From Syntrophaceae bacterium (GTDB lineage Bacteria > Desulfobacterota > Syntrophia > Syntrophales > Smithellaceae): 39,471 nt of DNA. Under the pieces are notes generated by a model that was not told the origin of the DNA, searched no databases, and was given only the letters and a program-made list of their open reading frames with translations. Both the position numbers and the translations under genes were made by a program. The stretch is taken from NCBI GenBank assembly GCA_016927935.1, contig JAFGLS010000209.1, forward strand, positions 1-39,471, read 5' to 3'. Shown here piece after piece: positions 1 through 39,471 of the stretch (its first letter is position 1; each line of letters begins with the position of its first letter).

Positions 1-1
1 T

Positions 2-1453
2 AATAATCTCAAAATCTCGCTCATTGTAATGGTTTACCCAACATGTACAACGAAGCAACAGGATCTTTTTCGGCTTCTGAAACTTTCCGAACGTACTTCA
101 CAACGATTGTCAGTACACGTCTACCCGCTTGAGTTGGTTACTGATCGTGCAACTAACACACTCTGTTGCCTTTCTCTCGATACGGACGCGGTTCATTTTT
201 TCACGGGGACAAGTGATGATTTCGGCTTTGCTCCTAAGAATGATGGGCATATAAATTTCGTATTCCGTGGAGATCCCGTGATGGTCGAAGGTTTCAAACG
301 CTACTTCGACCTTCTTTGGGTTAACTCGCGTGAGGTAACTGATAAGGGTGTGGCATTAATTCCTGACCTTGTTCTTCCCGAAGGCTCTGAAGAGGGAGCG
401 AGGCTATGGCAGGCTTATATGAATAGCTGTGATACTTCCACTGAATTGCGGGAGGAAGTTAATCCTGATACCGGTGACGTTAAAATAATAGATCAAAACG
501 GCAATGAGGTCACGCCACCAACGGAAGCAGGCGGACTTAAGAAGCTGGACCAGCTGGCCGAATTTGTGGCACGTATTTATGAAAAAGGCTCATTAGTTAG
601 CATTGATAAGCTCAGCCGTATTCCACCTTTGGATGCGCCTCTTGATCCAAGAATATTTGGCGATGCCACTGAACTTCAAAAGGGTAATGTCACACGTAAA
701 GTTATCATGAGGGTGTCTATCATAGACGAGAAGACTCTAAAGGAAATTGACAAGCGCCGCCAGGGATTAAGGACATTACTTACCAAATTCACATTTGGAC
801 TCGCCGACAATATGCGCTGGATGCCGAATAAAGCATGCCGGTTATTTGAAATAGAGTTGAAGCGAATCAATGATGAAGGGCAGAAGCTCATCTCTGATCT
901 GCTTAAAGGTGATATTGACGCGTTCATTAAGAACAAACGCCCTACACTTATACGTGACATCAACGCAATGTATAAAGAGCTTGGTGGCACTAGTCAGGTC
1001 GGGGATGATATCATCAATAGAGTTATTGAAAACCTGAAAGAAAGATTAATCAAAGTACAATCAGCCAGCTTTTTGCCTAAACTCTCTTTTTCAAGAATCA
1101 GTTTTACACGAACAGATAACACTATGGCTTCACCATGGGGACAGGCTTTCTCTTTGCTTGAAGATATTGTAACTTTCCCGCGCAAAGCCCTGACTGATAG
1201 CTTTTTCTTCCGTGGAATGAGCGTAAAAGAAGAAGAACTTATTGAAGCCATGAATGTAGCTGATGATGCATTAAGTAAAGATATAAGTAGCCGTGGTATT
1301 AAGGATCGTTGTAAAGATGAACTTGATCTTCTGGCCCGCATTGAGAAAGCATCTCTGGATGCAAGAGATAGGTGCGAATTAGTCAAGAGAATACTGGACG
1401 GTGATACAGTGGGGTCAATTGATAAAAAGCTCAAAGAGAAAGAGGCAAAATGA
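2..1453 (+). CDS. 3' part of an uncharacterised defence-cassette gene upstream of the DUF1156 methylase (5' end outside window)
   Basis: The reading frame is open from base 2 through the first ATG at 29, and that ATG has no ribosome-binding site. The true start therefore probably lies left of the window, and about 480 residues are visible. The first 110 visible residues are beta-rich and end in an F-K-R-Y-F-D-L-L-W segment, which resembles the tail of a phospholipase-D-like domain. The middle and C-terminal parts are charged and helical (residues about 220-474), with no nuclease or ATPase motif that I can name. The stop codon overlaps the ATG of the DUF1156 gene (ATGA at 1450-1453), so the two are translationally coupled and likely work together. 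PLD-like and helicase proteins are known companions of DUF1156/DUF499 genes. The PLD assignment here is inference; the coupling is seen directly. Confidence 0.7.
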   Translation, partial: NNLKISLIVMVYPTCTTKQQDLFRLLKLSERTSQRLSVHVYPLELVTDRATNTLCCLSLDTDAVHFFTGTSDDFGFAPKNDGHINFVFRGDPVMVEGFKRYFDLLWVNSREVTDKGVALIPDLVLPEGSEEGARLWQAYMNSCDTSTELREEVNPDTGDVKIIDQNGNEVTPPTEAGGLKKLDQLAEFVARIYEKGSLVSIDKLSRIPPLDAPLDPRIFGDATELQKGNVTRKVIMRVSIIDEKTLKEIDKRRQGLRTLLTKFTFGLADNMRWMPNKACRLFEIELKRINDEGQKLISDLLKGDIDAFIKNKRPTLIRDINAMYKELGGTSQVGDDIINRVIENLKERLIKVQSASFLPKLSFSRISFTRTDNTMASPWGQAFSLLEDIVTFPRKALTDSFFFRGMSVKEEELIEAMNVADDALSKDISSRGIKDRCKDELDLLARIEKASLDARDRCELVKRILDGDTVGSIDKKLKEKEAK

Positions 1454-4338
1454 AGAAAAAACTTATTGAAGTGGCGCTGCCGCTGGATGCAATTAATAAG
1501 GCATCAACGAGAGAAAATTATATTTACCGAGGTAACCCATCATCTATACATAAGTGGTGGGCTCAACGACCTTTGGCTGTGGCACGGGCCGTTATCTTTG
1601 CTCAAATGGTTGATGATCCTTCTGCGTATCCGGATCTTTTTCCTACAGAAAAGGCGCAGGATAAAGAACGCAAACGTCTCTTTAAAATTATCGAAGAATT
1701 AGTAAAGTGGGAAAATACCACCAACGAAAATGTGTTGCAGCATGCCAGAGACGAAATCTGGACTAGCTGGCGGCGTACATGCGCTGAAAATGTCGATCAT
1801 CCGAAAGCGAAAATATTATTTGATCGCTATAAACTTCCTGCCTTTCATGATCCATTTGCTGGTGGCGGAACACTTCCTTTAGAAGCTCAACGTTTGGGTT
1901 TTGAAACATATGCAAGTGACCTAAATCCAGTAGCAGTTTTAATCTGCAAATCTTTGTTAGAGATTCCACCTATGTTTGCAGATACTCAGCCGGTGAATCC
2001 TGAATGGCAAAATAAAACTCCTGAAGAAAAAGCCATGATAACTTGGAGAGGAGCCCAAGGCTTGTCAGAAGACGTACGGTATTATGGAAAATGGATACGC
2101 GATAATGCAGAAAAAAGAATTGGGCATTTTTATCCTAAAGTAGAAATTACAAAAGAAATGCTGAAAGATCGCCCTGATTTAAAACAATATGTTGGAGAAA
2201 AATTAACTGTGATTGCATGGTTTTGGGTTCGTACAGTCAATAGTCCAAATCCTGCCTTCAAAAATGTAAAAGTTCCGTTAGCATCTACATTCATGCTTTC
2301 TACAAAACCTGGTAAAGAGGTATATTTAAAGCCGATAATAGAAGGTAGCAAATATAGTTTTATAGTCAAAATTGGGAAACCAAAGAATAGCGAAGAAGCA
2401 AAACATGGAACAAAACTTGCGCGGGGAGCAAATTTTAAATGTTTGATGTCGGATACACCTATATCTGGCGACTATATTAAGACTGAAGCTATGAATGGTC
2501 GGATGGGGTTGAGAATGATGGCCATTGCCGTCGATGGACCGCGTGGTCGAATCTATTTACAAGCAACTCCGGAAATGGAGAATCTAACCACCAAAGCAAA
2601 ACCAGAATGGAAGCCTGAAATCATGATATCTGGGAGCACTCAGTACATAGGTGTAAAGCTCTATGGAATGGAGCAATTTTGTGATCTATTTACAAATAGA
2701 CAACTTGTAGCACTAACTACTTTATCAGATTTAGTTAAGGATACTCGCAAACAGGTATTAAAAGACATGAATATTGTAAAACTAAGCAGTGATTATAAAA
2801 AAAATATATTCGATGAGAAATATATAATGTCTTATGCAGACACCATATCTCTATATATATCGTTCGCAATAGGAAAACATGCAATGTATGGAAATTCTTT
2901 AGTTCCATGGTATACAAAAGAGGATCGTCCATCCATGCTTTTTACTCAGCAAGTTTTACCAATGGTTTGGGATCCTGTTGAAATAAACCCCTTCTGTGAA
3001 GTTGGTGGTTCTTTTACAAAATCGATCACTATTGTGTCTAGTGCTTTGGATGGCCTCCCATATTCTCCGCAGAAATCAATTGTTTCTCAAAAAAATGCAA
3101 CTGTTGGCCTGGATTCTCCTTTTGTTATTATTAGCACCGATCCTCCTTATTATGACAATGTTCCATATGCTGATTTGTCGGATTTTTTCTATGTATGGTT
3201 ACGTCGCGCACTAAAAAATGTCTTTCCTGACATGTTTCTAACGGTTAGTGTCCCTAAAACAGATGAATTAGTCGCGTTTGCTTATAGACATAATAACAGC
3301 AAACATGAAGCTGAATTATTTTTTCTTGAAGGTATGACTGCTGCGATGCAATGCCTTGCTCTTAAAGACCATCCCGCTTTTCCTGTAACCATATATTATG
3401 CTTTCAAACAAACAGAATTAAAAACTGATCATGGAGTTGCAAGTACAGGATGGGAAACTTTTCTTGAAGCCGTAATTAGGGCTGGTTTCACTATAGAAGG
3501 GACGTGGCCGATAAGAACTGAGCGAACAGGGAGAATGAGGGATTATGGTTCTAATGCACTTGCCTCTAGTATTATTATAGTCTGTCGTAAACGCGCGAGC
3601 GATCTGCCAATAATTACGCGCCGGGATTTTAATGCAGTATTAAAATCTGAACTACCTAAGGCTCTTATTTATTTGCAGCGTAGTAATATTGCGCCAGTAG
3701 ATTTGGCTCAGTCTGCCATTGGCCCTGGCATGGCTGCCTTTACACGCTATGAGAAGATTATTGATGCAGAAGGCAAACATCTTGCCGTTCATGATGCATT
3801 GGCTCTAATTAACCAAATTCTTGACGAAACGTTAGAAAAGCAAGAGGGAGATTTTGATAATGACAGCCGCTGGGCGCTGGCATGGTTTGATCAATACGGT
3901 TTTAATCAAGGAGAATATGGGGTGGCTGAAACACTTTCTAAAGCAAAAAACACAAGTGTTTCTTCTTTAGCTCAAGATGGATTTTTAATTTCTAAGGCTG
4001 GAAAAGTGCGGCTTTTGAAGCCCGAGGAACTCCCTGCTAATTGGGATCCAAAAACAGATTCTCGTTTAACAAACTGGGAAATGGTCCATCATCTGATTCG
4101 TGTTCTTGTGTCCAATGGTGAATCTGAAGCGGCTGAACTTGTGGCTAAATTAGGTTCTAAGGCTGAAACAGCCCGAGAGCTTTGCTATCGTCTTTATACA
4201 ATTTGCGAACGTAAAAAACGGGCAGCCGAGGCGCTGTCATATAACGGTCTTGTTCAGAGTTGGCCGGAAATAAGTCGCTTGGCAGCCGATCTTGGTAGAA
4301 CAAAAGAATCAAAAACACCGCAAGGTGAGCTTTTTTAA
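1450..4338 (+). CDS. DUF1156 domain DNA methyltransferase (predicted adenine-specific)
   Basis: This 962-residue protein is predicted to modify DNA with S-adenosylmethionine. Residues 1-70 form the DUF1156 N-terminus, with the family pattern of I-Y-R-G-N-P-S-S-I-H-K-W-W-A-Q-R-P and then an A-R-A helix. The SAM-binding motif I is P135-F-A-G-G-G-T141, followed by the acidic S-D-L-N-P strand end. The catalytic motif IV is D564-P-P-Y567, followed by Y-D-N. The order SAM-binding then catalytic, with a long insertion of about 400 residues between them, fits large class-I N6-adenine methylases; the insertion could carry target recognition. The gene overlaps its upstream neighbour by four bases and sits 21 bases ahead of the DUF499 ATPase gene. 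DUF1156 and DUF499 genes recur together in predicted anti-phage cassettes, so host DNA marking is the likely role. The target sequence cannot be read from the gene. Confidence 0.93.
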   Translation: MKKKLIEVALPLDAINKASTRENYIYRGNPSSIHKWWAQRPLAVARAVIFAQMVDDPSAYPDLFPTEKAQDKERKRLFKIIEELVKWENTTNENVLQHARDEIWTSWRRTCAENVDHPKAKILFDRYKLPAFHDPFAGGGTLPLEAQRLGFETYASDLNPVAVLICKSLLEIPPMFADTQPVNPEWQNKTPEEKAMITWRGAQGLSEDVRYYGKWIRDNAEKRIGHFYPKVEITKEMLKDRPDLKQYVGEKLTVIAWFWVRTVNSPNPAFKNVKVPLASTFMLSTKPGKEVYLKPIIEGSKYSFIVKIGKPKNSEEAKHGTKLARGANFKCLMSDTPISGDYIKTEAMNGRMGLRMMAIAVDGPRGRIYLQATPEMENLTTKAKPEWKPEIMISGSTQYIGVKLYGMEQFCDLFTNRQLVALTTLSDLVKDTRKQVLKDMNIVKLSSDYKKNIFDEKYIMSYADTISLYISFAIGKHAMYGNSLVPWYTKEDRPSMLFTQQVLPMVWDPVEINPFCEVGGSFTKSITIVSSALDGLPYSPQKSIVSQKNATVGLDSPFVIISTDPPYYDNVPYADLSDFFYVWLRRALKNVFPDMFLTVSVPKTDELVAFAYRHNNSKHEAELFFLEGMTAAMQCLALKDHPAFPVTIYYAFKQTELKTDHGVASTGWETFLEAVIRAGFTIEGTWPIRTERTGRMRDYGSNALASSIIIVCRKRASDLPIITRRDFNAVLKSELPKALIYLQRSNIAPVDLAQSAIGPGMAAFTRYEKIIDAEGKHLAVHDALALINQILDETLEKQEGDFDNDSRWALAWFDQYGFNQGEYGVAETLSKAKNTSVSSLAQDGFLISKAGKVRLLKPEELPANWDPKTDSRLTNWEMVHHLIRVLVSNGESEAAELVAKLGSKAETARELCYRLYTICERKKRAAEALSYNGLVQSWPEISRLAADLGRTKESKTPQGELF

Positions 4339-4359
4339 CAACTGATTAAGGAACAAATT

Positions 4360-7300
4360 ATGGCCATAACAAATTATGAACGTGTCGGAAAAGCATTGGA
4401 GCTTCTCAAAGATGGACTGATTCCATTTGTGGAAAGAGAGTTGAAAGCACAGCACTCACAGCAATGGATTGAAGTTGCCAAGACGTCAGTCAGCGATCCT
4501 CAAACAAAATTATTTGCAAAGAAAGATAAACCTCAGTGGGATATTGCCGCTATTTTATCGGTCATCTGGAACCAGTGGGATGTAGTTTTTCGCAAGACAC
4601 TGGGACGTTCCGAGCGCAGTTTTGTCAGTGAACTGCGGGAAGTGCGAAACAAATGGGCACATCAAAACCCCTTTTCGGGAGACGATGCCGATAGAGCTCT
4701 TGATTCTGCTGAAAGATTGTTGTCCGCGGTATCCGCACTTCAGGCCGAGGAAGTCAGAAAATTAAAAATGGAGCTTCGTCGAACAATCTATGATGAGCAG
4801 ATTCGCACAGAAAAACGAAAAGCCGCAAGCTCAGCTATTGAAAGCGCAACGGCAATAGACCTGAAACCATGGAGGGAAGTGGTCACTCCACACAAGGATG
4901 TGGCTAGTGGCCGTTACCAGCAGGCAGAATTCGCCGCCGATCTCTGGCAGGTACACTTAAATGAAGGCTCGGATGAATATCGCGATCCGTCTGAGTTTTT
5001 CCGGCGCACATATCTCACAGAGAGCCTTAAAGGGATGTTAGTCAATGCCGTGCGGAGACTTTCAGGTAAAAGCGGCGATCCTGTAGTTCAACTCCAAACA
5101 AATTTTGGTGGCGGTAAAACACATTCAATGATGGCACTGTATCATTTATTTTCCGGAATTTCTCCCACAGAGCTTTCCGGAATAGATGCAGTAATGAAAG
5201 CGGCTGGTGAAACAAAACTGCCTGAAGTCCGCCGTGTTGTGCTGGTGGGGAACAAAATATCTCCCGGCAATCCGGTAACAAAACCCGGTGGAAAAGTAAT
5301 TAAGACACTGTGGGGTGAACTCGCATGGCAACTGGGTTTTTCGGCAGGTGGCAACAAGGAAGCCAAAAAAGCGTTTGAACGAGTGGCTGCCGATGACGAA
5401 AAAGCAACGAGCCCGGGAGATGTTCTTCGGGAATTGTTCATAGAATATGGGCCTTGTCTGATTTTAATTGATGAATGGGTCGCCTATGCCCGTCAGTTGC
5501 ACGAACAAAGCGATCTACCAGCCGGAAGTTTTGAAACCCAATTTACCTTTGCCCAGGTTCTGACAGAATCGGCAAGACTCTCTAAAAACTGTCTTTTGGT
5601 AATCAGTCTTCCCGCTTCCGATGCCGGTCCTTCGCCGCACACACAAGCTGATGATGTAGAAGTGGGCGGTCAACGTGGCCGTGAAGCACTCGATAGATTG
5701 CGCAATGTTATTGGCCGAATTGAATCATCATGGCGTCCGGCAAGCGCGGAAGAAGGATTTGAAATTGTCCGACGCCGGTTATTCCAGCCAATGACCGATT
5801 CCGCTCAATTCAAAAATCGTGATGTGGTCGCCAGAGCTTTTGCTGATTTCTACAAAGCGCAGCAGGCCGATTTTCCTCCCGAATGCCGCGAAGCCGATTA
5901 TGAAAAAAGAATAAAGGCAGCCTATCCGATTCATCCGGAAATATTCGATAGACTCTATTCCGACTGGTCAACTTTAGTGAAATTTCAAAGGACACGCGGT
6001 GTTTTACGACTGATGGCAGCCGTTATCCATAGCCTATGGGAGAAGAACGACAAAAATCCACTTATTCTTCCAGCCAACATAGCAATAGATGATTTGCGGG
6101 TGCAGTCAGAATTGACACGCTATTTGTCAGATAATTGGGTGCCGATAATCGAAAAGGATGTCGATGGAGCAAGCTCCTTGCCATATAGATTGGATGGCGA
6201 ACTTCCCAATTTAGGGAAATTTGCTGCTTGCCGTCGAGTAGCCCGCACCATTTACCTGGGTTCAGCTCCTTTGACTACGGCTGCGCATAGAGGATTGGAA
6301 GACAGGCGGATAAAGCTTGGCTGTATGATGCCCGGTGAATCACCTTCTGTATTTGGCGATGCTTTAAGGCGCCTGGCTAGCTCTGCTACATATCTTTATC
6401 AGGATGGGCCAAGGTATTGGTACTCTACTCAACCGACGGTTTTAAAGTTGGCAGATGATCGAGCCGAACAGATTAAGCGCGACCCTGATAAAGTTGCTCA
6501 AGAAGTAGAAAAAAGGCTGCGAAAAGATTTGGAACGCAACGGAGACTTCAATCGCATACATCCCTTGCCACGTACAGGACAGGATGTGCCCGATGATATG
6601 GATGCGCGTTTGGTTGTTTTAGCAATTGATTATCCATACAGCAAAGAATCAGGTAACGAAGCAGAAAAAGCAGCAAAAGCAATTCTTGAGTCACGTGGGA
6701 CGACGCCTCGCATTTATCGCAATTCACTGGTGTTCTTAGCGGCTGATAAAACACGCCTACAGGATCTTGAAGATGCAATCTGTAAATACCTGGCATGGGA
6801 ATCCATAGTTGCTGAAAAGGTACAATTAAATCTCGACCCTCAACAGGTTAAGCAGGCAGAAAATCAGGAAGCAGCTAGTGATACAGCGGTGGCTGCGAGA
6901 ATACCGGAAACATATCAATGGCTGCTGGTTCCTGAACAAAAAACACCAAAAGATAAGATGACTTGGCAAGTGATACGATTATCAGGACAAGAGGCCTTGG
7001 CTGTCAGGGCAGGCAAGAAATTAAAAAGCGAAGAGTTGTTTATTACCAGTTTTGCGGCAACGAGATTACGCATGGAATTGGACAGAATACCTCTTTGGCG
7101 CGGCAATGATGTTTCAGTAAAACAACTTGCTGAAGATTTTGCGCGCTATTTTTATCTTCCGCGCCTAAAGGATTCATCCGTTCTTATTGCAGCTATCAGC
7201 AGTGGTGTAGCCCTCTTGACATGGGAACAAGATTCTTTCACTTTTGCCGATAGCTTTGATGAATCTGAAGATCGTTATCGTGGATTACGTGGCGGTCAAG

Positions 7301-7719
7301 GAATATTCTTAACAGATGTTGATTCACCGGGTCTTCTAGTAAAGCCGGGGGTTGCTATAAAACAAATTGATGCAGAAAGGGCAAAAGCCGCTGGTGAAAA
7401 AGAAAGGGATGGCGAAAAGGAACCGTCCACCACTGAAGAAGGACAGAAAAAAGAAGAGACTGATATAACTCCTAAGACAATACAACTAAAACGTTTTCAT
7501 GGAACGGCGGTCCTAGATCCTGCACGCGTCGGCCGCGATGCGGGACGAATTGCCGAGGAAGTAATTTCTCATCTTACAGGACAAGTGAATGCCAAAGTTA
7601 CCGTTACACTGGAAATAGAAGCAGAAATGCCATCAGGTGCTTCAGATAAAGTGGTGCGTACAGTAACTGAAAATTGCCGAACGCTAAAATTCACGAATCA
7701 TGGATTTGAGAAAGAATAA
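4360..7719 (+). CDS. DUF499 P-loop ATPase with N-terminal Swt1-like HEPN domain
   Basis: This 1119-residue protein is predicted to be the ATP-driven effector or sensor of the DUF1156 cassette. The N-terminal 120 residues look like a Swt1-type HEPN domain: an all-helical segment ending in R96-N-K-W-A-H101, which matches the R-N-x3-H signature of HEPN ribonucleases. The DUF499 ATPase follows, with Walker A G250-G-G-K-T254 and Walker B I-L-I-D371-E372-W. A glycine-poor alpha/beta region then runs to about residue 1000. Next comes a charged E/K-rich linker (about 1005-1035) and a C-terminal beta domain. An intact HEPN motif suggests RNA cleavage, but HEPN domains can also be purely structural. 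An SD-like AAGGAA lies eight bases ahead of the ATG. The gene shares a transcript with the methylase. Confidence 0.92.
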   Translation: MAITNYERVGKALELLKDGLIPFVERELKAQHSQQWIEVAKTSVSDPQTKLFAKKDKPQWDIAAILSVIWNQWDVVFRKTLGRSERSFVSELREVRNKWAHQNPFSGDDADRALDSAERLLSAVSALQAEEVRKLKMELRRTIYDEQIRTEKRKAASSAIESATAIDLKPWREVVTPHKDVASGRYQQAEFAADLWQVHLNEGSDEYRDPSEFFRRTYLTESLKGMLVNAVRRLSGKSGDPVVQLQTNFGGGKTHSMMALYHLFSGISPTELSGIDAVMKAAGETKLPEVRRVVLVGNKISPGNPVTKPGGKVIKTLWGELAWQLGFSAGGNKEAKKAFERVAADDEKATSPGDVLRELFIEYGPCLILIDEWVAYARQLHEQSDLPAGSFETQFTFAQVLTESARLSKNCLLVISLPASDAGPSPHTQADDVEVGGQRGREALDRLRNVIGRIESSWRPASAEEGFEIVRRRLFQPMTDSAQFKNRDVVARAFADFYKAQQADFPPECREADYEKRIKAAYPIHPEIFDRLYSDWSTLVKFQRTRGVLRLMAAVIHSLWEKNDKNPLILPANIAIDDLRVQSELTRYLSDNWVPIIEKDVDGASSLPYRLDGELPNLGKFAACRRVARTIYLGSAPLTTAAHRGLEDRRIKLGCMMPGESPSVFGDALRRLASSATYLYQDGPRYWYSTQPTVLKLADDRAEQIKRDPDKVAQEVEKRLRKDLERNGDFNRIHPLPRTGQDVPDDMDARLVVLAIDYPYSKESGNEAEKAAKAILESRGTTPRIYRNSLVFLAADKTRLQDLEDAICKYLAWESIVAEKVQLNLDPQQVKQAENQEAASDTAVAARIPETYQWLLVPEQKTPKDKMTWQVIRLSGQEALAVRAGKKLKSEELFITSFAATRLRMELDRIPLWRGNDVSVKQLAEDFARYFYLPRLKDSSVLIAAISSGVALLTWEQDSFTFADSFDESEDRYRGLRGGQGIFLTDVDSPGLLVKPGVAIKQIDAERAKAAGEKERDGEKEPSTTEEGQKKEETDITPKTIQLKRFHGTAVLDPARVGRDAGRIAEEVISHLTGQVNAKVTVTLEIEAEMPSGASDKVVRTVTENCRTLKFTNHGFEKE

Positions 7720-7752
7720 GAAGTGTAAGAGCAAATTGCTTCGGTTTAATAA

Positions 7753-8319
7753 ATGATAAAAGATTATTACCATAGGCAATTTCGAGCCGACTTGTCTTTA
7801 TTCATGCCGGATACGCGCGTGCCCTATTTCGGACATAGTTGGGCTTATGATTGTGGCAATTTGAATAAAATACAAAGTGAATCAAGAGCAGAATTTCTTA
7901 TTTGTTTGTACTTCACTGTTCTTGTAGATCAAGCTATGTATACCTATTATAAGTCTGATTATGACCGATTCGCACAACTGACACTATATCCAAAATTCTG
8001 TCATGGCTTAGGCCAATTTCAGAAAAATCCTCGTGAGCTTTTGCTGATTCCTGTCCAAAAGGGCATGGTAGATAAAGGCAGAATGGAAAATAAATTATCT
8101 GAGGGCATGGAATTATTTATCGATGAAGTAGTGGATTTATTTCAAAAGTACATGTCACATATCGATCCAGCCGCTTTCTTTGAAAGACTAATTTATGATA
8201 AGGATGTACAAATTCCACTTCTCATCGTGATTCTTCCTGAAATGAAAAATGATATTGTCGTAGAAGCATACGAGGCGCTTTGCGCAGCCGTTGAAAAGAA
8301 AATCAAAAAGAAAGGTTAA
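7753..8319 (+). CDS. Uncharacterised 188-residue protein of the DUF1156/DUF499 cassette
   Basis: I do not recognise this family. The protein is soluble, has no signal peptide or membrane segment, and is rich in aromatic residues at its N-terminus (Y-Y-H-R-Q-F, then V-P-Y-F-G-H-S-W-A-Y). It ends in a lysine-rich tail. The middle reads as amphipathic helices, so a helical-bundle adaptor is possible. The gene starts 33 bases after the DUF499 stop on the same strand and is followed by a weak terminator-like hairpin, so it is probably the last gene of the methylase-ATPase transcript. Its position suggests a small accessory subunit, but nothing in the sequence shows its activity. Base composition matches the DUF499 gene and not the GC-richer gene downstream. 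Confidence 0.7.
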   Translation: MIKDYYHRQFRADLSLFMPDTRVPYFGHSWAYDCGNLNKIQSESRAEFLICLYFTVLVDQAMYTYYKSDYDRFAQLTLYPKFCHGLGQFQKNPRELLLIPVQKGMVDKGRMENKLSEGMELFIDEVVDLFQKYMSHIDPAAFFERLIYDKDVQIPLLIVILPEMKNDIVVEAYEALCAAVEKKIKKKG

Positions 8320-8337
8320 CAAATTGCTCTAGGTGTC

Positions 8338-8361
8338 GCGGAATTAGCCGCTTTTCTTTTT
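8338..8361 (+). terminator. Weak terminator-like hairpin after the DUF499 cassette
   Basis: A four-base-pair GCGG/CCGC stem with a six-base loop is followed directly by TTTTCTTTTT. The stem is short, so termination would be partial. It fits the end of the transcript that begins left of the window, just before the compositionally different gene downstream. Confidence 0.35.
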
Positions 8362-8453
8362 CAGTTTTAGCGTGTTGTCTCGTGTGCCTGAACATGTTCG
8401 TTCGGTTCCATCAATGGAACAGATGTAAATTAAAAACACAGGTGAAAATAATC

Positions 8454-9338
8454 GTGAGCACATTGCGCATACTGCCTTGTCTCGATTCCGCTCAGATGGC
8501 CGAATTCCGACGGAAGGAGTTAGACATCCCTAGAAATGTCGCTGCTGCACTCGGTCGGTCTGCGGTGGAAGCTGCCCACGCAGGTTTCTATGTCACTAAG
8601 GCCGGCCAGAAATTCGTTTGGCGTGATGCTGTGCAAGTTGCTTGTGCCGCCAAGCTGAGTATTCGCCCAGACGCTACGCTGCCAAGTAACAATGCAATCG
8701 CATTTACTAAAACAAGGGTCCAGGTCATCAATGAGACAACTCTTGGAGCATCACGAGGCCTCGTTGATCGTGGATTGCGACCTCTTGCCCTGAATTTCGC
8801 CAATGGTATACACCCCGGCGGGGGCTTTCTTGGCGGGGCCAGAGCGCAGGAAGAGGTACTGTGTCGATCCAGTGCTCTCTATCAAACACTCGTCGGCGAT
8901 CCGATGTATGAGGAGCACCGAAAGCGGCCTCTACCGGATTCTACCAATTGGGCCATCTATTCCCCTGACGTGCCCGTCTTTCGCATGGATGACGGCACTG
9001 AGCTTTCACATCCGTGGCTTCTGAGCTTCATTACATGTGCCGCCCCTTATGCGCCTCACATTGGTCAGCCGCTAGCTGGAGACCTATTGCAGAAACGGAT
9101 TTATCGAGTGCTCGCCATTGCCCGTTCATATCGACATTCCGCGCTAGTACTGGGCGCATGGGGTTGCGGTGCTTTTGCAAATGATCCGCAACGCACTGCC
9201 ATTGATTTTCGGCAGGCTTTGGAAAACGAATATAGCGGAGCGTTCTCTGACATCGTCTTTGCCATCACAGATTGGTCTCCAGAGAGGAAGTTTCTTGGTC
9301 CTTTCCGTGATGTTTTTACTAAAAATGACAATGCATAA
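8454..9338 (+). CDS. Microbial-type poly(ADP-ribose) glycohydrolase (TIGR02452 / DUF2263 family)
   Basis: This protein is predicted to remove ADP-ribose from protein or nucleic acid. I place the start at the GTG at 8454, because AGGTGA lies eight bases upstream; the longer open frame from 8382 would add 24 unconvincing residues. That gives 294 residues. An N-terminal helical domain (about 1-75) is followed by the macrodomain-like catalytic core. The core carries H-P-G-G122-G-G-F-L-G-G, then Q132-E133-E134, the bacterial PARG signature in which the second glutamate is catalytic. It also has a C-terminal G-A-W-G-C-G-A-F segment that binds the ribose-phosphate. The gene is clearly GC-richer than both neighbours, which suggests separate acquisition. 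In a defence setting it could reverse toxic ADP-ribosylation or degrade a signalling nucleotide; that role is inference, while the family call is strong. Confidence 0.9.
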   Translation: MSTLRILPCLDSAQMAEFRRKELDIPRNVAAALGRSAVEAAHAGFYVTKAGQKFVWRDAVQVACAAKLSIRPDATLPSNNAIAFTKTRVQVINETTLGASRGLVDRGLRPLALNFANGIHPGGGFLGGARAQEEVLCRSSALYQTLVGDPMYEEHRKRPLPDSTNWAIYSPDVPVFRMDDGTELSHPWLLSFITCAAPYAPHIGQPLAGDLLQKRIYRVLAIARSYRHSALVLGAWGCGAFANDPQRTAIDFRQALENEYSGAFSDIVFAITDWSPERKFLGPFRDVFTKNDNA

Positions 9339-9512
9339 GGCTATCTATGGCGAGCGTCTGACCGAACAACCGCCTGGAGCCTAATACCCTTTCACCACGC
9401 CATAGCTTTTCAATCCAAATAGTGCTATATACTTACCACACGTAACATTGCAGATAGAGATAACCAAACCATTCAACTAACCGGTCTTTTTCTTAATTAA
9501 TAAGAGGTATTT

Positions 9513-9992
9513 ATGTCAAATATGTCAACAAAGATAATTGGTGATTTTGGTGAATCCATAACAGCTTTTCTCTTAGACCAAGAATACAATAAAGAGAAAA
9601 AAACTATTTTACGCGTGGGAACAGAAAACTTACCATATGATTTGATTATCCCATATCCGATAAAAAATTCTCCTTTCACAACACCCACTCTTATTTCGGT
9701 AAAAACACGTGGTAAATGGTCAGATGTTATTCCTCCAACAAGAGAAGAATTAAAGATTCAAATGAAAAAACATAAAGCTCTTGGTTATTCTTTCTGGCTT
9801 TCTTTTGTTAAATATAAATTTAATAATCATAAAATAAACTTTCATGTTTATATGCTACCAACAGAGAAGCTTTCGTTTAAAAAAGATTTTAAACGGGTAA
9901 AAAGAAAAAGCGGTTACCGAAATCAGATAATTACCGCGAATTTGAAGGAGAAGGCAGTATTGAAATTTAATTCCGACGATCAGAAAATATGA
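9513..9992 (+). CDS. Small PD-(D/E)XK-like nuclease-fold protein
   Basis: This 159-residue, AT-rich gene has AGAGGT seven bases ahead of its ATG. The predicted fold is that of restriction-endonuclease-like proteins. It has an N-terminal G-D-F-G-E14-S helix, then P-Y-D43-L-I-I-P as the metal-binding aspartate, and T-L-I-S62-V-K64-T-R-G as the last core strand. The usual glutamate of the E-x-K motif is replaced by S62; a non-acidic residue at this place is known in some active and some inactive members. The lysine-rich C-terminus could contact DNA. It stands alone, 174 bases after the PARG gene and ahead of the DUF3883 relic. Whether it cuts DNA or only binds it cannot be decided here. Confidence 0.5.
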   Translation: MSNMSTKIIGDFGESITAFLLDQEYNKEKKTILRVGTENLPYDLIIPYPIKNSPFTTPTLISVKTRGKWSDVIPPTREELKIQMKKHKALGYSFWLSFVKYKFNNHKINFHVYMLPTEKLSFKKDFKRVKRKSGYRNQIITANLKEKAVLKFNSDDQKI

Positions 9993-10187
9993 GGTTAGGA
10001 CGAGATAAGTAACTAGTATTGGGCGCCCTAATTGGATGAATTTTTAAACTAATATTTACTATGTTCACTAAGTTATAATTCAGCCATTTTTTTATGACTT
10101 TGGGATAAATTCATAGCCGATATTAAATATGTAATGTAAATAAAGGGTCTAGGCTAGATGAGCGAGTTAATTTCTCATCAATTTTAA

Positions 10188-10472
10188 TTTGACAGCCGTG
10201 CCCACAAGATAGTAGATGAAGTCACAGGCACGATAATATTTAAGATAATCGAAGTCAAAGGCCGTCTGCGCGGACAGCCAGTAAGTCTTACCACGATCGC
10301 GTGATATAAAGCACAACAACTGGCCGAGACCTATTGGCTCTATATGGTGTGGCATCCGCGCTGGGATTCTCCAGAAGTTGTTGCCGTTCAGAATCCGGCG
10401 GCAAAACTTGACCACGTCAAGCGCGAGATTGTAGTAATAAAGTTTTATGAAATTCTGGCATCGGCAATTTAA
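10188..10472 (+). pseudogene. C-terminal relic of a DUF3883-domain (helicase-associated) gene
   Basis: Read in the frame that begins at 10188, the + strand gives an F-D-S-R-A-H start, then I-I-E-V-K-G-R, an in-frame TGA at 10302, then Y-K-A-Q-Q-L-A-E-T-Y-W-L-Y-M-V-W, and finally V-Q-N-P-A-A-K-L before a TAA at 10470. This is the DUF3883 pattern, a PD-(D/E)XK-like domain usually fused behind superfamily-2 helicases in defence loci. The TGA stands where family members have tryptophan (TGG to TGA). Upstream the frame closes at 10185, so only the last 95 codons survive. An ordinary-looking open frame on the opposite strand is a shadow of this relic. The relic suggests that the cassette once included a helicase-DUF3883 protein. 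Confidence 0.75.
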
Positions 10473-10501
10473 GATCAAAACATAGAAATAGGAGAATAAA
10501 A

Positions 10502-12166
10502 ATGGAACAACTTCGGCCTACAAGTAAACTGGATACCATGACTAAAGAGGAACGTACAGCTTTAATCGGACGCTTACATAAAGCCCAAAATGGACTCTGT
10601 TATGTCTGTCAAGATGTGATAAATCTTCAAGTTCATAAAGTGGATATTGATCATATAATTGCACTGACTAATAACGGTCCAGACGACGAATCTAACTGGG
10701 CACTTACACATGAATCATGTAATCGTTCAAAAGGTGCCAGAGAGCTACATCTTCAACGCATCCTTTTTGAGTTTCGTAGACATGTTCAGAAATATACGGA
10801 AAGAAATGAACTTAGCAATGAACGCAATTTCACGCTGAATGAAGCCCTTTTGGAACTTTGTCCATCTCGTGTGGAAGTGGGAGCAAGTCAAAAAAATGGC
10901 TTTATAGATCTTTCTTGGGTTGAAAATGGTCAACCAAAAACAGAAAGATATGCTTTGGTAGTTGATACTGGGAAGCCAGTTACAACATCATTTATAGGAA
11001 TGATCCCTTTTGATTGTTTGCACCACAACAGTGATATCAATCCACGCTCCATTGTCGATCTTGAACCTATGATTGAAGAATTTTACAATGGTTACCCTCA
11101 GCTCCTGCCAAGTCTTGCTACAATAAATATAAATGATAGCGAAGGGAAAGCACGTATCCTTATTTTTGACGGACAGCACAAGGCCGCTGCCCAATTATAT
11201 GCAAGACGTAAGCGGCTTTTCGTTCGTGTGTTTGTGAACTGCGATTTGGAAAGACTTAAAGAAACAAATTATAGGGCCCATACCAAATTGGCTCAAGTTC
11301 GTTTTCCGCAATTAATAAATGATAAAGTAGGGGCTGACCTTTTTAAAGAAGAATTTGAAAGATACATTCACAAAGCTGATTTATCGAAGGTTTCCGAAGA
11401 TACTTTCTTCTCTAAACAAGTGCCACATGTGCAACGAAGCGAGTATAGGCATTACTTTGGAAATTATCTTCGCTACGATGTTTTAGTTGGTAATGTAGGT
11501 ACGCAGCAAAATATGATCCTTGAATTTACAGAAACAGTAATGCCACGATCCACACGCTATCCATTGTCTTATGATACTCTTCAAAAAACAATGCTTGATC
11601 TTATGATTTACGAGAAACCAGCAAGGGAAATGCTTGATCAAACTGAACATTGGAGAAGAATTGAAAAAGAAAATCTGATTAGTCTTTTAAATATTTTTGT
11701 AGAGGAAGTTTTGGCAAAAGGAAGATTTGATCTAAAATTAGGGGTGCGTCGTATAGAAGAAAAGCTGACTAATGACCCTCAATTGATACCAGACTCACAT
11801 CTGCGCGCATACCGCATTTGCCGAAAAGCTGCTATGATGATTTGGTGCAAAGAACTTAAACGAGCTATTCAGACAATGCTCAGCATGAAATCAAGGTATA
11901 AACTAGCGGCGTGGAGTGAAAAGCGTCCTCTTTGGGCTGAGTTTCATGAGGAAGACTGGGAACAAATACGCAAAATGTGTAGGGCGATCCGGGATCATAA
12001 GATTTGGGGAGAGAAAACCAGCCCGGATATTGTAGCGGCAATATCCTCTACCAGGCAAAAGGATTGGAGTGATATTCTCCTAAAGGGAACTCTTCCCGGT
12101 CGCAAGGAGCCGTTGCTTTCACCACTAGACCAGAACTTTATGATTCAAAGTGCGACCAGACAGTAA
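10502..12166 (+). CDS. HNH endonuclease fused to a DGQHK (DndB/ParB-like) domain
   Basis: This 554-residue protein starts seven bases after AGGAG. The N-terminus is an HNH nuclease. Zinc ligands are C33-x2-C36 and H70-x2-C73, the catalytic pair is D50-H51, and N65 and N74 complete the motif. From about residue 150 there is a second domain whose core is F-D223-G-Q-H-K227, followed by an R/K-rich strand and helix. That motif is typical of DGQHR proteins such as DndB and of ParB-like nucleases, which hydrolyse ATP or bind DNA. The last 200 residues are helical and unassigned. The protein is followed 27 bases later by the start of a decayed second DUF1156 gene, so it probably once belonged to a modification cassette. 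Fusion of a nuclease to this domain suggests nucleotide-controlled DNA cutting, which is inference. Confidence 0.85.
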   Translation: MEQLRPTSKLDTMTKEERTALIGRLHKAQNGLCYVCQDVINLQVHKVDIDHIIALTNNGPDDESNWALTHESCNRSKGARELHLQRILFEFRRHVQKYTERNELSNERNFTLNEALLELCPSRVEVGASQKNGFIDLSWVENGQPKTERYALVVDTGKPVTTSFIGMIPFDCLHHNSDINPRSIVDLEPMIEEFYNGYPQLLPSLATININDSEGKARILIFDGQHKAAAQLYARRKRLFVRVFVNCDLERLKETNYRAHTKLAQVRFPQLINDKVGADLFKEEFERYIHKADLSKVSEDTFFSKQVPHVQRSEYRHYFGNYLRYDVLVGNVGTQQNMILEFTETVMPRSTRYPLSYDTLQKTMLDLMIYEKPAREMLDQTEHWRRIEKENLISLLNIFVEEVLAKGRFDLKLGVRRIEEKLTNDPQLIPDSHLRAYRICRKAAMMIWCKELKRAIQTMLSMKSRYKLAAWSEKRPLWAEFHEEDWEQIRKMCRAIRDHKIWGEKTSPDIVAAISSTRQKDWSDILLKGTLPGRKEPLLSPLDQNFMIQSATRQ

Positions 12167-12193
12167 TTTCTGAAATAGAAATTAGGAGCAAAA

Positions 12194-12247
12194 ATGATTG
12201 ATGACAAACGGCTTATAGAAGATTTTCTACCGCTTCAAGAAAAATAA
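12194..12247 (+). pseudogene. Orphan 5' end of a second DUF1156 methyltransferase gene
   Basis: AGGAG at 12184-12188 precedes an ATG that opens a 17-codon frame reading M-I-D-D-K-R-L-I-E-D-F-L-P-L-Q-E-K. This is the usual amino-terminus of DUF1156 DNA methylases. Homology then stops at a TAA and the sequence changes to insertion-sequence remains. It is best read as the start of a gene whose body has been lost. Confidence 0.55.
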
Positions 12248-12336
12248 TAGGGGACGATTATATTTAATTTTGCTCTTGACTAGATAAGCAACACCAAAAG
12301 TGTTAAAAAGATAGTCATGTCAACAAGTAAGAGGTA

Positions 12337-12666
12337 CATAAACTTTCAAGAATTTCAGAGGCCAAATTTAGAGAATTAGTGCAGTACTTTTCTCTTGATT
12401 TGGATGCTCATAAAATCACTTTTTAAACCGGTCTTAATCCCGATATAATATTGGGATTAACCGTTATTTGCTCTTGATCAGAAAAAGGATTGCCCAATAC
12501 TGTGAGCAATCATCTCCTTTTCAAGGAGAAATAGAAGTAGATGAATCATACTTTGGAGCCAAAAGAGTCAGAGGCAACCGCGGTCGAGGCGCTTGGAATA
12601 AAACCCCTGTCTTTGGCCTTCTCCAAAGAGGAGGCAAGGTCTATACGGAAATAGTTCCTGACTGTG
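12337..12666 (+). pseudogene. Truncated IS1595 (ISXO2-like) transposase remnant
   Basis: Two frames together give a recognisable IS1595-family transposase. Frame one (12337-12422) reads R-I-S-E-A-K-F-R-E-L-V-Q-Y-F and then closes at a stop. The second frame resumes near 12458 with I-N-R-Y-L-L-L-I-R and continues through E-I-E-V-D-E-S-Y-F-G-A-K-R, which contains the first catalytic aspartate region of the DDE/ISXO2 domain. Homology ends near I-V-P-D-C at about 12665, where a different sequence begins, so the C-terminal half and the other catalytic residues are absent. The frameshift and truncation make it inactive. It probably destroyed the DUF1156 gene that starts at 12194. Confidence 0.75.
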
Positions 12667-12765
12667 CCCGAGACAGCGTTTGGCTGCGCCAGAGTATTGT
12701 ATTGATCATAATCATAGGGAAACTTGATGTCTTCGTAACTTGCTTTAACCAGCAGGGCCCGCAAA
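12661..12765 (-). pseudogene. Fragment of a second ERCC4-type nuclease gene
   Basis: Read on the - strand, this segment encodes R-A-L-L-V-K-A-S-Y-E-D-I-K, then D-Y-D-Q-Y-N-T-L-A-Q-P-N-A-V-S-G-T. This corresponds to residues about 133-165 of the intact ERCC4 nuclease encoded at 13687-14322. The nucleotide match to 13845-13955 is clear but diverged, so it is an old paralogous copy and not a fresh duplication. One end abuts the IS1595 remnant; homology stops before the PD-(D/E)XK gene at 12797. Confidence 0.7.
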
Positions 12766-12796
12766 ATTAATCTATAAAGGCTGTTCTTAATTTTTG

Positions 12797-13606
12797 TTAT
12801 TTCATTTCTGATGATACCAGCAATTTCCATTTCCCTCTTGCCAATTCTGAAATTGCATCTTTTTTTGTAATAGAAATACTTTGCAGCTTTTCTACTTTCT
12901 GCTCTTCACAAATTTTTCCAAGCTTGTCTAAAAAATTCTCTTCCTTTAATGTAAGCGCCATTAATGAAATATTAGTACGGAACTCTCTACTTAAATCGTT
13001 TAAAGCTTTTTCCACTTTGCTGATTTTATCCTGCGCTTCTTCTGTTAAACCATAATCCTGATAATAAGACTGTGGTGCTAGAATAATCAGATTAATGTTC
13101 TCATAATGCTTACAGTCTTTATGGTGTGTGATTCCATTTTCATGTATTATTCTATATTCAATAAGATTTTTAAGACTCTCGACAATAGCATAGAGAGGAG
13201 AATTTGTGCTTGTCCACGGTTTCAGTTCAACAAATACAAATTTTGACTCATTTTCTTCAATTCCAATATCAACGGATTCTTTTTTCCCGCCGATGGGTAC
13301 CTGATTGTAGAACTTGCCAGAATTTGATGTCGTTATAAATCTTTCGAGGGCTTCTTCGGGTCTATATGCCTTTTTTTCAACTGTTACGGTGAAATTGTAT
13401 CTTTTTCTTTGATGTAATAGTTTATTGCCATTCGGTGGAAATTCATTAATAACTTCTCTGAGAATCCGGTGTAAATCACCGGGCATGAACCCCAGATTCC
13501 CATCCGCAAGAAATTTAAGCCAACCTTTTTTGTGAGATATAAGATTATATTTTTCCTTTTTTGCATTTAACCTTGAATTTACCCCCTTAATAATATCTTT
13601 TACCAT
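12797..13606 (-). CDS. PD-(D/E)XK nuclease-fold protein, last gene of the ClpP-AAA-nuclease cluster
   Basis: This 269-residue protein is preceded by a near-perfect AGGAGGT six bases ahead of its ATG, which fixes the start. Residues 95-132 carry the restriction-endonuclease-like core: S-V-D113-I-G-I, then F-V-F-V-E127-L-K129-P-W, the classical D...E-x-K active site. E85 on the helix before may be the fourth acidic residue. The N-terminal 90 residues are basic and could bind DNA, and the C-terminal half is helical. It follows the ERCC4 gene on the same strand after 80 bases. I do not recognise a named family. DNA or RNA cleavage is the likely activity, judged from the complete motif. Confidence 0.7.
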   Translation of the reverse strand: MVKDIIKGVNSRLNAKKEKYNLISHKKGWLKFLADGNLGFMPGDLHRILREVINEFPPNGNKLLHQRKRYNFTVTVEKKAYRPEEALERFITTSNSGKFYNQVPIGGKKESVDIGIEENESKFVFVELKPWTSTNSPLYAIVESLKNLIEYRIIHENGITHHKDCKHYENINLIILAPQSYYQDYGLTEEAQDKISKVEKALNDLSREFRTNISLMALTLKEENFLDKLGKICEEQKVEKLQSISITKKDAISELARGKWKLLVSSEMK

Positions 13607-13686
13607 GGTAACCTCCTAAAGACTTATTATATAATAATATCTCAGCTAATTTGTCGAACTTTTCATCATCGCTAACGTTGACATAA

Positions 13687-14322
13687 TTATAGATCTCCCT
13701 CCTGCAAAACACGGCCATATCCATTACTCTCCAGATACCAGTATGTAAAATGTTTGGATAGCCAGCTCGCGACTTTTTCTTCTGCCAATGGGCGATAACG
13801 TGATGTATAGATTATGGGGATGCCGAACCGTACTTCCAAAGCATCCAGTGTACCTGATACGGCGTTCGGATGAGCCAGTGTATTGTATTCCTCATAATCA
13901 TAGGGAGACTTTATGTCCTCATAACTTGCCTCAATTAATAGAGCTCTCCAACGGTACTTTGTCATTTTTTCGCATAATTTAAAAAATCTTGTCCGCTCCT
14001 GAATTACAGTTGTTATAAGATCGGTCAGCGTTTTTCTCTCCAAAACAAGCAGTGTCTCCATGCCCTCTATACTGTAATCCCCAACTTTCAGTGCTTGGCT
14101 TTTTGAATCAGCAATCCAGTTTTTGAATCTGCTAAAATCAAAAGGATATTTTTCACGGGTGTCAACGAGAATTACGGGTTTGGGAATCTGCCGGGTAATA
14201 CTGTGCCCGCTGCGCTTAACGATTAAACGACCGGTTGGCGGATCTGCCGGATGATATTCTCGTATGGATACATCAGAATCATAATAATCATCTTCTTCTA
14301 TTTCATTTTTAGATATGGTCAT
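13687..14322 (-). CDS. ERCC4-domain (XPF-type) nuclease
   Basis: This protein is predicted to be a structure-specific DNA endonuclease of the XPF/MUS81 type. I prefer the ATG at 14322 because GGGAGGT lies 11 bases ahead of it and overlaps the stop of the upstream gene; a longer frame starts at 14352 without a ribosome-binding site. The chosen protein has 211 residues. Counted from the longer start, the core reads V-D64-T-R-E-K-x-P-F, G91-D-Y-S-I-E-G, and L-E105-R-K107-T-L-T-D111-L: the GDX(n)ERKX3D nuclease signature complete. There is no C-terminal helix-hairpin-helix pair, so it would need a partner for DNA binding. Overlap with the metallo-hydrolase gene suggests coupled translation and shared function. 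A decayed paralogue lies at 12661-12765. Confidence 0.9.
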   Translation of the reverse strand: MTISKNEIEEDDYYDSDVSIREYHPADPPTGRLIVKRSGHSITRQIPKPVILVDTREKYPFDFSRFKNWIADSKSQALKVGDYSIEGMETLLVLERKTLTDLITTVIQERTRFFKLCEKMTKYRWRALLIEASYEDIKSPYDYEEYNTLAHPNAVSGTLDALEVRFGIPIIYTSRYRPLAEEKVASWLSKHFTYWYLESNGYGRVLQEGDL

Positions 14323-14329
14323 AAATAAC

Positions 14330-15571
14330 TCAAACCTCCCAATATTCTCCATCGGCGTGCATTTCTACGTTATCAAATAATTCTTTATATCTTTCCGGCA
14401 TAAAGGTATGTATTGGTACAAGTCTCTTTGCCGATATGGCACGAGCCATTGTTTGCAGGTCGGGTAAAGATGCATGACCGGATGTGTGGCAATGGAGAAT
14501 GGGAATCAGATGATTTTTAAGCCAATCCATGAACCATTGATATCGTTTGTCTTTTAAATAGCCCGGCCACAAGGAATAAATAAGTTTAGATCCCTCAAGG
14601 CATTCTGCCTTTTCTAAATCCTCAGTCATAGAGGGACGAAACAACATTACCGATGAATTTACCATGTCGGCTAATTTTTCGGGATATACACGGCAAGAAG
14701 CAACAGATAACGGGATATCGAAAAGCTCACGTTTCTTGATCAGTATTCGTTGAAACTGAGGAACGTAAACATAAAAATTCCTGAAGCCCGGCTGGGGCAG
14801 ATGGGGATTATTGATGGCTATCAGGATACTGGCAGTGTAAAGATCCACGATAAGCTTTTTGCCGCTTTTCCGGCATGCCCTATAAATGGTAACAATCCGA
14901 TCAATATTCTGGCCGGAAGTCCAGACGAGTGTCAAACCATTTGTCGAATTAAAATGTTCAATGAATTGAACCTCTAGTTCATCTTCCGAAGGGTATTCGT
15001 TTTCAGCACCTGTCCGGCCAAGTGTTGAACCTTCCATCAAGAGAACATCGACATCTTTGGGTGGTTTTTTGATCAACTTTTTAAACAGTTCCGCTTTTCT
15101 TCCATGCCCCCGAAAATCTCCGGAGTAGAAGACCTTCTTGCCATTGGCTTCTACCAGAAACGCATAAGCATCATAAGCCGAGTGATCAACCAGATATGGG
15201 ATGATGGTGAAAGGTCCCCTGGAAATCGGCTTTCTGTCCTTTAATTCAATGGTATCGTGGAAACCAGGGATGTCGGGGAAAAATTGTCTGGCGGCATTGA
15301 TTATCCTGACAGCTCCATCGCCAATCAGAACCGGGACTTTTTGCCGGAGCTTAGCCAAAAGACCATAGTGGTCAAGATGTGCGTGACTAATGGCTATTCC
15401 CAGCAATGACTCATCGGATTTTTCCAGACCGGAAACATCAGGCAGTGGAGTTTCGCTCTGTTCTGCATCCAACGGAAGACCAAGATCCAGCAAAAGCCTT
15501 TGACCTTTTTCTTCCATTTCAACGCAACTTCCGCCTATTTCTTTAGCGCCGCGGTGAATACATACCTGCAT
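14330..15571 (-). CDS. RNase J/beta-CASP-like metallo-beta-lactamase-fold hydrolase
   Basis: This 413-residue enzyme is predicted to hydrolyse phosphodiester bonds with two zinc ions. The start has AGGA six bases upstream. After the G-A-K-E-I-G-G-S-C opening strand, metal ligands appear as H63-A-H65-L-D67-H68, H130, and D152 in Y-S-G-D-F-R-G-H-G. They continue in the beta-CASP part with H362-T-S-G-H366-A-S and in the last strand with V-P-I-H388-T. This order is that of RNase J and of CPSF73-like nucleases, but the protein is shorter than RNase J (about 550 residues) and lacks its C-terminal dimerisation domain. It is therefore unlikely to be the housekeeping RNase J. It sits between a small unknown gene and the ERCC4 nuclease in a same-strand array. 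Confidence 0.88.
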   Translation of the reverse strand: MQVCIHRGAKEIGGSCVEMEEKGQRLLLDLGLPLDAEQSETPLPDVSGLEKSDESLLGIAISHAHLDHYGLLAKLRQKVPVLIGDGAVRIINAARQFFPDIPGFHDTIELKDRKPISRGPFTIIPYLVDHSAYDAYAFLVEANGKKVFYSGDFRGHGRKAELFKKLIKKPPKDVDVLLMEGSTLGRTGAENEYPSEDELEVQFIEHFNSTNGLTLVWTSGQNIDRIVTIYRACRKSGKKLIVDLYTASILIAINNPHLPQPGFRNFYVYVPQFQRILIKKRELFDIPLSVASCRVYPEKLADMVNSSVMLFRPSMTEDLEKAECLEGSKLIYSLWPGYLKDKRYQWFMDWLKNHLIPILHCHTSGHASLPDLQTMARAISAKRLVPIHTFMPERYKELFDNVEMHADGEYWEV

Positions 15572-15668
15572 TGGAAATCCTGTTTGTCTTGTTTATGTGC
15601 ATATTAGTATTTTGTACCTGTTCTTGCAATCTAATTAAACTATCAAAAGCTGTATGCATATAAATTCG

Positions 15669-16139
15669 TTAATCAATTTCAATTACGATCATAGGCCTTT
15701 TGGGCGATAATATAATCCTGTCCTTAAATGCTATCGGCTTCTTACCCTTTTCCTCCAGCCGGGCATTCCAGATTTGTCTGGCGATGACCTTGTATTCAGG
15801 TGCACCATAATGTTTCACCTTGTCATTTTCATCGTATAAGAAAAACCACCAGGCAAACTCTTCGGCTATTATTTTTTCCAAAGCATCGATAGTTTTCCAT
15901 TCGGATTGGCGCAGAAGGATGGTTTCCGCTTCAGGCTCATATTCATCCTCAGGCGCACCGCAACAGACAAGCCCTTGAGGATCGATTTCACCTAAAATAT
16001 CGACTATTTTATCAAGGAGCGCCTTATTGTTCTGCATTTGATCAATAATCCACTGATCATATATACTATCGTAAATCTCAGTCATTCTTCTGAAGAGATG
16101 TCTGATATGTTTTTGGAATCTTTCCCTATCTTTTATCAT
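15669..16139 (-). CDS. Small uncharacterised acidic protein in the ClpP-AAA-nuclease cluster
   Basis: This 156-residue protein has no membrane segment. An AAGGGG lies 13 bases ahead of the ATG, so translation may be weak. Around residues 54-68 it reads D-P-Q-G-L-V-C-C-G-A-P-E-D-E-Y, followed by alternating E-P-E-A-E. That resembles the D-P-x-G-L...G-A-P-x-D-E-Y pattern of small DUF1871-like proteins, a family of unknown function; the match is by eye and weak. The C-terminal 50 residues are basic and beta-prone. The gene lies 55 bases after the AAA+ ATPase gene and 97 bases ahead of the metallo-hydrolase gene on the same strand. It could be an adaptor, a substrate or an inhibitor of the protease; none of these is shown. 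Confidence 0.6.
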   Translation of the reverse strand: MIKDRERFQKHIRHLFRRMTEIYDSIYDQWIIDQMQNNKALLDKIVDILGEIDPQGLVCCGAPEDEYEPEAETILLRQSEWKTIDALEKIIAEEFAWWFFLYDENDKVKHYGAPEYKVIARQIWNARLEEKGKKPIAFKDRIILSPKRPMIVIEID

Positions 16140-16194
16140 AAAACATTTTACCCCTTTCAGATCAAATTTATTGCTTCAGAAAAGCATATTAAAA

Positions 16195-18480
16195 TCAAAC
16201 ATGATTTGCATTATCTGATTGTCCAAACAAAACTGGTTTTGGACGTTTTGAACAATAGCGGTCAATGACATTATTGATATCCCTTGCCGTTAGTTCACCA
16301 TAGTTGCCTTCTATGACTGATTGGATTTCCGCCTGTTGGACAAAATAATCTATTTCCACGATATGCATGGGATGATTTTTCACTAGCGATACCAGGTCAT
16401 TGTCACTGATTCTGTATTTGTCAAGATGTTTTCTCCATTGCATCATCTGCATCTCTTCATTCGGACATTCGATATTGAAATGAAGATGGAATTCTTTTGG
16501 TATTTTCCCGAGTGGCGGAAACGTAACCATGCAGAAAAGACCCTTATAATATCTCATATGATGGCGCAGATCAAAGCTCAGGAACATTCGCTCGAGGCTG
16601 ATATCGCGTTCCCGTGAATCATCCGTCCATGTTGCAATACGGTTGCAATCGACAAACATCAGCAGAAAAGCGTCGCCGGTGCTTTCCCCAAAGGCCAGTT
16701 CTATCGGATACTTTTTAGTCTGGGAAATAGGATCAAATACCATGCCGTAATCAACGGTATTTTTTTCATATAAATCAGTATAATCAAACTTTCTGATTTT
16801 CAGGTTACATTCGCCGGCCATCAATTCAACCGCGGCAATGCCCGTTTCAATGTCACTGGCAGTAATCAGTATGTTAAGTCCTGATTTCTTTTCCCGAAGG
16901 TTTTTATAAACATTTACGGCATTGCCCAGCTGGATTCTCTGCTCATTGTTGATTGGCAGATCGCTTCCCTTGCTTGCCGGAGCATAGACCTGATAGAGAG
17001 AATTCGTATCCGCCATTTGATGTAATTGCAGCTGTGCTGCCTTATCGATCATGTCCATGGTAATCAGCGATTTGTCCCTGCTTGCGGAAGTCAATGATGA
17101 AACCAAGGCCATGAAGATGCTGTTTTTGATAAGTCCGCCGGTAAAGTTGTAACGTTCTGCAAGCAGTTTTAAATCAACATCGGGAGCCAGTTTCACGAAA
17201 TCAGGCATTAACGCCTGCCATATCCTGTAACGCAGTTCGGCATCCGGGATACCGAAACAGACCTTCAGCGATAAACGGCGATCCATAGCAGGATCAAGAT
17301 TCACAGGCTGGTTTGTTGATAAAATGACAACGCAGCGGGCTTTTTCAATTTCGATCAGAAGTAGGCGCGATAACCAGCTGTTCTTAATAAAAAAATCATC
17401 AGCTTCGTCAAAATATACAATTCCTGAATTCAAGGAGGCCTCCAGAAATAATTTTTTGATACTGTCATCAACTATAATTATACCATCGCATTCTGATTTG
17501 TTGGACTTGAGTGAATAAAGAGGTTTGTTGAAATGATTGGCGAGAGCCTGAGCCATCATGGTTTTTCCCGTTCCTGAAGGACCATGGAAAAGCAGTGTAA
17601 GAGCAGTACCGTAGCCGTAAAAATCATCAAGCATCTTTGCTTCCTTGCTTTCCCGGCATGCCAGGTAGTTGCCGATGCGCGAAACAAGCTCTGTTTTTAT
17701 TTGATCCGGCACTATAACCTGGTCTAAATGGACTGAACCTTCATCGCGTTGAATCATCCTGGAAGTATTTTTGTAAAGATTATTATCTCCTACCATGTAT
17801 CGCACGTATCTGTCATTGAGGCTTACGTATTTTTCAAAAATGGTGGTCTTGTCGTCATCACAGAAATCAATCTGCAGAATTTCCTGCCGGATGAGGGGCG
17901 ATTCCGTGCTGAAGTTTTTGCGGCTGACAAGCTGCTCTCTGTATTCACTGCAGATAACGTTAATGATGGTTGCTATCTTGACGGCACTTCCTTTCCTTGC
18001 GTCATCACCGAAAGCGCACAGATCGAACATTTTTGCGAATCTCTCGTTGGTTGACAGCAGGAGTAGCAATAAAACCAAAGTCCTGTTAAACTCCTCAACC
18101 TTTTTTTCACGGCAGAACTTTGTAAAATAAATCATGATGCCTTTTTGTTCCGCCATTTCGGCTCCCTTACGGTTTTTCTGCTCAATCAGTGAAATCAGGT
18201 CTGCCACTATTTCCGGCTTGCTTTCCAGGGGCGAAAGTCCTGCCATCGACATCGCCTGCACATAATTGGAATTGCCCTGCCAGTCCGGTCCATGCTGTCT
18301 TAACAGGGCGTATGCCAGAATGAGCCTTCCTTCCTGTTCCATGGCCTGTAAATAATCCAAGTTGTCAGAAAACGACGGTTCGGAACTTTTCTGTTCGCAG
18401 TATTTGGCCATGGATACTAATTTCCCCGCCTGTGCCGTGGCACTTTGATTCGTGTTCATGGTTGACATTGATTCGTTCAT
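16195..18480 (-). CDS. AAA+ ATPase with degenerate second AAA-like module, partner of a ClpP-like protease
   Basis: This 761-residue protein starts six bases after AAGGAGGA, which itself overlaps the stop of the ClpP-like gene. Residues 1-285 are helical and carry two similar L-x-Y-x-Q-A-M segments (43-47 and 73-77), perhaps a repeat used for substrate binding. The active AAA+ core has Walker A G300-P-S-G-T-G-K-T307, Walker B I-V-Y-F-D358-E359-A-D, sensor-1 S-T-N (388-390) and an arginine-finger-like D400-R-R. Residues about 530-740 look like a second AAA-like module: the strands N-I-L-I-T-A and L-L-M-F-V-D are present but no P-loop. No I-G-F/L-G-F loop, the ClpP-docking tripeptide of ClpX/ClpA, is visible. 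Unfolding of proteins for the adjacent protease is the natural reading, from context. Confidence 0.85.
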   Translation of the reverse strand: MNESMSTMNTNQSATAQAGKLVSMAKYCEQKSSEPSFSDNLDYLQAMEQEGRLILAYALLRQHGPDWQGNSNYVQAMSMAGLSPLESKPEIVADLISLIEQKNRKGAEMAEQKGIMIYFTKFCREKKVEEFNRTLVLLLLLLSTNERFAKMFDLCAFGDDARKGSAVKIATIINVICSEYREQLVSRKNFSTESPLIRQEILQIDFCDDDKTTIFEKYVSLNDRYVRYMVGDNNLYKNTSRMIQRDEGSVHLDQVIVPDQIKTELVSRIGNYLACRESKEAKMLDDFYGYGTALTLLFHGPSGTGKTMMAQALANHFNKPLYSLKSNKSECDGIIIVDDSIKKLFLEASLNSGIVYFDEADDFFIKNSWLSRLLLIEIEKARCVVILSTNQPVNLDPAMDRRLSLKVCFGIPDAELRYRIWQALMPDFVKLAPDVDLKLLAERYNFTGGLIKNSIFMALVSSLTSASRDKSLITMDMIDKAAQLQLHQMADTNSLYQVYAPASKGSDLPINNEQRIQLGNAVNVYKNLREKKSGLNILITASDIETGIAAVELMAGECNLKIRKFDYTDLYEKNTVDYGMVFDPISQTKKYPIELAFGESTGDAFLLMFVDCNRIATWTDDSRERDISLERMFLSFDLRHHMRYYKGLFCMVTFPPLGKIPKEFHLHFNIECPNEEMQMMQWRKHLDKYRISDNDLVSLVKNHPMHIVEIDYFVQQAEIQSVIEGNYGELTARDINNVIDRYCSKRPKPVLFGQSDNANHV

Positions 18481-18492
18481 GACTGTTCCTCC

Positions 18493-19056
18493 TTATGCCT
18501 TTTTCCTTGCCGGTTCTACGACATCGGCAAGACCATACTGCACCGTCTCTTCCGGTGTAAGCCACGTATCCACATCCCGCAGAAGGTAATTTTCCAGTTC
18601 CGCTCGGTCCTTGATTTTGGAATACGTTAGATAATGGAGGACAACACGTTCGTGCATCATGTCTTCCTCTTTTCTTCCGGCAATGAGCTGACTGTGGCTG
18701 CCCATATTCATTGCAGTGAAACGGTGCGAGAGCACGGACGTCCGGGGGGTTATTACCCTGTGCCCGCTTTCCCCGGTCATGAAGATCAGCAGTCCCATGG
18801 AGGCAATCATTCCGAGACCGGTGGTGTATATCGGAATCCGCGACCATTCCATGATGTCAATGATGGAAAATCCGGCGGAGCATATGCCTCCGGGGGAATT
18901 GATAATCAGCTGCATCTGGCTTACATTTCTCTTGATGTTGTGCTCGATGATTTCCTTGCATATTGATTCGGCACTGGTAATATTAATCTCGCCGGATAAA
19001 TAGATGATTCCGTATTCGGCCAATGCCTTTTCATCACGTTTTGTTTCTTCCGTCAT
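18493..19056 (-). CDS. ClpP-like serine protease, defence-cluster paralogue
   Basis: The start is set at 19056 because AGGAGGG lies seven bases ahead; the longer frame from 19116 has no site. The protein has 187 residues, close to mature ClpP length. The ClpP/crotonase fold is evident: I-I-N-S-P-G-G strand and oxyanion loop, nucleophile G-M-I-A-S86-M-G, histidine L-S-H111-R-F-T, and acid D163-T-W-L-T-P-E-E ahead of Y-G-L-A-D. All three catalytic residues are therefore present. It lacks the long N-terminal propeptide. It is probably not the housekeeping ClpP, because it is 12 bases ahead of a non-Clp AAA+ gene and behind a WYL regulator, and no clpX or tig gene is near. It should form a barrel that degrades proteins fed by the ATPase. 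Confidence 0.92.
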   Translation of the reverse strand: MTEETKRDEKALAEYGIIYLSGEINITSAESICKEIIEHNIKRNVSQMQLIINSPGGICSAGFSIIDIMEWSRIPIYTTGLGMIASMGLLIFMTGESGHRVITPRTSVLSHRFTAMNMGSHSQLIAGRKEEDMMHERVVLHYLTYSKIKDRAELENYLLRDVDTWLTPEETVQYGLADVVEPARKKA

Positions 19057-19106
19057 GGTGTTTCCCTCCTTTATTTTAATATGATTTGGGAACAGGTTAT
19101 CATGTG

Positions 19107-19129
19107 ATCGTTCCATATAAGGGAACGAT
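19107..19129. promoter_or_regulatory. Palindromic operator-like site ahead of the ClpP-like gene
   Basis: ATCGTTCC and GGAACGAT form perfect eight-base arms around a seven-base AT-rich spacer (ATATAAG). The centre lies about 60 bases upstream of the ClpP-like start and the spacer contains a -10-like TATA segment on the - strand. The site would suit a dimeric repressor, most simply the WYL protein encoded upstream. The link to that regulator is inference. Confidence 0.5.
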
Positions 19130-19219
19130 TGTATTATTTTTTATTTAAAAGGATTATTTACAATAATTGAATTATTACAGATATTTGGAATGACGCTATC
19201 GTGTCTCTATCCGTTTATG

Positions 19220-19372
19220 TGTCATTTCGAGAAGTCCTGATGAATCGGGACGACGAGAAATCTTATTTTTATGTTTTAAGATTCCTCTTCGTTGCGCTCA
19301 TCGGAATGACAGCAAAAAACAGGAGCGTAGCATTCTAATGTCATTTCGAGAAACGGAGGTACGAGAAATCTT
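19220..19372. repeat. Three units of a dispersed palindromic repeat (GTCATTTCGAG...GAGAAATCTT)
   Basis: Units at 19220-19263 and 19339-19372 run TGTCATTTCGAG to GAGAAATCTT. A third, at 19278-19311, is in inverse orientation (AAGATTCCTC to CGGAATGACA). Pairs can fold into long hairpins. They fill the gap between the WYL gene and the protease operon. Related units lie at 25102-25163 and 29602-29650. Confidence 0.7.
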
Positions 19373-19475
19373 TTATTACATTATTACATCATAGGCTTTC
19401 CCGGATCATTGAAAATTCGAAATGTCAATCCGAATTTTCAATGATGTAAAAGTCCGTTTGATTGGCGTACTGCCT

Positions 19476-20480
19476 TTACGAGTAGCAACAGGACAATTTT
19501 TTTATTCTTGATTTTAGCTCCTTGACCAGCCACTCTGGCTTAATCAGAGTTGCATCCTCGCCAAAGGAAAGCAGCCAGCTGGTAAGTTCCGGTTCGGAAG
19601 AAGCCTTGAATTTCAGGACGATCTTGTCTTTGCCTTTTTTGGTGATTTGCTGGTCGGGGCTCCAGATTCTCTCTGCCACATAGGAAGCTGCCCAACCAGA
19701 AAAGGCCACTTCCACATCAAATACTTCATCCTTGATGACACCGAATTGTTGGTTGAATGCTTTTTCGAAATCAAACTTGTCAGGCTCAAATTTAATGTCC
19801 GTCATCTCGACGGCTTTCATTCTATGAACAGCAAGGAGAGGATCAAACTTCGGGGCACGGTAGGGTTTCCCCGGTTCTTTTGCTTTTTGAGCGTGGAGGT
19901 AAATGGCATCGTGATAAGAAAATAATTTCAGAGGCTTTATGTGAAAGGTTTTCGGATGCGATGCTTCAATGGCCTGATAAGTCAACTTGCATACTTTTTG
20001 TTTTTCCATCGCCTCTATCAGAGTGTGGAAGATCTGATGCTGCGGCGTATAATCAATTGTGCCGGGACGGAAAGAGGTAAAGTGACATTCCCCTATCTGC
20101 TGGCCTCCCGCGAGGGCGGCCTTGCTTTTAAAGATAGCCTGTGTCGCTTCCTCATAGAGTTTTTTACCCACCAGATACTGTGTGAATGACTTGCACATAA
20201 GCAGGGATTGCAGTTCCGCCTCGGTCAGGGGGATACAGGCCAGGGATGCCACTGGCTTTCTTATCCGGTAGTAGCTCCTGTTGCCCTGTTTGGTCTCCTC
20301 AATATTGATTCCGTAGGACATCCTGATATTATTGAGAAGCCGCAAGACAGTCTGCTTGGAACAGCTCAGCATCTGGGCTAGTTCCGTCAAGGAATGATTC
20401 TCCCCGGAAAAAAGCAGATGGGCGAATAGGCCGATCAGTTTTTCCCCGTAGCTTTTATAAAGATCAAACTTTTCAGGCAT
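19476..20480 (-). CDS. HTH-WYL domain transcriptional regulator
   Basis: This 334-residue protein carries an N-terminal winged helix-turn-helix (about residues 12-60; L-A-Q-M-L-S-C-S-K-Q-T-V-L-R-L-L is the recognition part). A helical linker leads to the WYL domain (about 145-215) and a C-terminal WCX-like extension (about 245-330). The WYL tripeptide position reads Y-L-H, with basic residues nearby that could bind a nucleic acid or nucleotide ligand. An AAGGA precedes the ATG by a few bases. WYL regulators commonly control phage-defence islands and respond to single-stranded DNA or nucleotides. Here the gene stands first in a - strand array of seven genes and is divergent from the UDG-like operon, so it may control both. 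The protein's binding site is unproven; a palindrome at 19107-19129 is the best candidate. Confidence 0.9.
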   Translation of the reverse strand: MPEKFDLYKSYGEKLIGLFAHLLFSGENHSLTELAQMLSCSKQTVLRLLNNIRMSYGINIEETKQGNRSYYRIRKPVASLACIPLTEAELQSLLMCKSFTQYLVGKKLYEEATQAIFKSKAALAGGQQIGECHFTSFRPGTIDYTPQHQIFHTLIEAMEKQKVCKLTYQAIEASHPKTFHIKPLKLFSYHDAIYLHAQKAKEPGKPYRAPKFDPLLAVHRMKAVEMTDIKFEPDKFDFEKAFNQQFGVIKDEVFDVEVAFSGWAASYVAERIWSPDQQITKKGKDKIVLKFKASSEPELTSWLLSFGEDATLIKPEWLVKELKSRIKKLSCCYS

Positions 20481-20523
20481 AGTCCTTCCATGTGGTTGGA
20501 ATTACGAGATCAGATCTGTAAGC

Positions 20524-20552
20524 AATATAACTTATCGCTTTGATGATGTAAA
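20524..20552 (-). promoter_or_regulatory. Predicted promoter of the WYL regulator gene
   Basis: On the - strand TTTACA is separated by 17 bases from TATATT, a good match to a sigma-70 promoter. It would give a leader of roughly 35 bases before the WYL start codon. It lies back to back with the promoter of the divergent UDG-like operon. Confidence 0.45.
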
Positions 20553-20613
20553 CTTAAAAATAAAAATCGTGCCGTATTATGGAACGTTAATATTAGATAA
20601 TTTCCTCGACAAA

Positions 20614-20642
20614 TTGAATATATTTCCAGTTTATTATAGAAT
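20614..20642 (+). promoter_or_regulatory. Predicted promoter of the UDG-like/DUF2779/Pif1 operon
   Basis: TTGAAT is followed after 17 bases by TAGAAT on the + strand, about 60 bases ahead of the UDG-like start codon. The spacing is ideal, but AT-rich sequence makes chance matches likely. Confidence 0.4.
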
Positions 20643-20704
20643 ATTTCTACGATGCAAGTAGGAGTGTTACTTCTGAATACTTTTTTAACTTTGGAGGAAT
20701 GAAC

Positions 20705-21325
20705 ATGCCGAAACCTATTTTCAGACCATGGAAGCCTGGACATTTCAACGGTACGCTGATTATTGGTGAAAGTTGTCCCAAGGGAGATGAAACGGCCGGC
20801 AAGACGGGTTGGAAAGATCATCCAGACTCAGAATGGCCTTACAAATTTATTGTAAATCATGTGAAAATCAATGGATATCTGGATAAAGATACTTTTAAGA
20901 TTTTACGTCTCAGTTTTCTATATGATGGAAAAGAGCTAGACCCCAAGGAATTCTGGCAGCAACATGCATTCACCAACTTGGTACCTCGACTCATGGACCG
21001 TGATGTAAACAATAAGATTAAACGGCCAAATAATGGTAAAGACAAATGGGATGCACGCGAACAGTTCCCTTTGATAATAGAATATGTCAAACCTAAGCGT
21101 GTCCTAATTGCCAGTGGTTGGGGTGTCGAGAGTCTCAAAGAACTTTTCGATGACAAAAAATATTATTCCCCTTTCAAATCAAAAGGGGATATTTGGAAAA
21201 TGACATATAAGGGTATTCCCATGGTAGGCATCTATCATCCGATGTATCGTGCCTACACAAAAGATACTTTTATTGCTACAGCTAGAAAGGCAACTGAATT
21301 GCTTCAGAATATCTCAATAGAATAA
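20705..21325 (+). CDS. Uracil-DNA-glycosylase-superfamily-like protein
   Basis: I choose the ATG at 20705, seven bases after GGAGG; an ATG at 20699 lies only one base after that site. The protein has 206 residues. The pattern is that of the UDG superfamily: a strand-loop F-N-G-T-L-I-I-G-E-S near the start, an F-T-N-L-V-P-R motif (about 89-95), a V-L-I-A-S-G-W-G-V strand and a late G-I-Y-H-P-M-Y-R-A loop with the conserved histidine-proline. The catalytic aspartate or glutamate of classical UDGs is not obvious; E16 in motif I is a candidate. The protein may excise modified bases from DNA, or may only bind them. It heads a three-gene set with DUF2779 and Pif1-like genes, all DNA-acting, divergent from the WYL gene. 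The family assignment is distant. Confidence 0.55.
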   Translation: MPKPIFRPWKPGHFNGTLIIGESCPKGDETAGKTGWKDHPDSEWPYKFIVNHVKINGYLDKDTFKILRLSFLYDGKELDPKEFWQQHAFTNLVPRLMDRDVNNKIKRPNNGKDKWDAREQFPLIIEYVKPKRVLIASGWGVESLKELFDDKKYYSPFKSKGDIWKMTYKGIPMVGIYHPMYRAYTKDTFIATARKATELLQNISIE

Positions 21326-21391
21326 CTGCATCCAGCATTAAAAAGTTTATAATATTGTATAAGGAACATGCACTGAATTGACAAAAATTCT

Positions 21392-22861
21392 ATGAAAATC
21401 AAGCTATCCAAAACAAAATATCTTAACGGTTTACAATGTAAAAAATTGCTTTGGTACATCTATAACGAACCGGAAGCCATCCCAGAACCTGATGAGGCTA
21501 CTCAAGCAATATTTGATCAAGGGCATGAAGTTGGGGACTATGCAAAGAAATTATTTCCAGAAGGTGTTGAGGTTGATCACAGCGGATCATTTGAAGCAGG
21601 ACTGCAATCAACCAAAGAATTGATCTCAAAAAGAGTGCCGATATTTGAAGCTGCGTTAACATATAAGCGTTGTTATGCAAGAGCGGATATACTGGAACCT
21701 GTTGGCAAAGATAAATGGAACTTGATTGAAGTTAAAAGTTCCACAGAAATAAAAGATGTTCATTATGACGATATTGGTTTTCAATACTATGTTTATACCG
21801 GAGCTGGGCTAAAAATAGATAAATGTTATCTAATGTGCATTGATAATACCTATATCCGCAAGGGCGATATAGATCCCAATAAATTATTTAAGAAAATTGA
21901 TATTACCGACGAAATTAAGACATCATATAGTAAAACAACTGAAGATAATGTGGCGGAAATGGTCAAAGCCATAGCTGCCAAAACATTTATCGAAATTGGC
22001 GTCGGTGCACACTGCAATGATCCATACGATTGCCCGTTAATAGAAAAGTGCTGGTCATTCCTGCCCGAGAGAAACGTGTTTCTGCTTTACAGCAATAAGA
22101 AGCTTCCCTCTGTTTTGATTAAAAAAGGCATTCTTGAATTGGCCAAAATACCTGAAGAGTACAAACTTAACGAAAAGAATAAGATCCAAGTTGATTGTGA
22201 GCGAACGGGGAAACCATATATTGATCGCGATAAGATAAAGGAGTTCCTCAATTTAATAAAATATCCTGCTTATTATATGGATTTTGAGACGTGCGGGTCA
22301 GCCATTCCTTTATTTGACGGTTCCAGTCCTTACCAGCAGATACCGTTTCAGTTTTCAGTGCATGTGGTTAAAGAAAAAGGAGCAAAAACGGAACATTTTT
22401 CATTTCTGGCAGATGGAACGAATGATCCCCGTCCTGAGTTTATGTCAAAACTAAAAGAAGTTATGGGCACAAAAGGTTCTGTAATTGCCTATAATGCTGG
22501 TTTTGAAATGGGCATTCTTAAAAAATGTGCGGAAGTATTACCAAAATATAAAAAATGGGTGGAATCTATTGAAGAAAGGATGATCGATTTACTGCGACCT
22601 TTTAGAGATTTTGCTTATTATCATCCAAAGCAGAACGGCAGTTGCTCAATTAAGGATGTATTACCGGTACTAACAGATAAATCCTATGATGATCTGGAAA
22701 TTGGCGATGGAATTACCGCCAGCAAAGAATATGTCCGTGTTACATTTACAGAGGATAATCAAGATAAGGATAAAGTCAGAAATCTGCTGGAAGAATATTG
22801 CGGCCAAGATACTATGGGCATGGTGGATATAGTAGATAAATTATACAGTTTTACAAAATGA
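21392..22861 (+). CDS. DUF2779 protein: RecB-like PD-(D/E)XK nuclease plus RNase H-like exonuclease
   Basis: This 489-residue protein has two nuclease-type domains. The N-terminal one (about 1-200) is RecB-like: S-K-T-K-Y-L-N-G-L-Q-C-K-K-L-L-W at the start, A-R-A-D99-I-L, then L-I-E113-V-K115-S-S and a Q-Y-Y-V-Y helix. A Cys cluster may follow in this region (H-C-N-D-P-Y-D-C, then E-K-C), which is usual for iron-sulfur RecB-like nucleases. The second part (about 290-480) is DUF2779, a DEDD-type exonuclease fold with Y-Y-M-D297-F-E299-T, A-Y-N-A-G-F-E and a final Y-C-G-Q-D-T-M. The start has no strong ribosome site. The gene lies 66 bases after the UDG-like gene and 12 bases ahead of the Pif1-like gene. 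DNA end processing is the likely role. Confidence 0.88.
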   Translation: MKIKLSKTKYLNGLQCKKLLWYIYNEPEAIPEPDEATQAIFDQGHEVGDYAKKLFPEGVEVDHSGSFEAGLQSTKELISKRVPIFEAALTYKRCYARADILEPVGKDKWNLIEVKSSTEIKDVHYDDIGFQYYVYTGAGLKIDKCYLMCIDNTYIRKGDIDPNKLFKKIDITDEIKTSYSKTTEDNVAEMVKAIAAKTFIEIGVGAHCNDPYDCPLIEKCWSFLPERNVFLLYSNKKLPSVLIKKGILELAKIPEEYKLNEKNKIQVDCERTGKPYIDRDKIKEFLNLIKYPAYYMDFETCGSAIPLFDGSSPYQQIPFQFSVHVVKEKGAKTEHFSFLADGTNDPRPEFMSKLKEVMGTKGSVIAYNAGFEMGILKKCAEVLPKYKKWVESIEERMIDLLRPFRDFAYYHPKQNGSCSIKDVLPVLTDKSYDDLEIGDGITASKEYVRVTFTEDNQDKDKVRNLLEEYCGQDTMGMVDIVDKLYSFTK

Positions 22862-22873
22862 CCATAGCGAAAA

Positions 22874-24343
22874 TTGTATGGAGCTGAAATAAAAATCGTG
22901 GGCATTCTGAAAAAAAATAAAAAGCTGCAGGATATTAAATCTGTTGATGTCATTGAACTCAATCGGCGAATGACTCATGAATCTGAGAAAAAAAGACATG
23001 ATCATATTAGAAAAGGCCCACTTGATGGTATCATCATTTCAGAAGAATACAGGACGGTCGAATCATTATTGAAGATCGGGTGTCCAATTGTATTCGTTAC
23101 CGGGAATGCCGGAACAGGCAAAACAACTCTGATCCATTATCTGAAGAACATCATGGACAAAAATATTGTTGTCCTGGCACCGACAGGCGTGGCGGCCTTA
23201 AATGCAGGAGGAATGACGATTCATTCCTTTTTTCGTCTTCCTCCCAAGATTCATGAGGAAGAAGACATTAAGCTGGCTCATAACAGAAAATTATACAAAA
23301 AGCTAGAGTTGCTGATGATCGATGAAGTTTCAATGGTCCGTTGTGACCTTATGGACAGCATAGATAAATTTCTACGAAAGAACCGCTCCAGCACAAAGCC
23401 ATTTGGAGGGGTACAGCTTTTACTGGTTGGTGACCTCTTCCAGCTGCCGCCGGTGGTGCCGGAACACGAAAGGAATGTGTTGGAGGCAAGAGGATACACA
23501 GGCCCTTATTTTTTCAGCTCTTTCAGGCTGCAGAATATTCCAATGCATCCCATAGAGCTGACATCAGTTTACAGACAGGAAGATCGTTCATATATAGATG
23601 TCCTCAACCGTGTGCGTGTCGGAGAAGACATTGAATCTGTGATCGAAATACTGAACCAGCAATACTGTGAACAGGATGATTTTCAGCCGGATATTACACT
23701 GACCTGCACGAATAGAATGGCCGATAAAATCAATGGCAATGAACTAGGTAATTTACAGGCAGAGGAATATTCATTCAAGGGAACTATAGAAGGCCAATTC
23801 TCACTGGACAATGATAAACTTCCTTCACCGATGGATTTGAAACTGAAACTTGGCACTCGCGTCATGTTCACCAAGAATGATGCGCAAAAAAGATGGGTTA
23901 ATGGGACCATAGGCATTGTCCGAAATATCGAGCAAAGGACGATTATGGTGGAACTAGTCAGCGGCTCCAGGGGAATGGTTTATGATGTACATCCTGAAAC
24001 ATGGGAAAATTATAAATATACCTATGACTCCGAAAACGATGAAATTGTTGCGGTCAAGGTTGGCCAGTACACTCAATATCCTCTGATGCATGCCTGGGCG
24101 GTAACCATTCATAAGAGTCAGGGTAAAACGCTTGATAATGTCCTGATTGATCTGGGCTGGGGAACTTTTACTTTTGGACAGGTCTATGTTGCATTAAGCC
24201 GGTGCCGTTCAATAGAAGGATTTCGCCTAGCCCGTCCGATTCGGGAAACAGACGTTAAATGCGACCCCATGATCAAACGGTTTTATATAGAACTTTCAGA
24301 AATTAAGAATGAATTTCAAAATTCATTATTTGAAAATGAGTGA
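22874..24343 (+). CDS. Pif1-like superfamily-1B DNA helicase
   Basis: This 489-residue helicase probably starts at TTG 22874; a GTG at 22898 is an alternative. Motif I is G77-N-A-G-T-G-K-T84 and motif Ia is A-P-T-G-V-A-A. Motif II reads M-I-D-E-V-S-M and motif III G-D-L-F-Q-L-P-P. The C-terminal part has the nucleic-acid contact segment W-V-N-G-T-I-G and motif V/VI T-I-H-K-S-Q-G-K-T and Y-V-A-L-S-R-C. All ATPase motifs are intact, so it should be an active 5'-3' helicase. The first 60 residues are charged and unlike other Pif1 proteins. It follows the DUF2779 gene after 12 bases and is the last gene of that operon. The three together look like a DNA repair or phage-DNA-attack module. Confidence 0.92.
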   Translation: MYGAEIKIVGILKKNKKLQDIKSVDVIELNRRMTHESEKKRHDHIRKGPLDGIIISEEYRTVESLLKIGCPIVFVTGNAGTGKTTLIHYLKNIMDKNIVVLAPTGVAALNAGGMTIHSFFRLPPKIHEEEDIKLAHNRKLYKKLELLMIDEVSMVRCDLMDSIDKFLRKNRSSTKPFGGVQLLLVGDLFQLPPVVPEHERNVLEARGYTGPYFFSSFRLQNIPMHPIELTSVYRQEDRSYIDVLNRVRVGEDIESVIEILNQQYCEQDDFQPDITLTCTNRMADKINGNELGNLQAEEYSFKGTIEGQFSLDNDKLPSPMDLKLKLGTRVMFTKNDAQKRWVNGTIGIVRNIEQRTIMVELVSGSRGMVYDVHPETWENYKYTYDSENDEIVAVKVGQYTQYPLMHAWAVTIHKSQGKTLDNVLIDLGWGTFTFGQVYVALSRCRSIEGFRLARPIRETDVKCDPMIKRFYIELSEIKNEFQNSLFENE

Positions 24344-24436
24344 TAATGAGATGTTGTTAAAATATGGGGTATATTTGAGGGTATGAGAAAAATTATAATG
24401 TAATGAAACTTAGTGATTAAAACACTTAGCATACTT

Positions 24437-24453
24437 GTTCGACTCCCCCCGCC
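24437..24453 (+). other. Possible attachment-site scar: 3' end of a tRNA/tmRNA-like gene
   Basis: The 17 bases GTTCGACTCCCCCCGCC carry a canonical T-loop (TTCGACT) and the 3' arm of a T-stem plus acceptor stem, without the rest of a tRNA. Integrases often leave such a copy at the far end of an island, in the same orientation as the intact gene on the other side. Here the island would extend to the left. No integrase gene is in the window. Confidence 0.4.
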
Positions 24454-25101
24454 CTAATGAGACGCAAAATTCAGGAGCAAAATATTTTAGACGAATTATC
24501 CAATTCCTGCATTGTGACAATGATGTGATTTTTTCCCAGTTCTTAATTACGCATTTGTGCTCCTGTATTGTGGGAAGACCCGCCATCCGTGGAAAATAAT
24601 CATACATGTCCAGGCGGTGAGTGGATATTTAAACCATAAAAAATCGGGCGAAGTCGTGAGATTAGTAAAAACTAAAAACGTATTTATTTATTAAAGGGGT
24701 CAAATCTTTACTCTTGACAATTCAAGCAAAACAAAACCCCGAGTGCCAAATTCGGAGATCCATCTTAGTTTTGCCGAACCTTTCAAATCTGCTCTTGACT
24801 CATGTTAGCAGTTTTCTCAAAAGAATAAGGAACGGTTCCCAATAACCCAGTCTATTGGATAGTTCCCCATCCCGAAGTATCGGGATTGGATAGTTCGACT
24901 ATTGCTTCAATCATCGTCACGAATTCTCGGGACTCGATTTTAGCAAGTCTCACTACGACTAAAGCTTCGAACTTCGCTTTACTTGTTCTTAGCAAGGCTC
25001 ACTACTGTTTAATTTTATGTCCTGGATTTACCCTAAATACCCTAAAGGGCACTATAGGGGTACTATGGTAAGCCTACAAGGTTGTGTCGTAATGTCTTTT
25101 C

Positions 25102-25163
25102 TGTCATTTCCGAAGCCCGACGTACTTGCCCGGCTCATGCAGGGTGTCGGGAGAGGAATCTTA
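25102..25163. repeat. Dispersed palindromic repeat unit
   Basis: Runs TGTCATTTCCGAAGCCCGAC to GTGTCGGGAGAGGAATCTTA and closely matches 29602-29650, including the shared GCATGCAGGGTGT.GGGA-type core. Its ends resemble the units at 19220-19372. Confidence 0.65.
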
Positions 25164-25398
25164 AGATGAAAATATATTAAGACTTCTCCCCAGCGTAGCT
25201 GGACTATAGCCGTTGGTCGAATGTCATAACAACGCATCATGATGCAGCCTCTTCGCATGGCATACACCGTGCTTCGCACCGGTATAATAGCTAAGAAGTT
25301 ACGAGATTACCGAGTCGTCCCGACATATCGGGACTCGTCGCCATGACCACAAAAGGATGGTTGGAAAAAACAAAAAATATGTGTATGTCTTTAAGGTC

Positions 25399-25426
25399 TT
25401 GAATTATTTTAGAATGGTATTATTAT
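25399..25426 (+). promoter_or_regulatory. Predicted promoter of clpS-clpA-aat
   Basis: TTGAAT at 25399 and TATTAT at 25421 are separated by 16 bases and lie about 20 bases ahead of clpS. Both hexamers are near consensus. Confidence 0.45.
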
Positions 25427-25445
25427 AGATTCGAAAGGTATAGAT

Positions 25446-25766
25446 GTGGTCATGAGCGAAGAGAAAGTAAAACCAGAAGAAAGTGTCGTCGAAAAAGAGC
25501 GGCAGGAGACCAAGGAGCCTTCTCTTTATCGGGTTATACTGATTAATGACAACTATACCACCATGGATTTTGTCGTTTATGTTCTGGAGACTATATTTCA
25601 TAGGTCGCCCGCTGAGGCGACCAGGATCATGCTGGACGTGCATAAAAGGGGAGCCGGGACATGCGGCGTCTATACGCGGGAGATTGCCGAGACAAAAGTG
25701 ATGGCGGTTCATGAGCTGGCGGCCAGCAATGAATTTCCGCTCAAATGTACTATGGAGAGGGAATGA
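25446..25766 (+). CDS. clpS: ClpS, N-end-rule adaptor of ClpA
   Basis: This 106-residue protein delivers proteins with destabilising N-terminal residues to ClpAP. After a charged, flexible N-terminal 25 residues, the folded core begins with Y-R-V-I-L-I-N-D-N-Y-T-T-M-D-F-V. That segment carries the N-D-N-x-T-T/M motif that binds the N-degron amino group. H-x-x-G-x-G-x-C-G-x-Y/F-T follows, here as H-K-R-G-A-G-T-C-G-V-Y-T. Start is GTG 25446 (AAAGG seven bases ahead) or ATG 25452; two codons differ. The stop overlaps the clpA start (ATGA), so the adaptor and the unfoldase are made together. The gene is the first of clpS-clpA-aat. Confidence 0.95.
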   Translation: MVMSEEKVKPEESVVEKERQETKEPSLYRVILINDNYTTMDFVVYVLETIFHRSPAEATRIMLDVHKRGAGTCGVYTREIAETKVMAVHELAASNEFPLKCTMERE

Positions 25767-28033
25767 TTAATAAAGAATTGAACTTGTTCCTGGATGCGAT
25801 TATCAGGTATGCGAGAAAAAGGCGTCACGAGTACCTGAGCGCCGAACATATCCTGTACGCGCTTGTTCATGATGAGGTCGGCATTGACATCATCACGGGA
25901 TGCGGCGGCGATGTCACGAGGATTAAGGAAGCCATCGAATCATTTTTTGCCAAGAACATCCCTGTATTGTCCCCGGGCAAAGGCTCAAATCCTGTGCCCA
26001 CCGTAGGGTTCCAGCGGGTTATTGAACGTGCAATAAACCATGTCCATTCAGCGGAAAAGGCGGAGGTGGAGTCAGGCGATCTGCTGGCGGCGCTTTACGC
26101 TGAACAAGATTCCTTTGCCGTGCATTTTCTTGAGCAGGAGGGTATTTCGCGTATTGATGTGCTCGAATACATATCCCACAGCCGTACCGATTATGAAGGT
26201 GACGGGCAAAAAGAGTCATCGTCAGAAGAAACGGCACAGGAATCGGAGCAGGGACAGATGGAGCCGAAGCGGCCTGTGTCCAAGGATCCACTGAAGCTTT
26301 ATACGGTCAATCTCAACGAGAAGGCCGCGGCAGGGGAGATAGATCCATTGGTAGGCCGCGGGGTGGAGCTTGAACGCACGATACAGGTGCTTTGCAGGCG
26401 GCGGAAAAACAATATCGTCTTTGTGGGCGAACCGGGAGTCGGAAAAACAGCTCTGGTGGAAGGGCTTGCTCTTAGTGTCCATAAGGGATCTGTGCCTGTT
26501 GTGCTGAGGGATACAAAAATTTACGCGCTCGACATGGGAGCATTGCTTGCGGGCACAAAATACAGGGGAGATTTTGAGGCAAGGCTGAAAGCTACGATCA
26601 AAGGCCTCGAAAAGATCCCCGGCGTTATTCTTTTCATTGATGAGATTCACACCGTGGTCGGAGCAGGAGCTACAAGCGGCGGTTCGATGGATGCGTCTAA
26701 CATCCTGAAGCCGGTGCTCAACTCCGGCAGGCTGCGCTGCATCGGCGCGACCACGTACGAGGAATTCAAAAACAATTTCGAGAAAGACCGCGCCCTTTCC
26801 AGGCGGTTCCAGAAGATAGAAATTTATGAACCCAGCATAGAGGAAACGGTGGATATATTGAAAGGGCTTCGTTCTTATTATGAGGATTTCCATGGCGTCA
26901 GTTACACGGACGGGGCCATTAAGGCTGCCGCTGAACTTTCCGCGAAATACATAAACGATAAATTTATGCCGGACAAAGCCATTGATGTGATTGATGAAGC
27001 TGGCGCGACAAAAAAACTGACGGCTGCCGGCAAAAAAAGGCCTGTCGTCGGTGTGAGGGAGATCGGAAACATTGTCGCTCACATCGCCAAGATACCCTCG
27101 GTTAATATAACGGCTTCTGATATGGAGAAGCTGAAGGATCTGGAAACAGAGCTCAAGCAGGCGGTCTTTGGACAGGATAGCGCCATTCATATGCTGGTCT
27201 CCGCCATCAGGAGGTCGCGCGCGGGACTTGGCACGCCGGAAAGGCCGATAGGCTCTTTCCTTTTCACGGGTCCTACAGGTGTCGGCAAGACCGAAGTATC
27301 GAAGCAGATGGCCAGTGTGCTCGGCGTAAAATTTATCCGTTTCGATATGAGTGAATATATGGAAAAGCATGCCGTGGCGAGGCTGATAGGCGCTCCTCCC
27401 GGTTACATCGGTTTTGACCAGGGCGGGCAGCTGACGGACGCGATCAGGAAGCACCCGTATTCGGTACTGTTGCTGGACGAAATTGAAAAAGCGCACCCGG
27501 ATATCTTCAGTATATTACTGCAGGTTATGGATTACTCCACGTTGACGGATAACAACGGGAAAAAAGCGGACTTCAGGAATGTTATCCTCATCATGACTTC
27601 CAACGCAGGCGCGAAAGAGATGGATAAAGAGACGATAGGATTCGGCGAAAGAAAAGACGATACAGAATCAAAAAGCGACAAGGCAATAAAAAAACTCTTT
27701 AATCCAGAATTTCGTAATCGTCTAGACGCAATAGTTACCTTTAACCCGCTCAAGCCCGCCATTATGAAGAAAGTGGTGGATAAGTTCTTGAATGATCTGG
27801 GAAGGCAGCTCGGAGCGAAAAAGGTCAAAATGGAAGTAAACGGTGCCGTCAGGGATTGGCTTGCCGAAAAGGGCTATGATGACAAGTTCGGTGCGAGGCC
27901 GCTGGCCAGAGTGATTCAGACAGAGATTAAAGACGCGCTTTCCGAGGAGCTGCTCTTCGGCAGACTGAAAAAGGGCGGCTTTGTGAAGGCTAACCTTGAA
28001 GAAGGCAAGATTGTGTTCGAGTTCGGTGATTGA
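25763..28033 (+). CDS. clpA: ClpA, ATP-dependent Clp protease unfoldase subunit
   Basis: This 756-residue protein is the hexameric unfoldase that feeds ClpP. The start at 25763 follows GGAGAGG directly and overlaps the clpS stop; an earlier ATG at 25745 would place coding over that site. The N-terminal adaptor-binding domain (1-145) is followed by an acidic linker. D1 has Walker A G222-E-P-G-V-G-K-T229 and Walker B L-F-I-D-E-I-H. D2 has G-P-T-G-V-G-K-T and L-L-L-D-E-I-E-K-A-H-P-D. The ClpP-docking loop is present as E-T-I-G-F-G-E. There is no ClpB-type middle coiled coil. Length and motifs are normal for ClpA. Its usual ClpP is not encoded beside it. Confidence 0.97.
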   Translation: MINKELNLFLDAIIRYARKRRHEYLSAEHILYALVHDEVGIDIITGCGGDVTRIKEAIESFFAKNIPVLSPGKGSNPVPTVGFQRVIERAINHVHSAEKAEVESGDLLAALYAEQDSFAVHFLEQEGISRIDVLEYISHSRTDYEGDGQKESSSEETAQESEQGQMEPKRPVSKDPLKLYTVNLNEKAAAGEIDPLVGRGVELERTIQVLCRRRKNNIVFVGEPGVGKTALVEGLALSVHKGSVPVVLRDTKIYALDMGALLAGTKYRGDFEARLKATIKGLEKIPGVILFIDEIHTVVGAGATSGGSMDASNILKPVLNSGRLRCIGATTYEEFKNNFEKDRALSRRFQKIEIYEPSIEETVDILKGLRSYYEDFHGVSYTDGAIKAAAELSAKYINDKFMPDKAIDVIDEAGATKKLTAAGKKRPVVGVREIGNIVAHIAKIPSVNITASDMEKLKDLETELKQAVFGQDSAIHMLVSAIRRSRAGLGTPERPIGSFLFTGPTGVGKTEVSKQMASVLGVKFIRFDMSEYMEKHAVARLIGAPPGYIGFDQGGQLTDAIRKHPYSVLLLDEIEKAHPDIFSILLQVMDYSTLTDNNGKKADFRNVILIMTSNAGAKEMDKETIGFGERKDDTESKSDKAIKKLFNPEFRNRLDAIVTFNPLKPAIMKKVVDKFLNDLGRQLGAKKVKMEVNGAVRDWLAEKGYDDKFGARPLARVIQTEIKDALSEELLFGRLKKGGFVKANLEEGKIVFEFGD

Positions 28034-28076
28034 TTCTTTGTATTTGCGTCTTTCGCAACCTTTATAAAAAAGCAGA

Positions 28077-28727
28077 ATGCCCGTTTATTTAATAACCCAA
28101 AAACTTGACTTCCCACCGCCTGAACTGGCCAATGAAAGCGGTTTGCTCGCGGTCGGCGGAGACCTGAGCGTTGAACGGTTGCTTCTGGCCTATTCGATGG
28201 GCATATTCCCCTGGTATTCTGACGGCGACCCCATCCTCTGGTGGTCGCCGGATCCCCGGCTCGTCCTCATCCCCGCGGAATTTAAAATTTCAAAAACCCT
28301 GAGGCAGACCATCAGAAAGGGCAGGTACCGCGTTACAGTTGATGAGGCCTTTGAAGACGTGATCAGGAACTGCGCCACGATCAGGAGAAAAGGGCAGGGG
28401 AATACATGGATAACGGAAGACATGATCAAAGCGTATGTCAGGCTGCATAAAGCCGGTCATGCCCATTCTGTCGAGGCGTGGGATGGCGGTGAACTCGCCG
28501 GTGGTTTATATGGTATTGCGATGGGGAGGGCGTTTTTCGGGGAATCCATGTTCGCAAAAAAGACCGATGCGTCCAAGGTTGCCTTTGCCGTCTATACTGT
28601 CGCTCTCGAAAAAAATGGTTTTGAACTCATTGACTGCCAGGTAACAACAGAGCATTTGAAAAGATTCGGCGCGAGAGAAATCCCCAGAACAGAATTTATG
28701 AAACGTCTGCAGAAAGCCATAAATTGA
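28077..28727 (+). CDS. aat: Leucyl/phenylalanyl-tRNA-protein transferase
   Basis: This 216-residue enzyme transfers Leu or Phe from tRNA to N-terminal Lys or Arg of proteins and so creates an N-degron for ClpS. It shows the family core F-P-W-Y-S-D-G-D-P-I-L-W-W-S-P-D-P-R, then H-S-V-E-A-W and G-G-L-Y-G-I-A-M-G-R-A-F-F-G-E-S-M-F. It ends in the conserved D-C-Q-V. Length is close to other Aat proteins. The ATG lies 43 bases after clpA, without a strong ribosome site. With clpS and clpA it completes the bacterial N-end-rule pathway in one operon. Confidence 0.97.
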   Translation: MPVYLITQKLDFPPPELANESGLLAVGGDLSVERLLLAYSMGIFPWYSDGDPILWWSPDPRLVLIPAEFKISKTLRQTIRKGRYRVTVDEAFEDVIRNCATIRRKGQGNTWITEDMIKAYVRLHKAGHAHSVEAWDGGELAGGLYGIAMGRAFFGESMFAKKTDASKVAFAVYTVALEKNGFELIDCQVTTEHLKRFGAREIPRTEFMKRLQKAIN

Positions 28728-28762
28728 ACCTGAGGGGAAAGCAGCAATTTATCAAAAATAAT

Positions 28763-28790
28763 GCGACGTCCCTTTGTCGCTTTGATTTTG
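28763..28790 (+). terminator. Terminator-like hairpin after aat
   Basis: GCGAC and GTCGC form a five-base-pair stem with an eight-base loop, followed by TTTGATTTTG. It lies 36 bases after the aat stop and could end the clpS-clpA-aat transcript. Confidence 0.4.
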
Positions 28791-28896
28791 AATCACCCTC
28801 GAAATAAATTTAGTATCCTATCAAAAGGAGGAGAAACGAATCAGGCATATTTGTTGCCTTGTATTTGTGGAGATATTTGCAATGGAGGATTGATTT

Positions 28897-29505
28897 ATGG
28901 ATATACGCGAGGAAAATCTATTAAAAATATTTAAATCAGGTAACAAAATTCAAAAGGAAGAGGCGGCATTTGAATTGTGCTGCCTCTATCAGCGGAAAGG
29001 TCAGCCGCAGAAAGCATTGACCATCTTGAAAAATATGCTCGCTGATACCGATGATAATGACAAGGCTGCTGAACATTATCTTAATATAGGACGATTAATG
29101 GAGAATATGGAAGATTTTGTTTCTGCTACTTCTTACTATTACAAAGCAATGGCCTTGGGGCCATCAAATTTGGAAATCTGGTACTTTATCCATAATAATC
29201 TGGGATATTGCCTTAATGTTCTTGGAAAATATAAAGAGGCTGAACAGTTTCTGGAGAAAGCGATAAAAATTCTACCCCCACTGCCCAATGCGTACAAGAA
29301 TATGGGACTTTCTCTTGAGGGGCAGAATTGCTATGAAGAGGCTGCCTTTTATTATATGTGTAGTATGGCAGTATGTCCCGATGATTTGCGGCCAATGCAA
29401 CACCTCGAGAACCTCATATCAAGGCGTAAAGACATGAAATTAGATTATTCCGCTATCAGAAAGTTCATTGGGAATTTTAAAGAATTGGTTAAAGACGGCG
29501 AATGA
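28897..29505 (+). CDS. Tetratricopeptide-repeat protein
   Basis: This 202-residue protein starts eight bases after GGAGG. No signal peptide or membrane segment is visible, so it is probably cytoplasmic. TPR motifs occupy about residues 60-170: A-E-H-Y-L-N-I-G-R-L, then H-N-N-L-G-Y-C-L-N-V-L-G-K-Y-K-E-A, then A-Y-K-N-M-G-L-S-L-E. All are helical hairpins with the A/G-G/Y spacing of TPRs. The N-terminal part also reads as a helical hairpin (Q-K-E-E-A-A-F-E-L...). TPR proteins mediate protein-protein contacts; the partner is unknown. It stands alone between a terminator-like hairpin and a gene-poor region. Confidence 0.85.
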   Translation: MDIREENLLKIFKSGNKIQKEEAAFELCCLYQRKGQPQKALTILKNMLADTDDNDKAAEHYLNIGRLMENMEDFVSATSYYYKAMALGPSNLEIWYFIHNNLGYCLNVLGKYKEAEQFLEKAIKILPPLPNAYKNMGLSLEGQNCYEEAAFYYMCSMAVCPDDLRPMQHLENLISRRKDMKLDYSAIRKFIGNFKELVKDGE

Positions 29506-29601
29506 TGAGAAGAGAAGTAAAGCGATACAGTATGTCCACGCGAATGACGGCGTGTAGGCACAATGGCCGTCCTAAAAGGCAGCGCCGTAATTAGCACAAA
29601 T

Positions 29602-29650
29602 ATCATTCCGAATCCCGACGCACTTACCCGGCGCATGCAGGGTGTTGGGA
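29602..29650. repeat. Dispersed palindromic repeat unit
   Basis: ATCATTCCGAATCCCGACGC to GCATGCAGGGTGTTGGGA matches most of the unit at 25102-25163. The second half of the element is missing here. Confidence 0.6.
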
Positions 29651-29853
29651 AAACCGCCCTGGTTTCTTTTCATTATCCATCATTACATAAAATATTTTAT
29701 CCACCACCCTTCAAAGTAAACCTCAATATATTGAGGGTAACCCTGTCTTTTTAGACATCCGAATTATTCCCGCTTATTAATCTAACCACCTAATATTAAA
29801 AGGCATATTAAAACTTTTTATTTTTAAAGTTGTTGGCAGGGTAATTGCAACTC

Positions 29854-30006
29854 TTATTTTTGTGATGCTGAAAAAGAAAGATAAGAGAGGTAATTAAACA
29901 TAGCCTCTGTTGTCATTCCAGTTAACTCATCAACCCAACCCTCAATCTCCTGGCGTTCACCAGGGAAAGGAGTCATGAGAAGTTGCTTGTATTTAGCGGT
30001 TTCCAT
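29854..30006 (-). CDS. Possible 50-residue protein, doubtful
   Basis: An ATG at 30006 on the - strand opens a 50-codon frame with a balanced composition (M-E-T-A-K-Y-K-Q-L-L start, P-F-P-G-E-R-Q-E-I-E-G-W core). There is no ribosome-binding site at normal distance, and the start codon lies inside a perfect palindrome. It may be a small gene, the relic of a longer one, or chance. Confidence 0.25.
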   Translation of the reverse strand: METAKYKQLLMTPFPGERQEIEGWVDELTGMTTEAMFNYLSYLSFSASQK

Positions 30007-30031
30007 AGAGGTTATGATGCCTCTATGGAAA
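30000..30031. repeat. Perfect 12-base inverted repeat
   Basis: TTTCCATAGAGG and CCTCTATGGAAA flank an eight-base loop (TTATGATG). No T-tract follows on either strand, so it is more likely an operator or a mobile-element end than a terminator. It is about 95 bases upstream of the STAS-like gene. Confidence 0.65.
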
Positions 30032-30126
30032 CCTGCTATTTTTCAAACAAATTGTTTCGCTTAAATAAAAGGGAGTAAAGAATTTTTTTATATTAGTAAT
30101 TATCTTGGCGGAAAAAGGAGGTCGAC

Positions 30127-30594
30127 ATGGGAAACAAGCAAATAGTTAAACAAATGATTGATTTACAAAATAAATCATTTGAAAATTATTTTTTGGCAAC
30201 GGACATGATTAAAGACCAGGCCGCATATCAAATGTCGTCATCTATGAATGAAGGAATTCTTGAAGTTGTCCTTACAGGTAAGTTGACAAACCGTAATGTA
30301 GATAAAATAATAAGCGAATTAATCGTTTTGCAAAAGTCATTGAATACAAATGATGAGTTGATAGATGTCCGAAAGCTCAAGGGGCGTTTTGATTTTTCAG
30401 AAGCAGATATTTTTGTCAAAACTATACCTTCCGACAAACCAAAAATGAATACTGCTTTTGTCGATACGGTGGAGAATGCTGATTATAATTCGTTTTACGA
30501 GATTGTTACGTTGAATGCCGGTCTTTCATTCAAGACGTTCACCGATATAGATATCGCCAGAGCGTGGTTAAAGAGCAGGTATAGTAATAGGTAA
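30127..30594 (+). CDS. STAS/SpoIIAA-like domain protein
   Basis: This 155-residue protein begins five bases after GGAGG. Residues 1-40 form an amphipathic helix with N-K-S-F-E-N-Y-F, reminiscent of phasin-like helices. Residues 42-152 resemble a SpoIIAA-like STAS fold. The order of elements is L-E-V-V-L-T-G-K-L-T, D-E-L-I-D-V-R, T-A-F-V-D and F-T-D-I-D-I-A-R-A-W-L, the last a typical ending of this family. The protein is probably soluble and may bind a ligand or a regulatory partner. It is followed by a csbD-like gene. The fold assignment is moderate; there is no evidence for a phosphorylated serine. Confidence 0.6.
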   Translation: MGNKQIVKQMIDLQNKSFENYFLATDMIKDQAAYQMSSSMNEGILEVVLTGKLTNRNVDKIISELIVLQKSLNTNDELIDVRKLKGRFDFSEADIFVKTIPSDKPKMNTAFVDTVENADYNSFYEIVTLNAGLSFKTFTDIDIARAWLKSRYSNR

Positions 30595-30669
30595 AATATT
30601 GCGGGAAACATTATTATCGGAAAAAAATAGTACAGCAGTCAAATCAAAAAACTAAAGGAGGAGGATATT

Positions 30670-30849
30670 ATGAAATCGAGTTTTAGGGACAAGATGGAAG
30701 GCACGTTTCACCAGATGAAGGGAAAGATCAAAAAGGTTGCCGGAGAATTAAGCGATAATCCGAATTTGGAAGCTGAAGGTGAAGTTGAAAAGATCACCGG
30801 TAAAGCTCAGAAAAAGATAGGCCAGGTCAAGAAGGTTTTTGGGAAGTAG
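30670..30849 (+). CDS. CsbD-like stress protein
   Basis: This 59-residue protein starts after GGAGGAGG, with a spacing of about five bases. It shows the CsbD pattern: D-K-M-E-G-T-F-H-Q-M-K-G-K-I-K-K-V-A-G-E-L-type first half, then E-A-E-G-E-V-E-K-I-T-G-K-A-Q-K-K-I-G-Q-V in the second, both ending in a helix. CsbD proteins are small, very hydrophilic and induced by general stress in other bacteria; their molecular role is unknown. The gene follows the STAS-like gene by 75 bases on the same strand, so the two could be co-expressed. Confidence 0.9.
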   Translation: MKSSFRDKMEGTFHQMKGKIKKVAGELSDNPNLEAEGEVEKITGKAQKKIGQVKKVFGK

Positions 30850-31237
30850 TGGTTATTTTTGAAACTCCAATTCAGAAAGCACAGCACAATCGGTAATAAT
30901 TAATTGCCGAATCCTAACTTATGGAACAAAATCAACTGTAGATTACCCATAAAGAGGGCGATTGGCATGGAGTGGTCTAAAATTAAAGACAGCAGTTGCA
31001 TCAAGTCATAACGGTAAGTGAGACAGCTGAATTTCTCTGTAAGATTTAATTTTAGTACAATAATTTCCTTCTTCTTGTAAAAACAAAATGCTAAATCTAT
31101 GAAAATACAGGCTTTTAATTAGTAATCAATGAATGTATTTTCCTCTTTTAATAAAAACAAATAGTGCTATTATAATAATCGGTTCAAAGGAGAGAAGTTT
31201 GGATATTAATTGTTAGACTTCATCAAGGGGTGCTTAA
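30850..31237. other. Intergenic stretch without a gene
   Basis: AT-rich sequence without a plausible gene. A TATAAT at 31171-31176 could be the -10 of a promoter for the zinc-ribbon gene; the -35 (TTAATA at about 31148) is poor. Confidence 0.45.
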
Positions 31238-31870
31238 ATGGAAGAGAAAAAAGGAATTATCAAAAGGATGTTTTCGTTCTTTAAGAAGAAAGTCGATGAT
31301 AAGGAGATTGAAACAGGCAAAGAAACTTTTGCGGAAAATGAACGCATACCTGCGGATTCAACAGATAAAGTGACTACGGGCCGGGCTGCAAGAAAAACAG
31401 AAAGAAAAAGGGGAGGAATGAAGAAATGTCCTCATTGTGGAGAAGAGATTAAGAATGAGGCTATCAAGTGCCGATACTGTCTTTCTGATTTAAGTTCCGG
31501 CAAGCGTGTTAAGTCAAAACGGGAGAGAGCAAGAGATGATGATTATGATGAGGATGAAGATGAAGATGATGATGAAAGATTTTCTCGCGATTCTGAAAAA
31601 ACATTTCAGTCAAGCAGATTGATGCTTTGGAATTTTTTCTTTCCCGACAAACTGGTTTTGTCCGATAAAGGCTTATCATTCGAAGAAGGTTCACTGTTTA
31701 GCTCCAAGGCACGGCGTATCAATTATCGGGAGGTCGAATCAGTCAGAGTTAATAGAGGCATTTTATTTTCCGATATTCGTATAGCAATAGCTAAAAAAAA
31801 GCCGATTTTATTGGATGGTCTGTGGGAAGATGAAGCGAAAGAAATTAAAGATATTATTCGGTCATTCTAG
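31238..31870 (+). CDS. Zinc-ribbon protein with C-terminal PH-like domain
   Basis: This 210-residue cytoplasmic protein has AAGGGG eight bases before the ATG. Residues 1-60 are charged. A zinc ribbon follows: C64-P-H-C67 and C78-R-Y-C81. A highly charged linker comes next, first basic (87-99), then a run of Asp/Glu (100-113). Residues about 125-210 look like a bacterial PH-like domain: K-L-V-L-S-D-K-G-L-S-F-E-E-G-S, then I-N-Y-R-E-V-E-S-V-R-V, and a final helix K-E-I-K-D-I-I-R-S-F. The N-terminal helix M-F-S-F-F-K-K-K could touch a membrane. The function is unknown. The combination suggests a small regulatory or binding protein; no partner is evident from the neighbours. Confidence 0.7.
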   Translation: MEEKKGIIKRMFSFFKKKVDDKEIETGKETFAENERIPADSTDKVTTGRAARKTERKRGGMKKCPHCGEEIKNEAIKCRYCLSDLSSGKRVKSKRERARDDDYDEDEDEDDDERFSRDSEKTFQSSRLMLWNFFFPDKLVLSDKGLSFEEGSLFSSKARRINYREVESVRVNRGILFSDIRIAIAKKKPILLDGLWEDEAKEIKDIIRSF

Positions 31871-31899
31871 CAAGAATAAGGGAATAAGGGACGGTTGTA

Positions 31900-32004
31900 C
31901 TAGCTCACTAATTCGGTAACTTTTTGGAGCTTATCAAAAGGTGTTTCATAGTTCAATCCGCCGTGTCTCCTGAGATGATTATACTCAAAAAGATATCTCC
32001 CCAT
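31900..32004 (-). pseudogene. C-terminal relic of an IS481/IS3-like transposase
   Basis: The - strand encodes F-E-Y-N-H-L-R-R-H-G-G-L-N-Y-E-T-P-F-D-K-L and then a TAG. This is the usual tail of integrase-core transposases (the Y-N...R-x-H-x-x-L...T-P region). Only about 34 codons remain; the rest upstream is lost, with a stop in the frame before it. It lies among short GGGACAG-type repeats. Confidence 0.7.
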
Positions 32005-32049
32005 CTGTTACTTTACTTCATTTAAATCTTTAATTAGGAAATTAGGGAC

Positions 32050-32076
32050 GGAAATTAGGGACAGCGCCCTATTTCC
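32050..32076. repeat. REP-like hairpin
   Basis: GGAAA(T)TAGGG and CCCTATTTCC form a ten-base-pair stem with one bulge and a six-base loop. A second ATTAGGGACGG copy lies just upstream. The TTAGGGACAG part recurs at 37581-37590, beside the first RAYT gene, so this is probably a solitary RAYT-associated repeat. Confidence 0.5.
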
Positions 32077-32369
32077 AAAGCCGTCATATATATCCCAGGT
32101 CGCTTCGCGATTGAATAGGGGGATACGACCGCTGTCAGCATTATTTTTTAGAATACATTGTAAAATAGAAATTGTTATATTAAAATCAGCAAACAATTTT
32201 TGAATGGTTAGCTTCACACGATTTTTGCATTCACTGCAGTGAAGAATAGGAATGAATTTTATGGATTTAGGGGAATATAAAAGAGCAAACCCCGATAGAA
32301 GCAATGCGTCGCACAAGGCAAGCAGCGGGCTTTCTAACGGGGTAAAATTAATATCCACGGGGTAACAAC

Positions 32370-34757
32370 ATGCCGCAATATTCGGAAAAGATAATCGAGC
32401 TTTTAAGTGTTGATCATCCAGATCTTTCCGATTGGACAATAATTTGTGCCAATGAAAGAGCTGTCGACCCTGTGCGGCACTTTGTTCACAGCAAGCTTGG
32501 CGGTATACTTCCAAAGGTCGAAAGTCTTGATTCTTACCTGATTATAAAAAACAGTGAAAAATTGAATCTTCAGCCTACTGCGAGCGATGAGCAGTTGCTT
32601 TATTTTATACAGTTCATTGCTGAAAAATATCCGGATGAGCCATATCCGGCGCGGCGTGCTGCAAGTCTTTTGCCTCTTATTGCTAACCTTTCAAAATATA
32701 AAATTTCTAGGAATACAATTTCTGGCGCGGAGCGGTTTACCGAGGATGAATGGAAGAGGCTCGAGGATTACCTGGAAACCGCACAGGCTTTTCGTGTGTG
32801 GCTTTCTAAAATAAATTGTTTCATGCCGGAGTTGGAAATAGCGGCGCTCGATGAAATCACTCCCGGCGAAAAGGAAATATTTATTGGACTTCCCGAAATA
32901 ACTCCAGTAACCGAGCGCTTCTACCGGAAGATAAGAAAGGAAAGATTATTCATTGATAAGCCGCTTTTTGGGACTGATTTATGTGAGCCGGGTAAACTTC
33001 CCTTTGATTCAGCAAAAAATCTTATGTTGTCATTTGGCGGCGGAGTTGAGCCATCAGAAGGCACTGGCATTGAGTTGATCTCACTTGCCGGACTTCATTC
33101 TCTGGTTGATATTGTCACATTGGAGATTTCCACTTTCCTTAAAGAAAAGTCAGGTGATGAGCAGTTGATGATATTCCTCCTTGATGAATCACTCACCACA
33201 ATGCTCTGGAACAGATCTCTTCGCTTGTTCGGGAATGACGTCAATCTTGCCGTTTGGTTACCGTTTTCGACAACTTCTGCAGGACAAAGGCTTTTGCTGG
33301 AGATAGAAAATGCTAAGGCGTTAGGCCAGGTGTCCGATTTTAAGAAATTTGCCACAACCTGTGCGGTGGAATTATCTAAAAATAAAGATAATTATATTCG
33401 TGAGGAATGCGAAGCGTTGGAGGCGGCCGTATCTTTTTCTACCCTCCTCGATTATTGGAAAGAAAAGCTGGGACGCAATCTGGCCGATGCGGCAAAAATG
33501 CTGATAGAGACGAAAAAGTTCCGTGTTACTGGAAGCAGAAAAGCGCCAGTGCAGGTTGTCGGTTTCGGTCATGTTTCGGGTGAGAGATTCAGCCGGGGAT
33601 TGATACTTTCTCTGGATAGCGGCGTAATGCCAACTCAGCCATTTGAAGGACCTTTTATCAATCCTATACATGTTCCACAGATGCGTAAAAGCGTGTTTGA
33701 GTATGAAGATCTTATTTTCCGGCAGATTCTGGCCGAAGGCGAAAGAATCAAGATAGTGGGGGTGAACGATACGATAAGGGAAAGAACGCCAAGCTACTAC
33801 ATGAGCCTTCTGGCACAGGAATTTGGAAGACCAATTACAGCTGTGGCGTTTAAAGAAGAGCTGCCTGCTAAACAAATAAAAGAAAAGACCGCGATAACCA
33901 TTGATGACGATTTGAGGAACAAGCTGAAAAATTTCGTCTATTCGTTTTCGAGCCTTAGCAAGATTCTGGCCTGCCCGTTTCTGTTTTATTATAAATATAT
34001 ACTGGGTATTGATCCTCCTGCGTTCATGGACGATGATGAAAAGATAAATATGAGGATGGGAAGTTTTGTTCATACATTTCTGCAACAGCTCTCGACCGGC
34101 AAAAAGTATAAGTTCGATGACTGGGAAAAACTTTTTGATGAGCTTTGGAAAAGTAATGAAAACGCCGAACTGAGAGATATTAAAGGGATTAGCATCTACA
34201 TGCTCAACGCAAAAATTTTGTTAAAGGAGATATATGAGGACGAAAAAGAATACGGCGAAGGCATCGTTTTTGCCGACAATGCTGTAGCGTGCGAGGATAA
34301 ATTCAAAGGAATGATTGCCGGATGTTATAAGATAACCGGACGTTCGGACCGGTTGGCCAGGATTGACGGACGAATGGAGGTTATTGATTTCAAATATTCC
34401 AAAAGACAAGATAAGTTCAAACTTTCGGGAAAAACGTCGGTGCTGGAGCGCTTTAAAGAAAAAGGAATTCTGCACCCGGCAGCGCAGCTTATTATCTATC
34501 ATCATTTTAATAAAGGAGTAGAAGGAGCCCGCTTCTATTTTCTGAAAGAACCATCAAAAGATCGGGAAATAAAGCTTCCTGCCGAAGAGAGCGGCAAAGC
34601 GGATGAACTGATGCTGGCCATCAAAGAGCGCCTGGATGAGATAATTGGTGGAAAAGAACTTCAGCCTGAGCATGATTGTCAGGAATGTGAATATTGTCTG
34701 TTTCAATCCTTATGCGGCAGGGAAGATTATTACAAAGCTTCCAGGGGGAATATATGA
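32370..34757 (+). CDS. AddB-like iron-sulfur nuclease subunit of a RecBCD-type complex
   Basis: This 795-residue protein, with the next gene, is predicted to resect double-strand breaks. The N-terminal half (1-500) resembles an inactivated helicase scaffold, without a Walker A motif. The C-terminal nuclease carries M-G-S-F-V-H-T-F-L (the first acidic helix region), G-R-S-D-R-L-A-R-I-D and V-I-D-F-K-Y-S-K. Iron-sulfur ligands are C535 before the nuclease and C773-x2-C776-x5-C782 after it, the AddB arrangement. It is shorter than Bacillus AddB (about 1160 residues), as is common in compact AddAB variants. The stop overlaps the start of the AddA-like gene (ATGA at 34754). A GGGG lies about nine bases before the ATG. 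Confidence 0.88.
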   Translation: MPQYSEKIIELLSVDHPDLSDWTIICANERAVDPVRHFVHSKLGGILPKVESLDSYLIIKNSEKLNLQPTASDEQLLYFIQFIAEKYPDEPYPARRAASLLPLIANLSKYKISRNTISGAERFTEDEWKRLEDYLETAQAFRVWLSKINCFMPELEIAALDEITPGEKEIFIGLPEITPVTERFYRKIRKERLFIDKPLFGTDLCEPGKLPFDSAKNLMLSFGGGVEPSEGTGIELISLAGLHSLVDIVTLEISTFLKEKSGDEQLMIFLLDESLTTMLWNRSLRLFGNDVNLAVWLPFSTTSAGQRLLLEIENAKALGQVSDFKKFATTCAVELSKNKDNYIREECEALEAAVSFSTLLDYWKEKLGRNLADAAKMLIETKKFRVTGSRKAPVQVVGFGHVSGERFSRGLILSLDSGVMPTQPFEGPFINPIHVPQMRKSVFEYEDLIFRQILAEGERIKIVGVNDTIRERTPSYYMSLLAQEFGRPITAVAFKEELPAKQIKEKTAITIDDDLRNKLKNFVYSFSSLSKILACPFLFYYKYILGIDPPAFMDDDEKINMRMGSFVHTFLQQLSTGKKYKFDDWEKLFDELWKSNENAELRDIKGISIYMLNAKILLKEIYEDEKEYGEGIVFADNAVACEDKFKGMIAGCYKITGRSDRLARIDGRMEVIDFKYSKRQDKFKLSGKTSVLERFKEKGILHPAAQLIIYHHFNKGVEGARFYFLKEPSKDREIKLPAEESGKADELMLAIKERLDEIIGGKELQPEHDCQECEYCLFQSLCGREDYYKASRGNI

Positions 34758-37549
34758 TGAACAGTATTCTTCTCAAAGCTTCGGCGGGGTCGGGAAAAAC
34801 AACAAGTCTCACTAAAGAGGTATTCAAAAGAATACTCATAGGCGGGAAATTTATCGCTGCCCTGACCTTTACCCGTGCGGCTACTACGGAAATGCGTTCC
34901 CGCATAATGGAACAGATAGCGTCGAAAAAGGAACTGACTTTATTGGATCGCTTACGGTTGATTATGGAGGCCGGGCGCGTTGGCTATTCAACAATAGACT
35001 CATTTTTTTACCGGCTTCTTGCCGCGTCCGGCTTCGCGCCGAATCTTGCGGACGAAAAGGCGCAGATAGGTCTGACGAGTGAAATAGAAGTCCTTTTCCG
35101 TGACAACGTCGTTCAGAGCGGCAAAGCCGATAATATAATCGCCGCGGCCAGAATATTAAGAACGGACATTGACACACTCCTGGATTCTCTTGCTGATGAA
35201 CAAACGATGGAGCGCTGTCTGCATGACATGGAAAGACTTGCCGATCTTGATGAACTTATGAAAGAGAATGGTTTGTTAAGGAACAGGCTTACATCTCTAA
35301 GTGAAAAAGCGAAGTCCCTGGCAGACGGGGTAACGTCTAATGTTAAAAATCGGGTTATAAATTATTTGGCCTATTATGATAATTTTATTTCCAAAACAGT
35401 AGCAACTCATTCCAATTTGGAAGATTACAAAAGCCTGGGCAAGAATATAGCATGGGGTGAAAAACCTTATTCCAAACTAAACACGATTTTCAGGGATTAT
35501 AGAAAAACTGCCGAAGTGTTGGCTCTAAACAAGGCTTTGCTTCGAGAGTTGGCCGTGGCCTTTCTTTGGGAGATATATTTTGAAGCGGCTAATGCTGTGA
35601 AGAGAGAGAAAGGATTGATATTCTTTGCCGATGTCCGAAGAGGCCTCCTTGCCCTTGACGGTGTAGAATCGAGTGAACGTCCCAGATTGATGAGCAATTA
35701 CTTTTCTCTGGGGCTTGATCGGACGGAGCATCTGCTGATTGATGAATTTCAGGATACCTCGAAAGGTGATATCCAGATATTACTTCCTTTGATTGACGAG
35801 ATATTATCCGGCCGCGGTGAGCGCGGTGAAAGATCGTTCTTCGCGGTGGGCGATTGGAAACAGATGATCTATGGGTGGCGTGGAGCTGATCGTGATGCAC
35901 TGGAAGAGGCTATCGGCGGCTACATCAAAAACAAAGTAATCAAGGAAAGCTCGCTTGCGTATAATTATAGAAGCACACAACTGTTGATTTCTTTTTTCAA
36001 TGAACTTGTCGGACATATTTTTACCGAAAAAGAAAAAAACGAAACGCAGAAAGCGCCGGAGGACATTAAAATATTTGATGGTGTGACAGAAGTTAATCTT
36101 GTTGAACTGGAAAAAGACGGCAACTCGCAAGACGCTTTTTATCCGGTGATAGTTGAATTTTTGAAGAAGAAAAAAGATGAATATGGCTGTTTCTGGGGAG
36201 ATATGACTGTGCTGGCCTTGACCAACAATCATGTTCAGAAGATAGAAGCAGAGCTCATTAAAAACGGCATCGGAGTGGCGACGGTTAAAGGAAGACAGCT
36301 TCTTTCGACCCAGGAGGGTGTGGCGGTCATGCTTTTTATTGCCGGCGTTTTAGCGAAAGAGGGTAAATCAAAATTTATTGCCCAGGCGCTGACCTCGCCA
36401 TTTTGGGAAGATATATTCGTAAATGTTAAGGCTATTCGGGAGGAGTTTGCGCAAAAGTATCCCCAACCTTTCGGATTAATGGCTGTCAGTTGTGCAATTG
36501 AAATTTTGCGTGGGAAAGTGTCCACGACAATACTGAATATCTGGCAGGAAGAGGCGTACGAATTCTTCAGAGAAGGCGGTGCTGATGTAGATGATTTTTT
36601 ACTCAGGATGTTTAACATACGTTCTAGTGTGAAGGTGCCTGAATCGGAGAACAGTGAAAATATCAAGGTTGATACTATACACGGAGCAAAAGGATTGCAG
36701 TTCAAACATGTCTTTGTTTTTTGGAATGAAGATGAAAGAGAATCTCCTTTCTATCTGGAATCTCAAAAATGTAATGTGCAATTTTCTGTTAAAGAGATTG
36801 AATTCCTTGAAGCCAGCGATTCAGCAATCGCGAAAGAAATCATTGATAAACATGCAATGAATCTGACGAGGCTGCGCAGGGAAAAGGCAAATGTTTTCTA
36901 TGTCGCCGCTACAAGAGCCATACAGATGCTCACCGTTTTTCTGCCGAAAAAGAAAGATGAGAAAAATTACAAGCCTGTCCATCAAGCCGTGCTGGATACA
37001 TTTTCGGTATTTGCGCCTACAGGCAGTAAAAAAGAAAAATGCTCTTCGTCCGGAGAAGTAAAGGACCTTGAAGCAATAAAAACATGTGATGTGCCCGAAA
37101 GACACAACGATGAACCTGAAAAATACAGTGAAATCGATCCGGCGCTTGTATCCGATTATATTAAGTCAGGTATTATAAGGGGTGATCGACTTCATCGTTG
37201 GCTTGCCGGTGTAATTGATAAAGATGCAATTCCGCAAGCCGGAGAACTTAGCGATGACGAATATGATGCTGCGATCCGTTTTGTTAAAAGGAGTGATGTT
37301 TCATCTGTAATGTTCAGGCCGGGTAAACTTTATATCGAGCAACAGATATCGGACAAAGAAAGCTTTGGTATCGTGGATAGAATGATTGTGTCGAATAATC
37401 TCATTACAATCATTGATTATAAGTCTGGCTCCATGAGGGGGCTCAGGCACAAATACGATGAACAGCTCAAACGTTACACAAAAATCATGGAAACGCTCTA
37501 TCCCCAAAGAAAGGTCGAATATTATATCCTTTCAATTGATGATAATTAG
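34754..37549 (+). CDS. AddA-like UvrD-family helicase-nuclease
   Basis: This 931-residue protein is the motor and second nuclease of the pair. The start is the ATG at 34754, overlapping the AddB-like stop, with AGGGGG five bases ahead; a frame open from 34694 lies inside the upstream gene. Motif I is A9-S-A-G-S-G-K15-T16 and motif Ia is A-A-L-T-F-T-R-A-A. Motif II reads L-I-D-E-F-Q-D-T-S, motif III G-D-W-K-Q-M-I-Y-G-W-R-G, and motif V T-I-H-G-A-K-G-L-Q-F. Motif VI is Y-V-A-A-T-R-A. A C-terminal PD-(D/E)XK nuclease follows, with I-V-D-R-M and I-I-D-Y-K-S-G. All catalytic motifs are intact. The pair should process DNA ends for recombination and also degrade foreign DNA. Confidence 0.92.
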   Translation: MMNSILLKASAGSGKTTSLTKEVFKRILIGGKFIAALTFTRAATTEMRSRIMEQIASKKELTLLDRLRLIMEAGRVGYSTIDSFFYRLLAASGFAPNLADEKAQIGLTSEIEVLFRDNVVQSGKADNIIAAARILRTDIDTLLDSLADEQTMERCLHDMERLADLDELMKENGLLRNRLTSLSEKAKSLADGVTSNVKNRVINYLAYYDNFISKTVATHSNLEDYKSLGKNIAWGEKPYSKLNTIFRDYRKTAEVLALNKALLRELAVAFLWEIYFEAANAVKREKGLIFFADVRRGLLALDGVESSERPRLMSNYFSLGLDRTEHLLIDEFQDTSKGDIQILLPLIDEILSGRGERGERSFFAVGDWKQMIYGWRGADRDALEEAIGGYIKNKVIKESSLAYNYRSTQLLISFFNELVGHIFTEKEKNETQKAPEDIKIFDGVTEVNLVELEKDGNSQDAFYPVIVEFLKKKKDEYGCFWGDMTVLALTNNHVQKIEAELIKNGIGVATVKGRQLLSTQEGVAVMLFIAGVLAKEGKSKFIAQALTSPFWEDIFVNVKAIREEFAQKYPQPFGLMAVSCAIEILRGKVSTTILNIWQEEAYEFFREGGADVDDFLLRMFNIRSSVKVPESENSENIKVDTIHGAKGLQFKHVFVFWNEDERESPFYLESQKCNVQFSVKEIEFLEASDSAIAKEIIDKHAMNLTRLRREKANVFYVAATRAIQMLTVFLPKKKDEKNYKPVHQAVLDTFSVFAPTGSKKEKCSSSGEVKDLEAIKTCDVPERHNDEPEKYSEIDPALVSDYIKSGIIRGDRLHRWLAGVIDKDAIPQAGELSDDEYDAAIRFVKRSDVSSVMFRPGKLYIEQQISDKESFGIVDRMIVSNNLITIIDYKSGSMRGLRHKYDEQLKRYTKIMETLYPQRKVEYYILSIDDN

Positions 37550-37555
37550 TAATTA

Positions 37556-37585
37556 GGTAATTAGAGGTAATTAGAGGTAATTAGG
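37556..37585. repeat. Three tandem ten-base units (GGTAATTAGA)
   Basis: Three head-to-tail copies (last one ending in G) lie just after the AddA-like stop and run into the left inverted repeat of the RAYT element. Confidence 0.75.
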
Positions 37586-38325
37586 GACAGCCACTAATTA
37601 ATTTTTTTCTTCAATGGCCGACCGGCTTTTTGTCTCAGTAATGTGCAACCGAGACGCTTCTCCAAGCGCTTTATAAATGTCTCAGTACCTGCAGGCCGAC
37701 AGACAGTTACCTCTCGGCGCAGAATACCGATGTCTTCGGGATCATCATCCTGCCTCAGATATTTCCTCCAATCGCCGATAAGCTCCCGTAACATCTTGTC
37801 GCCACTGACCAAAGGATCATTATCTGTTTTATCCATATGTAAGCTGGCGCTTGACCATCTATATTCCCATGGTTTGTTAACTAGACTAGCCCGAACCGGA
37901 TTTCTTTCCACATACCGAACTGCTGCGATCAGATATTTCTCATCCAGCACACTCGATCCAAACCGTGCCTGCCATAAATGTCCCGTCCAATTTTCCCGTT
38001 TATTTATCATTCGGGTATAGCGCACATGAGCATCGGCAAAACACCGGGCCAGAGAATCGGCATTTTTCGGAATGGCAATAAAGTGGGCATGATTAGTCAT
38101 TAAGCAGTATGACCATATTTGCACGTCGTATCTCTGACAAGCCTTGCACAAAAAATCTATATAGGCAAGATAATCTGCATCACTGAAAAAAACATCCATC
38201 CTGCGGTTGCCTCGTTGGACGATATGATGCGGATATCCCGGGGCGACTATTCGTGCAATTCGTGGCATACTAGGTTAAATATTCCTTTGCAGCACAATTG
38301 TCAATAATAAATAAGTGGCTGTCCC
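37584..38325. mobile_element. RAYT element 1 with 12-base inverted repeats
   Basis: GGGACAGCCACT at 37584-37595 and its exact complement AGTGGCTGTCCC at 38314-38325 enclose one transposase gene. The arrangement is that of a REP-associated transposase with its own repeat pair. Confidence 0.65.
37594..38268 (-). CDS. REP-associated tyrosine transposase (RAYT)
   Basis: This 224-residue protein belongs to the Y1/HUH transposases related to IS200/IS605. It starts M-P-R-I-A-R-I-V-A-P-G-Y-P-H-H-I, typical of this group. The HUH motif is N-H60-A-H62-F, the probable catalytic tyrosine is Y84 in R-Y-T-R-M-I-N, and a W-x-G-H-L-W-Q-A-R-F segment follows. Y-V-E-R-N-P-V-R-A and W-S-S-A are also conserved. 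All key residues are present, so it may be active on REP-like hairpins. Its stop codon lies in the left inverted repeat. The C-terminus is strongly basic. It shares the same plan with the second RAYT gene, but the two are clearly diverged. Confidence 0.93.
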   Translation of the reverse strand: MPRIARIVAPGYPHHIVQRGNRRMDVFFSDADYLAYIDFLCKACQRYDVQIWSYCLMTNHAHFIAIPKNADSLARCFADAHVRYTRMINKRENWTGHLWQARFGSSVLDEKYLIAAVRYVERNPVRASLVNKPWEYRWSSASLHMDKTDNDPLVSGDKMLRELIGDWRKYLRQDDDPEDIGILRREVTVCRPAGTETFIKRLEKRLGCTLLRQKAGRPLKKKIN

Positions 38326-38328
38326 TCT

Positions 38329-38634
38329 TTATCTCCTCTTATTGGGATGGCCGGAGTAATTCAAAAGCTCGTTGGCTGAGTCGTAAGTATAGCCGTCCGT
38401 AGATTTGGGGCCAGTCTGGCGGTTGCCTACGGGATCATAGCTGTAGGCTTCGGTATGGTGGTTGACGATATCCTCCGGCAGTTGAGCTGTTGTTCTGCTT
38501 CTGGGCGATGCTTTGGTTAAACGGTAAATGGGGTCGAAATTATAGTTGATGGTTTTGCCGCTGTCAGTTTTTGTCAGTCTGTTGCCGACAGGGTCATGGG
38601 TATAGGCGAAGCTGTCGATTAATTCGGGGGACAT
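38329..38634 (-). pseudogene. RHS/YD-repeat protein fragment
   Basis: About 100 codons encode RHS-type repeats: Y-T-H-D-P-V-G-N-R-L-T-K, then I-Y-R-L-T-K-A, Y-S-Y-D-P-V-G-N-R-Q and Y-T-Y-D-S-A-N-E-L-L. Normal RHS proteins have over a thousand residues, a signal for export and a toxic tip; none of that is here. Both ends coincide with the inverted repeats of the neighbouring RAYT elements, and the first codons come from the repeat itself. It is therefore a piece of a former RHS gene, cut by element insertion. Confidence 0.8.
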
Positions 38635-39379
38635 AACACTTAATTCATCCCCCTCACTTCTTCTTGGGTCCGGGCTTTTTCCGCTGTAACAAACGTCCTG
38701 TCAGTTTTTCAATTTTCTGTACAAAATCCTGATTGCCTGCCGGACGCCCAGTATGGGTTGCTTTTCTTACATGGTCTATCTCATCTTTTCCATCAATGCG
38801 TTCTGTCAGATAAGCACGCCAGTCTTTTATTAAACCATATAGATCCCTGCTTTTGATTAGAATATCTTTCTTAACATTACCAACATGATACGCAGCAGAT
38901 GACCATTTATACTGCCATGCGTGCTTGACCATTCCCGCAGCAACAGGATTGTTTTCTACATAAGACAAGGCAGCCAGCAAATGCCGTTCGTCAAGAACGC
39001 ATGAACCAAAACGCCCCTGAAATAAATAACCCCGTACATGATCTTTAAAATTCTTCATGCGAGTGTATCGTTTATGAGCTTCACCGAATCCTCGGGATAA
39101 CGATTCTTCTGTATGTGGTATTGCAACAAAATGAACATGGTTGGTCATTAGGCACCAGGCAAGTATTTCTAAGTTATGTCTTTCGGATTCTTCCTTTATG
39201 AATTGTAGATATTGATTCCTGTCACTGTCGCTACTGAAGATGGTAATGGAACGCACACCCCGCTGAGTAATATGATGAGGGTAATCTATAGCGACTATTC
39301 GTGAAATTCTCGGCATGAATAATGTCTAAGACGTTTTCTAACGCCAGTCAAGATAATTAAGTGTTGTGTCCCCCGAATT
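38618..39379. mobile_element. RAYT element 2 with about 27-base inverted repeats
   Basis: AATTAAGTGTTGTGTCCCCC and the following GAATTAATT at about 39352-39380 is matched in inverse orientation at about 38618-38646, with one or two changes. The pair encloses the second RAYT gene. The repeats differ from those of element 1, as expected if each RAYT has its own recognition hairpin. Confidence 0.65.
38654..39316 (-). CDS. REP-associated tyrosine transposase (RAYT), second copy
   Basis: This 220-residue HUH transposase starts M-P-R-I-S-R-I-V-A-I-D-Y-P-H-H-I. HUH is N-H60-V-H62-F, the probable catalytic tyrosine Y84 lies in R-Y-T-R-M, and G-Y-L-F-Q-G-R-F and Y-V-E-N-N-P-V-A-A follow. It ends in a basic K-K-P-G-P-K-K-K tail. 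Every key residue is present. It is about the same length as the other RAYT in the window but differs at many positions, so the two arrived separately and not by local duplication. It lies inside its own inverted repeats and interrupts RHS-gene remains. Confidence 0.93.
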   Translation of the reverse strand: MPRISRIVAIDYPHHITQRGVRSITIFSSDSDRNQYLQFIKEESERHNLEILAWCLMTNHVHFVAIPHTEESLSRGFGEAHKRYTRMKNFKDHVRGYLFQGRFGSCVLDERHLLAALSYVENNPVAAGMVKHAWQYKWSSAAYHVGNVKKDILIKSRDLYGLIKDWRAYLTERIDGKDEIDHVRKATHTGRPAGNQDFVQKIEKLTGRLLQRKKPGPKKK

Positions 39380-39388
39380 AATTGCGCC

Positions 39389-39462
39389 TGTTGCCTCATA
39401 AATAAATGTTACCGAGAGAAGGAAGCGGATAGCAAACGTTGCCTCATAAAAAATGTTACCGA
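39389..39462. repeat. Two direct repeats near the window end, possible insertion-sequence terminus
   Basis: GTTGCCTCATAAATAAATGTTACCGA at 39390-39415 recurs at 39438-39462 with one base missing, at a period of 48 bases. Repeated binding sites near a terminus are a feature of IS21-type elements. The rest of any element would be right of the window. Confidence 0.45.
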
Positions 39463-39471
39463 AGCCGGGTA

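What the first reader, a model, noticed from the sequence alone, without database searches (positions are those of the whole stretch)
12797..20480. Candidate new system: WYL regulator, ClpP-like protease, AAA+ ATPase, metallo-hydrolase, ERCC4 and PD-(D/E)XK nucleases
Seven genes in a row on one strand join a protein-destruction pair to three different nucleases, under a WYL regulator of the kind that controls phage-defence loci. The protease and ATPase are 12 bases apart with the ribosome site inside the stop; the metallo-hydrolase and ERCC4 genes are equally tight. All catalytic residues look intact. I cannot match this gene set to a named defence system. A simple model is that the protease-ATPase destroys an inhibitor or a phage protein and so releases the nucleases. 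The families are established; the joint function is inference.
Basis: partly seen in the sequence, partly recalled or inferred. Interest (0 to 1): 0.88.

Follow-up and report, generated by a model that had tools for sequence, protein, structure and literature searches.

The report
Phage-like ClpP with Cdc48-type unfoldase
A bacterial gene cluster pairs a protein-shredding enzyme resembling ones found in large phages with a Cdc48-type motor protein instead of the usual Clp motor, inside swappable loci rich in DNA-cutting enzymes, which suggests an undescribed, protease-based anti-virus system.

Summary
The seven genes are present as described, but they are not a fixed set. The recurring unit is ClpP plus the AAA+ ATPase: 34 of 37 loci with this ClpP also have the AAA; the other three hold truncated or interrupted ClpP regions. 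WYL is in 23 of 38 loci and a Cas4-like/exonuclease protein (DUF2779; window 21392-22861) in 12. The MBL, 156-aa and this PD-(D/E)XK gene occur with the pair only here, ERCC4 in 7 of 38 loci; other members carry other nucleases. Four findings stand out. (1) The ATPase is Cdc48/p97-type, not a Clp/Hsp100 unfoldase. (2) It ends in a conserved, apparently disordered tail with LFG (28 of 31 complete C-termini), where proteasomal ATPases carry HbYX. (3) The ClpP keeps its triad but differs at recalled docking-pocket positions, and groups with ClpPs of large phages, not housekeeping ClpP. (4) In the host family a similar WYL-DUF2779 frame also holds other cores without ClpP. Flanks are enriched in defence-gene matches. 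Best reading: a dedicated Cdc48-ClpP protease as one exchangeable core of a modular anti-invader locus. Docking and defence function are inferred, not shown.

The parts
18493..19116 (-). Specialised ClpP peptidase (lineage shared with phage ClpPs); probable true start about 19056
   Evidence: Pfam CLP_protease 2.6e-29; triad in 24 of 24; clade with phage ClpPs, SH-aLRT/UFBoot 98.5/98
16195..18480 (-). Cdc48/p97-type tandem AAA: helical/winged-helix N part, D1 with Walker A (300-307), Walker B and Arg finger, D2 AAA-like without Walker A, low-confidence C-terminal tail
   Evidence: Pfam WHD and AAA; AlphaFold2 pLDDT 79, pTM 0.47; Foldseek best p97/Rix7/NVL, TM-scores 0.25-0.53; phmmer best Cdc48-type
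16222..16230 (-). LFG tripeptide (residues 751-753) in the C-terminal tail, candidate ClpP-docking motif
   Evidence: LFG near the end in 28 of 31 complete C-termini, 0 of 8 control AAAs; tail 745-761 pLDDT below 50
19476..20480 (-). WYL/WCX transcription regulator
   Evidence: Pfam WYL, WCX; WYL in 23 of 38 loci
21392..22861 (+).
   Evidence: Pfam DUF2779 7e-44; weak Cas4 match; 12 of 38 loci; domain reading from PMC3985635 passages
13687..14352 (-). ERCC4 nuclease; frequent partner in the host family
   Evidence: Pfam ERCC4 5.8e-14; orthologues 78-83% identical in the loci of G040, G016, G028, G047, G009
14330..15571 (-). MBL / beta-CASP (RNase J-like) hydrolase; inserted module, not core
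   Evidence: with the pair in 1 of 38 loci; family in 12 of 98 relatives at 1e-40
15669..16139 (-). 156-aa protein, function unknown; with the pair only here
   Evidence: no Pfam/NCBIfam hit; 1 of 38 loci
12797..13606 (-). Putative PD-(D/E)XK nuclease, motif only
   Evidence: D..ELK motif; in 98 genomes one other relative, G030, 61%, also just downstream of ERCC4
12663..12743 (-). Partial copy of ERCC4, scar of rearrangement
   Evidence: 81 bp at 83% identity
12468..12770 (+). IS1595-type transposase fragment at the 3' end of the cluster
   Evidence: Pfam DDE_Tnp_IS1595 1.3e-8
20699..21325 (+). 208-aa protein between WYL and DUF2779; by eye like the uracil-DNA-glycosylase superfamily, no family hit
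   Evidence: no Pfam hit; UDG hits to other proteins near the core, weak in L085 and L097, 4e-8 in L095

Best explanation
The core is a dedicated two-part protease. A Cdc48/p97-type tandem AAA ring unfolds a target chosen by its fast-changing N-terminal domain and threads it into a specialised ClpP barrel of a lineage shared with large phages. The two rings dock through flexible C-terminal LFG tails, the way archaeal Cdc48 and PAN dock on the 20S proteasome, instead of through the internal IGF loops of ClpX/ClpA. A WYL regulator controls the locus, and a Cas4-like/exonuclease protein (DUF2779) plus exchangeable nucleases (ERCC4, HD, REase-ARP, PDDEXK_4, MBL and others) supply the nucleic-acid arm. 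The protease most likely removes or dismantles invader (or invader-bound) proteins while the nucleases destroy the nucleic acid. Shown here: gene content and linkage, catalytic motifs, fold class, tail conservation, changes at recalled pocket positions, ClpP affinity, module exchange. Inferred: oligomeric rings, the docking mode, the target, and defence as the function.
For: AAA beside ClpP in 34 of 37 ClpP loci; the three others are truncated or interrupted. Cdc48-type matches over both AAA domains. LFG in the last 11 residues of 28 of 31 complete C-termini although mean column identity is 44%, in a low-confidence tail after the last lid helix; absent from 8 control AAA relatives. ClpP triad 24 of 24, while recalled H-pocket positions 60 (Q) and 82 (W) are fixed in 24 of 24 and seen in 0 of 17 phage relatives and 0 of 4 housekeeping ClpPs. 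Window against L067/L077: WYL 76-80%, ERCC4 82-83%, DUF2779 78-80%, but AAA 39-40%, with N domain 30-32% and D1 50%. Of 13 loci with 5 kb or more on both sides, WYL in 11 and DUF2779 in 8. 103 flank ORFs hit 110 PADLOC models at 1e-15 against 2 for 103 control ORFs.
Against: No experiment shows docking, proteolysis or phage resistance. pTM 0.47 and Foldseek TM-scores of 0.25-0.53 mean that domain packing is uncertain. FG near the end also occurs in other AAA proteins (such as ..EGDFG..), so LFG could serve ring assembly. L026 carries a second AAA (AAA2) directly before ClpP without LFG, and L097 ends in LF. The nucleases also occur without ClpP-AAA, so protease and nucleases need not work together. 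PADLOC hits are counted per model, not per protein.
Confidence: 0.5

Rival explanations
1. Hot spot of independent modules: ClpP-AAA is a complete stand-alone system, and WYL, DUF2779, ERCC4, HD, MBL and the other nucleases are separate defence genes sharing a frame and perhaps a regulator, without a joint mechanism.
For: ERCC4, HD, PD-(D/E)XK, DUF2779 and MBL all occur without ClpP-AAA; a similar frame holds AAA2 or a DnaA-like protein instead; HD also sits with AAA2 (L143) and ARPP-1 (L130); a repeat scar and a transposase fragment lie beside the window cluster.
Against: WYL or DUF2779 is present in 11 of 13 well-flanked loci, which include other families and phyla, more than passive neighbours would be expected to give; HD occurs in 5 loci of one AAA lineage and in none of the other two-locus lineage.
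Confidence: 0.25
2. Safety device, like ClpXP restriction alleviation: the protease degrades the nucleases when they act on host DNA, and so prevents self-damage.
For: Known precedent: ClpXP acts on HsdR of EcoKI (PMC4231737, PMC11109961; starts of abstracts seen in the listing). Nucleases lie next to the pair.
Against: The same nuclease families sit in sister loci without ClpP-AAA, so they do not need it.
Confidence: 0.15
3. One reading: on infection the protease destroys an inhibitor (or antitoxin) and thereby releases the nucleases.
For: Small unknown proteins follow AAA in several loci (156 aa here; F7 in 4 and F12 in 2 of 38).
Against: No small protein was found conserved with the nucleases; the small proteins change from locus to locus.
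Confidence: 0.1

Closest known systems
Archaeal Cdc48 (VAT) or PAN with the 20S proteasome
   Same: Cdc48 is a tandem AAA of this class; hydrophobic-aromatic motif in the C-terminal tail (HbYX there, LFG here); barrel protease partner
   Different: Peptidase is ClpP (serine, SDH triad), not a 20S proteasome; the tail carries Phe, often with 1-8 residues after the motif; the locus carries nucleases and WYL
ClpXP / ClpAP
   Same: ClpP with SDH triad, AAA+ partner
   Different: AAA is Cdc48-type and not Hsp100; no conserved internal [LIV]-G-[FL] loop (6 of 23 at the best column); different residues at recalled H-pocket positions
IetAS anti-phage pair
   Same: AAA ATPase and serine protease pair; best PADLOC and NCBIfam hit of the ATPase is IetA
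   Different: Protease is ClpP, not the subtilisin-like IetS (recalled); the IetA match lies far below the cut-off (60 against 510 bits)
ClpP of T4-like and jumbo phages
   Same: Nearest ClpP relatives found (mean 36% identity, up to 45%; housekeeping mean 26%)
   Different: No full-length AAA partner adjacent in the phage loci read; W82 and Q60 not present
Conflict systems with Clp-like protease domains (PMC7159879, 'System 4')
   Same: Clp-like proteases have been noted before among the domains of a bacterial conflict system (passage)
   Different: A membrane-associated two-gene system; the passage names no Cdc48-type partner, WYL or DUF2779

Membership tests
Canonical Clp protease (ClpXP/ClpAP) | ClpP fold with Ser-His-Asp triad | tested here: met
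   24 of 24 sequences; Pfam
Canonical Clp protease (ClpXP/ClpAP) | Hsp100/Clp-class ATPase partner | tested here: not met
   Pfam, phmmer and Foldseek give AAA / Cdc48/p97/Rix7 class first; ClpX models only weakly (1e-3)
Canonical Clp protease (ClpXP/ClpAP) | Internal (L/I/V)-G-(F/L) docking loop in the ATPase | tested here: not met
   Best column 6 of 23; LFG at the C-terminus instead
Cdc48 / proteasomal ATPase with C-terminal docking tail | Tandem AAA of p97 class | tested here: met
   (D2 lacks Walker A; TM-scores low)
Cdc48 / proteasomal ATPase with C-terminal docking tail | C-terminal HbYX (penultimate Tyr) | tested here: not met
   LFG (Phe), at or up to 8 residues from the end
Cdc48 / proteasomal ATPase with C-terminal docking tail | Tail physically docks on the peptidase | not testable with these tools
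   needs pull-down or cryo-EM
IetAS | IetA ATPase above family cut-off | tested here: not met
   60 bits against 510
IetAS | Subtilisin-like protease IetS adjacent | tested here: not met
   the adjacent protease is ClpP
Named anti-phage systems in PADLOC 2023 | Core genes match models of one system | tested here: not met
   for the seven genes and three right-hand neighbours, hits are WYL, partial IetA/TRIP13 and Cas4/RecD-like models and weaker ones; none for ClpP, MBL, ERCC4 or the 269-aa protein
Anti-phage defence system | Lies in defence-rich surroundings | tested here: met
   110 against 2 models at 1e-15, 103 ORFs each; HmaB/HmaC in the window
Anti-phage defence system | Protects against phage | not testable with these tools
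   needs plaque assays

The most novel reading that the evidence does not exclude
A bacterial Cdc48-ClpP protease: a ClpP lineage shared with large phages was coupled to a p97-type tandem ATPase through C-terminal LFG tails and a remodelled pocket, and now forms one exchangeable core of a WYL-DUF2779-framed family of nuclease-rich defence loci. In sister loci a related two-P-loop ATPase without its own ClpP (AAA2) ends in IGF and would dock on the housekeeping ClpP by the same C-terminal trick, so C-terminal Clp tags turn general AAA motors into ClpP partners.
Probability: 0.4. Interest if true: 0.9.

Novelty: new variant of a known kind. Interest (0 to 1): 0.74.

Why it matters
As far as I recall, ClpP's known partners are Hsp100-class ATPases with internal IGF-type loops, while Cdc48-type motors dock on 20S proteasomes. 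A ClpP coupled to a Cdc48-type motor by a C-terminal tail would show that the two great families of compartmental protease can be recombined, would give a simple test (remove three residues), and would add a dedicated barrel protease to the means of anti-phage defence. The ClpP's affinity with large-phage ClpPs also hints at host capture of a phage protein. The modular WYL-DUF2779 frame gives a handle for finding further cores.

Tried and rejected
Rejected: (a) the seven genes as one system. (b) A known named system: PADLOC, NCBIfam and Pfam gave none. (c) eCIS association: of the 9 places that match only by an AAA domain I read the flanks of 6 (L061-L066); three look like tail-sheath clusters by eye (L063, L065, L066), none has a ClpP match and none ends in LFG (L061 ends in IGF). 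(d) Proven phage origin of the ClpP: in the best tree it nests among phage ClpPs (with viral L159 100/100), but a tree with all phage ClpPs as one clade is not rejected (AU p 0.24). (e) The MBL as part of the core: in plasmids and relatives it sits with other proteins. (f) The first viral scan, with the single AAA protein, found no relative; the second, with the ClpP alignment, found 23 loci.

Weak points of my own tests: the ClpP tree has only 4 housekeeping sequences (E. coli plus 3; 8 of 11 further loci gave none by my motif filter) and 17 phage ones (15 of the 23 viral loci plus two named phages). Of 246 flank ORFs I sampled 110 and gave 103 to PADLOC; the 103 control ORFs come from 11 of 12 stretches taken from 6 same-family genomes, while the flank ORFs come from many families. 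Only the first 25 of the 110 models were shown, and the number of proteins hit is not known. The 34 loci were found through two short peptide patterns, so distant members are missed. I used 38 distinct loci (window, L026, L032, L060, L067-L100), dropping L010, L027-L031, L033, L058 and L059 as repeats of loci among L067-L100. One of the 8 tail controls is AAA2 of L026, which lies directly before ClpP.
Full report
What is there. The window is contig C29 of a draft genome. ClpP searches with organism names place the closest relatives in Smithella/Syntrophaceae. The seven - strand genes are real, with the expected motifs. To their left lie HmaB and HmaC of the Hma system (E=0), a PARG-type macro protein and an HNH protein; to the right a 208-aa protein, DUF2779 and a PIF1 helicase.

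Which genes belong together. Full-length or contig-cut AAA relatives occur in 10 of 51 genomes of the host family. In a draw of 395 genomes of the phylum, 13 matched at 1e-30; in five of them the match was this AAA with the same ClpP next to it (one cut by the contig end), and the other eight matched only by an AAA domain. A scan of the genome collection (84,980 species) with the ClpP alignment gave 34 loci: Smithella/Syntrophaceae, Geobacteraceae and other Desulfuromonadales, Desulfobulbaceae and Desulfocapsa, records labelled only Deltaproteobacteria, and single cases in Tharpella, Dependentiae, Gemmatimonadaceae, Nitrospiraceae and CSSED10-310. Across 38 distinct loci ClpP was found in 37 and AAA in 35. 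Of the 37 ClpP loci 34 have AAA; L090 has a transposase and a contig end after ClpP, and L099 and L100 hold only part of ClpP. By protein families WYL is in 23 of 38, DUF2779 in 12, ERCC4 in 7 (in L076 about 8 kb from the pair), an HD protein in 5. Many contigs are short: of 13 loci with at least 5 kb on both sides, 11 have WYL and 8 DUF2779. The window's MBL, 156-aa and PD-(D/E)XK genes were found in no other of the 38 loci (tblastn 1e-6).

The variable slot. Near AAA other members carry other genes: HD (L077, and by family L067, L073, L075, L032), REase-ARP PD-(D/E)XK nucleases (L077, L075, and by family L067, L032), PDDEXK_4 (L072, L081), a family with a D..E[LF]K motif by eye (F8; L074, L078, L082, L085), Nmad2 (L093), RtcB with a release-factor-like protein (L071), a WD40 protein (L080). 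In the host family the frame itself holds other cores. WYL of the window's type (74-87% identity) with DUF2779 (71-83%) also occurs without this AAA: with AAA2 in G021 and G017, a DnaA-like protein and a weak PDDEXK_4 match in G010, and a DUF6946/REase protein in a second G009 locus, where a 48-residue ClpP-like remnant (50%, 1e-4) is left. ERCC4 with the window-type PD-(D/E)XK, HD and ARPP-1 sits in G030 beside a different WYL protein. ERCC4 orthologues (E below 1e-80) are in 9 of 51 family genomes, 3 of them (G005, G015, G030) without AAA. The MBL family (1e-40) is in 12 of 98 relatives, mostly elsewhere; in G009 it sits two genes from DUF2779, and in G040 about 6 kb from ERCC4.

The ATPase. 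AlphaFold2 (23 sequences; mean pLDDT 79, pTM 0.47) gives a helical/winged-helix N part, an AAA domain with its motifs, a second AAA-like domain without Walker A, and a tail with pLDDT below 50 from residue 745. Foldseek's best matches, over some 540-630 columns, are p97/Cdc48, Rix7 and NVL (E down to 5e-19), though TM-scores are only 0.25-0.53, so the packing of the domains is not fixed; phmmer against PDB sequences agrees. It is therefore of the Cdc48 class and not of the Clp/Hsp100 class. Of 31 AAA-family ORFs with a complete C-terminus, 28 have LFG within the last 11 residues, four of them ending exactly in LFG (L060, L095, L096, L098). The three without are AAA2 of L026, the N-terminal half of a frameshifted gene whose C-terminal half has LFG, and L097, which ends in LF. 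A further ORF, L086, is cut short by a transposase and was not counted, being under 300 aa. Eight control relatives have no LFG tail: seven with no ClpP match nearby and AAA2 of L026, which lies directly before ClpP. No internal (L/I/V)-G-(F/L) loop is conserved (6 of 23 at the best column). Clp ATPases bind ClpP's hydrophobic pockets by that tripeptide (PMC8745299, passages), and proteasomal ATPases by a C-terminal HbYX tail (PMC5476697, passages), which p97/Cdc48 also carries (PMC11475706, passages). The simplest inference is that LFG is a C-terminal ClpP-docking tail. An alternative is a role in ring assembly, since other AAA proteins also have FG near the end.

AAA2. This related ATPase has two P-loops. 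No ClpP match lies in the stretches read around it (18 kb and 14 kb in L142 and L143, 4-8 kb in L144-L147 and L149), except in L026, which has both. In 8 of 8 members with a complete end (two from one genome), IGF or FGF stands 0-6 residues from the C-terminus; a more distant AAA, L061, also ends in IGF. IGF is the ClpX tripeptide, so AAA2 may recruit housekeeping ClpP. This is a lead, not a test.

The ClpP. It is a second ClpP: in the host genus 13 of 17 genomes gave a hit to E. coli ClpP at 1e-10, 12 of them housekeeping copies (57-65% identical); G016 and G009 hold both kinds, the specialised one being about 30% identical. The window's own draft gave only the specialised copy, probably through incompleteness. 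The triad is kept in 24 of 24. At positions I recall as the H-pocket, residue 60 is Q and residue 82 is W in 24 of 24 (0 of 17 phage and 0 of 4 housekeeping ClpPs); 114 is T in 24 of 24 (12 of 17 phage), 189 is E in 22 of 24, and a 6-residue gap in helix A is shared with most phage ClpPs. Position 60 also varies among the 4 housekeeping sequences. Phage ClpPs found by the viral scan (23 loci) have no full-length AAA partner beside them; L165 has a 303-aa protein with a weak AAA match (27%, 4e-6) two genes upstream, without LFG. They are the nearest relatives found: mean identity 36% against 26% for housekeeping. In the tree, specialised plus phage ClpPs form a clade against housekeeping (98.5/98), the specialised ones get 94/78, and specialised plus viral L159 100/100, but a separate phage clade is not rejected (AU p 0.24). 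A review of jumbo phages notes ClpP in some of them among proteases that may be deployed against the host (PMC7824862, passages).

Uneven evolution. Between the window and L077, WYL is 80%, ERCC4 82%, DUF2779 78% and ClpP 71% identical, but AAA only 40%, with 32% in the N domain and 50% in D1. Two AAA lineages (window, L026 against the other eight) sit in overlapping frames; across them the N domain is 27-33% and D1 47-51% identical, leaving out the fragment L068. Against a simple picture, the DUF2779 of L026 is of another type (34-38%) and WYL comes in two types (26-31% between them). HD follows AAA directly or one gene later in 5 loci of the second lineage and in neither locus of the first; L092 of the second lineage lacks it, and two contigs end in AAA. 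I read this as diversification of target choice, linked to exchange of cargo.

Defence context. 103 flank ORFs (of 246; AAA, ClpP, WYL and DUF2779 families excluded) matched 110 PADLOC models at 1e-15, among the 25 shown DrmD, ZacB, DpdE, ZorD and a type I methylase; 103 control ORFs matched 2. Several models can hit one protein, so this shows enrichment without giving its size.

Literature. Searches of the open full-text library for ClpP with WYL, AAA, phage defence and DUF2779, HbYX with ClpP, ClpP-like with defense island, DUF2779, ClpP with anti-phage terms, REase/ClpP/conflict system, Cdc48 with ClpP and HbYX, restriction alleviation and ClpP with WYL domain listed no paper whose title or abstract start describes this pair; only the top rows are shown for large result sets, I read passages of seven papers and no whole text, and subscription papers are mostly missing. 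One of them mentions Clp-like proteases among the domains of another conflict system (PMC7159879, passage). DUF2779 is classed as a presumed 3'-5' exonuclease with a DUF83 part resembling PD-(D/E)XK nucleases (PMC3985635, passages).

Mechanism and verdict. Committed reading: the WYL protein switches the locus; the Cdc48-type ring selects and unfolds a target and feeds it to its own ClpP; DUF2779 and the exchangeable nucleases act on nucleic acid. Because the nucleases also occur without the protease, I favour a parallel proteolytic arm over a safety or release role, at about even confidence. Interest is high because the docking idea can be tested by removing three residues.

Noticed in passing
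window 29-7719: HmaB and HmaC of the Hma defence system (PADLOC E=0); the gene before them (29-1453) has no family hit and the contig begins there.
   Followed up: no
L142:11343-13559, L143:4858-7048, L026:5767-8025, L144-L147, L149: AAA2: Cdc48-like ATPases with two P-loops whose C-termini carry IGF/FGF, the canonical Clp tripeptide, mostly without a ClpP nearby.
   Followed up: partly
L159-L181: Viral contigs encode ClpPs nearest to the specialised one; L159 carries two ClpP-like genes and is the sister of the bacterial clade in the tree.
   Followed up: partly
L139:2825-2968: A ClpP-like remnant (48 residues, 50%, 1e-4) next to an REase gene in a WYL-DUF2779 locus of G009, suggesting that a core was replaced.
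   Followed up: no
L022, L023, L024, L122-L129, L131: The RNase J-like MBL is found on Rhizobium, Ochrobactrum and Cereibacter plasmids and in family relatives; in L124, L126, L127, L128 it lies near a PHP/DnaE-like gene by eye.
   Followed up: partly
L026:11085-11519, L070, L072, L078: A small unknown protein (F7, EPYG motif) follows AAA in four loci and also precedes the MBL on Rhizobium and Ochrobactrum plasmids.
   Followed up: no
L071:13118-14858: RtcB RNA ligase and a release-factor-like (PrfH-like, recalled) protein after ClpP-AAA, a possible RNA-repair cargo.
   Followed up: no
L085:17116-17892, L097:15258-15986, L095:5110-5847, window 20699-21325: Proteins with uracil-DNA-glycosylase matches (weak in L085 and L097, 4e-8 in L095, none for the window one) recur near DUF2779 or the core.
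   Followed up: partly
L098:10508-14967: ClpP-AAA followed directly by a second AAA protein, open at the end of the stretch.
   Followed up: no
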